Positions 1 to 64,000 of a DNA stretch of 64,000 nt are shown in pieces. Source of the DNA: Sphingomonas parva (ex Maeng et al. 2020) (lineage in GTDB: Bacteria > Pseudomonadota > Alphaproteobacteria > Sphingomonadales > Sphingomonadaceae); contig NZ_SPDV01000007.1 in assembly GCF_004564275.1 (NCBI RefSeq), positions 62,001-126,000 of the forward strand, read 5' to 3'. Position 1 is the first letter of the stretch. Each line of letters opens with the position of its first letter. The notes below the pieces were generated by a model. That model saw only the letters and a list, made by a program, of their open reading frames with translations, ran no database searches and was not told where the DNA came from. The position numbers were made by a program, and so were the translations under genes.

Positions 1-182
1 TCTCGGCCGCGACGGCTGGCGACGAGCCCCTCGCGGATCATCTGCGAGAGCATCACCGTCAGGAACTTCGGCGGAATGTTCTGCGCCTCGGCAATCTCGC
101 TGAGCTGCACCGGTCCGGCACCGGTCCGGTCTGCCAGGTGAAGCAAAGCGCGAATTGTATACCGCGTCCGTTGAGAAAGCAT
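1..182 (-). CDS. Rrf2-family transcriptional regulator (N-terminal part)
   Basis: The first 60 residues are visible; the rest lies outside the window. The start MLSQRTRYTIRALLHLAD, followed by an LSEIAEAQNIPPKFL segment, is the winged-helix DNA-binding end of Rrf2 proteins, which often sense Fe-S clusters, redox state or nitric oxide. Whether the sensor cysteines are present cannot be seen because they lie later in the protein. The gene is the last of a co-directional run, 91 bp after the type I secretion adaptor gene, so it may be co-transcribed, but a functional link is only a guess. The family call is firm; the ligand is unknown. Confidence 0.85.
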   Translation of the reverse strand, partial: MLSQRTRYTIRALLHLADRTGAGPVQLSEIAEAQNIPPKFLTVMLSQMIREGLVASRRGR

Positions 183-273
183 GAGACCTCATGAACCCTC
201 ACCGCGCGAATCGCAACCGCGCGGGTGTCCTTCCGGCCTCGCCTCTCTTTCCCTGCAGGCGCCTATCGGCAGC

Positions 274-1578
274 CTACTCGCGGAACGCGGTCTCGGTCAG
301 GCGGGTGATCGGCGTCAGGATGTACTGGAGCACGGTGCGCTTGTCGCCGAGCAGGCTGACGTTCGAGACCATGCCCGTGCCGATCGGCAGCGATCGGCCG
401 CTGCGATCCTTGAGCGCATTGGCCGTGGTGCGGACCTGGACGGTGTAGAAGGTCTCGCCGGTCCGCTCGTTCAGCACGGCATCGGGCGAGATCGCCACGA
501 CGACGCCGCTGAGCGACCCGTAAACCGAGGGATCGTAGGCGGTGATGTCCACCTTCGCCTTCTGGCCGATCTTGACGAAGGCGATGTCCTGCGGCCGCAC
601 GTGCGCCTCGACCAGCAGGCTCTCCTCGGAGGGGACGATCTCGACCAGCGGAGCACCGGGCGCCACGGCGGCGCCGACCGTCGTCACCAGCACGCGGTTG
701 ACCCGGCCGGGAAGCGGCGCCTTCACCGTGGTCCGCGCGACCCGCTCGGCCAGCGCCGGCAAGGTGGAGCGGCGGGCCGAGAGCTCGGCCTGGGCCGTGG
801 CGAGCTCGTTGCCGGCGAGGGCGCGCCAATCCTGGCGCTGCTGGTTCAGCGCGGAGACCGCCTCGCTGACCGCGGCACGGGCGCGGGAGATGGTGGCGGC
901 GGAGGCCGAAGCCTCGCTCTGCGCCACGGCATAATTGCTCTCCGCCTGCATCAGCGACAGGCGCGGCTCGATGCCTCGCTCGACCAGCGGCCGCAGGATG
1001 CGAACCTCACCGGCGCGCGCGTCGCGGGCCGCGACGCGGGCGGCGTAGGTCGCCTCCGCTTCCTGCACGGCACGCTGCGCCTGCTGGATGCGGGCGTTGC
1101 CGGCGTTCACGACGCTCGCCAGCTCCGCCATGCGCGAGGCGTGGAGCGCGCGCTCGATGGTGATCTGGTTCTGGGTGACCGCATCGCGGGCCGGCGGGTA
1201 CGCGGGCTCGCGCCCGGCGACTTCCGCCTGCAGACGGGCGATCTTCACCGCCAGCGCATTGGCCGAGGCTTCGCCGCTGCCGAGTTCCGAGCCGGTCTGG
1301 GTCTGATCGAGGCGGATCAGCTCCTGCCCCGCCTTCACCTGCTGGCCGGTGCGGACGAGGATCGCCTCGACCACGCCGCCCTCCAGGTTCGAGACGGTCT
1401 GGAGCTGGGAAGAGGCGATGACGCGGCCGGAGCCGCGAACGGTGCGATCGAGCTCGGTGAACGCCGCCCAGATCACGAAGATCAGGACGAAGGCGAGGAT
1501 CGCCCAGAGCAGGATGTTCGAGGCGGTACGCGGCCGCAGGCGGTCCGCATAATCCTCGAGGTGGCGCATCTCGTTCAT
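274..1578 (-). CDS. HlyD-family periplasmic adaptor of a type I secretion system
   Basis: A 434-residue membrane fusion protein that would bridge the inner-membrane ABC exporter and the outer-membrane TolC channel. It has a short cytoplasmic N-terminus, one transmembrane helix at about residues 22-40, a biotinyl-lipoyl-like half (TVSNLEGGVVEAILV), a long coiled-coil region rich in Ala, Arg and Glu, then the second lipoyl half and the C-terminal beta-barrel region typical of HlyD/PrtE proteins. Its ATG lies one base after the stop of the ABC transporter gene, so the two are translated together. No secreted substrate (RTX protein or large adhesin) is found beside the operon. Confidence 0.93.
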   Translation of the reverse strand: MNEMRHLEDYADRLRPRTASNILLWAILAFVLIFVIWAAFTELDRTVRGSGRVIASSQLQTVSNLEGGVVEAILVRTGQQVKAGQELIRLDQTQTGSELGSGEASANALAVKIARLQAEVAGREPAYPPARDAVTQNQITIERALHASRMAELASVVNAGNARIQQAQRAVQEAEATYAARVAARDARAGEVRILRPLVERGIEPRLSLMQAESNYAVAQSEASASAATISRARAAVSEAVSALNQQRQDWRALAGNELATAQAELSARRSTLPALAERVARTTVKAPLPGRVNRVLVTTVGAAVAPGAPLVEIVPSEESLLVEAHVRPQDIAFVKIGQKAKVDITAYDPSVYGSLSGVVVAISPDAVLNERTGETFYTVQVRTTANALKDRSGRSLPIGTGMVSNVSLLGDKRTVLQYILTPITRLTETAFRE

Positions 1579-1579
1579 G

Positions 1580-3307
1580 TCAGGCCGCCTTCGGTCGGGT
1601 GATCTGCTTGAGCACGTCGTCGCGCGGTCCGTCCGCCGCCACCCGGCCCTTCTCGATCAGGATGATGCGGCTGACCAGCTGCAGCAGCGGCGGACGGTGC
1701 GTGATCAGCAGCGTCGTCCGCCCGGCGAGCTCGGTCTCGAGGCGCTGGATCAGCGCCGTCTCGGTCTGGGCGTCCATGGCGCTCGACGGCTCGTCGAAGA
1801 CGACGATCGACGGGCGGCCGGCGAGGGCGCGGGCGATGGCGATCGACTGGCGCTGGCCGCCGGACAGCCCCTCGCCGCGATCGGCGAGGCGCAGATCGTA
1901 GCCGTTGGCGATCTGCCCCATGAAGCTGTGGGTGCCGGAGAGCTCCGAGGCGCGGAGCATCTCGGCATCATCGACGCCTTCACGGCCGAGCACGATGTTC
2001 TCCCGCACCGAGCCGGTGAGGAGCACGCTTTCCTGGAGCGCCACACCGATGTTCGCCCGCAAATCGAGAGGATCGAGCTGGCGTATGTCGCTGCCGTCGA
2101 TCATCACCAGCCCGTCCTCGGGCGGATAGAGACCGAGGACGAGACGGGCGATCGTCGATTTGCCGGAACCGACCCGTCCGAGCAGCGCGACGTGCTCGCC
2201 CGGCTCGATGGTGAAGCTGACCTCGTCGAGCGCCTTCTCGGGCGCGCCGGGATAGCGGAAGCTGACGTTGCGGAACTCGATCCGACCCTTGAGGTCGCGC
2301 AGCTTCAGCGCCTCGCCCTGCGGCCCTTCCGGCGGCATCGCCATCAGCTCGTTGAGCTGGCGATAGGCGGTCCGGGTGGAGGTGATGCGCGAGAGCAATT
2401 GCGAGATCTGGGCGAGCGGGGCGACCGCGCGGCCAGCGAGGATCGAGCAGGCGATCAGCCCGCCCATCGTCATTTCGAGCGCGGCGATCTTCTCGACGCC
2501 GACGATGACGACGCCGGCGTAGGAGACAGTGCCGGCGGTCGTGGCGGTGGTGATGCCGATGCTGGCGATCAGCCGCTGGCGCATCGAGCTGTCCGAATGC
2601 TGGACCTGGGCGCGCGACCAACGGTTGGAGAGCAGCGCGCCGGCGCCCGACGCCTTCACCGTCTCGAGTCCGCCGATCGTCTCGACCAGCACCGACTGCT
2701 TGGCCAGTCCCTCGCCCATCGCGCGCGAAGAGAGACGGTCCATGGCCGGCTGGGTGAGCAGGCCGACGCCGATCACGATCGGGATGGCGAGCAGCGGCAC
2801 GAGCACGACCGATCCGCCAATGACCCAGACGACGAGCAGGGTGAGCAGGATGAACGGAAGATCGACCACCGCGGTGAGCGTCGCCGAGGCGAAGAACTCC
2901 CGGAGCGCCTCGAGCTCGCGCATCAGCCCGGTGAGCGCGCCGGTCGACCCCTTCTTGAGGTCGAGCCGCAGATTGAGCAGGCGGTGGAACAGGGTCTCGC
3001 CAACCTCCTTGTCGATCGCGGCACCGGCCATGTCGACGAAATAGGCGCGCAGCAGCTTCAGCATGAAATCGAAGATGACGACGATGGCGAGGCCTATGGT
3101 GAGGCCGATCAGCGATGAGGTGGCGTTGTTGGGCAGCACCCGATCGTAGACGGTCATGCTGAACAGCGCCGTCACCAGGCCGAAGATGTTGATCATCACC
3201 GCGGCCAGGGCGACCTTCATGTAGGTGCTGCGGTTGCGGCGCATCGGCTCCATGAGCCAGGGCGCGAACCGCGGCTTTGGAGCGGCGATGTGGAGATCGT
3301 TGTTCAC
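1580..3307 (-). CDS. Type I secretion ABC transporter (permease-ATPase)
   Basis: A 575-residue half-transporter driving export of an unknown protein. Transmembrane helices fill residues 30-300, followed by the nucleotide-binding domain with Walker A GRVGSGKST (377-385), signature LSGGQ (481-485) and Walker B IVVFDEP (501-507). The membrane domain (VYDRVLPNN near residue 55) resembles LapB-type exporters, but the N-terminal C39 peptidase-like domain of HlyB/LapB is absent, and the length matches PrtD-type proteins. The start is GTG, overlapping the TolC-gene stop by four bases (GTGA), a sign of translational coupling. The exported substrate is unknown. Confidence 0.94.
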   Translation of the reverse strand: MNNDLHIAAPKPRFAPWLMEPMRRNRSTYMKVALAAVMINIFGLVTALFSMTVYDRVLPNNATSSLIGLTIGLAIVVIFDFMLKLLRAYFVDMAGAAIDKEVGETLFHRLLNLRLDLKKGSTGALTGLMRELEALREFFASATLTAVVDLPFILLTLLVVWVIGGSVVLVPLLAIPIVIGVGLLTQPAMDRLSSRAMGEGLAKQSVLVETIGGLETVKASGAGALLSNRWSRAQVQHSDSSMRQRLIASIGITTATTAGTVSYAGVVIVGVEKIAALEMTMGGLIACSILAGRAVAPLAQISQLLSRITSTRTAYRQLNELMAMPPEGPQGEALKLRDLKGRIEFRNVSFRYPGAPEKALDEVSFTIEPGEHVALLGRVGSGKSTIARLVLGLYPPEDGLVMIDGSDIRQLDPLDLRANIGVALQESVLLTGSVRENIVLGREGVDDAEMLRASELSGTHSFMGQIANGYDLRLADRGEGLSGGQRQSIAIARALAGRPSIVVFDEPSSAMDAQTETALIQRLETELAGRTTLLITHRPPLLQLVSRIILIEKGRVAADGPRDDVLKQITRPKAA

Positions 3308-4719
3308 TTCTGTCCTCCCACGGTCGCGGGATCGATGGCGAGCGCGTCGAGCAGCCCGCCGGTCCTGGAAAGCAGCACGTAGCGGGCCGCGTCGAGCTCG
3401 CTCAGCGCCTGGATGAATGCGGTCGCCGTCTCGAAATAGGCGTCCTCCGCCTGGACGACGTCGAACAGGTCTCCACGCGAGTTGATGAACCGCTCGAGCA
3501 GGACGTCGCGCGAGCGGCGGCTGGCGATGTAGCTCGCCTCCAGGGCCTGCAATTGCTCACGCAGCGCCTCGACATCGGACCAGGCGATCGACGCGTCGCG
3601 CGCGGCCTCCTCGCGGACGCGGCTGGCGCGGGCATCGGCCTGCTCGACCCGCGCCTCGGCCTGGGCGACGCGCGCCTCGGTGCCGCCGAACAGCCGCTGG
3701 CGCATCGTGACGCGGCCGCGGATATCGTAATCGCGATCGTTCTCGAACACGCCGTAGCGACCGGCGTCGATGCCTGCGCTGATCTGCGGCATCCGGTCCG
3801 CCTTCACCGCTTTGGCCTCCTTGCGCGAAGCGTCGGCCGCCGCCTGGGCGGCGCGGGCCGCCGGGGTGCTGAGCGCGGCGAGGGCGGCCGCGTCGCGCGT
3901 CATCGCCGGCAGCTGGGCCACGGGCGCCCGCTCGAGATCGGGCGGCGGCGGCGCGCCGGTCAGCTCGGTATAGCGCGCCTCGGCATTGGCGAGCAGCCGG
4001 CGAAACCGAGCCTGGCGGGTCTGCGCCGAAGCGAGGTAGCTCTCGACCCGGGCGGTATCTCCGGGCGCGGAAACGCCCTGGCGGATCCGCTCCGCGACGG
4101 CGTCGCGAAGCTCCTCCTGATTGGCGATGAAGCCATGGGTGACGGCGACCACCGCGCGGGCCGCGAACACGTCGTACCAGGCCCCGACGGCGGCCAGAGC
4201 GATACGGTCGGCACCGGCCTCGGCTTCGGCCGCGGCGCTGCGCAGCCGGGCGCCCGCTGCTGCAACCCGCGCGCCGCTGGCGCCGAAATCGAACAGTGTC
4301 TGCGAGACGTTGAGGATGGCGTCGGTGCGCTGGTCCGGGCGCGAGCGTTCGATGATGTTGCTTGGGTCGTTGGAAAAGTCGCGTGCGATCACCTTGTAGG
4401 AGGACACGCTGACGTCGATCGACGGCAGCCGGCGTTCCTCGGCCTCGGCATAGAGTGCCCGCGCCTCGGCGCTCAGCGCGCGATTCTCCAGCGTTCCCGG
4501 GTGGCGCGCGACCGCAGCGCCGATCACCGACCGGAACTCGGCCTCGGGGGCCTGGCTTTGCGCCATCTGCAGGATCGGATCCTGGGCGGGATCGATCGCC
4601 AGCGGATCGCTGGTCGGCCCGGGAAGCGTGGCCGGCGGTCGCGGCGACTGCGCAAGGACGGGGGCACCCGCATGAAGCGAGACGATTAGCGCGATCGCCT
4701 TAGCGGCCGAAGACCTCAT
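3304..4719 (-). CDS. TolC-family outer membrane channel protein
   Basis: A 471-residue outer membrane efflux protein, first gene of the secretion operon tolC-like, ABC, HlyD. An N-terminal signal peptide (ALIVSLHAGAPVLAQ) is followed by two long helical repeats with the heptad-rich, Ala/Arg/Glu-rich composition of TolC, and the segment SQTLFDFGA is the usual TolC-family turn. It would form the trans-periplasmic channel docked to the HlyD-like adaptor. It starts with ATG, 96 bp after the stop of ppc. That gap contains a GC-rich hairpin (about 4797-4811) with no T-run, so separation from ppc transcription is plausible but unproven. Confidence 0.92.
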   Translation of the reverse strand: MRSSAAKAIALIVSLHAGAPVLAQSPRPPATLPGPTSDPLAIDPAQDPILQMAQSQAPEAEFRSVIGAAVARHPGTLENRALSAEARALYAEAEERRLPSIDVSVSSYKVIARDFSNDPSNIIERSRPDQRTDAILNVSQTLFDFGASGARVAAAGARLRSAAAEAEAGADRIALAAVGAWYDVFAARAVVAVTHGFIANQEELRDAVAERIRQGVSAPGDTARVESYLASAQTRQARFRRLLANAEARYTELTGAPPPPDLERAPVAQLPAMTRDAAALAALSTPAARAAQAAADASRKEAKAVKADRMPQISAGIDAGRYGVFENDRDYDIRGRVTMRQRLFGGTEARVAQAEARVEQADARASRVREEAARDASIAWSDVEALREQLQALEASYIASRRSRDVLLERFINSRGDLFDVVQAEDAYFETATAFIQALSELDAARYVLLSRTGGLLDALAIDPATVGGQK

Positions 4720-4815
4720 GCCCTATTCCCCCCTGCCGGGGATTAGCCGCGATCGTCGGGCAAGACTAGAAAAACTTCACGGCGGCAAGGGATTGGGCCG
4801 GCCCCCGGCCGCACC

Positions 4816-7497
4816 TCAGCCGGAGTTGCGCAGCGCCGTCGCGACGGCGTTGATCGACAGCTCGATCCCCTCGCGGATCCGGGGATCGCTCTCCCCCGCA
4901 CGATGTCGCTTCAGGAGCTCGATCTGGAGCAGGTTCAGCGGCTCGATATAAGGCAGGCGGAGCCGGATCGACGCGTCCAGCGCGGGCTTCCTCTCGAGCA
5001 GGCGCGACTGGCCGGTGATCGACAGCAGGCAGTCGTGCGTCCGCTGCCAGCCGTCGCGGATGCGGCCGAAGATGCCGGCGCGCAGCGCGTCGTCCCGCAC
5101 AAGCGCCGAGTAATGCGCGGCGATCGACATGTCGGACTTGGCGAGCACCATCTCGAGATTCTCCAGCGTCGTCCGGAAGAACGGCCAATGCTCGTTCATC
5201 TCGCGCAGCAGCTCGACGTCGGCGAAGCCGCTCAGCGCCTCGCCGGTGCCGTACCAGCCCGGGAGCATGACCCGCGCCTGGGCCCAGCTGAACACCCAGG
5301 GAATCGCGCGCAGGTCCTCGATCCGACCGGAGGTGGTCCGGCTGGCCGGGCGCGAGCCGATCTTCAGACCGGCGATCTCGCCGATCGGAGTCATTTGCCG
5401 GAAGAAATCGGGGAATCCCGCCGTCTCGTAGACGAGGCCGCGATAGCTGCGAAAGGCCGCGCCGGAGATCTCCGCCATCGCCTTGTAGAAGGTCTCGCGG
5501 CGGCGCTCGGACCTCTTCTCCAGGCTGGCGAGGATCGTCGCGGAGGCGATCGCCTCGAGATTGGCTGCCGCGCTGTCGCGCGTACCGTATTTGGCGGCGA
5601 TCACCTCGCCCTGCTCGGTGATCCTGATTCGGCCGCGGACCGTGCCGTTCGGCTGCGCGCGGATCGCCGAGAAGCTCGAGCCGCCGCCGCGCCCCACCGC
5701 GCCGCCGCGGCCGTGGAACAGCTGCATCGCGGCGCCCGCCTCCTCGAACACCCCGGCAAGCGCCCGGCTCGCCTGGTGCAGCGACCAGACGGAGGTGAGA
5801 TAGCCGCCGTCCTTGTTGGAATCGGAATAGCCGAGCATCGTCTCCTGATGGCCGCGCGCGGCGGTCGCGCCGGCCACCTCGGGCAAGGCGAGCCATTCGG
5901 CCATGACACCAGGGCCTCGCTCGAGATCGCCGATCGTCTCGAACAGCGGCACCGCCATGATGTCGGCTTGCGCGGGATCGCCCGGATGCCACAGACCGGC
6001 TTCCTTGAGGAGGATGTTGACCTCCAGGAGATCCGAGACGCTGTCCGCCTTGGAGATGATGTAGGCCGTAATCGCCGCAGGGCCGTAGAGCTGGTGCGCC
6101 TCGGCCGCGGCGCGGACGATGTCCAGTTCCGACCGCGTCTCGTCCGAATAATCCGCGAAGGGGTTGGCGAGCAGCCGGCCGCCGGCAAGCTCGTGGCGAA
6201 GCAGCGCGACGCGCTCGATTTCGCCAAGAGCAAGATAATCGGACTCGACACCGGCGACGCGAAGCAATTCGGCGACGACCCGCTCGTGAACGTCGGAGTT
6301 CTGACGAAGGTCGAGCGTGGCCAGGTGAAAGCCGAACGTATCGACGGCGCGGATCAGGCGCCCGAGGGCACCGGTGCCGGCGAACAGGCCCGATCCGGTA
6401 CGCTCGAGCGAATGGGCGATGGCGGCTAGATCGCGACGGAGCTCAGCGGGCTGCCGATAGGGCTCCGCGGCGACGCTCGCGGCGCGGACCGGCTCCCGAC
6501 CGGCGAGGCTGCGATAGGTCGCGGCAAGCCTGGCGTAGATACCGGTAAGCGCGCGGCGATAGGGTTCGTCGGACCGGGCCTCGGACGGGTCGTGCGAGAC
6601 GTTGGCCAGCGCGGCGACCTCGGGCGTGACCTCGGCGAGTTCGGTCGACAGCGAAAGTTCGGCGCCGAGGGCGTGAACCTGCTCGAGATAATAAGCCAGC
6701 ACGGTCTGGCAGGCGCGGCGAAGAGCATCGCGCAGAGATGCCGCGGTGACGAACGGATTGCCGTCGCGATCGCCGCCGATCCAGCTGCCGGGCTTCAGGA
6801 AGCTCGGCGGACGGCTGCCGAGCACGCGCTCCCAGCGCGCATAGAGCATCGGCAGCACCGGCACGAAGACGTCTCGCAGATAGGCGAGCGCGGTTTCCAC
6901 CTCGTCGGCGACATAGAGTTTCTCGCGGCGGAGCGGCCGCGTCTGCCAGAGCAAGGCGATCTGGCGAAGCAGCGCCTCCTCCACCAGCTCGCCGTCCCGC
7001 GTCTCCTGTCGACCGGCATCGCGCTCGCTCATCAGCTCGGCGATGCGGTTGCGGTGATCGATCATGCTCTTGCGCCGCACCTCGGTGGGATGGGCGGTGA
7101 GCACGGGGACGATCAGCGCCCGTTCGAGCATTGCCGCCACGGCAGCCTCGTCGAACCCTTCGCGTTTGAGGATGGCGAGCGCGTCCTCGACGCTGGCGCC
7201 GGGCTCGCGCGTGATGCCCTGGCGATCCTCGGCAAGGTTGGCGAGCATCGAGAAGAGCATGAACCCGCGGACGAAGGCGAGCGTATCGTCGAGGCTCAGA
7301 TCCTCGAGCCCGAGATCCGCGCCCGGGGCGATACCGCGGTGGCGGTCGACCGAGGCGGAGCGGATATGCTCGATACGCCCGAACAGGACCTCGCCGCCGT
7401 ATGCACGAATGACGTCGCCGAGCAGCTTCCCGAGATAGCGTATGTCGGGGTTCTGCTCGATCGGCGGAGCTTCGCGAAGCGGCCGGTGCTCGTTCAA
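4816..7497 (-). CDS. ppc: Phosphoenolpyruvate carboxylase
   Basis: An 893-residue enzyme adding bicarbonate to phosphoenolpyruvate to give oxaloacetate, refilling the TCA cycle for aspartate- and glutamate-family synthesis. Catalytic His136 lies in VLTAHPTEVRRKS; GGDRDGNPFVTA, LGYSDSNKDGG and FHGRGGAVGRGGG are also present. The C-terminus ends RNSG rather than the usual QNTG. The start is TTG at 7497, chosen because AGGAGACGC sits just upstream and the nearby ATG at 7518 reads into a stop within seven codons. It follows gltD by 28 bp and probably ends the ilv-leu-glt cluster. Confidence 0.96.
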   Translation of the reverse strand: MNEHRPLREAPPIEQNPDIRYLGKLLGDVIRAYGGEVLFGRIEHIRSASVDRHRGIAPGADLGLEDLSLDDTLAFVRGFMLFSMLANLAEDRQGITREPGASVEDALAILKREGFDEAAVAAMLERALIVPVLTAHPTEVRRKSMIDHRNRIAELMSERDAGRQETRDGELVEEALLRQIALLWQTRPLRREKLYVADEVETALAYLRDVFVPVLPMLYARWERVLGSRPPSFLKPGSWIGGDRDGNPFVTAASLRDALRRACQTVLAYYLEQVHALGAELSLSTELAEVTPEVAALANVSHDPSEARSDEPYRRALTGIYARLAATYRSLAGREPVRAASVAAEPYRQPAELRRDLAAIAHSLERTGSGLFAGTGALGRLIRAVDTFGFHLATLDLRQNSDVHERVVAELLRVAGVESDYLALGEIERVALLRHELAGGRLLANPFADYSDETRSELDIVRAAAEAHQLYGPAAITAYIISKADSVSDLLEVNILLKEAGLWHPGDPAQADIMAVPLFETIGDLERGPGVMAEWLALPEVAGATAARGHQETMLGYSDSNKDGGYLTSVWSLHQASRALAGVFEEAGAAMQLFHGRGGAVGRGGGSSFSAIRAQPNGTVRGRIRITEQGEVIAAKYGTRDSAAANLEAIASATILASLEKRSERRRETFYKAMAEISGAAFRSYRGLVYETAGFPDFFRQMTPIGEIAGLKIGSRPASRTTSGRIEDLRAIPWVFSWAQARVMLPGWYGTGEALSGFADVELLREMNEHWPFFRTTLENLEMVLAKSDMSIAAHYSALVRDDALRAGIFGRIRDGWQRTHDCLLSITGQSRLLERKPALDASIRLRLPYIEPLNLLQIELLKRHRAGESDPRIREGIELSINAVATALRNSG

Positions 7498-7525
7498 TCA
7501 GCGTCTCCTCGGCCCCATGAACGTC

Positions 7526-8977
7526 TCAAGCCGCTCGTTGGATCTCGGCGGAGAGGAACGCGTCGACCCTTTCGGCGCATTCCCGGCCCTCGCGGATCGC
7601 CCAGACGACGAGCGACTGCCCGCGGCGCATGTCGCCGCAGGCGAAGATGCGCGGGGTCGAAGTCTGGAAGCCGCCGAAATCGGCCCGCACCGCACCCGAA
7701 GGGGCGAGATCGACGCCGGAATCGGCGACGACCCCTTCCCTGCGCGCGCCGGTGAAGCCCATCGCGAGCAGCACGAGATCGGCCTTGATCTCGAACTCGC
7801 TGCCGGGCACCGGCTGGATGATCGTCCGCCCATCCGGCCCAGGGACCATTTCGGAGCGGGCGCAGCGCACACCGGTCACGCGGCCGTCCTCGCCGACGAA
7901 TTCGGTGGTGACGACGGAGAAATCGCGCTCGGCCCCTTCCTCCTGGCTGGAGGAGGTGCGCAGCTTGAGCGGCCAGTGGGGCCAGGTCAGCGCCTTGTTC
8001 TCGCGCAGCGGCGGCTGCGGCATGATCTCGAACTGGGTGACGGAAAGGGCGCCCTGCCGGTTCGAGGTGCCGATGCAGTCGGATCCGGTGTCGCCGCCGC
8101 CGATGACCAGGACGTGCTTGCCCGCGGCCGAGATCGTCCCCTGCGGCGCCGCCCGCTCCTCCGCGTCGCCGGCGTTGCGCTTGTTCTGCTGGGTGAGGAA
8201 ATCCATTGCGAAATGGACCCCGTCCAGGTCGCGGCCCGGCACCGGCAGGTCGCGCGGCTGCTCGGCGCCGCCGGCAAGGACGAGGACGTCGTAATCGTCC
8301 ATCAGCCGCTCGACCGAGACGTCGACGCCGACGTTCATGCCGCAGCGGAAGATCACGCCTTCGATCTCCATCTGCTGCATGCGCCGGTCGAGATGGCTCT
8401 TGTCGAGCTTGAAATCGGGAATGCCGTAGCGGAGCAGGCCGCCGATCCGGTCGTTCTTCTCGAACACGGTGGGGGCGTGGCCGGCGCGGGCGAGCTGCTG
8501 GGCACAGGCGAGCCCGGCAGGGCCGGAGCCGACGATGGCGATGCGCTTGCCGGTACCGCGCCGCGCGGATTGCGGCTTGACCCAGCCCTCGCGCCAGGCG
8601 TTGTCGGCGATCTCGCACTCGATCGACTTGATCGTGACCGGTGCGTCGACGAGGTTCAGCGTACAGGCCGCCTCGCACGGCGCCGGGCAGATCCGGCCGG
8701 TGAATTCCGGGAAGTTGTTGGTCTGGTGGAGCCGGTCGATCGCGGCCTTCCAGTCCTGCTTGTAGACGAGATCGTTCCAGTCGGGGATGAGGTTGTTGAC
8801 CGGGCAGCCGCCGTGGCAAAACGGGATTCCGCACTCCATGCAGCGCGACGCCTGCTTGGCGACGACGTCCTTGCCCGGCTCCTCGACGAATTCGTCGAAG
8901 TTCCTCAGCCGCTCCTCGGGCGGCACGGCACCGCGGTCTCGGCGGTCGACTTCCAGGAAGCCGGTCGGGTTACCCAT
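7526..8977 (-). CDS. gltD: Glutamate synthase, small (beta) subunit
   Basis: A 483-residue NADPH-dependent subunit that passes electrons to GltB for making glutamate from glutamine and 2-oxoglutarate. Two N-terminal cysteine clusters ([14 protein letters not shown] and CPAPCEAAC) would bind 4Fe-4S centres. They are followed by the FAD-binding motif [15 protein letters not shown] and the NADPH-binding motif [13 protein letters not shown]. The start is the ATG at 8977, 14 bp after the gltB stop with GGAG spaced correctly. The frame remains open upstream into gltB, but [10 protein letters not shown] is the family's usual beginning. Confidence 0.96.
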
Positions 8978-8990
8978 CGTGTAGCTCCAC

Positions 8991-11900
8991 TTATTCCGCG
9001 GCGACGGCGGTTTCGAGTTCGAGATCGGCGAGGGCGCGGCGATATTCGCTCGGCACCACCTTGACGAAGCGCTCCAGCGCGGCCGGCCAGTCTTCCAGCA
9101 GCGCACGTGCACGAGCGCTGCCGGTGGCGAGGTGATGGCGCTCGACCAGGATGCGCAGGCGCTCCGCATCGTAGCGCAGAGGGTGGCCCATGCCGTTGTC
9201 GTGTATGTCGACGGCTCGCTGGCGCGGCGCGCCTTCGCCGTAGGACGAGCCAGCGGGCGCGATGCGCTCCAACTCCACGCCGGCCTTGTTGCACTGCGCC
9301 TCGAGCGTTCCGTCGGGATCGTAGACATAGGCGATGCCGCCCGACATGCCGGCCGCGAAGTTGCGGCCGACCGGTCCTAGGATCGCGACGATGCCCCCCG
9401 TCATATACTCGCAGGCGTGGTCGCCGGCGCCCTCCACCACCGCCACGGCACCGGAATTGCGGACGGCGAAGCGCTCGCCGGCGACGCCGTTGAAATAGGC
9501 TTCGCCTGCAATCGCGCCGTAGAGGACGGTGTTGCCGACGATGATGTTGCTCGCGGCATCGCGGGTCGCCTGCGCCGGCTGGCGGATGACGATCCGGCCG
9601 CCGGAGAGACCCTTGCCGACATAATCGTTGCCGTCGCCGGTCAGCTCCAGCGTGATGCCATGAGCCAGGAAGGCGGCGAAGCTCTGGCCGCAGGTGCCGG
9701 TGAGACGGATGGTGATGGTGTCCGACGCCAGGCCTTCGTGGCCGAGACGCCGGGCGAGCTCGCCGGACAGCATCGTGCCGACGCTGCGATGGATGTTGCG
9801 CACCTCGCGCTCGATCAGCACCGGCTCGCCCTTTTCGAGGGCCGGGGCGGCAGCCGCGATCAGGTCGCGGTCGAAAACGCGGTCGAGCCCGTGCATCTGA
9901 TATTCGCTGTTCCAGCGCGCCGCCTGCGGATCGACCGCGGGGACGTGGAGCAGCGGAGCAAGATCGACGCCCTGCGCCTTCCAATGCTCGAGCGCGGGCC
10001 GGGCGTCGAGCAGCTCGGGCCGGCCGATCATTTCCTCCAGCCGGCGAACGCCGAGCGAGGCCATGATCTCGCGCAGCTCCTCGGCGACGAAGAAGAAATA
10101 GTTGATCACGTGCTCCGGCTGCCCGGTGAAGCGCCTGCGCAGCAGCGGATCCTGAGTAGCGACGCCGACCGGGCAGGTGTTGAGATGGCATTTGCGCATC
10201 ATGATGCAGCCGGCGGCGATCAGCGGCGCGGTGGCGAAGCCGAACTCGTCGGCGCCGAGGATCGCGGCGATGGCGACGTCCCGGCCGGTGCGCAGCCCGC
10301 CGTCGGCCTGGACCGAGATGCGGCCGCGCAGCCCGTTCAGCACCAGGGTCTGCTGGGTCTCGGCCAGGCCGATCTCCCAGGGAAGGCCGGCATGGGTCAG
10401 CGAGGTCAGCGGCGAGGCGCCGGTGCCGCCCTCGAAGCCGGAGATGGTGACGTGATCCGCCATCGCCTTTGCGACGCCGGCGGCGACGGTGCCGACGCCG
10501 ACTTCGGAAACCAGCTTGACCGAGATTCGCGCCCGCTCGTTGACGTTCTTCAGATCGTGGATCAGCTGCGCCAGATCTTCGATCGAATAGATGTCATGGT
10601 GCGGCGGCGGCGAGATCAGCCCGACGCCGGGCGTCGAATGGCGGACCGCGGCGATATGCCGATCGACCTTGTGGCCGGGCAGCTGGCCGCCCTCCCCGGG
10701 CTTTGCGCCCTGAGCGATCTTGATCTGCAGATCGTCGGCATTGACCAGATATTCGGTGGTCACTCCGAAGCGACCGGAGGCGATCTGCTTGATCCGGGAG
10801 CGCATCGAATCGCCGTTCGGCAGCGGCTTGAAGCGGTCCCGTTCCTCGCCGCCCTCGCCGGTGTTGGAGCGCGCGCCGATCCGGTTCATCGCGACGGCCA
10901 GCGTGGTGTGCGCCTCGCGGCTGATCGAGCCGAAGCTCATCGCGCCGGTGGCGAAGCGCTTGACGATCTCGCTCGCCGGCTGGACTTCTTCGAGCGGCAC
11001 CGGCGCCTGGGCCGGCTTGAGCTCGAGCAGGCCGCGCAGGGTCAGCAGCCGCTTGCTCTGTGCGTTGATCTCGGCGGCGAACGCCCGGTACTTCTCCGGG
11101 ATCTCGCCCCGGACCGCATGCTGCAGGTTGGCGACGCTCTCCGGCGTCCAGGCATGGTCCTCGCCGCCGGTCCGATAGGTATAGGTACCCGCGATCGGCA
11201 GCGCCTCGGCTGTGCGGCGGGCAAAGGCCTCGCGGTGGCGCCGCGCGGCTTCCTCGGCGATCTCGTCGATGCCGGCGCCCTCGATCATCGTCGCGGTCCC
11301 GGTGAAGTATTTCTCGACGAAGGCGCTCGACAGGCCCACGGCGTCGAAGATCTGGGCTCCGCAATAGGATTGGAAGGTGGAGATGCCCATCTTGGACATC
11401 ACCTTCAGCATGCCCTTGCCGGCCGCCTTGACGTAGTTCCGGCGCACCTCCTCGGCGGACAGCGCCACCTCGCCCTTCGCCCGCAGCGCCTCGAGCGTCT
11501 CGAACGCGAGATAGGGGTTGATCGCTTCGGCGCCGTAGCCGGCGAGGACGCAGAAATGATGGACCTCGCGGGCCTCGCCGGTCTCGACGACCAGGCCGGT
11601 CTGCATGCGCAGGCCCTGGCGGATCAGGTGATGATGGACCGCGCCGGTGGCGAGCGCCGCCGGAATCGGCACCCGGTCCGGGCCCACGCTGCGATCGGAC
11701 AGGATCAGCACGTTGATGTCGGCCAGCACCGCCTCGGTCGCTTCCCAGCAGAGGCGCTGGACCGCCGCCTCGAGCGCCTTGCCGGTGCCGCCCTCGGGCC
11801 AGGTGGCGTCGAGCGTGCGGGTGCGGAACGCGCCGTCGAGCACGTCACGGATCGAGCGGATCTTCTCCAGATCCTCGTTGGCGAGGATAGGCTGCGAGAC

Positions 11901-13610
11901 CTCGAGCCTTTTGTGGGTGCCGGCATGGTGGCCGAGCAGGTTCGGCCGCGGGCCGATCATCGAGACCAATGACATCACCATAGCCTCGCGGATCGGGTCG
12001 ATCGGCGGGTTGGTGACCTGGGCGAAGTTCTGCTTGAAATATTCGGTGAGCAGCTTCGGCCGTCGCGACAGCACGGCGATCGGCGTATCGGTGCCCATCG
12101 ATCCGATCGGATCGTCTCCCTGCCGCCCCATCGGCGCGAGGAAGAGCTTCAGATCCTCCTCGCTATAGCCGAACGCCTTCTGCAGTCGGGCGAGCTCGTC
12201 GGAATCGTGGCTGGGCGGCGGTGCGTCCTCGCTGGCGGGCAGGTTCTCGAGCCGAAACTGCGTCTCGCGCAGCCAGTCTCCATACGGATGTGCCTTGGCG
12301 AGCCGGGCCTTGATCTCCTCGTCCTCGACGATGCGGCCTTCCTCGAGATCGATCAGCAGCATGCGGCCGGGCTGGAGCCGCCACTTGCGCGCGATCCTCT
12401 CTTCCGGGATCGGCAGCACCCCGCTCTCCGAGGCCATGATGATCCGGTCGTCGTCGGTGACGGTGAAGCGCGCGGGGCGGAGGCCGTTGCGGTCGAGCGT
12501 CGCGCCGATCTGGCGACCGTCGGTGAAGGCGATGGCGGCGGGCCCGTCCCACGGCTCCATCAGAGCCGCATAATATTCGTAGAAGGCGCGCCGCTGCGCA
12601 TCCATCTGGGCATTGCCGGCCCAGGCTTCCGGGATCAGCATCATCACCGCATGGGGAAGCGAATAGCCGCCGGCGACGAGCAGCTCGAGGGCGTTGTCGA
12701 GGCTGGCGGTGTCCGACTGGCCGTGCGGGATCAGCGGCCACATCTTGTCGAGGTCGGCGCCGAGCAGCGGCGATTCGAGCGTGCGGCGGCGCGCGTTCAT
12801 CCAGTTCACATTGCCGCGCACCGTGTTGATCTCGCCGTTGTGAGCGATGAAGCGGAACGGATGGGCCAGCTTCCACGAGGGGAAGGTGTTGGTCGAGAAA
12901 CGCTGGTGAACGAGCGCCAGCGCCGATCTGGTCAGCGGATTGACGAGATCCTTGTAGAAACTGCCGACCTGGGTGGCGAGCAGCAGCCCCTTGTAGATGA
13001 TCGTCCGGCTCGAGAAGCTCGGGATGTAGAAATCGGCGAGGCCGGGTAGATCTCGCTTCTCGGCGAGCTCGGACAGCGGATTCTGGGTCTGCTTTCGGAT
13101 GGTGAGCAGCTTGCGCTCGAACGCGTCCTGATCCCTCACGCGAGGGCCGCGGGCGACGATCGCCTGGCGGATGACCGGCATCGCCGCCACGATCGTCGGG
13201 CTCATCCCCTTCGGGTCGGTCGGCACGTCTCGCCAGCCGAGGAGCACCTGACCCTCGATCTCGATGTAGCGCTCGAGGCGGGCGATCGCCGCTTCCCGGC
13301 TCTCCGCATCGCGGGGCAGGAAGCACATGGCGACCGCATAGTCGCCCGGGGCCGGGAGAGCGATGCCCTGGGCCTCGGCCCAGTGGCGGAAAAGATCGTC
13401 GGGAATCTGGATCAGGCAGCCCGCGCCGTCGCCGATCAGGGGGTCCGCGCCGACCGCGCCGCGATGGTCGAGATTGGCGAGGATCTGCAGGCCGTCGCGA
13501 ACGATGTCGTTGCTCTTCTCGCCCTTGATGTTGGCGATGAAGCCGACGCCGCATGCGTCCTTCTCGTTGCGCGGATCGTAGAGCCCCTGCTTTCCCGGCG
13601 CCTTCACCAT
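8991..13610 (-). CDS. gltB: Glutamate synthase, large (alpha) subunit
   Basis: A 1539-residue glutamine amidotransferase-synthase. Cys20 in EKDACGVGF should become the N-terminal nucleophile after removal of a 19-residue propeptide. The type II glutaminase domain is followed by the central and FMN-binding synthase domains ([19 protein letters not shown]), the 3Fe-4S cysteines in [15 protein letters not shown], and the C-terminal beta-helix. Its ATG shares one base with the leuD stop (TGATG), so translation is probably coupled to the leucine genes. This physical link between nitrogen assimilation and branched-chain synthesis is unusual. Confidence 0.97.
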
Positions 13611-14173
13611 CAGATACCCGTCCGTAGCTCATAGGCCCGGATCGCTGCCTCACTGGCGAGCGTCAGGGCGATTTCATCAAGGCCCCCGAGCAGGCAGTCC
13701 CGCCTGAAGGGATCCAATTCGAAGCTGAAGCGGTCCTGGAGCGGCGACGTTACCGTCATCGTCTCCAGATCGACCGTGAGGGGCAGCTCCTTCGCAACGC
13801 TCAGAAGCCGGTCCACGGCCGCCTGAGGCAGGACTACCGTCAGGATCCCATTTTTGAAAGCGTTGCCGGAAAAAATATCCGAGAAGCTCGATGCGATCAC
13901 GGCGCGGACGCCGAGATCGGCCAGCGCCCAGGCGGCATGCTCGCGGCTGGATCCGCACCCGAAATTGTCGCCGGCAATCAGGATAGGCGCCCGCGCAAAG
14001 GCAGGATCGTCGAAGACATTGCCAGCCTGGGCCCGGATCGACCCGAAGGCGTGGCGGCCGAGGCCGGAGCGCTCGATCGTCTTCAGATGCTCGGCGCCGA
14101 TGATGACGTCGGTATCGACATTCGGGCGGCCGAGTGGAATCGCCCGACCCTCGACCCGCGTGAACGGACTCAT
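13610..14173 (-). CDS. leuD: 3-isopropylmalate dehydratase, small subunit
   Basis: A 187-residue partner of LeuC in isomerising 2- to 3-isopropylmalate in leucine synthesis. It shows the swivel-domain motifs [11 protein letters not shown] and [13 protein letters not shown] near the N-terminus and [11 protein letters not shown] further on. The open frame extends 66 codons upstream into leuC, but the ATG at 14173 overlaps the leuC stop by four bases (ATGA) and gives the normal family start MSPFTRVEG. The stop overlaps the gltB start codon by one base. Confidence 0.95.
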
Positions 14174-15600
14174 CGCAGCAGCTCCCGCACGTCGGCGAGG
14201 TGGCCGGTCACCGCCGCTGCCGCCGCCATGGCCGGCGAGACCAGATGTGTGCGGGCGCCGGGGCCCTGGCGCCCGACGAAGTTGCGGTTGGAAGTGGATG
14301 CGCAGCGCTCGCGGGGCGGTACCTTGTCCGGATTCATCGCCAGACACATCGAGCAACCGGGCTCGCGCCACTCGAATCCCGCCTCCCGGAAGATTCGGTC
14401 GAGCCCCTCCGCCTCGGCCTGCCGCTTGACCAGCCCGGAGCCGGGAACGACCAGCGCCTGCTTGATCCGATCGGCGACATGGCGGCCGCGGACCACGTCC
14501 GCTGCGGCGCGCAGATCCTCGATCCGGCTGTTGGTGCAGCTGCCGATGAAGATGTGCTCGACCGGCACGTCCTGCAGCGCGGCCCCGGCCGTCAGGCCCA
14601 TATATTCGAGCGCCTTGCGCGCCGCTTCCTGCCGCGCCGGATCGGCGAAGCTCTCCGGATCCGGTATCGTGCCGGTGATCGGCGCGACGTCGTCGGGGCT
14701 GGTGCCCCAGGTGACGGTCGGCGCCACGTCGGCCGCGTCCATGATCAGGGACCGGTCGAACCTGGCGCCCTCGTCGGTGGCCAGCTGCCGCCAGCGCGCG
14801 ATCGCCGCCTCCCAGGCGGCGCCGCTCGGCGCCATCGGCCGGCCCTTCAAATAGTCGAACGTCTTCTCGTCAGGCGCGAACAGGCCCGACCGCGCGCCGG
14901 CCTCGATCGACATGTTGGCGACGGTCAGGCGTCCCTCGACGCTCATCTCCGAGAAGGTCGAGCCGCGATATTCGAGGACGTAGCCCGCACCGCCGGCGGC
15001 GCCGAGACGGCCGATGATCGCCAGGATCAGGTCCTTGGGCGAGACGCCGAAGCCGAGCTTGCCGTCGACGCGGATCTCCATCGTCTTCGACGGCTTGAGC
15101 AGCAAGGTCTGGGTCGCCAGGACGTGCTCGACCTCGCTGGTGCCGATGCCGAAGGCGAGCGCGCCCATTGCGCCATGGGCGGCGGTGTGGCTGTCCCCGC
15201 AGACCACAGTCGTGCCCGGAAGGGTGAAGCCCTGCTCCGGCCCGACGACGTGGACGATGCCCTGCTCGGCTGCGGTCGCCTCGATATAGGGCACGCCGAA
15301 ATCGGCGACGTTCGCCTCGAGCGCGGCGAGCTGGCCGGCGCTGGCCTGATCGGAGATGGGCAGCCGCATGCCGTCGCCGTCGACGCGCGGGGTCGTCGGC
15401 AGATTGTGGTCGGCGACCGCCAGGGTCAGCTCCGGGCGGCGAACCTGGCGGCCGGCGAGACGAAGACCTTCGAACGCCTGGGGCGAGGTGACTTCATGGA
15501 CGAGGTGCCGATCGATGTAGATCAGGCATGTGCCGTCCTCGCGCCGTTCGACGACGTGCGCGTCCCAGATCTTCTCGTAGAGGGTGCGGGGAGCGGTCAC
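14170..15600 (-). CDS. leuC: 3-isopropylmalate dehydratase, large subunit
   Basis: A 476-residue aconitase-family subunit carrying the 4Fe-4S cluster for leucine synthesis. Cluster cysteines are visible in [12 protein letters not shown] and in [23 protein letters not shown] and ADHNLPTT are family signatures. It starts with GTG at 15600, overlapping the leuB stop by four bases (GTGA). It lies between leuB and leuD in the ilv-leu-glt cluster, so all leucine-specific enzymes are made together. Confidence 0.96.
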
Positions 15601-16697
15601 GCGCAGCAGCCCCGGTTGATCGCGAGATGCTCGATCATCGCCTTGTGGCGCGCCAGCCGCGCCTCGAGTCTCTCGCGCACCTGGGCGCCGAAGCCGGAAC
15701 AGCGCGCATCGCCGCCGAGATCGGCGGTGCGGACGCCGTCGACCAGCACCTGCTCGAGCGCATTGTTCAGCATCGCGGCCTGCTCGGGGAGGCCGAGGCC
15801 GAGTTCGAGCAGCATCGCGGCGCTGGCGATCGCTCCGGCCGGATTGGCGATGTCGAGGCCGGCGATGTCGGGCGCCGAGCCGTGGATCGGCTCGAACATC
15901 ATCGGTCCGTCCTCACCGCGGCTGGCCGAGCCGAGCAGGCCGATCGAGCCGCCGATCACCGAAAGCTGGTCCGACAGGATGTCGCCGAAAAGGTTCTCGG
16001 TCAGGATGACGTCGAACCGGCCCGGCGCTGCGACCAGGGCCATGGCCGCGGCATCCACATACATGTGGTCGAGAGCCACGTCGGGATATTGCGCCGCCAC
16101 GTCTTCGACCACGCGCCGCCACAATTTCGAGGTGGCAAGGACGTTGGCCTTGTCGACCGAGGTGACCTTGCCGCCGCGGCGTCCCGCCTCGCGGAACGCG
16201 ACATGGGCGATCCGTTCCACCTCTTCCCGGGAGTAGGTGCAGAGATCGGTGGCCACCTCGCCTTCATCCGTCCGCGCTCCGAAATAGAGACCGCCGGTCA
16301 GCTCGCGCACCACCAGCACGTCGGCGCCGGCGGCGACCTTCGCCTTCAGCGGGGAGAGGTCCTCGAGGCCTTCGATAACGCGAGCGGGCCGCAGGTTCGC
16401 GAACAGGCCCAGCGCGCTCCTGAGGCCGAGCAGGCCGGCCTCAGGGCGCTTCTCGGCCCTGTCCCACTTCGGTCCGCCGACGGCGCCGAGGAAGATCGCG
16501 TCGGCGTTGCGGCACGCCTTGAGCGTGCTCTCCGGCAGAGGATCGCCGCACGCGTCGATCGCCGCGCCGCCGAAAGGATGTTCCTCGAAGCGGAAGCCGA
16601 GATCGAAATGATCGGAGAGCAGATCGAGGCAGGCGACCGCCTCGCGAGTCACTTCCGGTCCGATGCCGTCCCCCGGCAGGATGATGATCTTGGTCAC
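15597..16697 (-). CDS. leuB: 3-isopropylmalate dehydrogenase
   Basis: A 366-residue NAD-dependent oxidative decarboxylase turning 3-isopropylmalate into 2-oxoisocaproate. The family's N-terminus [13 protein letters not shown], the metal-binding region [10 protein letters not shown] and the cofactor region [13 protein letters not shown] are all present. The start is GTG at 16697 with a GAAGGAAAG ribosome site; leuA ends 15 bp upstream. The stop overlaps the leuC start. Confidence 0.96.
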
Positions 16698-16712
16698 GTT
16701 CTTTCCTTCGGG

Positions 16713-18293
16713 TCAGGCGGCGCGAGAGCCGGCCGAGAAGCTGCCGCGCACGGCACGGACCGCTTCGGCATTGGAGGCGGCGTCGATGTAGGCGGAGACG
16801 CAGCAGGGCAGGATGTCGCGGGCGCGGGCACGGCCGGCGAAGATCTCGCCCTCCACCTCGATCTGGATCTCGACGAGAACGTTCGCGCCCTGGCCGTCGC
16901 TCGCCGGCTGCTCGGGATCGGCTGCGATATATTGCATCTCGAGCGCGTGGACTCGTGCCGGCACGCGGATCATCTGGCTGACCGCGGCGAAGGCCGCGTC
17001 GAGGGCGCCGGGCGCGCTGGCGATATCAGTGACGCGGCCGCGCTCGCCATGTTCCAGCTCGACCCGTGCGACCGGGTGCGACTTGCTCGAGACGGGCGCG
17101 CGGATGTCGACCTTGGAGAGGCTCCACAGCCGCTGCGGCCGGCCGCTTTCCTGCTCCGCGAGCAGCGCGAGCAGACGGGCGGTATCGACGATCCCGACCT
17201 CGTCGGCGACGGTGCGGAAAGCGGTGAAGGCGCTCTCCAGCTTCTCCCCGGTCAGGACATAGCCCAGCGCCTGCGCCCGCGCCGCGAGGGCGTGGCGGCC
17301 GCTGTGCTTGCCGAGCACGATCGCCTCGGTCGCGAGGCCGATGTCTTCCGGCTTCATGATTTCATAGGTCTCGCGATTCTGCAGGATGCCGTGCTGGTGG
17401 ATGCCGGATTCATGCGCGAAGGCGTTGGCGCCGACGATCGACTTGTTGCGCGGCGGCGGCGTGTTGGTGATCTGGGCGAGGATACGGCTTGCGGCCATGA
17501 TCCGCGTGGTGTCGATCGCCGTTTCGGCCTGGAAGAAATCGGCGCGGGTCTTCAGCGCCATCACGATGTCCTCCAGCGCGCAATTGCCGGCGCGTTCGCC
17601 GATGCCGTTCATCGCGCATTCGACCTGCCGGGCCCCGCCGCGGATCGCCGCCAGCGAATTGGCCACGGCCATGCCGAGATCGTCGTGATTGTGGGCGGAG
17701 AAGATCGTCTCGTCCGAACAATCGACGTTCGCGGTGAGGAAGCGGAACAGATCGTAGATCTCGTCCGGCGTGGTGTAGCCTACCGTGTCGGGCACGTTCA
17801 GCGTGGTGGCGCCGGCCTCTGCCGCGGCCGAGAGGCATTCGACCAGATAATCGCGCTCGGTGCGGATCGCGTCCTCGGCCGAGAATTCGACGTCGTCGGT
17901 GAAGCCGCGGGCGTAGGCGATGGCGGTGCGGATGTTCTCCAGCACCTTCTCGCGGCTCATGTGCAGCTTGAACTCGCGGTGCAGCGGGCTTGTGCCGATG
18001 AAGACGTGGATGCGGCGGCGCGGCGCCGGCGCGAGCGCAGCGCTGGCGGCGAGGATGTCGCCGCGGGTGGCGCGCGCCAGCGAGCAGATCACCGGGCCTT
18101 CGACCTGGCGGGCGATCTCCGCGATCGCATCGGCGTCCCGCTGACCCGAGGCAGCGAACCCCGCCTCGATCACGTCGACGTTGAGCGCGGCGAGAGCCTT
18201 GGCCATGCGCAGCTTGCCCTCCGGAGTCATCGAGAAACCGGGAGCCTGCTCGCCGTCGCGCAGGGTGGTGTCGAGAATGCGGACCATCGTCAT
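16713..18293 (-). CDS. leuA: 2-isopropylmalate synthase
   Basis: A 526-residue enzyme condensing acetyl-CoA with 2-oxoisovalerate, the committed step to leucine. The TIM-barrel motifs ILDTTLRDGEQAPG and FSAHNHDDLGMAVANS and the catalytic-region stretch GERAGNCALEDI are visible. The C-terminal third (from about residue 390) is the dimerisation and leucine feedback domain. The ATG at 18293 overlaps the stop of the acetolactate synthase small subunit by four bases; a second in-frame ATG lies two codons later. Confidence 0.96.
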   Translation of the reverse strand: MTMVRILDTTLRDGEQAPGFSMTPEGKLRMAKALAALNVDVIEAGFAASGQRDADAIAEIARQVEGPVICSLARATRGDILAASAALAPAPRRRIHVFIGTSPLHREFKLHMSREKVLENIRTAIAYARGFTDDVEFSAEDAIRTERDYLVECLSAAAEAGATTLNVPDTVGYTTPDEIYDLFRFLTANVDCSDETIFSAHNHDDLGMAVANSLAAIRGGARQVECAMNGIGERAGNCALEDIVMALKTRADFFQAETAIDTTRIMAASRILAQITNTPPPRNKSIVGANAFAHESGIHQHGILQNRETYEIMKPEDIGLATEAIVLGKHSGRHALAARAQALGYVLTGEKLESAFTAFRTVADEVGIVDTARLLALLAEQESGRPQRLWSLSKVDIRAPVSSKSHPVARVELEHGERGRVTDIASAPGALDAAFAAVSQMIRVPARVHALEMQYIAADPEQPASDGQGANVLVEIQIEVEGEIFAGRARARDILPCCVSAYIDAASNAEAVRAVRGSFSAGSRAA

Positions 18294-18538
18294 TGGGCTA
18301 CACCTTGGATGCAGGTTACGTTGCGGACGTCGTGGAGACGCTGGAGCTGGCCGGCGACCGTGTCGAGGCTGCGGCTGGCGTCCCGGGCGCGGACGTCGAG
18401 GGCGAGGGCGCCGCGGCCATCCGCCGCCTCCGTCATACGGATGCCGCGGACCTCGAATCCACGCCGCTCGACCAGGCCGAGGACGCGCAGCACGGCGCCC
18501 TCGTGCAGATCGAAATCGATGGTGAGCTGCCCGGTCAC
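18290..18538 (-). CDS. Acetolactate synthase small subunit, short ACT-domain (IlvM-like) type
   Basis: Only 82 residues, a single ACT domain (start TGQLTIDFDLHEGAVLRV, then GFEVRGIRM). This is the size of E. coli IlvM rather than the roughly 160-residue two-domain IlvN/IlvH of most alphaproteobacteria. It would bind the large subunit encoded just before it and tune activity or feedback. The GTG start at 18538 overlaps the large-subunit stop (GTGA); a longer reading upstream would overlap the large subunit for 85 codons and has no ACT similarity. The stop overlaps the leuA start (ATGA). The position makes the function likely, although the domain is short. Confidence 0.82.
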   Translation of the reverse strand: MTGQLTIDFDLHEGAVLRVLGLVERRGFEVRGIRMTEAADGRGALALDVRARDASRSLDTVAGQLQRLHDVRNVTCIQGVAQ

Positions 18539-20226
18539 TTGGCTTTCTCCAGCATCTGAACGTTCGAGCTGTTTGGCGGGACCAACGGCCACACGTTGGC
18601 GCGCGGATCGATCCGCACGTGGCAGAGGATCGGACCGTTGGTGGCGAGCAGCCGCTCGATCGCCGCCGGAACTTCGTCGCGATGATCGATGGTGAAGGCC
18701 TCGATCCCGAACGCCTGGGCGAGATCGGCGAAGTCCGGATTGTCGCTGAGGTCGATCTCCGAGAAATTCTCCTCGAAGAACAGTTCCTGCCACTGCCGGA
18801 CCATGCCGAGCTGCGAATTGTCGATCAGCACGATCTTCAGCGGCAGGCGATAGCGCCTGAGCGTCGCCAGCTCCTGGACGTTCATCATGATAGAGCCGTC
18901 ACCGGAGATTGTGATGACGGTCGCGTCCGGATCGGCGATCAGCGCGCCGATGCCGGCAGGCACGCCGTAGCCCATCGTGCCGAGACCGGCGGAGGTCAGG
19001 TGCGCCTGCGGACGCGAGAAGCGGCAATGCTGCGCCACCCACATCTGGTGCTGGCCGACGTCGCAGGTGAAGACCGCGTCGTCGCCCGCCGCCTCGGACA
19101 GGTCCTTCAGCAAGGCGGGCGCGTAGATCCCGCTTCCCGGCGCATCGTAGGACATCGCCCACATCGCCTTCTGGCGGCGGCAGAGCGCGGCCCAATGCTC
19201 GCTGTGCGCCGGCCTGGCATCGAGCGCGTCGAGGATCTTCGAGATGTCTCCGGAAATGCCGACGGCGGCGCGGCGCAGCTTGCCGATCTCGGCCGGGTCG
19301 CCGTCGATGTGGATGACGGTCGCACCGGGCGCGAACGTGTCCAGCTTGCCGGTCGCGCGATCGTCGAAGCGGGCGCCGACGCAGATCAGCAGATCGCATT
19401 TGTCGATCGCCATGTTTGCGGCGCGCATGCCGTGCATGCCGAGCATGCCGAGGAAATCGGGATGATCGGTGGGAATGCCGCCAAGGCCCTTCAGCGTCGC
19501 GACCGACGGCATGCCGGTGCGCGCCGCGAAGTCGCGCAACGCCCGCTCGGCGCGGGCGATGGCGATACCGCCGCCGAAATAGAGCACCGGGGCCCGCGCC
19601 TCGGCGATCAGCGCGTTGGCTGCCGCGATCAGCTGCGGATCGGCCTCGGGATGGGCGAAGCGCTCGACCGAGACCGGGTTCGGCACCGCCGCGCCGACGC
19701 CCATGTCTTTCGGCAAATCGATCAGCACCGGACCCGGACGGCCGCTTCTCGCCAGCTCGAATGCCTGGGCGAAGACTTGCGGAATCTCGGCGGTGCTGCG
19801 GATCACGAAGCTGTGCTTCACGATCGGCAGGGTGATGCCGAAGATGTCGACTTCCTGGAAGGCGTCGGTGCCGATCAGCGAGGTGGCCACCTGGCCGGTG
19901 ATCGCGACCATCGGCACGCTGTCCATGTAGGCGTTGGCGATTCCAGTGACGAGATTGGTGGCGCCGGGGCCGGACGTGGCGATGCACACGCCCGGCTCGC
20001 CGGTGACCCTGCCGTAGGCGTCGGCGGCGAGCGCCGCCGCCTGCTCGTGGCGGACCAGGATGTGCCTGAGGCCGGAGCCGGTCAGCGCATCGTAGAGCGG
20101 CATGATCGCCCCGCCCGGATAGCCGAAGACGGTGCGCACGCCCTCGCGCTCCAGAGCCTCGACGACGAGCCGGGCACCGGAGACCGGAGCCGTATCCGGC
20201 ACCGTGCTGGGAGCGTGCGCCGCCAC
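18535..20226 (-). CDS. ilvB: Acetolactate synthase, large subunit
   Basis: A 563-residue thiamine-diphosphate enzyme making acetolactate or acetohydroxybutyrate from pyruvate, the first common step to valine, leucine and isoleucine. The N-terminal domain carries VFGYPGGAIMPLYDAL and the catalytic glutamate region RHEQAAALAADAYG; SGPGATNLVTGIANAY and the C-terminal ThDP-binding motif GDGSIMMNVQELAT also match. The start is GTG at 20226, four bases after the ilvC stop. It could equally be named ilvG or ilvI. Confidence 0.95.
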   Translation of the reverse strand: MAAHAPSTVPDTAPVSGARLVVEALEREGVRTVFGYPGGAIMPLYDALTGSGLRHILVRHEQAAALAADAYGRVTGEPGVCIATSGPGATNLVTGIANAYMDSVPMVAITGQVATSLIGTDAFQEVDIFGITLPIVKHSFVIRSTAEIPQVFAQAFELARSGRPGPVLIDLPKDMGVGAAVPNPVSVERFAHPEADPQLIAAANALIAEARAPVLYFGGGIAIARAERALRDFAARTGMPSVATLKGLGGIPTDHPDFLGMLGMHGMRAANMAIDKCDLLICVGARFDDRATGKLDTFAPGATVIHIDGDPAEIGKLRRAAVGISGDISKILDALDARPAHSEHWAALCRRQKAMWAMSYDAPGSGIYAPALLKDLSEAAGDDAVFTCDVGQHQMWVAQHCRFSRPQAHLTSAGLGTMGYGVPAGIGALIADPDATVITISGDGSIMMNVQELATLRRYRLPLKIVLIDNSQLGMVRQWQELFFEENFSEIDLSDNPDFADLAQAFGIEAFTIDHRDEVPAAIERLLATNGPILCHVRIDPRANVWPLVPPNSSNVQMLEKAK

Positions 20227-20229
20227 GGC

Positions 20230-21240
20230 TCAGGCCGCCTTGGTGTCGGGCCGGCTCTGCAGCCAGGCCATATGCTGGCGCATCCGCGCCCCCGTCTTCT
20301 CGATCGGCAGATCGAGATCGGCGGCGAGCATCGCGTCGTAATTCTGCTTGCCGGCCTCGTTCTCGGCGATCCAATCGAACGCGAACTTGCCGGTGCGGAT
20401 GTCGCGCAGGACCTCGCGCATCCGCTCGCGGGTCTCGGCATTGATCACCCGCGGACCGGCGACGAAGTCGCCATATTTGGCCGTCTCGGAGATGAACTGG
20501 TGCATCTTCGCCAGGCCGCCCTCGTAGAGCAGGTCGACGATCAGCTTCAGCTCGTGGAGACATTCGAAATAGGCGACCTCGGGCTTGTAGCCGGCCTCGA
20601 CCAGCACCTCGAAGCCCGAGTTGACGAGCTCGCTGACGCCGCCGCAGAGCACGGCCTGCTCGCCGAACAGATCGGTTTCGGTCTCTTCGGGGAAGGTGGT
20701 CTCGATCGCTCCGGCGAGGGTGCCGCCGAGGCCCGAGGCATAAGCCAGCGCCTTGGCGCGGGCGCTGCCGGATGCGTCCTGCTGGACGGCGAACAGGCAG
20801 GGGACGCCGCGGCCGATCTCGAACTCTCGGCGGACGAGATCGCCCGGGCCCTTGGGCGCGACGAGTACGACGTCGATGTCGCGGCGCGGAACGATCTCGC
20901 CGTAATGGACCGAGAAGCCGTGGGCGACGAGCAAAGCGGCGCCGGGGGCGAGGTTCGGCGCGATGTCCTTGGCGTAGACGGCGCGATGGCTCATGTCGGG
21001 GGTGAGCAGAGCGACGAGAGAAGCCTCCTTCGCCGCCTCGGCCGGAGAGACGACGCGGAAGCCGTCGTTGCGGGCGCGGCGCTCCGCGGTTCCGCCGGCG
21101 CGGGCGCCGACGACCACGTCGAAGCCGCTGTCGCGCAGGTTGCGGGCATGGCTGCGCCCCTGGCTGCCGTAACCGATCACGGCGACGGTGCCGCTCAGTG
21201 CGGATCGGTCGGCGTCCTTCTCGGTATAGATCGTCTCCAC
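20230..21240 (-). CDS. ilvC: Ketol-acid reductoisomerase (NADP+)
   Basis: A 336-residue class I enzyme that isomerises and reduces acetolactate in valine, leucine and isoleucine synthesis. The Rossmann motif [15 protein letters not shown] near residue 20 binds [17 protein letters not shown] and the C-terminal helical domain with [17 protein letters not shown] bind metal and substrate. The GTG at 21240 is chosen because AAGGAG lies seven bases upstream and the frame beyond it runs into the attenuator hairpin. It is the first structural gene of the attenuated ilv-leu-glt cluster. Confidence 0.95.
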
Positions 21241-21260
21241 TGGGATTCTCCTTCGTCGCG

Positions 21261-21296
21261 CAAAAGAAAACCCCCGCTCCGGCCGGGGAGCGGGGG
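21261..21296 (-). terminator. Attenuator terminator upstream of ilvC
   Basis: On the minus strand a perfect 10-bp GC stem (CCCCCGCTCC with GGAGCGGGGG, six-base loop) runs straight into TTTTCTTTTG. It lies between the leader peptide stop and the ilvC ribosome site, so it can stop transcription before the structural genes. A competing upstream arm GGAGCGG (minus strand, at 21337-21343) is exactly complementary to the 5' terminator arm and can act as antiterminator. Confidence 0.9.
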
Positions 21297-21319
21297 TCTG
21301 GTTTCCGGTCGTATGACCT

Positions 21320-21430
21320 TTACTCAGAGCCGGCGGCCGCTCCTCTATGTGGGCAAATAAGTACAAGAAGGGTCGTGCGGAGGGTGGCCCCCGTCAGTTC
21401 GTCATCGATCAGCGCGCGATTCGGCTGCAC
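21320..21430 (-). CDS. ilv operon leader peptide
   Basis: A 36-residue reading frame whose centre is [12 protein letters not shown], a run of Leu, Leu, Val, Leu and Ile codons directly before the antiterminator arm. Ribosome stalling at these codons when charged branched-chain tRNAs are scarce would favour the antiterminator and let transcription reach ilvC. The GTG at 21430 is chosen since AAGGG lies about nine bases upstream and it is about 40 bases downstream of the predicted promoter. The frame stays open upstream, so the exact start is uncertain, but the control codons and the position are clear. Confidence 0.72.
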
Positions 21431-21470
21431 GATAGGGCCCTTGCCTAGAGAATCGTCCCGGGAGCACCAC

Positions 21471-21487
21471 TTGGGATCCCGTATGAA
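21471..21487 (-). promoter_or_regulatory. Predicted ilvC promoter core with overlapping operator TTGGGATCCC
   Basis: On the minus strand a -10-like CATAC is followed at once by GGGATCCCAA. The same arrangement, CATATGGGATCCCAA, occurs at the thr operon (32451-32467). The palindrome GGGATCCC sits where transcription should start, a natural place for a repressor. Recognition by the GntR protein encoded at 35113 is inferred only. Confidence 0.5.
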
Positions 21488-21506
21488 GCTCTTCTTGCTG
21501 CATCGC

Positions 21507-21515
21507 GGGATCCAA
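21507..21515. promoter_or_regulatory. Possible second, weaker operator (GGGATCCAA)
   Basis: A GGGATCCAA sequence lies 36 bp from the TTGGGATCCC site upstream of ilvC and resembles it in seven core bases. It could be a secondary binding site in the ilvC-ilvD divergent region. Confidence is low because the match is short. Confidence 0.3.
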
Positions 21516-21586
21516 ATCAAGCCAGAATCGTGTTGCAGGGGCTTTTTTGCTGCTTATTGTGCGCCAAACGGTGTCCCAAGCACCGA

Positions 21587-21599
21587 AGATTGTATCCCA
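21587..21599 (+). promoter_or_regulatory. Operator-like motif AGATTGTATCCCA upstream of ilvD
   Basis: The 13-base string is repeated exactly at 32537-32549 (opposite strand, thr/proA interval), and its first 12 bases recur at 35018-35029 (proB/gntR interval). Here it ends 20 bases before the ilvD start. The TATCCC part could also serve as a -10 element, so operator and promoter may overlap. Confidence 0.5.
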
Positions 21600-21619
21600 T
21601 TCAGCCCAGGAACAGACAG

Positions 21620-23284
21620 ATGCCCCGCCTGCCTTCCCGCGATTTGGTCGAAGGGCCCGCCCGTGCGCCCGCACGCGCCATGCTCCACGCCGCCGGCTAT
21701 GATGAGGAGGCGCTGGCCAAGCCGCTGATCGCGATCGTCAACAGCTGGTCGACGGTGACGCCGTGCAACGTGCACCTGCGCGATCTCGCCGACCACGCCC
21801 GCCGCGGCATCGAGGAAGCCGGCGGCACGGCGATCGACTTTAACACCATTGTCGTCACCGACGGCATCTCGATGGGCACGCCCGGCATGCGCGCCAGCCT
21901 GATGTCGCGCGAGGCGATCGCCGATTCGGCGGAGCTCGCGGTGCGCGGCCACTCGCTCGATGCGGTGCTGTTCCTGGTCGGCTGCGACAAGACCAGTCCC
22001 GCCGCGGCGATGGCGGCCGCGCGGCTCGATCTCCCCAGCGTCGTCCTCTACGGCGGATCGATCATGCCGGGCCGCCTGCGCGACAAGGCGCTGACCATCC
22101 AGGACGTGTTCGAGGCGGTCGGCGCGCACAGCAGCGGCACGATCGACGACGGCGAACTGAGGGCGGTCGAGAAAGCCGCCTGCCCCGGTGCCGGCGCCTG
22201 TGGCGGCCAGTTTACCGCCAACACGATGGCGCTGGCGCTGAGCTTCCTCGGCCTCTCGCCGATGGGCCTCAACGACGTTCCTGCCGTCCATCCCGACAAG
22301 CCCGGCGCCGCCTACGAGGCCGGATGGGCGGTCGTCGATGCGGTGCGCGCTGGCCGCAACGCGCGCAGCCTGATCACGCCGGAGAGCCTGCGCAACGCCG
22401 CCGTCGCCGGCACCGCGACCGCGGGATCGACCAACCTCGTGCTCCACCTGCTCGCGATCGCGCGCGAGGCCGGTATCGGCGCGGACCAATTCGGCATCGA
22501 CCTGTTCGACGAGGTCTCCCGAGCGACTCCGGTGATCGCAGACCTCAAGCCGGGCGGCCGCTTCATGGCGCCGGACTTGGCGGCGGCGGGAGGCACGCCG
22601 CTGCTCGGACGCCGGCTGATGGACGCGGGGCTGATCACCGACACGCCGACCGTCACCGGGCAGTCGCTCTTCTCCTATTTCGCCGATGCCCAGGAGGCGG
22701 AGGGCCAGGAGGTGATCGTGACCGCGGCGGCGCCGATCAAGGCCCGCGGCGGCTTCGGCATCCTCTACGGCAACATCGCGCCGGACGGCTGCGTCGTGAA
22801 GCTCGCCGGCCACGGCAAGCTCCGCTTCGACGGACCAGCCAAGGTGTTCGACGGCGAGGAAGCCTGCTTCGAGGCGCTCACCCACGGCGGCATCGAGGCC
22901 GGCGACATCGTCGTCATCCGCTACGAAGGTCCGGTCGGCGGGCCAGGCATGCGGGAGATGCTGGCGATCACCGCGGCGATCCAGGGGCGCGGCCTCGGCA
23001 ACGACGTCGCGCTGGTCACCGACGGCCGCTTTTCCGGAGCGACCTACGGCTTCATGGTCGGCCATGTGACTCCCGAGGCCGCCAAAGGCGGCCCGATCGC
23101 GCTGCTGCGCAGCGGCGATCGCATCGTCATCGATGTCGAGCAACGAGTGATCCAGACCGACGCCGATCTCGACGCGCGTACCGCTCCGGAGTGGCGGCCG
23201 TCACGCGAGGCGACCGGCGCCTATCGCAAATACGCCCGCCTGGTCGGCTCGGCGAGCGACGGAGCGATCACCAGCGGGATGTAG
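21620..23284 (+). CDS. ilvD: Dihydroxy-acid dehydratase
   Basis: A 554-residue Fe-S dehydratase giving the 2-oxo acids that precede valine and isoleucine. Cluster-binding cysteines are visible in [23 protein letters not shown] and [16 protein letters not shown]; the C-terminal half holds [14 protein letters not shown]. The ATG at 21620 gives the family's usual N-terminus; the open frame upstream carries the promoter and operator instead. It diverges from the ilvC cluster, which lacks its own ilvD, so this copy completes the pathway. Confidence 0.96.
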
Positions 23285-23334
23285 CCGAGAGGTAGCGGAA
23301 CCCGACGGCTCGGAGCAGCCGCGTTCGGTGCTGC

Positions 23335-23622
23335 TCAGGATCGAGACGCGCGGGCGCGGCGTCCCTCGCCGAGCCGCACGAGGATGCTCATCACCGCCAT
23401 GCCGAGCAGCAGCGCGCCGAAGAACGGCAGGACCTCGGCGGCCGCTACGCCGGCGTGGCGCTCGCCGACCTGTATCGAAGCGATGCCGCCGATCATCAGC
23501 GGCAGGGTGAACCGGCTCCAGTTGCGCCGGTCGGCCGCGCCGCGGGCAAAGACCACGTCGTAGACGGCGAGAAGGAAGATGGCGGCGTCCACCGCCAGCA
23601 TGAGGATCAGGATCGGCTTCAT
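23335..23622 (-). CDS. Small membrane protein of unknown function
   Basis: A 95-residue protein with three predicted hydrophobic segments: about residues 4-23 (ILILMLAVDAAIFLLAVYDV), 38-52 and 64-82. A basic tail, RLGEGRRARASRS, follows. I do not recognise a family. It converges with ilvD and is divergent from the M13 peptidase gene. The composition fits a real inner-membrane protein rather than a chance frame. Confidence 0.6.
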   Translation of the reverse strand: MKPILILMLAVDAAIFLLAVYDVVFARGAADRRNWSRFTLPLMIGGIASIQVGERHAGVAAAEVLPFFGALLLGMAVMSILVRLGEGRRARASRS

Positions 23623-23790
23623 CGCTCGCTCCGTTCAGGACGGGTGGACTGTCTCACACCGCAGGTTCGCGCCGCAACCGCCTTCGAAGCGGCCAAACGC
23701 GCAAGATTCGTCAAGCCGGCGCCGCTACGGCTGTTGACCGGCAGCCCGTCATCCTAGCCAAATGCGCAGAGCCAATCTGGGGAGGATGTG

Positions 23791-25857
23791 ATGCGCAAGT
23801 CGTTCCTGATCTTGTCGGCGTTCCTGCTGACCGGTGCCGCGACGCCGGCCCTGGCCGACGCGGCGGCCCAGAGCCCGGCCACCGCAATGCCGCAAGCCGC
23901 AAAGGCCCGCTACGGGACATGGGGCGCCGACCTCGGGGCCATGGACAGGAGCGTGAAGCCGGGCGACGACTTCTGGCGCTACGTGAACGGCAATTGGGAC
24001 AAGAGCACGCAGATCGCGGCCGACCGTACCAGCGCCGGCGTCGGCGTGCTGCTCGTCGACCAGGCCGAGGCGCAGGTGAAGGCGATTGTCGAGGACCTCG
24101 CCCGCGACCCCGCGAAGTCCGGCCAGATCGGCCGGCAGCTCGGCGACTTCTACGCGAGCTGGATGGACGAGGCGGCGATCGAGGCGCGCGGCATTGCGCC
24201 GCTGAAGCCTTACCTGGCGCGGATCGATGCGGTGCGCAGCCGCAGCGACCTGATCAAGCTGTTCGCACGGCCCGGGTACATGAGCCCGATCGGCATCGGC
24301 ATCCTCCCCGATCCGGCCGATCCCACCCGCTACATCGCGGCCGCCGGTCAGGGCGGCCTGGGCCTGCCGAACCGCGACTATTATTTGCTCGAGGGTGCGA
24401 AATACGACGCGATCCGCAAGGGCTATCGCGACTATATCGTGAAGATCCACCAGCTCGCCGGCCTGCCCGACGGAGAGACGAAGGCCGACAGGATCATCGC
24501 GCTTGAGACCGCGCTCGCCAGGGTCCACTGGGACCCGGCGCGTCAACGCGACATCAAGCAGATCTACAACCCGATGAACCGGGCCCAGCTGACCGAGCTC
24601 GCCCCGCAGCTCGAATGGCCGGCCTTCCTCGAGGCGTCAGGCCTCGCTGGCGTCGACACTGTCATCGCCGCCGAGAAGAGCGCCATCACCGAAACGGGCA
24701 AGCTGCTCGACACCATCCCGCTGCAGACCTGGAAGGACTATTCGACCTTCCACTTCATCAGCGCCAACGCGCCGTATCTGCCCAAAGCGTTCGACCAGGC
24801 GAATTTCGACTTCTATTCGAAGACGTTGCGCGGCGTGCCGCAGCAGCGAGAGCGCTGGAAGCGCGGTGTCCAGCAGCTCAACACCTTTCTCGGAGAGGGT
24901 GTCGGCCGGGTCTATGTCGAGCGGCATTATCCGGCCGAGAGCAACCGGCAGATGACCGAGCTGATCGCCAACCTGCGTGCCGGGCTGGAGACGCGGCTCG
25001 CCGCCTCGACCTGGATGGACGAATCGACGAAGGCGCAGGCACGCGCCAAGCTCGCGGCGTTCGATCCCCGGATCGGCCATCCGGCGAAATGGATCGATTA
25101 CAGCAGCCTGAAGGTCGATCGGAACGACCTGCTCGGCAATGCCATCCGGGGCAACGAGTTCGCTTGGAACCTGCAGCTCTCGCGGCTCGGCAAGCCGGTC
25201 GATCGTGCGCTCTGGGACATGAACCCGCAGGAGGTGAACGCTTATTACAACCCCCTGATGAATCAGATCACCGTCCCCGCGGCCATCCTGCAGGCGCCCT
25301 ATTTCGATCCGGCGGCGGATCCGGCGGTGAACTACGGCGGGATCGGCGCGATCATCGGCCATGAGATCGGCCACGGCTTCGACGATCAGGGCCGCCAGTT
25401 CGACGCCAGCGGCAAGATCCGTGACTGGTGGACGGCGACGTCGGGAGAGCAGTTCACCGCCCGCGCGGCGAAGCTCGGCGCCCAATATGACCAGTACGAG
25501 GCGATCCCCGGCACGAGGATCAACGGCAAGCTCACCATGGGCGAGAATATCGGCGATCTCGGCGGGCTCGAGATGGCCTACGCCGCGTACCGCCGGCACG
25601 TCGCCCAGCATGGCGAGCCGCCGGTGATCGACGGCATGACCGGCGATCAGCGCTTCTTCATCGCCTACGCACAGGCGTGGCGCTCGAAGATCCGGGAGGA
25701 TGCGCTGCGCGAGCGGCTGCTCACCGATCCGCACAGTCCGCCTTATTATCGGGTCAACGGCATCGTCCGGAACGTCGACGCCTGGTACAAGGCGTTCGAC
25801 GTCAAGCCGGGCGACAAGATGTACCTGCCGCCCGAGCAGAGGGTCAGCATCTGGTGA
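23791..25857 (+). CDS. M13-family zinc metallopeptidase (PepO/neprilysin type), secreted
   Basis: A 688-residue periplasmic peptidase. A signal peptide (LILSAFLLTGAATPALA) is followed by the helical M13 N-terminal domain and the catalytic domain with HEIGH at residues 524-528, the third zinc ligand and active-site pair in GENIGDLGG (Glu585, Asp589), and the substrate-binding NAYY motif. The ATG at 23791 has GGAGG five bases upstream; the GTG three bases earlier is too close to it. It ends before a strong terminator. The family is certain; the natural substrate is not known. Confidence 0.94.
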   Translation: MRKSFLILSAFLLTGAATPALADAAAQSPATAMPQAAKARYGTWGADLGAMDRSVKPGDDFWRYVNGNWDKSTQIAADRTSAGVGVLLVDQAEAQVKAIVEDLARDPAKSGQIGRQLGDFYASWMDEAAIEARGIAPLKPYLARIDAVRSRSDLIKLFARPGYMSPIGIGILPDPADPTRYIAAAGQGGLGLPNRDYYLLEGAKYDAIRKGYRDYIVKIHQLAGLPDGETKADRIIALETALARVHWDPARQRDIKQIYNPMNRAQLTELAPQLEWPAFLEASGLAGVDTVIAAEKSAITETGKLLDTIPLQTWKDYSTFHFISANAPYLPKAFDQANFDFYSKTLRGVPQQRERWKRGVQQLNTFLGEGVGRVYVERHYPAESNRQMTELIANLRAGLETRLAASTWMDESTKAQARAKLAAFDPRIGHPAKWIDYSSLKVDRNDLLGNAIRGNEFAWNLQLSRLGKPVDRALWDMNPQEVNAYYNPLMNQITVPAAILQAPYFDPAADPAVNYGGIGAIIGHEIGHGFDDQGRQFDASGKIRDWWTATSGEQFTARAAKLGAQYDQYEAIPGTRINGKLTMGENIGDLGGLEMAYAAYRRHVAQHGEPPVIDGMTGDQRFFIAYAQAWRSKIREDALRERLLTDPHSPPYYRVNGIVRNVDAWYKAFDVKPGDKMYLPPEQRVSIW

Positions 25858-25864
25858 GCGGGAG

Positions 25865-25892
25865 GGGGAGCCGCGGCTCCCCTTTCCATTTT
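25865..25892 (+). terminator. Terminator after the M13 peptidase gene
   Basis: The perfect palindrome GGGGAGCCGCGGCTCCCC is followed by TTTCCATTTT, a strong rho-independent terminator starting eight bases after the stop codon. Confidence 0.85.
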
Positions 25893-26004
25893 ACGAAGCG
25901 ACGAGCGAGAGCCGCGCTGGATGGCCGGCGGAGCTGCTTGTGCGCTGCAGCAAAATACCGTATAAATACGTACGACTCAACGATATCTCGCGACGGGGAC
26001 AGGC

Positions 26005-26184
26005 ATGCGACTCTACGCGTTCCGTTACGGGCAGCGCGACAATGCGCGCACCGAAGAGCTCTACTTCCGCGACGACCGCTCGGCGCTCGATTATGCGATG
26101 CCGGCGGCTGCCGGCGGCGGCGTCGAGATCTGGCAGGACGAGACGTTGCTCGTCTGCATGGAGAAATGGGGCGACGCAGCCTGA
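26005..26184 (+). CDS. Small conserved-looking protein of unknown function
   Basis: A 59-residue protein starting MRLYAFRYGQRDNARTEELY and ending ETLLVCMEKWGDAA, with alternating hydrophobic and charged residues suggesting a small folded domain. The ATG follows GGGGACAGGC, and an AT-rich stretch (accgtataaatacgt, near 25955-25970) could hold the promoter. I do not recognise a family. It ends close to a hairpin shared with the convergent UrcA gene. Confidence 0.55.
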   Translation: MRLYAFRYGQRDNARTEELYFRDDRSALDYAMPAAAGGGVEIWQDETLLVCMEKWGDAA

Positions 26185-26238
26185 GCGGTCTTTGCGCCCG
26201 CCATTCCCCGGGATTCACCAATTATCGTCTCGCACTCC

Positions 26239-26260
26239 GTCCCCTCCCGCAGGAGGGGAC
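26239..26260. terminator. Hairpin between convergent genes, likely bidirectional terminator
   Basis: GTCCCCTCC and GGAGGGGAC form a perfect nine-base stem with a four-base loop between the small protein gene and the urcA-like gene. There is no clear T-run, so termination is likely but not certain. Confidence 0.5.
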
Positions 26261-26272
26261 CGAAGCCGCCAG

Positions 26273-26644
26273 TCAGCGCGCCGGCGCGGAGATCGTCAGG
26301 CTGCTCAGCGTGGCGCTTGCCAGCGTCGGATTGGTCCGGGACTGATCCAGCGCCAGCTCGATCTGCGGCCGAGCGCCTTTCCAGGCGTAGGTGTGGCAGG
26401 ACGCTTCCTGGACATAATCGCCGGCAGCGCTGCAGACGAAGCGGACCGCACCGGATACCCGCCGCATCAGCGCCTTTTCTCCGGCAGGCGTCGCAAGGTC
26501 GAGGTCGTTGAAGGCGACCACGCGGGTCGCGCGGCCCTCGTGATCCGCCGCGGGGCGCTGCCCGGTCACCACCGGCTCGGCAAAGGCCGGGGAGATCGCG
26601 AGCGTGAGAAGGGCGGCGGCGCAAAGGGGAGATGTGCTCTTCAT
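26273..26644 (-). CDS. UrcA-family protein, exported
   Basis: A 123-residue protein with a signal peptide (PLCAAALLTLAISPAFA) and the UrcA pattern RVVAFNDLDLATPAGEKALMRRV, with two cysteines (VCSAAG and ASCHTY) probably forming a disulfide. UrcA proteins are common in Sphingomonadales and Caulobacterales; their function is not established. The ATG at 26644 has AGGAGA seven bases upstream; longer readings lack a signal peptide. Confidence 0.85.
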   Translation of the reverse strand: MKSTSPLCAAALLTLAISPAFAEPVVTGQRPAADHEGRATRVVAFNDLDLATPAGEKALMRRVSGAVRFVCSAAGDYVQEASCHTYAWKGARPQIELALDQSRTNPTLASATLSSLTISAPAR

Positions 26645-26910
26645 CGCTTTTCTCCTGGGCCGGGAACGGGCCCGAGTTCCTGTCTCCCCGATCCTGGAAG
26701 CGCCCGCACGCGCGTTGCGACATGGGTCAGGCCAGCGACGATCAAGCGCGAAAATCTCGACGAAGGTCCTGATGGCGTCGACGAACGGCGGAAGGCTTGC
26801 GTCGCTTCGCATGCATGCAGGTGCCCGACTCGCATGGTCGGCGTTTCGACTGCCCGTTGCGGTTTCGCGACATTTGCCGATCGGCATGCGACGCAATAGG
26901 CACTCTCCGG

Positions 26911-27651
26911 ATGTTCGCAGCCCCGCCCGATCCGCACCGACACCGCCGCCGGCTGGCTTCGATGCTGCTCGTGGGCGTGCTGCACGCGGGTCTCCTGTTC
27001 CTGCTGTGGGCGCTGGCTCCGTCGCCGATGCGGCTGCTCGAGCCGAAACGCGGTGCGACCCTGATCACGCTGGTGCCCGAGGCGGAGTCCGAGGCGCCCG
27101 CGCCCACGCCGCAAGCGGACCGCAGGCAAGCCCCGGCGTCGGCTCAGGCCGCCTCGGCGCGCGCCGAGGCAGCGCCCCCGCCACCGAGGGTGCAGCTGCC
27201 GGCTGCCGCGACCCAAGGCTGGTCTTTCGAGCTGATGCCAGGAATGGAGAAGTTCGACCTGGCATCGCTACCGCGGGCCGCAGCACCTCCGGGAGGCGGC
27301 GCGGGGGCCGGGGAAAGTGCCGCTGCGGACATCGGCGGCAAGGTGCCCGGACGGGATCGGCTGTTCCCGGCCCAGTGGCAGCGCAAGCCGAGCCGCGCCG
27401 AGCTCGCCGCCTATCTTCCGCCCGGCCTCCGCCAGACCGGCTTCGGCATCATTGCCTGCCGAACGGTCGAGAACTTCCGGGTCGAGGATTGCGAGGAGCT
27501 CGACCAGTCGCCCGGCTCCGGTCTCGCCGGCGCCGTCCGCCAGGCGGCGTGGCAGTTCCGCGTCCTGCCGCCGCGCGTCGGAGGCCGCTCGCTGGTCGGC
27601 GCCTGGGTGAGGATCCGCATCGACTATAGCGAAGGCCAGCCCGAAGCCTGA
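26911..27651 (+). CDS. TonB-like membrane-anchored periplasmic protein
   Basis: A 246-residue protein with one N-terminal membrane helix (LASMLLVGVLHAGLLFLLWAL), a linker rich in Pro and Ala (EAPAPTPQADRRQAP) and a C-terminal domain ending LVGAWVRIRIDYSEGQPEA. The layout matches energy-transducer TonB proteins, but the C-terminal domain is divergent and no exbB/exbD neighbours exist, so coupling to a receptor is unproven. The ATG at 26911 is chosen because the anchor helix then lies near the N-terminus; the frame is open for 38 more codons upstream. Confidence 0.6.
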   Translation: MFAAPPDPHRHRRRLASMLLVGVLHAGLLFLLWALAPSPMRLLEPKRGATLITLVPEAESEAPAPTPQADRRQAPASAQAASARAEAAPPPPRVQLPAAATQGWSFELMPGMEKFDLASLPRAAAPPGGGAGAGESAAADIGGKVPGRDRLFPAQWQRKPSRAELAAYLPPGLRQTGFGIIACRTVENFRVEDCEELDQSPGSGLAGAVRQAAWQFRVLPPRVGGRSLVGAWVRIRIDYSEGQPEA

Positions 27652-27724
27652 CGTCCGGCTCGCCGCCGGCACGGCGCGTCGACGGTGCCGGAACCGTGGC
27701 CGCGCGCAAGGCGCTGATGGCGGC

Positions 27725-28213
27725 ATGGAAATCGCCGGTTTCGACTGGACTGCAATCGAAAGCCTCGGCGCGGCTCTGGCCTTCGCGGAAAGCGAGGCCG
27801 CCGTGGCCGGCGCCTTCTTCCTGGGAACCACGGCGCTCGTCGCCTGCTGCGTACCGGGCGGCATCGCCGCGATGGCGATCTCCGCCGCAGCCTTGCTCGA
27901 GACCTGGCTGGCGATCCCGGCGGTCGCTTTGGGCGCCCTCGCCGCCAGCCAGATCCTGTTCCTGGGGATACGCCGCATCGACGGCGGTCGAACCCGGGCG
28001 AGGCTCGGCGCGCGGCTGCAGACGTTCGAGCAGCGCTTCGCCCGCTACGGCCCCTGGTACATCGTCGGACTTCGCATGTTCGGCGCACCGCATTTCCTGG
28101 TCACTGCGGCGAGTGCCCTCCTGCCGCTGCGCGCGGGCGTGTTCGCCGCCGCCACGATCGCCGGCTTCCTGCCGGGGATCACGCTCGCCGCGGCGGCGGG
28201 ATCGGCGCTGTAG
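27725..28213 (+). CDS. VTT-domain (DedA/TVP38-like) membrane protein
   Basis: A 162-residue inner-membrane protein with four to five hydrophobic segments. The segment RYGPWYIVGLRMFGAPHFLV followed by a small-residue-rich helix and FAAATIAGFLPGITL matches the VTT/DedA re-entrant core, a family linked to lipid flipping and membrane homeostasis. It is shorter than typical DedA proteins (about 200 residues). It converges with thrC, ten bases apart. Confidence 0.65.
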   Translation: MEIAGFDWTAIESLGAALAFAESEAAVAGAFFLGTTALVACCVPGGIAAMAISAAALLETWLAIPAVALGALAASQILFLGIRRIDGGRTRARLGARLQTFEQRFARYGPWYIVGLRMFGAPHFLVTAASALLPLRAGVFAAATIAGFLPGITLAAAAGSAL

Positions 28214-28223
28214 CCGATGCCGG

Positions 28224-29528
28224 TCAGGCGGCGGCGCGGCTCTCCCCGTCCAGAGCCTCGGCCAGAGCCGCCAGCTCCGCCGGGACGGTGGACTTGCGCG
28301 CGACGCGGCCGAGGATTGCCGCCAGGGCGGGCGGCGCCTCGACCGGCGCGCCGATCAGCGGCTCTATGGCCTCGGCGAACTTGAACGGATGGGCGGTGGC
28401 GGCGGCGATCCACGGACGCGCCGCCTGTTCCTCGGACGACAGCCGCGACCAGGCCTCGGCCGCCGTCGCCGAATGCGGGCACCAGACGTAGCCGGTCCTG
28501 TCGAACTCGGTCTTCACCCGCGACCGGATCGCCGAATCGGTGACGAGATCGACGCGGATGTCCGAAGCCTCGGGCGACAACGCGCTCAGCCGCTCGAAAT
28601 TGCTCGGCGTGCCGACGTCCATGGCGTTGGCGATGGTGGCGATCGAGGCGCGGGGCACATAGGCTCCGCTCGCCCACCAGTCCGCCAGGGTTCGGTTGGC
28701 GTTGGTGACGAGCAGCACCGGGCCGATCGGCAGGCCGAGCGCACGGGCATAGAACGTGGCGAAGCCGTGGCCGAGGTTGCCGGTCGGAACGACGAAGCCA
28801 GGCTTCTCCCCCGTCTCCGCGAACAGGCGGAGAGCGGCATGGCCGACATAGGCCATCTGCGGCAACAGCCGGCCGATGTTGATCGAGTTGGCCGAGGTCA
28901 GGCGGTGGCGATCGCTCAGACCGCGGTCGGCAAAGGCGGCCTTCACCAGCCGCTGGCAATCGTCGAAATCGCCCTCCACCTCGAGAGCGCGCACCGGCGC
29001 ACCCCAGCAGGTGAGCTGCAGCTCCTGGAAGGGCGACACGCGGCCTTTGGGAAAGAGGATCAGGGCGCGCACCGCCGCACGACCTTCCGCAGCGCAGCCG
29101 ACCGCACCACCGGTGTCCCCGGAGGTCGCGGCGAGAACCGTCAGCGGATCCGCCGGATCGCCGATCCGATCGAAGCAGGCCATCAGGAAGCGCGCGCCGA
29201 AATCCTTGAAGGCGCCGGTCGGGCCGTGGAAGAGCTCCAGGGCGCGCAGGCTCGGCCGCGCCGCGTCGGGAGTCACCAGCGGCACCGGAAAGTCGAACGC
29301 CTCCGCACAGATCCGCGGCAGCTCGGGCTCGAGCGGGTCTCCCTCGAAGAACGGGGCGAGCATCGCGGCGGCGAAGCCGGCGAGATCCATGCCGGGATCG
29401 AGCCGGGTCACGTCGAGCGCCGGCAGCGTCTCGGGCATGTAGAGGCCACCGTCCGGCGCGGCGCCGTTGCGGATCGCCTGGCTGAGCGAGACGGCGGGGG
29501 AGCTCCGGCGTGTGCTGACGAACCTCAC
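28224..29528 (-). CDS. thrC: Threonine synthase
   Basis: A 434-residue PLP enzyme converting phosphohomoserine to threonine. The lysine binding PLP lies in GPTGAFKDFGARF, and TSGDTGGAVGCAAEG and VPTGNLGHGFATFY are further PLP-pocket motifs. It starts with GTG at 29528, overlapping the thrB stop (GTGA). It is the last gene of the attenuated fusion-kinase, thrB, thrC operon. Confidence 0.95.
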   Translation of the reverse strand: MRFVSTRRSSPAVSLSQAIRNGAAPDGGLYMPETLPALDVTRLDPGMDLAGFAAAMLAPFFEGDPLEPELPRICAEAFDFPVPLVTPDAARPSLRALELFHGPTGAFKDFGARFLMACFDRIGDPADPLTVLAATSGDTGGAVGCAAEGRAAVRALILFPKGRVSPFQELQLTCWGAPVRALEVEGDFDDCQRLVKAAFADRGLSDRHRLTSANSINIGRLLPQMAYVGHAALRLFAETGEKPGFVVPTGNLGHGFATFYARALGLPIGPVLLVTNANRTLADWWASGAYVPRASIATIANAMDVGTPSNFERLSALSPEASDIRVDLVTDSAIRSRVKTEFDRTGYVWCPHSATAAEAWSRLSSEEQAARPWIAAATAHPFKFAEAIEPLIGAPVEAPPALAAILGRVARKSTVPAELAALAEALDGESRAAA

Positions 29529-30466
29529 GCCACTTCCTCGCTGACCCGTTCGACGCGAACGCCCTGGGAGGCGACCGGCGCACGATAGGCCCGGGCGGCG
29601 ATGCCCGCCTCTACGAAGCTCCAGGACATCGCATCCTCGACCGCATCGGCGTCCTTCTCCAAGGCCCAGGCGAAGACCGACGGACCCGAGCCGGAGAAGG
29701 AGCAGCCCAAGGCGCCCGCCGCCAGCGCCGCTCCCTTGAGCTCGGGCAGAACGGGGAGGAGATGCTGCCGCTGCGGCTCGACCAGCACGTCCTCGAGTCC
29801 GGCGCGGATCAGGCCGAGATCACCGGCCGCGCAGCCGGCGACGAAGGCGGCGACCCGCCGGCTGTGCTCGACGACCAGCGGCATCGGCACCTCCTTGCGA
29901 AGAATGCCGCGCGCCATCCTGGTCTCCACCTTCACGGCGGGGTGCAGGACGATCGACACCACGCCCTTAGGCACCGGCAGCCTCTGGACCAGAGGCGGAT
30001 CCTCGCTGGCGGCGAGCACCAGTCCGCCGAGCAGGCTCGCCATGACATTGTCCCAATGCGGCGGATCGGACGCGATCCGCTCCCCCTCGAGCGCGAAGGG
30101 AAGCAGCTGCGCGACCGAAAACGGCTCGCCGAGCAGGGCGTTGGCGGCGGCGGCGCCGGCGACGGCGGAGGCCGCCGAGCCGCCCATTCCGGCGGCGAGC
30201 GGCACGCCCTTGTCGATGTCCAGCCGCATGCCGTGCGGCGCCCCGGCGGCATCGAGCACCGCCTGGGCGGCGGCAAGAGCGGTGTTGCTGGAGGGGCTCG
30301 GGGGAAGGCTCGCGACCAAGCCCGAGACGGAACCGAGGCGGACGCCCGGCGCATCCTCGCGCACCGCCGTCACCCGGTCGCGCGCGGCGTCGAAGGCCTG
30401 GCCGAGGATGTCGAAGCCGACCCCGACATTGCCGATGCTGGCGGGTGCGCTCGCAGAAGCCTGCAT
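29525..30466 (-). CDS. thrB: Homoserine kinase (GHMP family)
   Basis: A 313-residue kinase that phosphorylates homoserine. The GHMP nucleotide-binding loop is PLAAGMGGSAASAVAG, with the N-terminal substrate loop ASIGNVGVGFDILG and the C-terminal GCSFSGSGPSVFAW. The ATG at 30466, 11 bases after the preceding stop, gives the normal family start; the open frame continues upstream inside the preceding gene but lacks GHMP similarity. Confidence 0.94.
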   Translation of the reverse strand: MQASASAPASIGNVGVGFDILGQAFDAARDRVTAVREDAPGVRLGSVSGLVASLPPSPSSNTALAAAQAVLDAAGAPHGMRLDIDKGVPLAAGMGGSAASAVAGAAAANALLGEPFSVAQLLPFALEGERIASDPPHWDNVMASLLGGLVLAASEDPPLVQRLPVPKGVVSIVLHPAVKVETRMARGILRKEVPMPLVVEHSRRVAAFVAGCAAGDLGLIRAGLEDVLVEPQRQHLLPVLPELKGAALAAGALGCSFSGSGPSVFAWALEKDADAVEDAMSWSFVEAGIAARAYRAPVASQGVRVERVSEEVA

Positions 30467-30477
30467 CACCGATCCCT

Positions 30478-32211
30478 TCAGGCCAGGAGCTTCAGCGACA
30501 CCGGGGCGGGGAGATCCGCCGGCACCCGGCCGAGCAGCGCCCGCTGCGCGTCCATCACGTCTGCGAACACCGCCGTTGCCGTCGGCCATCTGCCGGCTCC
30601 CTTGCCGAATACCTGATGCACCATGCCGCTGCCATCGGTAACGAGGAAGCGGTTTTCCTCGTTGCGGGCGCCGGCGAGCGGATGCGCCACCGGCAGCGCG
30701 ACGACGCGCACCTCGGCCTCGATGCTGCCGTCGGGAAGGCGGCGGCATCGGCCGACCTGCTTCAGCACCTCGCCGCGGGCGAGCGCCGCCTGCGCCGCCT
30801 CCGGCGTCACGTCGCGCAGGCTCTCCTTGGCGATGCGGTCGGGCAACAGCGCCACGCCGAATGCTTCGCGGATCAGGATCGAGAGCTTGTCGGCGGCATC
30901 GTGGCTGTCGACGTCCGCGGCGGGATCGGCCTCGGCATAGCCGAGCTCCTGCGCCTGAGCGACGGCATCGTCGAAGCTCCAGCCTTCACCGAGGCGGCTG
31001 AGCAGATAATTGCACGTGCCGTTCATCACGCCTTCCAGCGCGACGACGTCGCCGTCAAGCCGCTTCAACGTCTCGAGGATCGGGGCGCCGCCGCCGACCG
31101 CGGCAGAATAGCGGATGGCGCCGCCGCCCGCCTCGGCACAGGCGTGGAGCGGATCGTAATATTTGGCGACCGCCGCCTTGTTGGCCGTGACCACCTGCGC
31201 GCCGTGGTGGAGTGCCGAGAGCATCAGCTCGGCCGGACGGTCGGCGCCGCCGAGCAGCTCGATGACCAGATCGGGATTCCCTGCCAGCGCCTCCGAGAGC
31301 TGGGCGGTATAGCGGCCGGGATCGCCATATTTGGCGGGGCGGCGGACCAGCACCGGATTGACCTCGAAGAGGTCCGGCCGCGACTGGAGATAGGCGAGAA
31401 CCCCGGCGCCGACGGCGCCGCAGCCGAGCAGCGCGACGCGGAGCCGCTCCGGCTTCGGCGGCCGCGCCTTTCTTGCGGGCACATGGGCGATCGTCGTTGC
31501 CTCGGCCGAGCCCAGCGCCGCCACCTCGATCAACACGTCCTCCTTCTCCGCCGCCCGGATCGCCTTTGGCTGGATCAGCCCGGCGCTGGCGGCCTCGGCC
31601 TCGGCATAGCGCATCTGCGAGAACCGCTCGGCGGCGGGATTCCTGGCAGGATCCTCGGCATAGACGCCGTCAACGTCCTTGATCAGCCTCACCCGGTGGG
31701 CATCGAGCCGCGCCGCGAAGAACACCGCGCTGAGGTCGGTGCCGCCACGGCCGAGGGTCACCACGCCATGCTCGGCGTGGCGGGCCGTGAAGCCGGGCAC
31801 GACGACCACGTCGTGCGCGGCGAGCTTCGCCCGGACCGCCTCGGCGTCGAGGCCGACGAGGTTGGCGTCGAGCGCTTCCCCCTCGGCGACCAGCCCCATC
31901 TCCTCCGGATCCATGGTACAGGCCCGCACGCCCACCTTGGCGAGCGCGAGCGCCATCAGCGCGGCGGAATGGAGCTCGCCGCAACGGGCGACCCGGGCGA
32001 CGAGGGTATCGGGACCGCCGCTGCCGACGCGCTCCGCCTGGTCGAGCAGCGCGTCGGTCTCGCCGGCGAGCGCGGAGACGACCGCCACGACTTTCTCTCC
32101 GTCGCGCACGTGCCGGTAAATCTCGAGGGCGACCGCCGGATAGTCGGCCTCGGTGCAGAGCACCGAACTTCCGAATTTCAGGACGCAGAGACGCTGGTTG
32201 TCGTCGGTCAT
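30478..32211 (-). CDS. Bifunctional aspartate kinase-homoserine dehydrogenase without ACT domains
   Basis: A 577-residue fusion: aspartate kinase about residues 8-245 (LKFGSSVLCT, GRGGTDLSAVFF), a linker PARKARPPKP, then homoserine dehydrogenase 258-577 (VALLGCGAVGAGVL, VVTANKAAVA, EGVMNGTCNYLLSRLGEG, DSHDAADKLSIL). E. coli ThrA is about 820 residues because two ACT regulatory domains sit between the two enzymes; these are missing here, so feedback control must be different. The ATG at 32211 has GAAGG upstream; the ATG at 32247 would place its ribosome site inside the terminator. Named thrA in enterobacteria. Confidence 0.93.
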   Translation of the reverse strand: MTDDNQRLCVLKFGSSVLCTEADYPAVALEIYRHVRDGEKVVAVVSALAGETDALLDQAERVGSGGPDTLVARVARCGELHSAALMALALAKVGVRACTMDPEEMGLVAEGEALDANLVGLDAEAVRAKLAAHDVVVVPGFTARHAEHGVVTLGRGGTDLSAVFFAARLDAHRVRLIKDVDGVYAEDPARNPAAERFSQMRYAEAEAASAGLIQPKAIRAAEKEDVLIEVAALGSAEATTIAHVPARKARPPKPERLRVALLGCGAVGAGVLAYLQSRPDLFEVNPVLVRRPAKYGDPGRYTAQLSEALAGNPDLVIELLGGADRPAELMLSALHHGAQVVTANKAAVAKYYDPLHACAEAGGGAIRYSAAVGGGAPILETLKRLDGDVVALEGVMNGTCNYLLSRLGEGWSFDDAVAQAQELGYAEADPAADVDSHDAADKLSILIREAFGVALLPDRIAKESLRDVTPEAAQAALARGEVLKQVGRCRRLPDGSIEAEVRVVALPVAHPLAGARNEENRFLVTDGSGMVHQVFGKGAGRWPTATAVFADVMDAQRALLGRVPADLPAPVSLKLLA

Positions 32212-32253
32212 CGAAATCGCCTTCAGATCTGATGTGGAACGGGACATTGGGAT

Positions 32254-32288
32254 AAAAAAAACCCGCTCACCTTGGGGGGGAGCGGGTT
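32254..32288 (-). terminator. Attenuator terminator of the thr operon
   Basis: On the minus strand AACCCGCTC pairs with GAGCGGGTT (11-base loop) followed by a run of eight T. It lies between the leader peptide and the fusion enzyme gene. A competing GAGCGG arm (32315-32320) overlaps the end of the leader peptide and can pair with the 5' terminator arm. Confidence 0.9.
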
Positions 32289-32311
32289 GAAAGCTCGGAT
32301 CTCTCGGATCG

Positions 32312-32365
32312 TCAGCCGCTCGCCCCCCGGAACCGGGTGGTGATGGTGATAATCGTCGTCATCAT
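32312..32365 (-). CDS. thr operon leader peptide
   Basis: Seventeen residues, MMTTIITITTRFRGASG, with five Thr and three Ile codons in eight positions, the classic control run for threonine operons regulated by threonyl- and isoleucyl-tRNA. Stalling here would allow the downstream antiterminator to form. The ribosome site is weak. It sits about 90 bases downstream of the predicted promoter. Confidence 0.85.
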   Translation of the reverse strand: MMTTIITITTRFRGASG

Positions 32366-32450
32366 CGAGCACGCAGCACCGCCCGCCGTGCCTGGGGCAC
32401 GCGTGAGAAACGGGTTGGCGCTGCGAAGGGACAATGCACGATACCTCGGT

Positions 32451-32490
32451 TTGGGATCCCATATGTGCCGGGCAGAAGCCGAGTCGTCAA
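32451..32490 (-). promoter_or_regulatory. Predicted thr operon promoter overlapping operator TTGGGATCCC
   Basis: On the minus strand TTGACG (32485-32490) and CACATA (32462-32467) are separated by 17 bases, a good sigma-70 promoter. Directly after the -10 lies GGGATCCCAA (32451-32460), the same palindrome as at the ilvC promoter. Binding of a repressor there would block the start site. Confidence 0.6.
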
Positions 32491-32534
32491 CCGCAAAAAG
32501 GGCGCCTTCGTAGAATTGCGATCGAAACGTATGA

Positions 32535-32549
32535 TTTGGGATACAATCT
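32535..32549 (-). promoter_or_regulatory. Operator-like motif AGATTGTATCCCAAA
   Basis: This site shares 13 bases with the site before ilvD and lies about 86 bp upstream of the thr promoter operator, so it could be a distal site for a dimer or looping repressor. It is 60 bp from the 3' end of proA. Confidence 0.45.
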
Positions 32550-32609
32550 ACCTCGCGTAGCCTCTCCCCCTTTCGAAGAAGGCGCGAGCGACGGAACGCG
32601 GGCCTCTTG

Positions 32610-33836
32610 CTACGGCCGGGTCTGGCCGGTGCCGCGAACGACATATTTGAAGCTGGTGAGCTGCTCCGGTCCGACCGGTCCGCGGGCGTGGAGCTTGCCG
32701 GTGGCGATCCCGATTTCCGCACCGAAGCCGAACTCGCCGCCGTCGGCGAACTGAGTCGAGGCGTTCCAGATCACGATGGCGCTGTCGACGCGGTCGAGGA
32801 AAGCCTCGGCCGCAACCGGATCCTCCGCCACGATCGCTTCGGTGTGGCCGGTGCCGTAGCGGGCGATATGGGCGACGGCCCCGGCGACTCCGTCGACGAG
32901 CCGGACGGCGAGGATCGGCGCGAGATATTCGGTCGCCCAGTCCGCCTCGGCGGCGGCGGCCATAGGTACGATCGCGCGGGCGCCCGCGTCGCCGCGCAGC
33001 TCGCATCCTTGGAGCGCCTCGGCGAGGCGCGGCAGCAGCACGGGCGCGGCGGCGCGGTCGACGAGCAGGGTCTCGGTCGCGCCGCACACCGAGACGCGAC
33101 GCAGCTTGGCGTTCGCGACGATCTCGGCGGCCATTACGGGGTCCGCCGATTCGTGGACATAGGTGTGGCAGACACCCTCGAGATGGCCGAGCGTCGGCAC
33201 CCTGGCGTCGCGGCTCACCCGCTCGACCAGGGCCTTGCCGCCGCGCGGGATGATCAGATCGATCGCGCCGGACAGGCCCTCGAGCATCATGCCTACGGCC
33301 GCACGATCGGCGGTGGCGACGATCTGGACCGCGCCGGCGGGAATGCCGGTCTCGGCGAGACCCGCCGCCAGCGCGCGATGGAGGGCGAGCGCGCTGCGCA
33401 GCGCCTCGCTCCCCGAGCGCAGGATGATGGCGTTGCCCGAGCGCAGGCAGATCGCCGCCGCATCGGCGGTGACGTTGGGCCGGCTTTCGTAGATCATGCC
33501 GATCACGCCGATCGGCGTGCGCACGCGGGCGATGTCGAGGCCGTTCGGCCGCTGCCAGCGCGCGATCTCGGCGCCGACCGGATCCGGCAGATCGGCCACT
33601 GCCTCGACCGCGGCGGCGATCCCCTCCAGCCGCGCGTCGTTCAGAAGGAGGCGGTCGACCATGGCCGTGGCCGCGCCGACGTCCGCGGCATTGGCGGCGA
33701 GGATGGCGCCGGCCTCGGCCCGGATGTGGCGGGCCATCGCCCGAATCGCCTCGGAGCGCGCCTCGGCCGACAGGCTGCGCAGCACGTCCGCCGCCAGCCG
33801 TGCCTGACGGCCCATTTGGTTCATCATGTCCTGCAT
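32610..33836 (-). CDS. proA: Gamma-glutamyl phosphate reductase
   Basis: A 408-residue enzyme reducing glutamyl 5-phosphate to the semialdehyde in proline synthesis. The catalytic cysteine lies in [38 protein letters not shown] and [11 protein letters not shown] are NADPH-binding region motifs. Its ATG shares one base with the proB stop (TGATG). ProA and ProB act as a complex because the intermediate is unstable. Confidence 0.96.
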
Positions 33837-34978
33837 CAGACCAGCACCAGATCGTCCCTGTGAATCAGCTCGTCCGGGCCACTATAGCCCAGCCGCTCCG
33901 CGATGGCCGCGCTGACGCAGCCGGCGATCGCCTGCGCCTCGGCCGAGGTATAGGCGCTGAGGCCGCGTGCGACCTCGCGCCCCGCCGGATCGAGCACGCG
34001 CAGGCAAACTCCGCGTTCGAACACGCCGCCCACCGCGCGAACGCCGGCCGGCAGCAGGCTCTTGCCGCCCGCCAGGGCCCGAACCGCGCCCTCGTCGATC
34101 GTGACCGAGCCCGCCGGCTCCAGCGTTCCCGCGATCCACTGCTTGTACGCCCCGGCGGGCGAACCGGAGGCCGCGATCACGGTGGCGCGGGCGCCGTGCT
34201 GAAGCGCGCGGAGCGGATTGGCCGCATGGCCGTGCGCGATGATCGTGGCGCAGCCGAAGCCGCGCGCGATCCGCGCCGCGGCGATCTTGGTGCGCATGCC
34301 CCCGGTCCCGACCCCGGCGCTCCCCGCCCCGCCGGCGAAACCCTCGATCGTCTCGTCGATCGCATCGAGGAAGGGGAGATGCTCGGCACCGGGCTCCCGA
34401 GACGGATCGGCGGTGTAGAGGCCGTCGACGTCGGACAGGAGGATGAGGACGTCGCTGCGGATCATCTGGGCGACCCGGGCCGAGAGCCGATCGTTGTCGC
34501 CGTAGCGCAGCTCCTCGGTCGCGACGCTGTCGTTCTCGTTGACCACCGGCAGGGCACCCTCGCGCAGCAGCACTTCCATGGTCGCCCTGGCATTGAGCCA
34601 GCGGCGGCGCGATTCGGTGTCCTCGACGGTGAGCAGCAGCTGCGCCGTCGGGATCCCGGCACGGGCCATCGCCGCCTCCCAGGCCGCCATCAGCCGGGGC
34701 TGCCCGGCCGCCGCGGCCGCCTGCTTGAGATCGAGCCGGGCCGACCGCTTGAGGCCGAGCTTGCCGCGTCCGAGCGCGACCGCGCCCGACGAGACGACGA
34801 CGGTGTGCTTGCCCGCAGCGCGAAGGGCGGCGAGGTCCTCGGCGACGCTGTCCAGCCAGGCACGGCGAACATCCTCGCCCTCGATCAGCAGCGAGGAGCC
34901 GATCTTCACGGTGACGCGCCGCGCCGCGGCGATACGCCCCGCCGCGTCGTTCATCCCGCGCTGTTCGACTCCGCTCAT
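33836..34978 (-). CDS. proB: Glutamate 5-kinase
   Basis: A 380-residue kinase starting proline synthesis. The amino-acid kinase fold begins [10 protein letters not shown], with [19 protein letters not shown] and [13 protein letters not shown] in the catalytic region, and a C-terminal PUA domain from about residue 285. The ATG at 34978 is used because TAGG lies at suitable distance; an ATG eight codons later is also possible. It is divergent from the GntR regulator, with an operator-like motif between them. Confidence 0.94.
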
Positions 34979-35017
34979 GCGCGCGAGCCTAGGAAGCGCT
35001 GTTGCGCCGCACAACAA

Positions 35018-35029
35018 AGATTGTATCCC
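35018..35029 (+). promoter_or_regulatory. Operator-like motif AGATTGTATCCC between proB and the GntR gene
   Basis: The motif also appears upstream of ilvD and between thr and proA. Here it lies 40 bp upstream of proB and 84 bp upstream of the GntR gene. TTGCGC (35002-35007) and TATCCC (35024-35029), 16 bases apart, could be the gntR promoter, so the site would allow autoregulation. Confidence 0.5.
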
Positions 35030-35112
35030 GAGTTGTGGACGGGGACCCTGCCTCCCAGCTATGAGGCTGCGCGAGAGAGCGGGACAACCCCCCGTTCGGG
35101 ACCGGAGAGAGC

Positions 35113-35799
35113 GTGGAAAGCCCCGTAGCGCAGCGTATTCGTGAACTGATCGTCGAGGGCACGCTTGCCCCCGGCACCCGTGTCGCCGAAGCGGCGATCG
35201 CCGAGCGGCTCGGAGTCTCCCGCACGCCGGTGCGCAACGCGCTCCCCGCTCTCGCGATGGAAGGCCTGCTCGAGCCCGCCGGCAAGCGCGGCTGGGCTGT
35301 CCGCGGCTTCAGCGTCGAGGACAGCTTCCGAGGCACCGAGATTCGCTGCCTGCTCGAAGGCTATGCGGCGCGCGAGCTTGCCGCCCGTCCCGACCGCGGT
35401 CCGGTCGTCGCCGAGCTGCGCGACTGCCTTGCCGAAGGCGACGCGATCTTCGCCAAGGGCCATGTCGTCAAGGAAGACGAGGAGGCCTATGGCCGGATGA
35501 ACCGCCGCTTCCACGACACGATCAACAGCGGCGCGCGCGATCCCCTGCTCTCCGATCTCATCCACCGCGTTTACGCGGTGCCGTTCGTCGCACCGGCCGT
35601 GGTCGCGTTCAACCGCGTGCCGCTCGAGGAGATCTTCCCGATCCTCGTCTCCGGCCATCACCAGCACCACGCCATCGTCGACGCCATCGAAGCCGGCCAG
35701 CCCGACGTCGCCGAGACGCTGATGCGCGGCCACAGCTCGCCGGCGCGCCGCAGCCTGGGACTCGACAAGCTCCCCGAGATCGCCTTGCCCGACGTCTGA
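35113..35799 (+). CDS. GntR-family (FCD-domain) transcriptional regulator
   Basis: A 228-residue regulator: an N-terminal winged helix (about 1-65; RIRELIVEGTLAPGTRVAE, ERLGVSRTPVRNAL) and an alpha-helical FCD ligand domain (about 80-215) with His and Asp residues such as NRRFHDTI and SGHHQHHAIVDAI that could bind a metal. The start is GTG with GGAGAG upstream. It is encoded between proline and methionine genes, and the motif it may recognise recurs at four amino-acid loci. The ligand is unknown. Confidence 0.92.
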   Translation: MESPVAQRIRELIVEGTLAPGTRVAEAAIAERLGVSRTPVRNALPALAMEGLLEPAGKRGWAVRGFSVEDSFRGTEIRCLLEGYAARELAARPDRGPVVAELRDCLAEGDAIFAKGHVVKEDEEAYGRMNRRFHDTINSGARDPLLSDLIHRVYAVPFVAPAVVAFNRVPLEEIFPILVSGHHQHHAIVDAIEAGQPDVAETLMRGHSSPARRSLGLDKLPEIALPDV

Positions 35800-35901
35800 C
35801 ATCGGATGCGAAGAGGCCCCGGCAGCCTCGACCCGGGCGCGACGCTCTTGCGGAGAGCCCGTACTTGACCTGTTAAGCCCGCGCGCCGTAAGGAGGGGCA
35901 T

Positions 35902-35995
35902 CGGACGCCCAGCGTCCGTGCATCAAGAGTGGGTCATCTCGACCCACGCCAACCTGCCCAGCCCGGGCAAGGTGGCGGTCCCAGCGGGACGATGC
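35902..35995 (+). ncRNA. Structured leader RNA of metX-metB, candidate riboswitch
   Basis: The leader can fold as follows. Helix P1 GCATC (35920-35924) with GATGC (35991-35995) closes three hairpins: GTGGGTC/GACCCAC (35929-35947), GCCAACCTGCCC with GGGCAAGGTGGC (35948-35976, with a bulge), and GTCCC/GGGAC (35978-35990). A further CGGACGC/GCGTCCG hairpin precedes it. A second GCATC at 35898-35902 could compete for P1. Leaders of methionine genes often sense S-adenosylmethionine, but conserved cores of the SAM-I, SAM-II or SAH classes are not evident. The fold is seen; a ligand role is inferred. Confidence 0.5.
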
Positions 35996-36053
35996 GGCCG
36001 AGACGGCAACGAACCGGGTCTCTCAGCCACATCTCCCGAGCGAAGGTAGGAAG

Positions 36054-37106
36054 ATGGAACTGAGTCTCGATCCCGTCCCCGGCATCGTCCCCGCGCCCGC
36101 TGCGCGTGCGATGGCGCGGCCGAAGCTCGGCCTTGCATTCGGTGGACGAGCCGAGGAGGTGGGCGGCGGCACGGAGCCCCTGTTCCTCGACGTCGAGGTC
36201 CCGCTTCCCGCCGCCCTCGCCCATCTCGGCGGCAGCACGCGGGCCACCGCGACCGGCAACCCGAAAGGCAAGACGGTGGTCGTCCTCGGCGGCATCTCCG
36301 GCAACCGTTTCGTCGCCGGCTCCGGCGACGGCGCGCCGGGCTGGTGGCCCGGTCTGGTCGGCAGCGGGCGCGCCGTCGATCCCGCGCGCCACCTGATCGT
36401 CGGCCTCGATTTCGCCGCGGATTCCGCCGGCCGCGTCGCGCCGACCACCGCAGAGCAGGCGCAGGTGCTGCTCGCCGCGCTCGACCGGCTCGGCCGCGCG
36501 CGGGCCGACGTGGTGATCGGCGCCTCCTACGGCGGCATGGTCGCGCTCGCCCTGGCGGAGATCGCCCCCGCGCGGGTCGGCAGCCTGATCGTGATCTCCG
36601 CCGGCGGAGAGCCGCATCCGCTCTCGACGGCCAATCGCGAGCTCCAGCGCCGCGTCGTCGCGCTCGGCATCGAAAGCGGCAAGGCCGACGAGGCTCTCGC
36701 CATCGCCCGCGGCATGGCGATGCTGACCTACCGCACGCCGGACGAATTCGCCGGGCGGTTCGAGGGCGGGATCGATGCCTGTTGTCCCCATACGGCATCG
36801 GCTCCGGGCGCCTATCTGCGCGCCCGCGGCAGCGCTTTCCGGGCGGTGATGTCGCCCGAGCGCTTCCTCAGCCTCTCCGGATCGATCGACCGCCACCGGG
36901 TCGATCCGTCGCGCATCGCCTGCCCCGTGCTGCTGATCGGCGCCGACAGCGATCAATTGGTCCCGCCGGACCAGATGCGCGCGCTGGCCGGACGCCTCGC
37001 CGGGCCTTCCGAGCTCCACCTCCTGCCTTGCCTCTACGGCCATGACATGTTCCTGAAGGAGGCCGAGGCGGTCGGGCGGATCATCGCTCCCTTCCTGGCG
37101 CGCTGA
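36054..37106 (+). CDS. metX: Homoserine O-acyltransferase (MetX-like alpha/beta hydrolase)
   Basis: A 350-residue alpha/beta-hydrolase fold acyltransferase that would acylate homoserine, the first methionine-specific step. The nucleophile is Ser158 in GASYGGM; the acid and base are likely the Asp in IGADSDQLVPP and the His in YGHDMFLKE. It is a little shorter than typical MetX (370-400). The ATG follows AGGTAGGAAG. Next to metB, the acyl group is probably succinyl, but this cannot be told from sequence alone. Confidence 0.85.
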   Translation: MELSLDPVPGIVPAPAARAMARPKLGLAFGGRAEEVGGGTEPLFLDVEVPLPAALAHLGGSTRATATGNPKGKTVVVLGGISGNRFVAGSGDGAPGWWPGLVGSGRAVDPARHLIVGLDFAADSAGRVAPTTAEQAQVLLAALDRLGRARADVVIGASYGGMVALALAEIAPARVGSLIVISAGGEPHPLSTANRELQRRVVALGIESGKADEALAIARGMAMLTYRTPDEFAGRFEGGIDACCPHTASAPGAYLRARGSAFRAVMSPERFLSLSGSIDRHRVDPSRIACPVLLIGADSDQLVPPDQMRALAGRLAGPSELHLLPCLYGHDMFLKEAEAVGRIIAPFLAR

Positions 37107-37107
37107 G

Positions 37108-38253
37108 ATGGGCGAGACCCGCAAGCCGGCGACCATCGTCGCCGCCGCGCATGTTGCGCGCGACCCGGGCTTTCGCGGCGTCGTCCCCCCGGTCGTCGTC
37201 TCCGACACCTATCAATGGGAGGATTCGGACACCAAGCCGGACTATGATTACTCCCGCACCGTCAGCCCCAATCGCGATCTGGTGATCGACGCGCTGGCGG
37301 CGCTCGAGGGCGCGGCCGGCGGAGTCGTCACCGGCAGCGGCCAATCGGCCGCGCTCCTCGCCCTGCTGATCCTGCCGGCCGGCGCCCATGTCGTCGCGCC
37401 CCACGATTGCTACGGCGGGACCTATCGGCTGATTAAAGGTCTGGAGGACCAGGGCAAGCTGCGGGCCAGCTTCGTCGACATGGCCGATCCGGCCGCGCTC
37501 GCCGACGTGCTCGACGGCGGCGCGGACCTGCTGTGGATCGAGACCCCCAGCAATCCTTTGCTCCGGGTGACCGACATCGCCCGGGTGGCGGCGGCCGGAC
37601 GCTCGGCAGGCGCGCTGGTCTGCGCCGACAACACGCTCGCCACGCCGCTGCGCCAGAGACCGCTGGCGCTCGGCTGCGACCTCGTCATGCATTCGACGAC
37701 CAAGGCGCTGAACGGCCATTCGGACCTGTTCGGCGGCGCGCTGCTCGCCGGCGATCCCGCACTGGTCGAGCAGCTCCAATGGTGGTCGAACGCCGCCGGG
37801 CTCAACGCCTCGGCCCAGGACAGCGCGCAATTGCTGCGCGGGCTGCGCACCCTCAATCTGCGGCTCGACCGGCAGGAAGCGAGTGCGCGGCGAGTCGCCG
37901 AGTGGCTCGCGGCCCATCCCAAGGTGCAGGGGGTGAACTATCCCGGTCTGGCGGATCATCCCGGCCATGAGGTCGCCGCTGCCCAGCAGGACGGGCCGGG
38001 CTTCATGATCAGCTTCCGGGTGCGCGGCGACGCTCCGGCGTTCCTCGCCGCGCTCGAGCTCGTCACCCTCGCCTCCTCGCTGGGCAGCTTCGCGACCTTG
38101 ATCTGCAAGCCCGCGACGATGACCCACCGCGGCATGCCGCCCGAGGCACAGGCCGAGGCTGGAATCGCGCCCGACCTCCTCCGCCTCTCGGTCGGCCTCG
38201 AGGATGCCGACGACCTGATCGCGGACCTGGAGCGCGGCTTCTCCCGCCTCTGA
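37108..38253 (+). CDS. metB: Cystathionine gamma-synthase (PLP enzyme)
   Basis: A 381-residue Cys/Met-metabolism PLP enzyme. Lys199 in HSTTKALNGHSD carries PLP; DYDYSRTVSPNRD, VVAPHDCYGGTYRLIK and ETPSNPLLRVTDIA match E. coli MetB closely. It starts one base after the metX stop, so the two are translated together. An O-succinylhomoserine sulfhydrylase (MetZ) function is a possible alternative. Confidence 0.9.
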   Translation: MGETRKPATIVAAAHVARDPGFRGVVPPVVVSDTYQWEDSDTKPDYDYSRTVSPNRDLVIDALAALEGAAGGVVTGSGQSAALLALLILPAGAHVVAPHDCYGGTYRLIKGLEDQGKLRASFVDMADPAALADVLDGGADLLWIETPSNPLLRVTDIARVAAAGRSAGALVCADNTLATPLRQRPLALGCDLVMHSTTKALNGHSDLFGGALLAGDPALVEQLQWWSNAAGLNASAQDSAQLLRGLRTLNLRLDRQEASARRVAEWLAAHPKVQGVNYPGLADHPGHEVAAAQQDGPGFMISFRVRGDAPAFLAALELVTLASSLGSFATLICKPATMTHRGMPPEAQAEAGIAPDLLRLSVGLEDADDLIADLERGFSRL

Positions 38254-38577
38254 GCCGTCGAGTTTCCTGCGCCGGGCTCGCCACCTGAGGCGCCGAAGAC
38301 ACTCGAGCGGACGCACAGGACGGTCCCGTGTCGAAACGGGCGGCAGCGTGAACCGGACGCTGCTCACCAAGATCACCGGCTGCGGTGGCAAGTCGGCGCG
38401 TTGCCGGTGGATAGATCGTGGCATACACTCCCGAAGATCGGCCAGGCGATTCGACGACGCGAGATCGTGCGGCCGGATGTGCGCGTTCGTTTTCGCGCGG
38501 GACCGAAGGCTTCGAATACATCTCGTCTTCCGCGGCGGGCGCTGATTGCTTCAACCGACTCTTCGAGGAGGCGAGCC
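38254..38577. other. 324-bp interval with no supported gene
   Basis: A short CCCGT/ACGGG hairpin at 38325-38340 without a T-run could end metX-metB transcription. A 65-codon frame at 38348-38545 has a Cys/Arg-rich composition and no good ribosome site. The promoter of the downstream membrane-protein gene should lie here but I cannot identify it. Confidence 0.5.
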
Positions 38578-39852
38578 ATGGCCACGCAGGAGCGAGCGCG
38601 CAACGTCGCCGACATCCGCTGCGAGAAGGATGCCAACGGCAGGAAGATCCCCACCTTCGATGCCAATGGCGACGTCATCCACGAAATCTACGGGCGCAAG
38701 CCGCCGGAATATGCCGTTTATCGTGCCTGCGGGCGGGTGATGGTCCATTTCGCGGACGCCGACACGGCCGCCGTGCGCCAGCGGCGCCACCTCGCCTCGC
38801 TGGCGCAGCTCCGCGACGAGATCGAGGGGCTGGTCGCCAGCTGGCGCAACAGCGATCGCGGCTTCTTCGGCCTCACCAATCCGGACCGGCTGAAGGCCAA
38901 GGCGGAATGCCAGGACCGCCGCGTCGGCGGCGCGCTGATCCAGGCGCTCGAGGACCGGCTGCCCTGCGCGCAGGCGGTACTGGAAAAGGTGAAGACCGAC
39001 CTGCTCAACGAGCGGATCGCCTGGGCGCGGTTCGAATATCTGCTGACCGCCTTCGCGACCTTCCTGGCCCTGATGTTCGTCGGCTGGCTGCTGACCCTGA
39101 TCCTGCCGGGAACCGAGGGCATCGCCGGCATGGAGAGCCGGATCCGGACGGCCGGCGTCATCCTGCTCCTGCTCTGCGGCACCGGCGCGGCGGCGATCGC
39201 CACCGCCGAGCACCCCAAGCCCGCGATGCGCGCCGGCCTGCTGTTGCTTGCCGCCGCGATACCGATCGGGGCGGTGCTGATCTCGCCGCGGATGTCGATG
39301 GCGCCGGTGGACCCGCTCTACGAGCCCGCGCTGCACGTCGCCCGCGGCGCGATTGCCGGGGCGCTCGGCGCCTTCTTCTCGATCTCGCTCGCCATCCGCA
39401 AGCGCACCATCCTCCCCGACCTGCTGCGCACCTCGAACATGATGGATGCCGTGCTGAGGGTGACGATCGGCTTCATCGCCGGCGCGGTGCTCACCGTGCT
39501 GGTCAAGTCCGAGATGATCCAGTTCAGCTTCGGTCCGCAGGGCACCAAGGAAGGCGTCCTGTTCGTGCTGACCCTCGGCTTCGTCGCCGGCTTCGCCGAG
39601 CGGCTGGTGCCCGACCTGCTCGAGAAAGCGAACGCCAAGCCGCTCGACCCGAGCGCAACGCTGATCGCGGTCTCGACCGACGCCACGCGCGACACGCGGG
39701 GCACGGACCATCGCCCCGCGAAGGCCCAGGAGCGGCCCGCCGAGGCGGCGAACGGCGAGGCGAACGGCAAGCGCCGGCGCCCGCACGCTCCGGCCGGCGC
39801 CGCCGAGCTCCCCGCCTCGCTGCGCCCGAAGCCGGAGCCGAGCGACTCCTGA
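38578..39852 (+). CDS. Membrane protein of unknown function
   Basis: A 424-residue protein with a soluble N-terminal part of about 150 residues containing Cys (IRCEKD, AECQDRR, RLPCAQ), a first membrane segment near residue 156 (AFATFLALMFVGWLLTLILP), three or four more segments up to about residue 345, and a polar Pro/Ala/Arg-rich tail. The ATG at 38578 has GAGGAGG upstream; the open frame continues further upstream without family-like sequence. I do not recognise it. It lies alone between metB and acnA. Confidence 0.72.
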   Translation: MATQERARNVADIRCEKDANGRKIPTFDANGDVIHEIYGRKPPEYAVYRACGRVMVHFADADTAAVRQRRHLASLAQLRDEIEGLVASWRNSDRGFFGLTNPDRLKAKAECQDRRVGGALIQALEDRLPCAQAVLEKVKTDLLNERIAWARFEYLLTAFATFLALMFVGWLLTLILPGTEGIAGMESRIRTAGVILLLLCGTGAAAIATAEHPKPAMRAGLLLLAAAIPIGAVLISPRMSMAPVDPLYEPALHVARGAIAGALGAFFSISLAIRKRTILPDLLRTSNMMDAVLRVTIGFIAGAVLTVLVKSEMIQFSFGPQGTKEGVLFVLTLGFVAGFAERLVPDLLEKANAKPLDPSATLIAVSTDATRDTRGTDHRPAKAQERPAEAANGEANGKRRRPHAPAGAAELPASLRPKPEPSDS

Positions 39853-39985
39853 CGCACACGCGGACGAGCGGCCCGCAGCTTGCGCAACGGGTCGCTCGTT
39901 CCCTGGTGTCTGGCGCCTTTCGCTCCTCGCGGAGCCCGGCGGCGGACCGGGATCAGCCGTGCGGGGTCGCTACACCCGAACGGGC

Positions 39986-40004
39986 GGAGAGGCGGCGCCT
40001 CTCC
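39986..40004. terminator. GC hairpin, possible terminator of the small minus-strand gene
   Basis: GGAGAGGC and GCCTCTCC form a perfect eight-base stem with a GGC loop just after the stop of the small gene at 40011. No T-run follows. Confidence 0.35.
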
Positions 40005-40010
40005 CGCGGA

Positions 40011-40136
40011 TCATCGACAATGTGGAAGCTTGTCGGCAGCCTCAGTCTCGCGCGGACCGTTGGCAAAGCGCTCCGGCTGGAGACGGACGATGGCGCCCCC
40101 GGCGCCCTGTTCCCCCATGAGACTGAAGTAGGCCAT
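40011..40136 (-). CDS. Possible small protein (41 residues)
   Basis: The frame starts ATG after a perfect AGGAGG with seven-base spacing, and reads [20 protein letters not shown] then a polar end KLPHCR. The strong ribosome site and the hairpin after the stop argue for a real gene, but no family is recognised. It is divergent from acnA, 182 bp away. Confidence 0.4.
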
Positions 40137-40288
40137 TACACTGCCTCCTGTCGTTCAGGTTGAACAAGGAACGTCCGCGCAAAGGATGGGGTTCCGTAAC
40201 GAGCAGCGGGAGCAGTCCACGCCCGTCCCCCGCCGCCCGCAAAGCGCTAAGGCGCGCGCAAACCGCGCCGGCGGCGTCCTGCTTTCGG

Positions 40289-40307
40289 CGCAAAGTACCA
40301 CTTTGCG
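40289..40307 (+). promoter_or_regulatory. Perfect inverted repeat just upstream of acnA
   Basis: CGCAAAGTACCACTTTGCG has eight-base arms and a three-base centre and ends 11 bases before the acnA start, next to the ribosome site (GAGG). It may be an operator or an RNA hairpin limiting ribosome access. No known binding family is assigned. Confidence 0.5.
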
Positions 40308-40318
40308 ACGAGGCACTT

Positions 40319-42993
<2,675 letters not shown>

Positions 42994-42997
<4 letters not shown>

Positions 42998-43275
42998 CCG
43001 CCACGGAGCTCCTGATCGAGGTTGCCGGCTGGTCCGGCGCCCTGCTGATCCTGGCCGCTTACCTGCTCCTCTCCTTGGGGCGGGTGAGCGGCCAGTCCGC
43101 TTCCTATCAGTGGATGAACGTCGCCGGCGCGAGCGGCTTCGTGGTCAACGGATGGTGGCACGGCGCCATCCCGTCGGCGACCCTCAACGTCATCTGGCTG
43201 GCGATCGGCGCAGTGGCGCTGTGGCGCATCGACCGGCGCAAGAGGACGCCGGAGCCGCGGCCGGCGGCGGACTGA
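42994..43275 (+). CDS. Small membrane protein of the CBU_0592 type
   Basis: Up to 93 residues with three hydrophobic stretches: [33 protein letters not shown] and [16 protein letters not shown], then a basic tail. This matches small CBU_0592-like membrane proteins. The frame has no ATG or GTG ahead of the conserved start; a CTG at 42994 overlapping the acnA stop (CTGA) with AAGG upstream is the best candidate, while a TTG at 43075 would remove the first helix. The start is therefore uncertain. Confidence 0.6.
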
Positions 43276-43285
43276 GCGCCCGCGT

Positions 43286-43313
43286 TTGACAGCGACCCGC
43301 CGGCCCCTAATCT
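43286..43313 (+). promoter_or_regulatory. Sigma-70 promoter of the retropepsin-like gene
   Basis: TTGACA (43286-43291) and TAATCT (43308-43313) are separated by 16 bases, followed by the coding start at 43347. Confidence 0.7.
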
Positions 43314-43346
43314 GGGCCCGGGGAGGGCCGAATTCTGCCGTTCACG

Positions 43347-44381
43347 ATGCTGTTGATCGCCGCGGCGCTCGCCGCCGGAAGCGCCGCACCGGACCAGGCA
43401 AGGGCGAGCGCGCCGCCCGCCGCCGCAAAGGCCCCCGTGCGACGCGTGCTGCCGCCGCCCGTACAGGTGGGCGGTCCCAAGACGAGCGCTCCCGGCCGGG
43501 TCTATCGCGGCCGGCTTCGGCAGCCGGCCGAGCGGACGCCGCTTCGCTACGAGACGGCGAGCGGCCACATCTTCTTCAGGGTCGCAGCCAACGGGCAGGA
43601 GACCTGGGCGCTGCTCGACAGCGGGGCCGGAATGGCCCTGATCGACCTTGGCTTCGCGAGGTCGATCGGCGCCGCGCTCGAGGCCGCGCCAAGCGTCTCG
43701 CAGACCGCGTCCGACGGCACGGTCCTTCCTGGTACGCTGGCGCCGGACGTCGAGATCGTCGCGCCGCACCAGTTCGAGACCCGAATGCCGCTGGTCGCGC
43801 TCGACCTTACCGACGCCTCGCGCGCGCTCGGCCGCCCGATCGGGATTGTCATCGGCGCCTCGCTTCTGAACCACCTCGGCGTCCACATCGATCCGGTGCG
43901 CCGGGAGCTCGGCTTCACCCGGAAGGGAACGAAGCTGGGCAGCGACTTCACCCCTTTGCCCCTCCACGAAGGACGATTCGTCGAGATGACGATCGGCAAG
44001 ACGGGCGTGCGGCTGGCGGTCGACACCGGCTCGGACGGTGCGATCAGCCTGACGCGCGCCGCCTGGGCGCGAAGCGGCGAAACGGCGCCGGCGCTGGGGA
44101 CGACCACCGCCCGCGGCGCCGGGGCGGGCGCGCTTCGCGGCGTCTACACCTTCGTGCCGCAGGTGACGATCGGTCCCTTCACCGAACGCGCGGTGAAGGT
44201 CGACATCGGCGACTGGCCGACGGCGGCGCAGGACGGCGCCCTCGGCATGGGCTTCCTCGGCCGCTTCACAATCGTGCTCGATATCGGCGGCGGCACCCTG
44301 TGGCTGAAGCCGAACGGCAGCGGCGCGGCGCCGGCGGCGGCGGAGGCGGGTGCCTCCTCACCCGACGCGGCGGCGCGCTGA
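43347..44381 (+). CDS. Retropepsin-like aspartic protease with two active-site motifs
   Basis: A 344-residue exported protein (short hydrophobic N-terminus LLIAAALAAGSAA). Two retropepsin-type motifs are in one chain: LLDSGAGMALID (Asp91) and AVDTGSDGAISL (Asp226), each with a later hydrophobic glycine element (IGIVIGASLLN and ALGMGFLG). Such twin-domain proteins may form a single-chain pseudodimer. The ATG has a weak ribosome site; an upstream CTG would add only four residues. Natural substrates are unknown. Confidence 0.78.
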   Translation: MLLIAAALAAGSAAPDQARASAPPAAAKAPVRRVLPPPVQVGGPKTSAPGRVYRGRLRQPAERTPLRYETASGHIFFRVAANGQETWALLDSGAGMALIDLGFARSIGAALEAAPSVSQTASDGTVLPGTLAPDVEIVAPHQFETRMPLVALDLTDASRALGRPIGIVIGASLLNHLGVHIDPVRRELGFTRKGTKLGSDFTPLPLHEGRFVEMTIGKTGVRLAVDTGSDGAISLTRAAWARSGETAPALGTTTARGAGAGALRGVYTFVPQVTIGPFTERAVKVDIGDWPTAAQDGALGMGFLGRFTIVLDIGGGTLWLKPNGSGAAPAAAEAGASSPDAAAR

Positions 44382-44391
44382 AGGCCGGACA

Positions 44392-44925
44392 ATGGGATTG
44401 ATCGTCCAGCACATCTGGATGCGCTGGACCAAGCGCTCGCGCGGCGCGAATGCCCCGCTGACGCGGCCGCGGCTGCAGGAGGCCTATCGGCTGCCGGCCG
44501 ACCAGGCAGGGGCGCTCGCGGCGGGCGTGGCGTGGGTGCACGAGATCAAGGCGGTGGAAGCCGACGGCTTTGAGATCCGGGAGACTTTCCGCGCGGGCAG
44601 CGACAAGCCCGGCGTGGTCGATCTGGGCGTGCTCAAGGCGACGCCCGGGATCGATTATTGGGTGAGCCTCCACGATCCGAGCCCGTACCGCCGCCGGACG
44701 AAGTGGCCGGCCAAGCTGCCGTCTCCTCTGTTCGAGCTGCGGCGCGGCCACGTCGCGCGTATCGACTGGAACGGGCGGTTCCGCATGTCCACGATGGGAT
44801 CGAACCTTTCCTATTATTTCGAGCAGCACATTTACTGGCTGAAGATCGTGGGCGCGCCGGAGCACGATCCGTTCACCGGCGTGGTGCCGTGGAAGCACGT
44901 CGACCTGCGCACCGAGATCTATTGA
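44392..44925 (+). CDS. Conserved-looking protein of unknown function
   Basis: A 177-residue soluble protein with no signal peptide or membrane segment, rich in aromatic residues (DYWVSLHDPSPYRRRTKWPA, YYFEQHIYWLKIVGAPEHDP), ending HVDLRTEIY. I do not recognise a family. The ATG lies 11 bases after the preceding stop, so it is probably co-transcribed with the retropepsin-like gene. It converges with the next gene. Confidence 0.72.
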   Translation: MGLIVQHIWMRWTKRSRGANAPLTRPRLQEAYRLPADQAGALAAGVAWVHEIKAVEADGFEIRETFRAGSDKPGVVDLGVLKATPGIDYWVSLHDPSPYRRRTKWPAKLPSPLFELRRGHVARIDWNGRFRMSTMGSNLSYYFEQHIYWLKIVGAPEHDPFTGVVPWKHVDLRTEIY

Positions 44926-44932
44926 CGGTGGA

Positions 44933-45436
44933 TCAGACCGGGGCGCAAACGCGCGTCTCCGAATGCCGGGTCTCATTATGGATCCGCTCCGTCCGCCACG
45001 CGCAGCGGCGGAACAGGGCCTGGTGGCCGTCCCCCGCGAGGCGCAGCCGCCCGTCCCCCCGGAGGGCGACGTGCCCCTCCTGCACCAGGCGCCAGTAGCT
45101 CTCGCGCAGCGGATCGTCCTCCGGGCAGGCGACCAAAATGGTGTCGATCGTCCGGCCCCCGCTCGGATCGGGGGCGGCAAAGGCCCAGTCGTTGCATCCG
45201 TCGCGGCCGCCGGCGACTCTCCCGCCGGTGATCGAGACCCGAAAACCTTCGGCCGGGCGGCCGTCGATCGTGACGGCAAGCCAGCTCCCGTCCTCCTCCG
45301 GCGCGAGCAGGGCGATCCAGGGACGCCAGCGGCCGGAGGGATCGGTGAGACCGAGCAGGGAAAGGAGCAAGGCTCCGAGCAGCAGGGCGGCGACGAAAAC
45401 GATCCGCCAGTTCCGTCCGCCCTCTCGACCGGCCAT
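44933..45436 (-). CDS. Membrane-anchored protein with a META/HslJ-like region
   Basis: A 167-residue protein with an N-terminal membrane helix (IVFVAALLLGALLLSLLGL). The segment GGRDGCNDWAFAAPDP followed by TILVACPEDDPLRESYWRLV resembles the GCN and acid-rich pattern of META/HslJ domains, but the match is partial. Start ATG at 45436, five bases after the stop of the zincin gene transcribed before it. Confidence 0.6.
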   Translation of the reverse strand: MAGREGGRNWRIVFVAALLLGALLLSLLGLTDPSGRWRPWIALLAPEEDGSWLAVTIDGRPAEGFRVSITGGRVAGGRDGCNDWAFAAPDPSGGRTIDTILVACPEDDPLRESYWRLVQEGHVALRGDGRLRLAGDGHQALFRRCAWRTERIHNETRHSETRVCAPV

Positions 45437-45441
45437 CGCGT

Positions 45442-46524
45442 TCAGCCGCAGGCAGCGAGCGCGCGGGCGCGTTCGAGCGTGGCCTTGTCGAGCGCGGGCG
45501 CGTCCTTGCCGCCATAGGCCTTGAGCGCCGCGTAGCGCGTCACGAACTCGGCGCCCGGCCGGTCGATCAGCTCGGCAAGCGCCGCGTCGCCGCCCTCCGC
45601 GACGATCGCCCGCGCCATCACATAGCCGAGCGGGTAGAGGATCTCGTCCCCGTAGAAGCCGAGGCCGTAGATCGCGTCGTAATCGGCCTCGGGATCGGTG
45701 GCGAGGGCATGGGTGGAGAGGCGGAGCAGGGTGACGCTGCGGCCGATCATGTTGACGCCGCGCTGGCTGCGCTTGCGCGCCTCCTCGACGGGCGCGTCGC
45801 CGGCGGGCAGAGCGAGGACGTCGCCGACGTAGCTGGCCGCCCCCTCCTGGAGCAAGGAGTCGAACAGCCGGGCAAGGTTGGCCCCGCCGGGAAGCTTCGC
45901 GCGGCAGGCGGCCGCACCGGCGGCGGGCTTGCGCGAAGCGGCGGCGAGCTGCTGGACCCCGTGATAGAGCTCGTGCGCCAGGATCGTGCGGGCGAGCGGC
46001 GCCGAAGGGAACATCGCCACGTTCAGGTAGAATTTCGGCTCGTCGAACGCGAAGCCGCCCGACGTGCCGCCCGCGATCAGATAGCCGCCGACCTCGCCGC
46101 GAACCCGCGCCGGCGTGAAGGCGAGGATGCGGGTGCGAACGTCGGCGAGTATCGCGGGATCGGCGAGATAGTCGAGCGTCTCGCCGATCGCCGCCGCATT
46201 GTCGCGCACGCCGACGAAACGGTAATTGGCATCGACGTCGCCGCCGCTGCCGCCCTTTGCCGCGGCGAGCAGGGCGTCGGCGAGCTTCGCTTCGTCAGCC
46301 GGGCGATCGTAGCTCAGCACCTTGCGGATCAGCCCGGCGTTGCCCGGCAGCCGGGCGAGCGCGAGCGCCTCCTCGCGGGTGAGCGCCGGGTTGGCGAGCG
46401 CCTTCAGCACGCCCCTGGCGCTCTCCGCGTCGAGCGTCACCCGGAGCGGCGCGGCGGGCGCGGCGGGCGCCGCGGCAGCGGGTGCAGCGAGCGCCAGCAT
46501 GGCGGCGACAATCAGCTTCATCAT
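45442..46524 (-). CDS. Putative zinc metallopeptidase (DUF5700-like), exported
   Basis: A 360-residue protein with a signal peptide (LIVAAMLALAAPAAAAPAA). The zinc-binding HExxH is in ILAHELYHGVQQL and a possible third ligand Glu in LLQEGAASYVGDV, the gluzincin pattern seen in DUF5700 proteins. The ATG at 46524 follows GGGGAGGA. A second ATG follows immediately. Catalysis is inferred from the motif; no substrate is known. Confidence 0.72.
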   Translation of the reverse strand: MMKLIVAAMLALAAPAAAAPAAPAAPLRVTLDAESARGVLKALANPALTREEALALARLPGNAGLIRKVLSYDRPADEAKLADALLAAAKGGSGGDVDANYRFVGVRDNAAAIGETLDYLADPAILADVRTRILAFTPARVRGEVGGYLIAGGTSGGFAFDEPKFYLNVAMFPSAPLARTILAHELYHGVQQLAAASRKPAAGAAACRAKLPGGANLARLFDSLLQEGAASYVGDVLALPAGDAPVEEARKRSQRGVNMIGRSVTLLRLSTHALATDPEADYDAIYGLGFYGDEILYPLGYVMARAIVAEGGDAALAELIDRPGAEFVTRYAALKAYGGKDAPALDKATLERARALAACG

Positions 46525-46685
46525 GATTCCTCCCCTTCCCTCTGCTCTAGCAGCAGTGGACCGGCGGCGCACAAGCGCCGTTTCCGCGTGATCGCGCCGC
46601 AGGCCCGAGCCACGGCGACGCCTCCAGGCCGGCGCGCTTGCGCTCGCCGCGATCCTCGGCTCTTCTCGAGCGCAGGAGGATTGGC

Positions 46686-47573
46686 ATGATCCGAGCTTTG
46701 CTGTTCGCCCTAGCACTGGCCGGGGGAGCCCCTGCGCTCGCCCAGCCCGCCGCACCGAAGACGGTCCCGCTCTGGACCGTGGGGGCGCCGGGCTCCGAGG
46801 CGCGGCGTTCGGAACCCGAGCAGGCGCAGGATTATTGGGTGAAGAACGTTCACAATCCTTCGCTCACGATCTTCCCGGCCGATCCCGCCCATGCCAACGG
46901 CGCCTCGGTGATCGTTATCCCGGGCGGCGGCCACCGCCTGATCGTGTGGACGACCGAAGGACTGAACGTCGCGCGCGCCCTGAACCGGATGGGGATCACC
47001 GTCTTCGTGCTGAAATACCGCCTCGCCGGTGAGGAGGGCAGCCGCTACACGGTCGAGGGCGATGCCGCGGACGACGCGCGGCGAGCGGTACGCTGGGTGC
47101 GGGCGCATTCGGGCGATTACGGCCTCGATCCTGCCAGGATCGGCGTGATGGGCTTCTCCGCCGGGGGCGAGATCGTCTCGCTGATCGCCGACAGCCCCGA
47201 ACCCGGCCACGCCAGGGCGCACGATGCCATCGACCGGGTGAGCGCCCGTCCCGACTTCCAGATCCTCGTCTTCCCCGGACCGCGTGCGGCCGAGGCGCGG
47301 GCGCCGGCCGCCGCCCCGCCGGCCTTTCTCGTCGCCGGCTCCCGCGACGAATGCTGCGCGGCGCCCACGGTCGCGCTGTACGAGCAGCTCCGCAAGGCCG
47401 GGATCTCGGCCGAGCTCCACATGTATGCAGACTCCGGCCACGCCTTCAATCTCGACGAATCGAACCGGATCTCGATCGTCCACTGGCCCGATCGGCTCCA
47501 CGACTGGCTCGCCGACGGTGGCTGGCTCGACGACCGCAGCCGGAGGACGGCGCCCACGACCCGGTCGCGGTAA
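46686..47573 (+). CDS. Secreted alpha/beta hydrolase (esterase-like)
   Basis: A 295-residue exported hydrolase: signal peptide LLFALALAGGAPALAQ, oxyanion region VIVIPGGGHRL, nucleophile Ser in GVMGFSAGGEIVSL, and the catalytic His in MYADSGHAFNLD. The pattern resembles acetylxylan/feruloyl esterase-type proteins, so a carbohydrate-ester substrate is possible but unproven. It is divergent from the zincin gene. Confidence 0.8.
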   Translation: MIRALLFALALAGGAPALAQPAAPKTVPLWTVGAPGSEARRSEPEQAQDYWVKNVHNPSLTIFPADPAHANGASVIVIPGGGHRLIVWTTEGLNVARALNRMGITVFVLKYRLAGEEGSRYTVEGDAADDARRAVRWVRAHSGDYGLDPARIGVMGFSAGGEIVSLIADSPEPGHARAHDAIDRVSARPDFQILVFPGPRAAEARAPAAAPPAFLVAGSRDECCAAPTVALYEQLRKAGISAELHMYADSGHAFNLDESNRISIVHWPDRLHDWLADGGWLDDRSRRTAPTTRSR

Positions 47574-47578
47574 CCCGT

Positions 47579-47992
47579 TCAGCCCGCCGCCGCGCGGCTG
47601 CGCCGGGCGACGCGGGTCTGCCAGATCGCAAGCGCGGGGACCACGCCGAGCTCCATCGCCAGTCCGAACAGATGTCCCGCGCCCGGCGGTCCCGAGGCGA
47701 GCAGGGAGAGCAGCCGGGCGAGGCCGCCGGCAACCACGACGACGGTGAGTCCGCGGAACAGCAGGCCCATGGCCTCGATCCGGGGCACGCAGGCGGCGAA
47801 GGCGATGCCGATCCCGAACAGCAGGCCGGAGAGATAGCGGAAGTGGCTGTCGAGGTCCGGTGTCCAGGGCGGGCCGACATCCTTCAGCATCGCGGTGCTG
47901 AGCACCACCCCGGCACCGCCCGCGGCGAACGGCACGAGGCAGGCGATCGCCACGGCGATCTGCAGGAGGCGGCCTTCGCGTTCGGGAGTCAT
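47579..47992 (-). CDS. DUF4345 membrane protein
   Basis: A 137-residue protein with four hydrophobic segments. The central FRYLSGLLFGIGIAFAACVP and LFRGLTVVVVAGGLARL are the DUF4345 signature. Function is unknown. It converges with the hydrolase gene with six bases between them. Confidence 0.8.
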   Translation of the reverse strand: MTPEREGRLLQIAVAIACLVPFAAGGAGVVLSTAMLKDVGPPWTPDLDSHFRYLSGLLFGIGIAFAACVPRIEAMGLLFRGLTVVVVAGGLARLLSLLASGPPGAGHLFGLAMELGVVPALAIWQTRVARRSRAAAG

Positions 47993-48034
47993 CGGGTCTC
48001 CATGGCAGATCGTCGCGCATCAGGCGTTCTTCCC

Positions 48035-48060
48035 GGAACCCGCTCGCAGGGCCGCCGGTT
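48035..48060 (+). promoter_or_regulatory. EcfG-type general stress promoter
   Basis: GGAAC (48035-48039) is followed after 18 bases by GTT (48058-48060), matching the GGAAC-N16/17-CGTT pattern of EcfG promoters in Sphingomonas, apart from the C before GTT. It lies 24 bases before the small protein gene. Confidence 0.5.
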
Positions 48061-48083
48061 TCCTCGAGCAAAGGAGATCAGCC

Positions 48084-48299
48084 ATGAGCAAGAACCTGCA
48101 CAATGCCGATTCGACCGACCGGGCGCTGAACCAGAACAACCAGATGTCGGACGATCCGGGCGACGGCAGCCGCAATTCGTTCATCCTCGGCAAGGACGGC
48201 AACACGCCGGTCGAGAAGGCGCCCGAGCAGGACCAGCAGGACCAGTCGACGATCGAGGCGTTCGGCGAGGAAGGCGCCGGAGTCGCGCCGAAGGAGTAA
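48084..48299 (+). CDS. Small hydrophilic protein of unknown function
   Basis: A 71-residue protein, Asn/Gln/Asp/Glu-rich and apparently disordered (LNQNNQMSDDPGDGSRNS, EKAPEQDQQDQ), ending GAGVAPKE. Starts ATG after AAGGAGATC. The composition resembles stress-induced hydrophilic proteins, and a general-stress promoter precedes it, so a stress role is likely but not shown. A terminator hairpin follows. Confidence 0.68.
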   Translation: MSKNLHNADSTDRALNQNNQMSDDPGDGSRNSFILGKDGNTPVEKAPEQDQQDQSTIEAFGEEGAGVAPKE

Positions 48300-48306
48300 T
48301 ATCCCC

Positions 48307-48338
48307 GGGGGCGCCGCAGGACCACGCCCCCGTTCTTC
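48307..48338 (+). terminator. Terminator after the small hydrophilic protein gene
   Basis: GGGGGCG and CGCCCCC form a seven-base stem (11-base loop) followed by GTTCTTCC, between convergent genes. Confidence 0.55.
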
Positions 48339-48357
48339 CGCGGCCTTTCGGCAGCGG

Positions 48358-50013
48358 TCACGGATTTCCCGCGCTCTTCCGGAGCCTCTCAGCGATCGCG
48401 CTGATCGCCGGATCGCGACCGGCCGCATAATCGGCGAAGCTCGTTGTCGCGAGGACGTGCGGATCGAGCCCGTCGATGCTGCGGTCGAGGCACCAGATGC
48501 CTTGGGGGCAGGGCGCCGGCGAATAGGAATGGAAGCCGTTGGCGAAATGGGCGTCGTAGCCGGAGTAGGGCAGCGGGATGTTGCCGCCCTCGGCCCAGAA
48601 ATCGAGCCGCTCGGCGATAGGTTCCCCAACGAAGGTGACGCCGGGCCTGCGCCAGGGCAAGGCCGCCGACATCCCGGCCGAGAAAGTGGCGCGGCCGACG
48701 ATCACGAAGCGTTGCAGCCCCTCGGTGCGGCGGACCAGAGCCTCCATCAGCGCCTCGGCATAATGCATGCTGCCGCCGGTGTTGAAGCGAAGGTCGAGGA
48801 CGAAGGCCCGGGGCCTGCGGCGCTCGAGCGCGTCGAGCAGGCGCTTGCCGAACGCCTCGGTGGTCTCCCCCTCCGCCTGCTCGGAACGGTTGCACTGCAG
48901 GTAGAGGATGCCGTCCGTCTCGTCGAACCAGTAATTCGCTTCGTTGCGCAGGTAGAGCGGAAGCGCCGCTGCTTGCGCATCGAGAACGTGCGCCCAATCG
49001 GTGCCCGGCGCACGGAAGCGCGGGGAGAGATCCCACCAGGCCTCGACCGGCGCACGCGACCGGGCCAGCGGCAGCGGCGCGAGCGTGCGGACGCCGGCCG
49101 CGGGGCAGCCGGCGAAGCGGAAGGCGATCCGCTCCATGTCCGGGGCCAGTCCGATACCGTGGAGGGTCTCCGGGCTGGTGAGCGAATAGACCGTCTTGTA
49201 GTCGATCCAGCCGCTGGTGCCGGCGAACAGCGGCGCGGCGCGATCGCGGGCGTTGCGCGCCGGAAGTCCCTCGATCGCCTCGACACGGCAGCCGAGCAGG
49301 TCCTTCTGCGCGGCCGCGGCGCGGACGACGAAGAGGCCGTCGCTGAACCACCACAAGCGGATCGGCAGGCGGCGCAGCTCCTGGCGGTTGCGGAGCAGAT
49401 AGAGGCGGGTGTGGCCGTTGCCGGCGAGGGCGACGGCAGCCGCCATCCGCGTGGTGATCTCGGCGTCGTCGAGCCGCGGCAGATCCTGCCGGATCGCGTC
49501 GAGCGCTTCCCGGAAGAGCATCGCCTCGCCCGGCGAGAAGCTGCGGTCGGCAGCGAGGAAGCGCGTCGCGAGCGTATCGAGATCCTGCCGCCAGCCCTCG
49601 AGGCGGTCTCGAGGAGGAGGCAGTTGCGGCACTGGCCGGAGCCGGAGCGGCCAGGAGACTCCGTCGACCACCGCTTCTCCGACCAGCGCCTGCCCTTCGA
49701 AGCGAGCGCGGACGACGATCGGATCGGCACCGGCGGTCGCCACCTCGATCCCGCTCGCGCTGCGCGAGGCGCGGGCGAGATCCAGCCGCCGGCCGAGCAA
49801 CGAGAGCCGGCCGGCCAGACGCCCAGCCCTCTCTTCGACCCGCAGGTTGAGGAACAGCGGCCATCCGCGGGGCTGATCGGCCTCGCCTTCCCACTCGCCG
49901 ACGAGGCGCGGCGTCGCCTCGCCCGCGGCCGGGGGCTGCGGCGCGCGGGACGCGGCAAGGGCGGGGGGCGCGAGGCCGAGCAGGGCCGCGGCCAGAAGCT
50001 GGCGTGTCTTCAT
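48358..50013 (-). CDS. S41-family peptidase-like protein, exported
   Basis: A 551-residue protein with a signal peptide (LLAAALLGLAPPALA). The C-terminal half carries FVLDLRFNTGGSMHYAEAL and RATFSAGMSAALP, where the Ser is the usual S41 (tail-specific protease) nucleophile position. The N-terminal part (RLVGEWEGEADQPRGWPLFL) looks like a separate beta domain. The ATG at 50013 has GGAGAC upstream. An inverted repeat resembling BlaI/CopY operators lies 45 bp upstream. The catalytic lysine was not located, so activity is less sure. Confidence 0.78.
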   Translation of the reverse strand: MKTRQLLAAALLGLAPPALAASRAPQPPAAGEATPRLVGEWEGEADQPRGWPLFLNLRVEERAGRLAGRLSLLGRRLDLARASRSASGIEVATAGADPIVVRARFEGQALVGEAVVDGVSWPLRLRPVPQLPPPRDRLEGWRQDLDTLATRFLAADRSFSPGEAMLFREALDAIRQDLPRLDDAEITTRMAAAVALAGNGHTRLYLLRNRQELRRLPIRLWWFSDGLFVVRAAAAQKDLLGCRVEAIEGLPARNARDRAAPLFAGTSGWIDYKTVYSLTSPETLHGIGLAPDMERIAFRFAGCPAAGVRTLAPLPLARSRAPVEAWWDLSPRFRAPGTDWAHVLDAQAAALPLYLRNEANYWFDETDGILYLQCNRSEQAEGETTEAFGKRLLDALERRRPRAFVLDLRFNTGGSMHYAEALMEALVRRTEGLQRFVIVGRATFSAGMSAALPWRRPGVTFVGEPIAERLDFWAEGGNIPLPYSGYDAHFANGFHSYSPAPCPQGIWCLDRSIDGLDPHVLATTSFADYAAGRDPAISAIAERLRKSAGNP

Positions 50014-50057
50014 CCATTGTCTCCGATCCCGCGGGTGAGGAACCCGCCGAGCCAATG

Positions 50058-50075
50058 CTGCTACAAATGTAGCAG
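50058..50075. promoter_or_regulatory. BlaI/CopY-like operator (TACA-N2-TGTA core)
   Basis: CTGCTACAAATGTAGCAG has eight-base perfect arms. The core TACA-AA-TGTA fits the consensus of BlaI/MecI/CopY repressors. It lies upstream of the S41 gene, possibly over its promoter. No BlaI-type gene is in the window. Confidence 0.55.
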
Positions 50076-50146
50076 GTACGCAATCGGTGCGGCCGGGATG
50101 CGCAATAGCGGGCAACCTTTCGCCCGTAGCCGCGCGCCCGATCCTC

Positions 50147-50171
50147 GGAACAGGAGCGATCGGAGGTGGTT
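50147..50171 (+). promoter_or_regulatory. EcfG-type general stress promoter of the SDR gene
   Basis: GGAAC (50147-50151) and GTT (50169-50171) are 17 bases apart, the spacing of EcfG promoters; the gene starts 25 bases downstream. YghA-like SDR genes are frequent stress-regulon members. Confidence 0.5.
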
Positions 50172-50195
50172 GGTCGCGACGAAAAGGAGACCAGG

Positions 50196-51029
50196 ATGAG
50201 CGACACCGAGACGATCGACATGATCCATGAGGACGCGCTGCCCGGACACGAAAGCCGGATGCGCGACAAGCCGGACTGGGAGCCGCGCTACCCCGGCTCC
50301 GGACGGCTTCAGGGCAAGGTGGCGCTGATCACCGGCGCCGACAGCGGCATCGGCCGCGAAGGCGCCGACGTGGCGATTCTCTATCTGTGCGAGCATGACG
50401 ATGCTGCGGAGACCAAGCGGATCGTCGAGGCGGAAGGGCGGCGGGCGCTGACCGTCGCCGGCGACGTCGGCGACAAGGCGTTCTGCGAACGCGCCGTGGC
50501 CGAGACGGTGAAGGCGCTCGGCCGGCTCGACGTGCTGGTCAACAACGCCGGCGAGCAGCATCCCGACAAGGACATTCGCGACGTCACCGAAGAGCAATTG
50601 AAGCGGACGTTCCAGACCAATTTCTTCGGCTATTTCTTCATGGTCCAGGCTGCGCGCCCGCACCTCAAGGCCGGCGCGGCAATCGTCAACTGCACCTCGG
50701 TGACGATGTACCAGGGATCGAGCGAGCTGCTCGATTATTCGTCGACCAAGGGCGCCATCACCGCGTTTACCCGCTCGCTTTCCGAGAACCTCGTCGGTGA
50801 CGGTATCCGGGTCAACGCCGTCGCCCCGGGGCCGATCTGGACGCCGCTCAACCCGTTCGGCGGCTCGACGCCGGAGAAGATGGAGACGTTCGGCGAGAAC
50901 ACGCCGATGGGGCGGCCCGGTCAGCCGAACGAGGTGGCGCCGAGCTTCCTGTTCCTGGCCTGCGAGGATTCGAGCTACATGTCCGGACAGGTCCTTCACC
51001 CGAACGGCGGGACGATCGTCAACGGCTGA
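50196..51029 (+). CDS. Short-chain dehydrogenase (YghA-like), with an internal deletion
   Basis: A 277-residue SDR. NAD-binding region ALITGADSGIGREGADVAIL, NNAG motif VLVNNAGEQHPDKD, catalytic Ser/Tyr/Lys in NCTSVTMYQGS and LLDYSSTKGAITAF, C-terminal NEVAPSFLFLACEDSSYMSG. Compared with the family, about eight residues (usually GIGR-x8-EGADV) are missing after GIGR, removing most of the first helix of the Rossmann fold. The rest is intact and in frame. NADP binding may be lost or weak. The ATG follows AAGGAGA. Confidence 0.85.
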   Translation: MSDTETIDMIHEDALPGHESRMRDKPDWEPRYPGSGRLQGKVALITGADSGIGREGADVAILYLCEHDDAAETKRIVEAEGRRALTVAGDVGDKAFCERAVAETVKALGRLDVLVNNAGEQHPDKDIRDVTEEQLKRTFQTNFFGYFFMVQAARPHLKAGAAIVNCTSVTMYQGSSELLDYSSTKGAITAFTRSLSENLVGDGIRVNAVAPGPIWTPLNPFGGSTPEKMETFGENTPMGRPGQPNEVAPSFLFLACEDSSYMSGQVLHPNGGTIVNG

Positions 51030-51100
51030 GGCCGCGCCTGCCCCTTCTGGCGAGGCTGCGGCTTTGCTATGCTGCCCGAAAGACAGAACAGGGGGCAGGA

Positions 51101-51520
51101 ATGGTGCGTATCATCGGTGGTCTGGTTGCAGGATTCGTCATCGCCCTGGTGGCGATCTTCGGCGTCAGCTGGGTCAACCAGCTCCTCTATCCGGCGCTCG
51201 GCACCGTCTCGATGGCGGATCGGAACAATTTCGGCGCGATCATCGAATCCTCCGGGGTCGGCGCCCAGCTGATCTTCGCCATCTCCTGGTTCGCCGGCGC
51301 CTTCGTCGGCGGCTGGGTGGCCGGGGCGATCAGCGGCCGGCGCTGGGCGCTGTGGACGATCGCCGGACTGATCCTGCTGAACGCCGCCGCCAGCGCGCTG
51401 CTCGGCCGCTATCCGCCCCTGCTCCAGGTTTCCGCCATCATCGCGCCGCTGCTCGGCGGGTGGCTGGCCGGCGCGCTGCTCCGCCGCACGCCGTCGGCGG
51501 GGATGGGCGCGCCGGCGTGA
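51101..51520 (+). CDS. Small membrane protein of unknown function
   Basis: A 139-residue protein with four predicted membrane helices (GLVAGFVIALVAIFGVSWV, LIFAISWFAGAFVGGWVA, LWTIAGLILLNAAASALL, IIAPLLGGWLAGALL). No family recognised. Start ATG after GGGGGCAGGA; its stop overlaps the next gene's GTG start (GTGA), so the two are coupled. Confidence 0.68.
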   Translation: MVRIIGGLVAGFVIALVAIFGVSWVNQLLYPALGTVSMADRNNFGAIIESSGVGAQLIFAISWFAGAFVGGWVAGAISGRRWALWTIAGLILLNAAASALLGRYPPLLQVSAIIAPLLGGWLAGALLRRTPSAGMGAPA

Positions 51521-51900
51521 GCCGGCCCGCGCAGGAGGCGCCGGTGCGGCTCCGGCGCTTTGCGGACTTCTGGCCGCATTACCTGCGCGAGCATGCCCGG
51601 CCCGGAACCCGGGCGCTCCATTATGCGGGCACCGCGTTGGTGATCCTGCTCGCGGTCGGCGCAGTGGCGAGCGGCGACCTGCGGCTGATGGCGGCCGTGC
51701 CGATCGCCGGCTACGGCTTCGCCTGGGCCAGCCATCTGCTGGTCGAACGCAACCGGCCGGCGACCTTCACTCATCCCCTCTGGTCGCTCGGCGCCGATTT
51801 CCGGATGTTCTTCCTCTGGCTGAGCGGCCGGCTGGGTCCGGAGCTGCGCAAGGCGGGGATCGCGGCCGACGGCACGTTCGAGGCCGGGGATGGCGCCTGA
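51517..51900 (+). CDS. DUF962/Mpo1-like membrane protein
   Basis: A 127-residue protein with FWPHYLREHARPGTRALHYAGT, the DUF962/Mpo1 signature (His residues that may bind iron), then two hydrophobic helices and WASHLLVERNRPATF. Fungal Mpo1 oxidises 2-hydroxy fatty acids; the bacterial role is unknown. The start is GTG overlapping the preceding stop; its end overlaps the Crp gene by 11 bases. Confidence 0.78.
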   Translation: MSRPAQEAPVRLRRFADFWPHYLREHARPGTRALHYAGTALVILLAVGAVASGDLRLMAAVPIAGYGFAWASHLLVERNRPATFTHPLWSLGADFRMFFLWLSGRLGPELRKAGIAADGTFEAGDGA

Positions 51901-52627
51901 GGCGCAAGGCCTCGACCGCGCGATCGCCAAGCTGCGCGCCCGCGACATCGTCTCCGAAGAGGAAGAAAAGGTGTTCGTCGCCTCGGTCTCCGACGTGGTG
52001 GAGATCGCGGCCGGACGCACCATCGTGCGGGCCGGCGCCTCGCTTACCCATTCTACCGTGCTCCTCGACGGCTTCGCCTGCCGCTACAAGGACCTTGCCG
52101 ACGGGCAGCGCCAGATCCAGGAGATCCATGTCGCCGGCGACTGCATGGACCTGCACGGCTTCCTGTTGAAATCGCTCGATCACCATGTCGGCGCGCTCAG
52201 CGGGGTCCGCATCGCTTTGATCCCGCACGAGGCGCTCCGCGAGATCACGGAGAATCACCCGCACCTTGCCCGGCTGCTCTGGTTCGCGACCTTGCTCGAC
52301 GCCTCGATCCAGCGCGAGCACGTCCTCTCCGTCGGGCGCCGCAGCGCGCTCGCCCGTATCGCGCACCTGTTCTGCGAACTGCACCTGCGCCTGCAAGTGG
52401 CGGGGGAGAGCAACGGCACGACCTACCGGCTGCCGCTGACCCAGACCGATATCGCCGACGCGAGCGGCCTCACCGCCGTTCACGTCAATCGCATGCTGAA
52501 GAAGCTGCGGGACGACGATCTCCTCACCTTTCGCGGCGGCGAGGTGGTGATCCATGACCGGGACCGTCTCGAGCGCGCCGCCGAGTTCGATCCGGCCTAT
52601 CTGCACCTGGAGCGACGCCCGCGCTGA
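51890..52627 (+). CDS. Crp/Fnr-family transcriptional regulator
   Basis: A 245-residue regulator with an N-terminal cyclic-nucleotide-like barrel (about 20-140) and a C-terminal winged helix (about 160-230; LTQTDIADASGLTAVHVNRMLKKL). It lacks the spaced N-terminal cysteines of oxygen-sensing Fnr. The ATG overlaps the preceding gene. Regulated genes are unknown. Confidence 0.87.
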   Translation: MAPEAQGLDRAIAKLRARDIVSEEEEKVFVASVSDVVEIAAGRTIVRAGASLTHSTVLLDGFACRYKDLADGQRQIQEIHVAGDCMDLHGFLLKSLDHHVGALSGVRIALIPHEALREITENHPHLARLLWFATLLDASIQREHVLSVGRRSALARIAHLFCELHLRLQVAGESNGTTYRLPLTQTDIADASGLTAVHVNRMLKKLRDDDLLTFRGGEVVIHDRDRLERAAEFDPAYLHLERRPR

Positions 52628-52643
52628 AGCGGCGACTCCAGGG

Positions 52644-53078
52644 TCAGAGATCCACCACCTCGAAGCGCTCGCGGTCGAGCATGCGCTCGGCGAGCATGGC
52701 GCGATGGCAGCCGGCCGCCTCGCGCTCGAAGCAGAGCAGGGCGGCGCGCCGCTCCCCGGCTTCGGCGAGCGCGCGGACGAGCGCGAGCTCGGCTTCCGGC
52801 GTCTCCAGCTGATCGGCGTAGATGGCGCGCATCTCGGCGGTGCGACCGGCGCGGGCCGCCTGGCGGCCGGCGGCCGGCGTGCCGAGCGGACGCAGGTGAA
52901 GATAGCCGATGCCGCGCTCGGCCAGGGCGTTGGAGAGCGCGGTCTTCGAGAAGCCCGGCCGGCGCGATGCGGCGACGGCGCGGACGTCGATCAGCAGCTC
53001 GACGCCGGCCTGCTGCAACTCGCCGAGGAACTCGTCGACCGTCTTGCCTTCGTAGCCGATGGTGAACAGCGTCCGCAT
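52644..53078 (-). CDS. DUF488-family protein
   Basis: A 144-residue protein. The start TLFTIGYEGKTVDEFL and a later CFEREAAGCHRAMLAERM define DUF488; the Cys and His hint at a redox or metal site. Function is not known. The ATG at 53078 gives the standard family start. Confidence 0.85.
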   Translation of the reverse strand: MRTLFTIGYEGKTVDEFLGELQQAGVELLIDVRAVAASRRPGFSKTALSNALAERGIGYLHLRPLGTPAAGRQAARAGRTAEMRAIYADQLETPEAELALVRALAEAGERRAALLCFEREAAGCHRAMLAERMLDRERFEVVDL

Positions 53079-53133
53079 CAAACCGGCTCCCCGAGCCATC
53101 TGAACAGCGGCGCCCGGGCACGACGGCCGCCCA

Positions 53134-53457
53134 TCAGTCGAAGATTTCCTCGAGCCAGCTCTTGCGGCGCTTGTGGTGGCCGTGGTGGCCATAGCCCTGC
53201 TGGCCATAATGCGGCTGCGACCATGGGCCGCCCTGGGGCGGCTGAGGCGCTTGCGGCGGCTGAGGCGGCTGCGGAGCTTGCGGCGGCTGCGGCGGAGCCT
53301 GGGTGGCGCTGCGCTCGATGATCTTGTCCAGCTCGCCGCGGTCCAGCCAGACGCCGCGGCAGGTGGGGCAATAATCGATCTCGATATTCTGCCGCTCGCT
53401 CATCACCAAAGGGGTGCCGTCGACCGGACAGGCCATCGGGCCGCTACGCGTGACCAT
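53134..53457 (-). CDS. TFIIB-type zinc-finger protein
   Basis: A 107-residue protein with a CPVDG...CPTCRGVWLDRGELD zinc ribbon (CxxD/CxxC type), a Pro/Gln repeat linker (PPQAPQPPQPPQ) and a His-rich end (GHHGHHKRRKSW). Members are widespread; function is undefined. ATG at 53457 with GAGGAGAGAG upstream; a second in-frame ATG seven codons later is possible. Confidence 0.83.
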   Translation of the reverse strand: MVTRSGPMACPVDGTPLVMSERQNIEIDYCPTCRGVWLDRGELDKIIERSATQAPPQPPQAPQPPQPPQAPQPPQGGPWSQPHYGQQGYGHHGHHKRRKSWLEEIFD

Positions 53458-53757
53458 CTCTCTCTCCTCGTTGTTCGCTCTGACCTAGGAACGGAACCGG
53501 GGAACGACAACCGCAGCGAGGCCCGCTCGCAGCGTCCGCTTCTGGAGCGGCGCGTCGCACGCGGACACTCTCGTCCGATAACGAACACCAATTGTCGGGA
53601 AGCTTTGCTGATAGTTGGCGCGCAGATTTCTGCGCTATTCGCCCCCTTCATCAGAAAAGCGCAGTTTTCCGCCATACGTACAATTTGGCATGGTCGGTGC
53701 AATGTTTCCGATACCAACGGCCGCTAGGGGCCCGCGGACCAAAAAGGGAGCAAGACC
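53458..53757. other. 300-bp intergenic region, regulatory only
   Basis: It holds the promoter region of the minus-strand zinc-finger gene and of the plus-strand small-protein cluster. The AT-richer stretch 53630-53700 is the most likely promoter area. I see no gene or convincing repeat in it. Confidence 0.45.
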
Positions 53758-53868
53758 ATGACCTTCAATTCGAACCTTCAGCAGCTCGCCATCTCGGCCA
53801 TCGGCGCCCTCTTCGCCGCCTCGCTGTTCATCACCGCCGCCGTCGGACCGGCCGGTCAGTTCATCTGA
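53758..53868 (+). CDS. Small membrane protein (36 residues)
   Basis: A single hydrophobic helix: LAISAIGALFAASLFITAAV preceded by MTFNSNLQQ, ending GPAGQFI. Starts ATG after AAAGGGAGC. Similar small one-helix proteins lie beside pspC in related bacteria. Role unknown, perhaps linked to membrane stress. Confidence 0.62.
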   Translation: MTFNSNLQQLAISAIGALFAASLFITAAVGPAGQFI

Positions 53869-53918
53869 CCGCCGGCTCCGCCGAGCCACTGGATCCACTT
53901 CATTCTAGGATCATTGCC

Positions 53919-54101
53919 ATGTCGTCCTTCGCTCTCGACAAATCGAACGCCAGGATCATGGGCGTCTGCTCCGGGCTCGCCCGCAGCACCGGTATCGACC
54001 TCACGCTGATCCGCGTTGTCGCGGTTCTCGTCACCCTGGCGGTCAGCGGCATCACGCTGCCGCTCTACCTGATCGCCGGCCTGGTCGCGCCCCAGCGCTG
54101 A
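53919..54101 (+). CDS. PspC-domain protein
   Basis: A 60-residue protein: SNARIMGVCSGLARSTGIDL is the PspC core, followed by two hydrophobic stretches (LIRVVAVLVTLAVSGI, PLYLIAGLVA). Small PspC proteins are linked to envelope stress. It is in a cluster of tiny genes. Confidence 0.82.
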   Translation: MSSFALDKSNARIMGVCSGLARSTGIDLTLIRVVAVLVTLAVSGITLPLYLIAGLVAPQR

Positions 54102-54171
54102 ACCGGCCGCGGGCGGCCGCGCCGCCCTGCCAACCGATCCCCGCCAGAGCGGGCAAAGCAAGGAGGCGGCC

Positions 54172-54267
54172 TTGGACGCAGTCTATCGCGCCTGGATGAA
54201 GCGCCTCCAGCTGTTCCTCGCGACCCGGCCGCGGCCGGCGTCAGACCCGGAGCGAACCCCCGCCTGA
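54172..54267 (+). CDS. Possible small protein (31 residues)
   Basis: A TTG start follows AAGGAGGCGGCC, a strong ribosome site, and reads DAVYRAWMKRLQLFLATRP. It is basic and possibly amphipathic. It follows pspC directly. It could be a chance frame. Confidence 0.38.
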   Translation: MDAVYRAWMKRLQLFLATRPRPASDPERTPA

Positions 54268-54334
54268 CCTCCGCCTGGCGCGTCGCTGCGACAGACCGCT
54301 TGCGGTACGCGGGGGTTTCCCCGAGGATGCGCCG

Positions 54335-54727
54335 ATGCGTGCATTCCTTCTCCTTCCGCTTCTTCTCGCCGCCGGCTGTGCCGGGCCCGGCCTTCCGCGT
54401 CTCGGCAGCGGCGAGTTCGTCGCCAGTGACGTCAACGGCGTGCCGATCGTCGGCGGCACCCGCCTGACCCTGGTCCTTGGCGAGGACGGCCAGGCCAGCG
54501 GCAACGGCGGCTGCAACAGCTTCACCACCACGTACAGGCTGCAGTCGCAGGAGCGGATCGACTTCGGGCCGATCGCATCGACCCGAATGGCCTGCGCACC
54601 CGATCGGATGGAGCAGGAGACCCGCTATTTCGCCATCCTCGACGCGGCGGGCAGCTACAGCGTCTACGGCAGCGGCGCCGTCTCGATCATCGCGCCCGAC
54701 GGGCGGGCGATCCGCTTCCGGCGCTAG
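54335..54727 (+). CDS. META-domain lipoprotein (HslJ-like)
   Basis: A 130-residue lipoprotein: signal LLLPLLLAAGC with the lipobox cysteine, then a META domain with NGGCNSFTTTY and IASTRMACAPDRMEQETRYF, the family's two most conserved areas. META proteins in E. coli (HslJ) relate to stress and novobiocin resistance. The symporter gene follows after nine bases. Confidence 0.86.
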   Translation: MRAFLLLPLLLAAGCAGPGLPRLGSGEFVASDVNGVPIVGGTRLTLVLGEDGQASGNGGCNSFTTTYRLQSQERIDFGPIASTRMACAPDRMEQETRYFAILDAAGSYSVYGSGAVSIIAPDGRAIRFRR

Positions 54728-54736
54728 GCTCGTCGC

Positions 54737-56101
54737 GTGGTCGCGGCGCGCGCCGGCCGTCCCTTCTGGCGGACGCTCTACTTTCAGGTCCTGGTCGGTA
54801 TCGCCCTCGGCGTCCTCACCGGCTGGCTGTTCCCGAAGACGGGGCAGGCGCTGAAGCCGCTCGGCGACGGCTTCATCAAACTGGTCAAGATGATCATCTC
54901 GCCGGTGATCTTCCTCACCGTCGTCACCGGCATTGCCGGCATGTCGGACCTCAAGGCCTTCGGCCGGGTCGGGGCGAAGGCGATGGCCTATTTCCTCACC
55001 TTCTCGACCCTTGCGCTCGCCGTCGGGTTGATCGTGGCCAACATCGTCCGCCCCGGCGACGGGCTGAACATCGATCCTGCCAGCCTCGATGCCCACGCCG
55101 TGGCGACCTATGTCGGCAAGGCGAAGGAGCAGAGCGTCACCGGATTCCTGCTCCACATCATCCCCGACACGCTGGCCAGCGCCTTCACCTCCGGTGAGAT
55201 CCTCCAAGTCCTGTTCGTCGCCATCCTGTTCGGAATCGCCCTGGCGATGCTCGACGCGCGAGGCGAGCGATTCCTCGGCACGCTGCGAACCCTGACCGCG
55301 ATCGTCTTCCGTATCGTCCACATCCTGATGTACGCGGCCCCGATCGGCGCATTCGGGACGATGGCGTTCACGATCGGCGCTTATGGCATCGGCACGCTCG
55401 CCAATCTGGCGGGGCTGATCGCGACCTTCTATCTCACCTCCTTGCTGTTCGTGGTCGTCGTGCTCGGCCTCGTCGCGCGCGCCGCCGGATTCTCGCTCCT
55501 CGGCCTCGTCCGCTACATCAAGGACGAGCTGCTGCTCGTCCTCGGCACCTCCTCGTCCGAAAGCGCGATGCCGCTTCTCATGGAGAAACTGGAGCGCGCG
55601 GGCTGCCCCAAGCCGATCGTCGGCCTGGTCGTGCCGACCGGCTATTCGTTCAACCTCGACGGCACCAACATCTACATGTCGCTGGCGGCGCTGTTCATCG
55701 CCCAGGCGACCAACACCGAGCTCAGCCTCGCCGACCAGCTGCTGCTGATGGCGGTGGCGATCCTGAGCTCCAAAGGGGCCGCCGGAGTGACCGGCTCCGG
55801 CTTCATCGTGCTGGCGGCGACACTCTCGGTGGTGCCGGCGGTGCCGGTCGCCGGCATGGCGCTGATCCTCGGCGTCGACCGCTTCATGAGCGAGTGCCGG
55901 GCGCTGACCAATTTCACCGGCAACGCGGTCGCGACCATCGTCGTCGCGCGCTGGGAGGGCGCGCTCGACCTCGCACGGCTTCGCGCCGCCTTCGCCGGCG
56001 CAGGCGGGGACCTTAGCGAGGCCGAGAGCGACGCGCTGCAGATCGAGGGACGGAGCGACGTGACCCCGGCCGCTGCCCGCGAGGATCTCAGCGGCGCTTG
56101 A
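54737..56101 (+). CDS. Dicarboxylate/amino acid:cation symporter (DAACS family, DctA/GltP)
   Basis: A 454-residue membrane transporter. Family hallmarks are the serine-rich hairpin [28 protein letters not shown], and [22 protein letters not shown]. It would take up C4-dicarboxylates or acidic amino acids with H+ or Na+. The start is GTG with a weak ribosome site. The 3' end overlaps the DUF2721 gene by 14 bp. Confidence 0.92.
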
Positions 56102-56549
56102 TCGGCAGATGCTCGCTGCGGATGCGGATAGCGCTCATCGCCAGGCGGATCTCCCAGAGGAAGAGGATCAGGCCGATGATCAGGAACAGCATTGCCGTGA
56201 TGAACAGCAAGGCCACCGGCGTGCCGAACTTGATCTCGGCGAGATCGGCGACGAACAGCAGGGCGACCACCAGGCAGACGAAGAGGGCGCTGGCCGTGCA
56301 GGCGCTGATCGCGTGATTGACGACGTGCATGCGGCGATCGAGCAGACCGAGCTCGCTCGAGGCGCGATCGCGATGATCCGGCTGGAAGTCGGCGAACTCG
56401 GCCTCGAGTGCGCGCGCCCGATCGACGACGCGGGCGAGGCGCTGGGCCAGAACGTTGAGGATCGCGCCGATGCCGGCGAGCAGGAAGACCGGCGCGATCG
56501 CGAGCTGGATGAGGTGGGCGATCTGCGAGACGGGCGTGGTCTGATCCAT
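56088..56549 (-). CDS. DUF2721 membrane protein
   Basis: A 153-residue protein with three membrane helices: [39 protein letters not shown] and [20 protein letters not shown]. The segment [18 protein letters not shown] after the first helix is typical of DUF2721. Function unknown. It converges with the symporter and overlaps it by 14 bp. Confidence 0.82.
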
Positions 56550-56651
56550 CGCATGATCTGAGCGGATCGGGGCGCGAAGATCAACCGCGCGATCTCTCGT
56601 CGCGCCCTGCGCGGCCTTCCTCCATCGGACGACTGCGGCTGGAGGCTCGGG

Positions 56652-57120
56652 ATGGCCGCAACCCGGTCCTCGGCCGCGTCGGCGCTGCGCGTCTTTCTGA
56701 GCTCGGAAGCGGCGGGGGCCTGGTGCCGATGGCGGCGGCCGCGCTTGCCATGATCGTCGCCAGCTCGGGCTGTTCGTCGGCAAGCAGACGGGCATCTTCG
56801 GCGCGGTATGGCCCTGCGTGCGGCTCGGCTTCGCGCGCCGGCTGCGCGGCGCCACCTGGATGCAGGTCTGGAGCGTCGACCTGCTCTGCGCCATCGGCTT
56901 CACGATGGGCCTCTTGATCGGCGGCCTCTCCTTCCCCGGCGAGCCGGAGCGGGCGGAGGAAGCCAAGATCGGCATATTGGCGGGATCGTTCCTCTCCACC
57001 CTCGCCGGCTGGGCGATGCTGCGGCTTGCCCCGTGCGCGCCGAGTCTGCAGGATGAGGAGGAACGACAGAACGCCGAGATCGCCGGCGACGGCGACGTCA
57101 TGGGGTTGGAGGAACGATGA
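56652..57120 (+). pseudogene. nhaA: Remnant of a Na+/H+ antiporter NhaA gene
   Basis: The two ends of NhaA remain. The start gives MAATRSSAASALRVFLSS, then a one-base loss in the G-run near 56713 shifts frame; the shifted frame continues to LAMIVASSG. At 56761-56770 it joins directly to the C-terminal part QLGLFVGKQTGIFGAVW, GATWMQV, LLCAIGFTMGLLIGGLSF and EEAKIGILAGSFLS. The transport core, some 290 residues, is missing. The junction CAGCTCGGGC fits both sides, suggesting deletion at a short repeat. The C-terminal piece is open to the next gene. Confidence 0.85.
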
Positions 57121-58406
57121 GGGTTCTGCTGGCGCTGCTGGCGGCGGCCCTGCTGAGCGGGTGCGTCGCGCACCGGCCGGCAGGCGACAGCCTGGACGAG
57201 ATTGCCAAGGACTATGTCCAGCTGCAGCTGGAGATCGGCGAGCGCGAGCCCGGGTATGTCGACGCTTATTATGGGCCGGCCGAGTGGCAGGACGCGGCCA
57301 AGGCCGCACCGCGATCCCTCACCGAGCTCGCCACGGCGGCCGCGGACCTGTCGCGGCGCACCAAGGCGCTGGACGCCGGGCGGCTCGAGCGAATGGAGCA
57401 GCGACGCCGCGCCTTTCTGGCCGCCCAGCTGCGTGCCGCCGAGACCCGCCTCAGGATGCTGCGCGGCGAGAAGCTCCCCTTCGCGGACGAGGCCGAAGGC
57501 CTTTTCGGAGTCCGGCCGCAGCTGAAGCCGCTCGCCGATTACGATCCGATCCTCGCCCGGATCGAGAGCCTGGTGCCCGGCGCGGGTCCGCTCGCGGAGC
57601 GGGTGGATGCCTTCCAGGACCGTTTCGTCATTCCCAAGGATCGGCTGGAGCCGGTGTTCCGCGCCGCGATCGCCGAGTGCCGCCGCCGGACCGTGGCGCA
57701 CATCCCGCTGCCCGCCGAGGAGCGCTTCACCCTGGAGTTCGTCACCGGCAAGAGCTGGTCGGGGTATAATTGGTACAAGGGCAACGCGACCAGCCTCATC
57801 CAGGTGAACACCGATCTGCCGATCCGCATCAGCCGGGCCGTCGATCTCGGCTGCCACGAAGGCTATCCGGGCCATCACGCCTACAACATGCTGCTCGAGC
57901 GGGAGCTGGCCAAGGAGCGCGGCTGGATCGAATATACCGTCTATCCGCTCTACTCGCCGCAATCGCTGATCGCGGAAGGATCGGCCAATTACGGCATCGA
58001 GCTCGCCTTCCCCGGTGAGGAGCGGCTCGCCTACGAGACCAGGGCGCTCTATCCGCTCGCCGGCCTGCCGACGACCGATGCCGCGCGCTATCTGGCGTTG
58101 CTCGAAGCGATGAAGGCGCTGGCCGGCGCCCGCTTCACGATCGCCGCCGACCTCCTAGAGGGGCGGATCGACAAGGCGGCGGCGGTCGGGCTCACCCAGA
58201 AATACCAGCTCGTCTCGCGCGCTCGGGCCGAACAGTCGATCGCGTTCACCGAGCAATATCGCTCCTACGTGATCAACTACGGGCTCGGGCAGGACATGGT
58301 GCGCGCCCATGTCGAAGGCGCGGGCGTGGGACCGGCCGAGCGCTGGCAGGCGATGGCCGCGATTCTCTCCGAGCCTACCCTTCCTACCGATCTGACGCCG
58401 CATTGA
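57117..58406 (+). CDS. Predicted lipoprotein peptidase (DUF885-like)
   Basis: A 429-residue lipoprotein (LLALLAAALLSGC, lipobox cysteine) with GCHEGYPGHHAYN at residues 246-258; the HE-GYPG-HH pattern is like the metal site in DUF885 proteins. Its ATG overlaps the end of the nhaA remnant (ATGA). The coupling may date from the intact nhaA gene. Substrate unknown. Confidence 0.7.
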   Translation: MRVLLALLAAALLSGCVAHRPAGDSLDEIAKDYVQLQLEIGEREPGYVDAYYGPAEWQDAAKAAPRSLTELATAAADLSRRTKALDAGRLERMEQRRRAFLAAQLRAAETRLRMLRGEKLPFADEAEGLFGVRPQLKPLADYDPILARIESLVPGAGPLAERVDAFQDRFVIPKDRLEPVFRAAIAECRRRTVAHIPLPAEERFTLEFVTGKSWSGYNWYKGNATSLIQVNTDLPIRISRAVDLGCHEGYPGHHAYNMLLERELAKERGWIEYTVYPLYSPQSLIAEGSANYGIELAFPGEERLAYETRALYPLAGLPTTDAARYLALLEAMKALAGARFTIAADLLEGRIDKAAAVGLTQKYQLVSRARAEQSIAFTEQYRSYVINYGLGQDMVRAHVEGAGVGPAERWQAMAAILSEPTLPTDLTPH

Positions 58407-59410
58407 TGCGCACCTTCCATTCCCCGCTGCAGCGCCGCCATGCGCCGGAAAAGGAGCTGCACAACGGCGCGTTCGTGCCCTTCGCCGAGCATCCCGGACG
58501 GATCGACGCCATCCTGGAGGCGCTCGGGCCGGCCGAGGCGCCGCGCGACCATGGCGAGGAGCCGATCCTTCGCATCCATCCCCGCGCCTATGTCGACTTC
58601 CTGAAGTCCGCCTTCGGCGAGTGGCGGGCGGCCGGGCGGCCGGGTGATGCCGGAGCCTATGTCTGGCCGGTGGTCGGGCGCCGGCCGCTCACGCTCGACC
58701 GCGTCGACGCCCGCCTCGGCCAATACAGTTACGACGCCAGCACGCCGATCGCCGAAGGAACGTGGGAGGGCAGCTATTGGTCGGTGCAGTCGGCCTTGTC
58801 CGGACTCGATGCGGTGCTCGGCGGTGAGGCCGCCGCCTTTGCTCTGTGCCGCCCGCCGGGCCATCATGCCGGCGCCGATTACATGGGCGGCTATTGCTAT
58901 CTGAACGCCGCTGCGGTGGCCGCTGAAGTGGCCATCGCCGCCGGACGCCGGCGCGTCGCCATTCTCGACATCGACTATCATCACGGCAACGGCACCCAGG
59001 ACATCTTCCTCGATCGCGGCGACGTCTTCTTCGCGTCGATCCATGCCGATCCGAAGACCGATTATCCCTTCTACTGGGGGCATGCCGACGAGCGGGGCAT
59101 CGGCGCCGGCGAGGGCGCGACCCTGAACCTGCCGCTGCCCCGCGGTACGGCTTTTCCGGCGTTCGAGACGGCTCTCGAGCGCGCGCTGACGGCCATCGCC
59201 GGCTTCGATGCCGAGCTGCTGGTCTGCTCGTTCGGCGCCGATACCTTCGTCGGCGATCCGATCAGCTTCTTCGCACTGGAGACTGCGGACTATGCGCCGA
59301 TCGCCCGCCGCATCGCCGGTCTCGGCCTGCCCACTCTGGTGGTCATGGAAGGCGGCTACGCCGTCGAGGCGCTCGGCGCCAACGTGAGGAGCGTCCTCAG
59401 CGGCTTCTGA
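58406..59410 (+). CDS. Histone-deacetylase-family amidohydrolase
   Basis: A 334-residue zinc hydrolase. CRPPGHHAGADYMGG (catalytic His pair), DIDYHHGNGTQDIF (zinc ligands Asp/His), SFGADTFVGDPISF (third ligand) and EGGYAVEALG are the class II HDAC / acetylpolyamine amidohydrolase signatures. It could deacetylate polyamines or acetyl-lysine. The ATG shares a base with the preceding stop (TGATG). Confidence 0.9.
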   Translation: MRTFHSPLQRRHAPEKELHNGAFVPFAEHPGRIDAILEALGPAEAPRDHGEEPILRIHPRAYVDFLKSAFGEWRAAGRPGDAGAYVWPVVGRRPLTLDRVDARLGQYSYDASTPIAEGTWEGSYWSVQSALSGLDAVLGGEAAAFALCRPPGHHAGADYMGGYCYLNAAAVAAEVAIAAGRRRVAILDIDYHHGNGTQDIFLDRGDVFFASIHADPKTDYPFYWGHADERGIGAGEGATLNLPLPRGTAFPAFETALERALTAIAGFDAELLVCSFGADTFVGDPISFFALETADYAPIARRIAGLGLPTLVVMEGGYAVEALGANVRSVLSGF

Positions 59411-59416
59411 GCGGCG

Positions 59417-60274
59417 TCACTCCGCTTGCGTGACGACGGGCCGCTCCTCCTGCGGGGCCTTGCGGCCGATCAGCGGGTCGCAAAGCTGGACCAGCAGATC
59501 GCCGGCGTGGCGATCGTCGGCTGGCCCGAGGCCGAAGCGGAGCCGCTGGACCGACGCATGAGGCAAGCGGCGATAGGTACCGAACACCCGGTCCCAGAGC
59601 GTCAGCGCATCGCCGTAATTGCTGTCCGTCTCCGGCTGATGGGCGGAGTGGTGGACGTGATGGAGGGCGGGCGTGAACAGCAGCACGCCAAGCAGCCGGT
59701 CCACCGGCTCCGCAAGCCGATGGTTGGCGTGCGACCACAAGGACAGAGCGGCGGCAGCGATCTCGTAGCCGGCAAGGGCGGCCGGCGACAGGCCCAACCC
59801 CGCAGCCAGCGCCGCCGCAGCGAGCGCGACATAGAGGACCTCGATCGGGTGATGGCGGAAGCCGGTCGAAAGATCGACGGCGGTGTCGCGATGGTGGACC
59901 CGATGGAACCGCCAGAGCAAGGGAACGCGATGGGCGAGCCGGTGCACGCCGTAGATCAGGAGGCTGCGCGCCGCGATGGTGAGAATCGCCGCGGCCACCG
60001 CCGGTACGCCCAGCGCGGGCAGCAAGCCGAAACCCTGCCCCCGGGCCCATTCGGCCGCGGCGACCGAGCCCAGCGGCAGCAGCAGGACCATCAGCAGATT
60101 GATCAGCCCCAGGCCGAAGTTGGTGAGGAGACGGCCACGGCGCTCCGGCTGTGCCCGATGGAGCGGCCGCAGCACCTCGAGCCCCGTCAGCAGCGCCAGC
60201 ATCGCGAGGGCGCCGGCGATCGGCAGGGCGGCACGAAGCACGTCCCCGCTTCCTCCATCGATCCAGCCGCTCAC
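59417..60274 (-). CDS. Sterol desaturase/fatty acid hydroxylase family protein
   Basis: A 285-residue membrane enzyme with the histidine clusters HRLAHRVP, HRVHHRDTAVD, HANHR and HHVHHSAH of di-iron hydroxylases and four to five helices. It may hydroxylate a lipid or carotenoid. The GTG at 60274 follows GAGGGGAC. It converges with the HDAC-like gene. Confidence 0.87.
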   Translation of the reverse strand: MSGWIDGGSGDVLRAALPIAGALAMLALLTGLEVLRPLHRAQPERRGRLLTNFGLGLINLLMVLLLPLGSVAAAEWARGQGFGLLPALGVPAVAAAILTIAARSLLIYGVHRLAHRVPLLWRFHRVHHRDTAVDLSTGFRHHPIEVLYVALAAAALAAGLGLSPAALAGYEIAAAALSLWSHANHRLAEPVDRLLGVLLFTPALHHVHHSAHQPETDSNYGDALTLWDRVFGTYRRLPHASVQRLRFGLGPADDRHAGDLLVQLCDPLIGRKAPQEERPVVTQAE

Positions 60275-60383
60275 ATCTTCGTCCCCTCGCGGTCCGCCTT
60301 GGTCGCTTTCTCGCTTGATTCCTCTGGCCCCACAAGCAAGCTCTGCCGCGGCCGCTTCGGCCCAATATGTCAGGAGGAAAAGA

Positions 60384-60566
60384 ATGGCGTCTCTCGCGAA
60401 CACCATCCGTGCCGCGTCCCTTGTCGGCGTGACCGCCCTGGCGGCGGCCGGGCCGGCCTTTGCCGGCGTGACACCCACCCCGGCCCCCGTCCTCGCCGCC
60501 GGCGCGCCCGCGCTCGCCGTATTCGGCGCCGGCTATTATCTGATCCGGCGCATGCGCCGCCGCTAA
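60384..60566 (+). CDS. Mini-substrate-like or accessory protein of the exosortase
   Basis: A 60-residue protein: signal peptide (SLVGVTALAAAGPAFA) followed, after only a few residues, by TPTPAP, one helix (VLAAGAPALAVFGAGYYLI) and RRMRRR. That is the layout of a PEP-CTERM-type sorting end (short motif, helix, Arg cluster), with almost no passenger. The ATG follows AGGAGGAAAAGA, and the exosortase gene starts seven bases after its stop, so a link is strongly suggested. Confidence 0.72.
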   Translation: MASLANTIRAASLVGVTALAAAGPAFAGVTPTPAPVLAAGAPALAVFGAGYYLIRRMRRR

Positions 60567-60573
60567 GGCTTCG

Positions 60574-61407
60574 GTGACCATCGAAACGCTGCGGCCGGGC
60601 GAGCTCGGCCGCAGCCACCTCTTCTTCGGCGTCTGCCTGATCGCCACGCTCAACGGCTTCTTCGGCCATGCGCTGCGCGCGGTCGAGGAGCGCGGCATGG
60701 CCGCGGCGGCGATGGACCTGTTCGGGGTCAGCGCCATCCTCTGGGTCGCGCTGGCGGCGGGTCTCGCGCTCCTGGCGGGAGATGGGGATCGCCGGCCGCT
60801 GCGCCGCGAGGACCTGCCGATCGCCTTGCTCGCAGGCGGCGCCGCCCTGTTTCCCGCTGCGACCGCGAGCAGCGCCGCGCTGGCGCTCGTCGCCGTCTGG
60901 ACGATCGCGACCAGTGCGCCGCGGGCGCCGCTTCGTCGCGCCGGCATCATCTTCCTCGCCATCACCGGCGCACTCTTGTGGGGGCGGCTGATGCTCGCGA
61001 CCTTCAGCGGTCCGCTGCTCTCGGCCGACGCGCTGTTCGTCGCCAATCTGATCGGCGCCGAGCAGCAGGGCAATACGCTGTGGATCGGCGACCGCTGGAG
61101 CGGTATCGTCGTCGCGCCGGGCTGCTCGTCGATGCAGGGCATGTCCCTTGCGCTGGTCTTCTGGGCCAGCGTGAACCAATATTTCGACGTGCCGTTCGGC
61201 TGGCGCCCGGCGCTCTATTGCCTTGCCGCCCTTGCCGCAACGATCGCGGTCAACGTCCTGCGGATCGGGGCGATGCTTCGCTGGCCGGAGCATCTCGAGG
61301 AGATTCATCACGGCTGGGGCTACCACATCGCGATGTGGACGACCCTGCTGCTCGTCGTCGCCATATGCTTGTTCGGAGCGCGCCGTGCCGTCTTCCGTCC
61401 GCTTTAG
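60574..61407 (+). CDS. Exosortase (probably the sphingomonad XrtV type)
   Basis: A 277-residue multi-helix membrane protein. The catalytic Cys184 is in APGCSSMQGMSLAL, Arg230 in VNVLRIGAML and His245/246 in EEIHHGWGYH; this Cys-Arg-His set defines exosortases, which cut and anchor or sort PEP-CTERM-like proteins. The start is GTG. The next gene overlaps it by 23 bases. The subtype name is from memory and needs checking. Confidence 0.87.
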   Translation: MTIETLRPGELGRSHLFFGVCLIATLNGFFGHALRAVEERGMAAAAMDLFGVSAILWVALAAGLALLAGDGDRRPLRREDLPIALLAGGAALFPAATASSAALALVAVWTIATSAPRAPLRRAGIIFLAITGALLWGRLMLATFSGPLLSADALFVANLIGAEQQGNTLWIGDRWSGIVVAPGCSSMQGMSLALVFWASVNQYFDVPFGWRPALYCLAALAATIAVNVLRIGAMLRWPEHLEEIHHGWGYHIAMWTTLLLVVAICLFGARRAVFRPL

Positions 61408-61864
61408 GCTGATCGTCGGAGCCGCCCTGCTTCTCAGCCTGGGCGGCAAGGCGGCGCTGTCACGCACCGCGCCCGATGGCGGCAATGCCGATTTCGTCTC
61501 GGCCGCCGTCGACACTCTGCGGCAACAGGGCTTCGTCGTCACGCGCGAGGTCCGTCCGTTCGCCACCGTCATCCATGCGCAGCGCGGCGACTGCCGGCTG
61601 CTGGCCGCCGAATATCGAGCCCACGGCACCATGGCCGAGCCGCTCGCCGCGCTGGCGACACCCGTCGGGCCGCTGCGCTTCATCTGGCGGGGCGAGACAC
61701 GGGAGGCGGCGCCTAAGATCGCGCCGCTGATGCACTTCTACGTCCGGCGCGAGCTGCGGCGAATCGGCTTCGCGCCGGACCATCTGCCGATCACGGCGGT
61801 GGCGGCGAGCCGCGGCTGCAAGGATCCGGTGGACTGGGGAGCGCTCGCGGCGCTCCCCGCCTGA
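61385..61864 (+). CDS. Exosortase-associated exported protein
   Basis: A 159-residue protein with an N-terminal hydrophobic helix ([15 protein letters not shown]) and a soluble domain with two cysteines (GDCRLL, RGCKDP). It overlaps the exosortase gene's end (GTG at 61385), so its synthesis is coupled; such proteins often act with exosortases. No catalytic motif is seen. Confidence 0.7.
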
Positions 61865-62797
61865 TCAGAGCTTCTCGGTCAGCTCCGGCACCAGCTTGAA
61901 CAGATCGCCGACCAGGCCGATGTCGGCGACCTGGAAGATCGGCGCGTCCTCGTCCTTGTTGATCGCGACGATCAGCTTCGAATCCTTCATGCCGGCAAGG
62001 TGCTGGATCGCGCCGGAGATGCCGACGGCGACGTAGAGTTCCGGAGCGACGATCTTGCCGGTCTGGCCGACCTGATAATCGTTCGGCGCATAGCCCGCAT
62101 CGACCGCCGCGCGGCTGGCGCCGACGGCCGCGCCGAGCTTGTCGGCCAGCGGATCGATATATTGGTGGAACTGCTCGGCCGAACCGAGGGCACGGCCGCC
62201 CGAAACGATGATCTTGGCGCTGGTCAGCTCCGGACGCTCCGAAGCGGCGATCTCGGCCCCGACGAAGCTCGACAGGCCTTGGTCACCCGCGCCCGAGACG
62301 CGCTCGACGGTCCCCGATCCGCCCTCGCGCGGCGCCTTGTCGAAGGCAGTGGCGCGCACCGTCAGCACCTTTTTCGCGTCCGAAGACTTCACCGTGGCGA
62401 TCGCATTGCCCGCGTAGATCGGGCGGACGAACGTGTCCTCGCCCTCGATCGCGATGACGTCCGAGATCTGCATGACGTCGAGCAGCGCCGCGACACGGGG
62501 TGCGATGTTCTTGCCGGTCGTCGTCGCAGGCGCGACGAACGCATCGTGGCCTTCCATCAGCGAGACGGCGAGCGGCGCGACGTTCTCCGCCAGCTGATGG
62601 GCCAGCGACGCATCCTCGGCGAGGTGGACCTTGCCGACGCCCGCGATCCTCGCGGCGGCTTCGGCGACGGCGGCGGCACCCGCGTCGCCGGCGACGAGGA
62701 GGTGAACCTCGCCGAGGCTGGCGGCCGCGGTCACCGCGGAAAGCGTGGCGTCCTTCAGATCGCCATTCTCATGTTCGACGAGTACGAGGGTCTTCAT
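61865..62797 (-). CDS. etfA: Electron transfer flavoprotein, alpha subunit
   Basis: A 310-residue subunit carrying electrons from acyl-CoA dehydrogenases to ETF-ubiquinone oxidoreductase. The C-terminal FAD-binding region is [41 protein letters not shown]. The start overlaps the etfB stop (ATGA). It abuts the convergent exosortase gene set. Confidence 0.95.
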
Positions 62798-63543
62798 CCG
62801 ATCACTCCCACGGTCCGGAGGCGGTCGATCAGCTCGTCGACGGAGCCGACCTTGACGCCGGCTTCACGCTTCGACGGCTCGCGCACCTGCAAGGTCGTCA
62901 GGCGCGGCGCGATGTCGACCCCGTAATCGGCCGGGCTCTTGGTCGCGAGCGGCTTCGACTTCGCCTTCATGATGTTCGGCAGCGAGGCGTATCGCGGCTC
63001 GTTGAGGCGAAGATCGGTGGTGACGATCGCCGGCAGCTTCAGGCGCACCGTCTCGAGCCCGCCGTCGACCTCGCGGGTGACGCTGACCGCCTCGCCCTCC
63101 ACCTCGACCTTCGACGCGAAGGTGCCCTGCGCCCAGCCGAGCAGCGCGGCGAGCATCTGGCCGGTCTGGTTGGAATCGTCGTCGATCGCCTGCTTGCCCA
63201 GGATCACCATGCCGGGCTGCTCCTCGGCCGCGATCTTGGTCAGGATCTTGGCGACGGCGAGCGGCTCGACATTGTCGTCGGTCTGGACGAGGATCGCGCG
63301 GTCGGCACCCATCGCGAGGGCGGTGCGCAGCGTCTCCTGCGCCTTCGCCGGACCGATCGACACGACGACGATCTCCGTCGCGACGCCCTTCTCCTTCAGG
63401 CGGATCGCTTCCTCGACCGCGATCTCGTCGAAGGGATTCATGCTCATCTTGACGTTGGCGAGATCGACGCCGGTGCCGTCGGCCTTGACCCGCGGCTTCA
63501 CGTTATAGTCGATCACCCGCTTCACCGGGACGAGAAGCTTCAT
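62794..63543 (-). CDS. etfB: Electron transfer flavoprotein, beta subunit
   Basis: A 249-residue subunit binding AMP. Signatures are [56 protein letters not shown] start. The repeat element 63561-63737 lies directly upstream, where its promoter should be. Confidence 0.95.
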
Positions 63544-63560
63544 GCTGTCCTCTCCTCAAA

Positions 63561-63737
63561 AGCCCCCTCCCCTCGAGGGGGAGGGTTGCGCAGCCTTGGC
63601 GAGCCTCTTCGGCGAGCTTAGGCGAAGCTGGGAGGAGGTGACAGACGCGGCGAGTCACCGCCGACGGTGTCACCCTCTCCAACTCCCCTAGCTCAGCTTC
63701 GCTTCGCCAAGGCTTCGTGTCCTCCCCCATCCGGGAG
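63561..63737. repeat. Intergenic inverted-repeat element
   Basis: A nested inverted structure: AGCCTTGGCGA (63592-63602) and its complement TCGCCAAGGCT (63704-63714), GGTGACA (63637-63643) and TGTCACC (63668-63674), plus a CCCTCCCC/GGGGGAGGG hairpin at the left edge. It has no gene. Short GC-rich palindromes like this are typical interspersed repeats of sphingomonad genomes. Confidence 0.65.
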
Positions 63738-63778
63738 AGAATGAACGCGACGCCAGTAGCTTGACCCTTACGTTAACG

Positions 63779-64000
63779 TCAAGCAGCGTCCTTCACCGCC
63801 GCGACGATCTTCTGGGCAGCGTCGCCGAGATCGTTCGCGGGGACGATGGCGAGGCCGGAATCGGCGAGGATCGCCTTGCCTTCCTCGACATTCGTGCCCT
63901 CCAGACGGACGACGAGCGGCACCTTGAGATCGACCTCGCGCGCCGCGGCGACGATTCCGTCGGCGATGATGTCGCAGCGCATGATGCCGCCGAAGATGTT
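63779..64000 (-). CDS. sucC: Succinyl-CoA ligase, beta subunit (C-terminal part)
   Basis: The last 73 residues of SucC are visible, from [17 protein letters not shown] to [19 protein letters not shown], the end of the ligase domain contacting SucD. The rest continues beyond the window. Confidence 0.93.

What the first reader, a model, noticed from the sequence alone, without database searches (positions are those of the whole stretch)
21471..35029. A repeated operator-like motif links the ilv, thr and pro loci to a GntR-family regulator
AGATTGTATCCC occurs at 21587 (ilvD), 32538-32549 (minus strand, thr/proA) and 35018 (proB/gntR). TTGGGATCCC occurs at 21471 and 32451, both placed right after a CATA(C/T) -10 element. 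Seen directly: five matching sites in intergenic regions of amino-acid genes. Known: GntR/FCD proteins are usually autoregulated and bind short near-palindromes. Inferred: the protein at 35113 binds all these sites and coordinates branched-chain, threonine, proline and perhaps nitrogen synthesis. I do not know of a described regulator of this kind in this lineage.
Basis: partly seen in the sequence, partly recalled or inferred. Interest (0 to 1): 0.78.

Follow-up and report, generated by a model that had tools for sequence, protein, structure and literature searches.

The report
VanR-type repressor of amino-acid synthesis
In some soil sphingomonad bacteria, a repressor from a family known for controlling the breakdown of lignin-derived aromatics appears to have been rewired into a master switch for making amino acids.

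Summary
AGATTGTATCCC occurs three times in the 4.49-Mb genome, all at the places named, with no one-mismatch copy. The protein at 35113 is an FCD-GntR regulator whose nearest solved structure is Atu1419 (VanR). VanR2, a Pseudomonas GntR-type repressor, binds GGGATCCC in EMSA (PMC12314914). Sites lie within 600 bp upstream of ilvC, hom, asd or DAHP synthase in 19 of 22 gene-genome pairs with the regulator and 0 of 54 without; G019, 3 of 3 with sites but no gntR found in an 82%-complete assembly, is set apart. Other sites precede dapA, gltB, leuB, tyrA-aroG and gntR itself, so the regulon looks like general amino-acid synthesis. Paired sites are 85-118 bp apart at hom and one covers the presumed -10: most likely a repressor bridging two operators. 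Thr and Ile/Val/Leu leader-peptide attenuators form a separate layer, also present without gntR. Binding, direction of control and looping are inferred; the effector is unknown. New variant of a known kind.

The parts
35113..35799 (+). gntR: FCD-GntR regulator, VanR-like (228 aa), proposed repressor
   Evidence: Pfam GntR 1.2e-16 and FCD 4.4e-17; nearest fold Atu1419/VanR, Foldseek E 1.4e-12
35018..35032 (-). operator between proB and gntR (CTCGGGATACAATCT), about 90 bp before gntR
   Evidence: counterpart in G001 and G007
32535..32549 (+). upstream (distal) operator of hom: TTTGGGATACAATCT
   Evidence: counterpart in 5 of 5 gntR+ genomes with this hom, the window's included
32450..32463 (.). 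promoter operator of hom, TTTGGGATCCCATA, overlapping the presumed -10
   Evidence: centre-to-centre distance to the distal site 85 bp
32312..32365 (-). thr leader peptide MMTTIITITTRFRGASG*
   Evidence: read by eye; same type of peptide in gntR+ and gntR- congeners
32254..32287 (-). hairpin plus U-run before hom (attenuator terminator)
   Evidence: read by eye and in the alignment; not found by the terminator scan; the MFE fold pairs these bases differently
30478..32247 (-). aspartate kinase-homoserine dehydrogenase fusion (hom/thrA-like)
21470..21481 (+). ilvC promoter-proximal operator CTTGGGATCCCG
21506..21517 (-). middle ilvC operator ATTTGGATCCCG
   Evidence: counterpart in G001 and G007, none in G018 and G022
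21587..21601 (-). distal ilvC operator AATGGGATACAATCT; ends about 18 bp before the ilvD ATG
21320..21430 (-). ilv leader peptide, GTG start assumed, ...[17 protein letters not shown]
   Evidence: coordinates read by eye; similar peptide in 11 of 12 genomes examined (judged by eye)
21268..21299 (-). intrinsic terminator between ilv leader and ilvC
20230..21330 (-). ilvC (ketol-acid reductoisomerase); true start a little inside
18535..20226 (-). ilvB (acetolactate synthase large subunit)
16713..18293 (-). leuA (2-isopropylmalate synthase)
21620..23284 (+). ilvD (dihydroxy-acid dehydratase)
32610..33836 (-). proA
   Evidence: Aldedh family; name from position next to proB
33836..35017 (-). proB (amino-acid kinase plus PUA); start probably inside this ORF

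Best explanation
The gene at 35113 encodes a VanR-like FCD-GntR repressor that binds the pseudo-palindrome TTTGGGATMCMA. In part of this sphingomonad genus (a close relative is Allosphingosinicella deserti) it controls general amino-acid synthesis: ilvCB-leuA, ilvD, hom/thr, asd, dapA, DAHP synthase and others, and its own gene. At hom one operator covers the presumed -10 region and a second lies 85-118 bp upstream. The protein most likely bridges the two, as the tetrameric relative Atu1419 does, and blocks transcription start until an effector releases it. Leader-peptide attenuators then tune thr and ilv transcripts separately. Shown here by computation: the sites, their conservation and their co-occurrence with the gene. 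Inferred: binding by this protein, repression, looping. Unknown: the effector.
For: Three exact 12-mers in 4.49 Mb, all at these loci. PWM sites upstream of ilvC, hom, asd, DAHPS: 19 of 22 gntR+ pairs, 0 of 54 gntR- pairs, G019 set apart with 3 of 3; 11 of 14 in gntR+ genomes not used to build the PWM; 300 column-permuted PWMs gave at most 7 of 22. Fisher p with G019 counted as gntR- (it has no asd entry): 0.0005 ilvC, 0.005 hom, 0.001 asd, 0.002 DAHPS. Motif within about 100 bp upstream of gntR in G000, G001, G007, G022 and of homologues in G187 and G059; TATTGGATCCAATA upstream of 37-39% homologues in G180, G119, G026. VanR2 of Pseudomonas sp. NGC7 binds GGGATCCC in EMSA and represses, with the key site directly downstream of the -10 (PMC12314914, passages). 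DNA-contact residues R31, E34, R45, T46, R49 of Atu1419 are all conserved, and the essential G3/C8 of its 10-bp site (PMC7797058, passages) fits TGGGATMCMA. Operator spacing at hom changes in steps of about one helical turn: 85, 85, 86, 96, 107 and, in G019, 118 bp.
Against: G019 has sites at 3 of 3 genes tested but no gntR at E<=1e-5; its assembly is 82% complete in 640 contigs, so this is unresolved. No site upstream of asd in G018 and G022, nor of the 50%-identical ilvC of G013. No PWM site in the 350 bp before gntR in G013, G018, G035 (G018 has two GGGATCC cores there; G013 gntR lies downstream of a lysA-like gene). Phasing over 17 spacings is absent at 10.0 bp (p=0.92), weak at 10.5 bp (p=0.03) and strong only at 11.0 bp (p=4e-5), a period chosen afterwards; I left out the 33-34-bp gaps and two gaps to weak sites (64 and 192 bp). 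Five of 11 genome-wide strong matches in G000 lie inside unrelated genes. Of 19 regions picked from the other genomes 10 show no amino-acid-synthesis gene at the site. The wing glycine G66 of Atu1419 is K58 here. No binding or expression data.
Confidence: 0.77

Rival explanations
1. A narrow regulator: the protein controls only itself, pro, thr and ilv in this cluster, and the sites elsewhere (asd, dapA, DAHPS, gltB, leuB) are chance or decay.
For: The three exact 12-mers all lie within 14 kb; five of 11 strong matches in G000 are inside unrelated genes; asd lacks sites in G018 and G022; 10 of 19 regions picked in relatives show no amino-acid-synthesis gene.
Against: asd and DAHPS, neither used to build the PWM, carry upstream sites in 4 of 6 and 5 of 5 gntR+ genomes against 0 of 19 and 1 of 10 (G019) gntR-.
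Confidence: 0.12
2. Another protein, a second GntR or other factor, recognises these sites, and the neighbouring gntR is incidental.
For: G019 has the sites but no gntR found; other GntR-like matches at 28-44% identity, some over part of the length, exist in 7 of 9 congeners searched.
Against: Sites vanish where gntR is not found (0 of 54, G019 set apart); the motif sits before gntR and two distant homologues; VanR2 binds GGGATCCC (PMC12314914).
Confidence: 0.08
3. The same protein and sites, but acting as activator, or as both, for example activating from the distal site.
For: Many of the promoters have a second site 63-142 bp from the first; G022 ilvC has only the distal-type site.
Against: The proximal site overlaps the presumed -10 at hom; VanR2 and Atu1419 are repressors (PMC12314914, PMC7797058).
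Confidence: 0.15
4. Chance repetition of a short word.
For: TTGGGATCCC alone is at chance level in the window.
Against: Genome-wide rarity, conservation and co-occurrence.
Confidence: 0.01

Closest known systems
Atu1419 (VanR group), Agrobacterium fabrum, PDB 6z74/6za3
   Same: Same domains and best fold match; conserved DNA contacts and Zn ligands N137, H141, H192, H214; short palindromes, paired in one promoter region; operator over the -10 (PMC7797058, passages)
   Different: Controls hydroxycinnamate catabolism through ATGTATACAT; effector-pocket residues N221, K175, R183 are S, R, P here
VanR2, Pseudomonas sp. NGC7
   Same: GntR-type repressor, operator core GGGATCCC, autoregulated, key site just after the -10 (PMC12314914, passages)
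   Different: Controls syringate catabolism, induced by syringate and 3-O-methylgallate; its sequence was not compared here
Lrp and CodY (recalled; CodY also in the listing, PMC5794164)
   Same: Many amino-acid operons under one regulator, with attenuation as a second layer
   Different: Unrelated proteins (recalled); effectors known
Proteobacterial thr and ilv attenuators (recalled)
   Same: Thr/Ile-rich and Leu/Val/Ile-rich leader peptide, then terminator
   Different: Nothing essential; here combined with GntR operators
HypR (GntR), proline/hydroxyproline utilisation (PMC5343134, passages)
   Same: GntR family, proline-related
   Different: Controls utilisation, not synthesis

Membership tests
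VanR group of FCD-GntR regulators | GntR winged HTH plus FCD domain | tested here: met
   both above Pfam cut-offs
VanR group of FCD-GntR regulators | six, not seven, helices in the effector domain | tested here: inconclusive
   the predicted model (pLDDT 85.1) lists seven helical stretches from residue 68 on, six only if the two short last ones (197-206, 209-214) are counted as one; criterion from PMC7797058
VanR group of FCD-GntR regulators | nearest solved structure in the VanR group | tested here: met
   Atu1419 chains rank 1-12; best by sequence too, E 9.3e-23
VanR group of FCD-GntR regulators | short palindromic operator with G3/C8 | tested here: inconclusive
   pattern conserved beside gntR; binding not measured
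Vanillate or syringate repressor (functional VanR) | adjacent aromatic O-demethylase genes | tested here: not met
   direct neighbours are proB and, after a riboswitch, metX; O-demethylase-like genes were seen beside the 43% and 45% homologues
Methylene-tetrahydrofolate sensor (Atu1419-like) | Zn site and effector-pocket residues | tested here: inconclusive
   Zn ligands, R86 and Y133 kept; N221, K175, R183 changed
Tetrameric, DNA-looping repressor | tetramer bridging two sites | not testable with these tools
   only indirect: operator spacings

The most novel reading that the evidence does not exclude
A catabolic VanR-type repressor was rewired into a master repressor of amino-acid synthesis that reads one-carbon status (5,10-methylene-tetrahydrofolate or a near relative) and loops DNA between helically phased operators, so that folate and serine supply gates the whole amino-acid programme. 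Hints: conserved Zn pocket, folate-dependent O-demethylase-like genes beside the 43% and 45% homologues, a weak site 66 bp before serC-serA, and a site between gntR and thiC in G022.
Probability: 0.17. Interest if true: 0.85.

Novelty: new variant of a known kind. Interest (0 to 1): 0.62.

Why it matters
Global control of amino-acid synthesis is poorly described in sphingomonads as far as I know (recalled). A catabolic repressor family taking over synthesis, in some congeners and not others, is a natural case of regulon rewiring: the structural genes and attenuators are shared, the operators and the regulator come and go together (G019 unresolved). It gives a testable binding site, a small set of promoters and a candidate effector class.

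Tried and rejected
Rejected: chance repetition; treating AGATTGTATCCC and TTGGGATCCC as two motifs; counting every genome-wide match as regulatory: in G000 five of 11 places lie inside genes (ubiG-like, a 287-aa gene kept in G001 and G007 with the same word, a thiolase-like, a cox-like and an unnamed gene, names read by eye, gene calls by my own script). Led nowhere: the site pairs about 330 bp apart in G001/G007 (L123, L126) lie by an apparently non-coding stretch; in window 15000-40000 Rfam gave only a SAM-I/IV riboswitch above its cut-off. Ten literature searches over open-licence PMC papers: in the titles and abstract starts listed (often only part of the papers found) I saw no description of such a regulator in sphingomonads. 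The Caulobacter VanR operator ATTGGATCCAAT is recalled; one search counted no occurrence of that string in the 15 papers it listed of 59.

Rows dropped: second ilvC, hom and asd matches (L168-L171, L185-L189, L216-L218; of these L185 and L186 are the only hom matches of G012 and G017), ilvC matches without a locus, the 50% asd of G019 (L215), and partial or second DAHPS matches (L234-L239) were left out of the upstream counts. Some gntR- genomes are incomplete (G020 68%, G016 86%). In one search two gntR- asd matches overlap the start codon (G002, G025) and were not counted as sites; counting them gives Fisher p 0.015. The Fisher counts were typed in. From I looked at all 11 places in G000, but in the other genomes only at 19 chosen regions plus the gntR neighbourhoods: 9 of 19 lie at an amino-acid-synthesis gene (L125, L127, L129, L130, L131, L132, L133, L138, L141), 10 do not (L123, L124, L126, L128, L134, L135, L136, L137, L139, L140; L135 holds a P-II gene). 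After (51 rows, 16 control) I looked at 9 further places, of which 2 lie at amino-acid genes. In one search the gntR of G118 was skipped, G050 had only 5 bp upstream, and G036, G041, G052, G197 were not tested.
Full report
What is in the sequence. GGGATACAATCT with up to one mismatch occurs three times in the 4,487,171-base genome, all in this window, and the reversed control pattern none.

Who carries it. The GntR protein has relatives at 76-91% identity in 5 other genomes of the 26 in the genus, so 6 of 26 with the window's own; of 199 family genomes searched, 13 match at E<=1e-20, the window's own included, and only G035 (72%) is close outside the genus. The named relative with 91% identity, Sphingomonas deserti (now Allosphingosinicella deserti), has sites in the same three promoter regions: ilvC, hom and proB/gntR.

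Conservation test. I scanned 600 bp upstream of four genes across the genus. With gntR, 19 of 22 gene-genome pairs have a site scoring 11 or more; without a gntR found, 0 of 54; G019, where no gntR was found either, has 3 of 3 and is set apart. In the gntR+ genomes that did not contribute to the PWM the count is 11 of 14. Over 300 column-permuted PWMs the gntR+ count averaged 1.0 and never passed 7; the gntR- count averaged 2.2, at most 11. Per gene, with G019 counted as gntR- where it has an entry: ilvC 5 of 6 against 1 of 20, hom 5 of 5 against 1 of 8, asd 4 of 6 against 0 of 19, DAHPS 5 of 5 against 1 of 10. Among genomes with the close ilvC type (72% identity or more) it is 5 of 5 against 0 of 6. 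G019 is an 82%-complete assembly in 640 contigs with no gntR at E<=1e-5: a real exception or an assembly gap.

Regulon. The pattern TTTGGGATMCMA with up to one mismatch gives 13 rows in G000 against 1 control row, and 134 against 52 over the nine genomes searched, palindromes counted on both strands. In G000 these are 11 distinct places: hom twice, asd, dapA, chorismate mutase-DAHP synthase, one TonB-dependent receptor, and five inside genes; the pattern is too strict for the ilvC and proB/gntR sites. In other gntR+ genomes sites lie before gltB, leuB and ilvD (G013), asd and tyrA-aroG (G007), hom, ilvC/ilvD and DAHPS/gltB (G022), ilvC/ilvD (G018, G035) and DAHPS (G001) (some neighbours named by eye). 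Of 19 regions I chose in these genomes, 9 lie at such genes and 10 do not. Weaker sites in G000 lie about 300 bp before an aroG-type DAHP synthase, divergent from a phenylalanine 4-monooxygenase gene, and 66 bp before serC-serA. The motif also precedes gntR in G000, G001, G007 and G022, and homologues at 45% and 43% identity in G187 and G059, which lie beside folate-binding O-demethylase-like genes (in G187 below the curated cut-offs of both LigM and DesA). Homologues at 37-39% identity in G180, G119 and G026 have TATTGGATCCAATA instead. No such site was found before gntR in G013, G018 and G035.

Protein. GntR plus FCD domains. The predicted model (pLDDT 85.1) matches Atu1419/VanR best. Residues that touch DNA in Atu1419 (R31, E34, R45, T46, R49) and its Zn ligands (N137, H141, H192, H214) are conserved; the pocket residues N221, K175 and R183 and the wing residue G66 are not (roles from PMC7797058 passages). 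The essential G3 and C8 of the Atu1419 site fit the operator. VanR2 of Pseudomonas sp. NGC7 binds GGGATCCC in EMSA and represses from a site directly downstream of the -10 (PMC12314914 passages).

Mechanism. At hom, six aligned promoters (G000, G001, G007, G018, G022, G019) share a TTGAC box and the proximal palindrome about one spacer downstream, where the -10 belongs. The distal operator is 85, 85, 86, 96, 107 and 118 bp away, centre to centre (118 is G019). Over 17 collapsed spacings the phase is uniform at 10.0 bp (p=0.92), non-uniform at 10.5 bp (p=0.03) and strongly so at 11.0 bp (p=4e-5), the last picked afterwards; short 33-34-bp gaps and two gaps to weak sites were left out. Atu1419 is a tetramer seen to loop DNA (PMC7797058, passages). 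I therefore favour repression by bridging, with moderate confidence.

Attenuators. The hom leader encodes MMTTIITITTRFRGASG*; a Thr/Ile-rich peptide of this type is seen in 11 of 13 genomes examined, seven picked by script and four, the window's included, by eye; G005 has a Met-rich one and none was picked in G021. The ilvC leader encodes a Leu/Val/Ile-rich peptide ending GAAAGSE*; 11 of 12 genomes have a similar one by eye, G019 being unclear, and a terminator-like pattern was found in 9 of 12. Both sets include gntR- genomes, so this layer is independent of the GntR operators.

Limits. No binding, expression or effector data. Counts cover the one genus plus a few genomes outside it. Gene names marked as read by eye were not searched. 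On checking, confidence in the explanation was lowered from 0.78 to 0.77 because the count of regions without an amino-acid gene had been left out.

Noticed in passing
window 35915-36023 (+): SAM-I/IV riboswitch (58.8 bits, above cut-off) just before metX at 36054.
   Followed up: no
window 32254-32365 (-): Thr/Ile-rich leader peptide and hairpin before hom; similar leaders in 11 of 13 genomes examined, with or without gntR.
   Followed up: partly
window 21268-21430 (-): Leu/Val/Ile-rich leader peptide and terminator before ilvC; similar peptide in 11 of 12 genomes examined.
   Followed up: partly
L123 3587-3930 and L126 3160-3500: Pair of operator matches about 330 bp apart in both G001 and G007 beside an apparently non-coding stretch of about 1.2 kb.
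   Followed up: partly
L116 3492; L281 1501: Operator matches about 290-400 bp before two TonB-dependent-receptor-like genes in G000 (the second named by eye); peptide uptake might belong to the regulon.
   Followed up: no
L114 3351-3580: asd is divergent from an M28-family peptidase gene, with two operator matches between them.
   Followed up: no
L071 8037-8050: A near-perfect operator palindrome inside proB of G013.
   Followed up: no
G000 C4 171-1684 and C101 5201-6714: TTTCGGATATAAAT recurs every 500 bp, four times in each contig, a tandem repeat.
   Followed up: no
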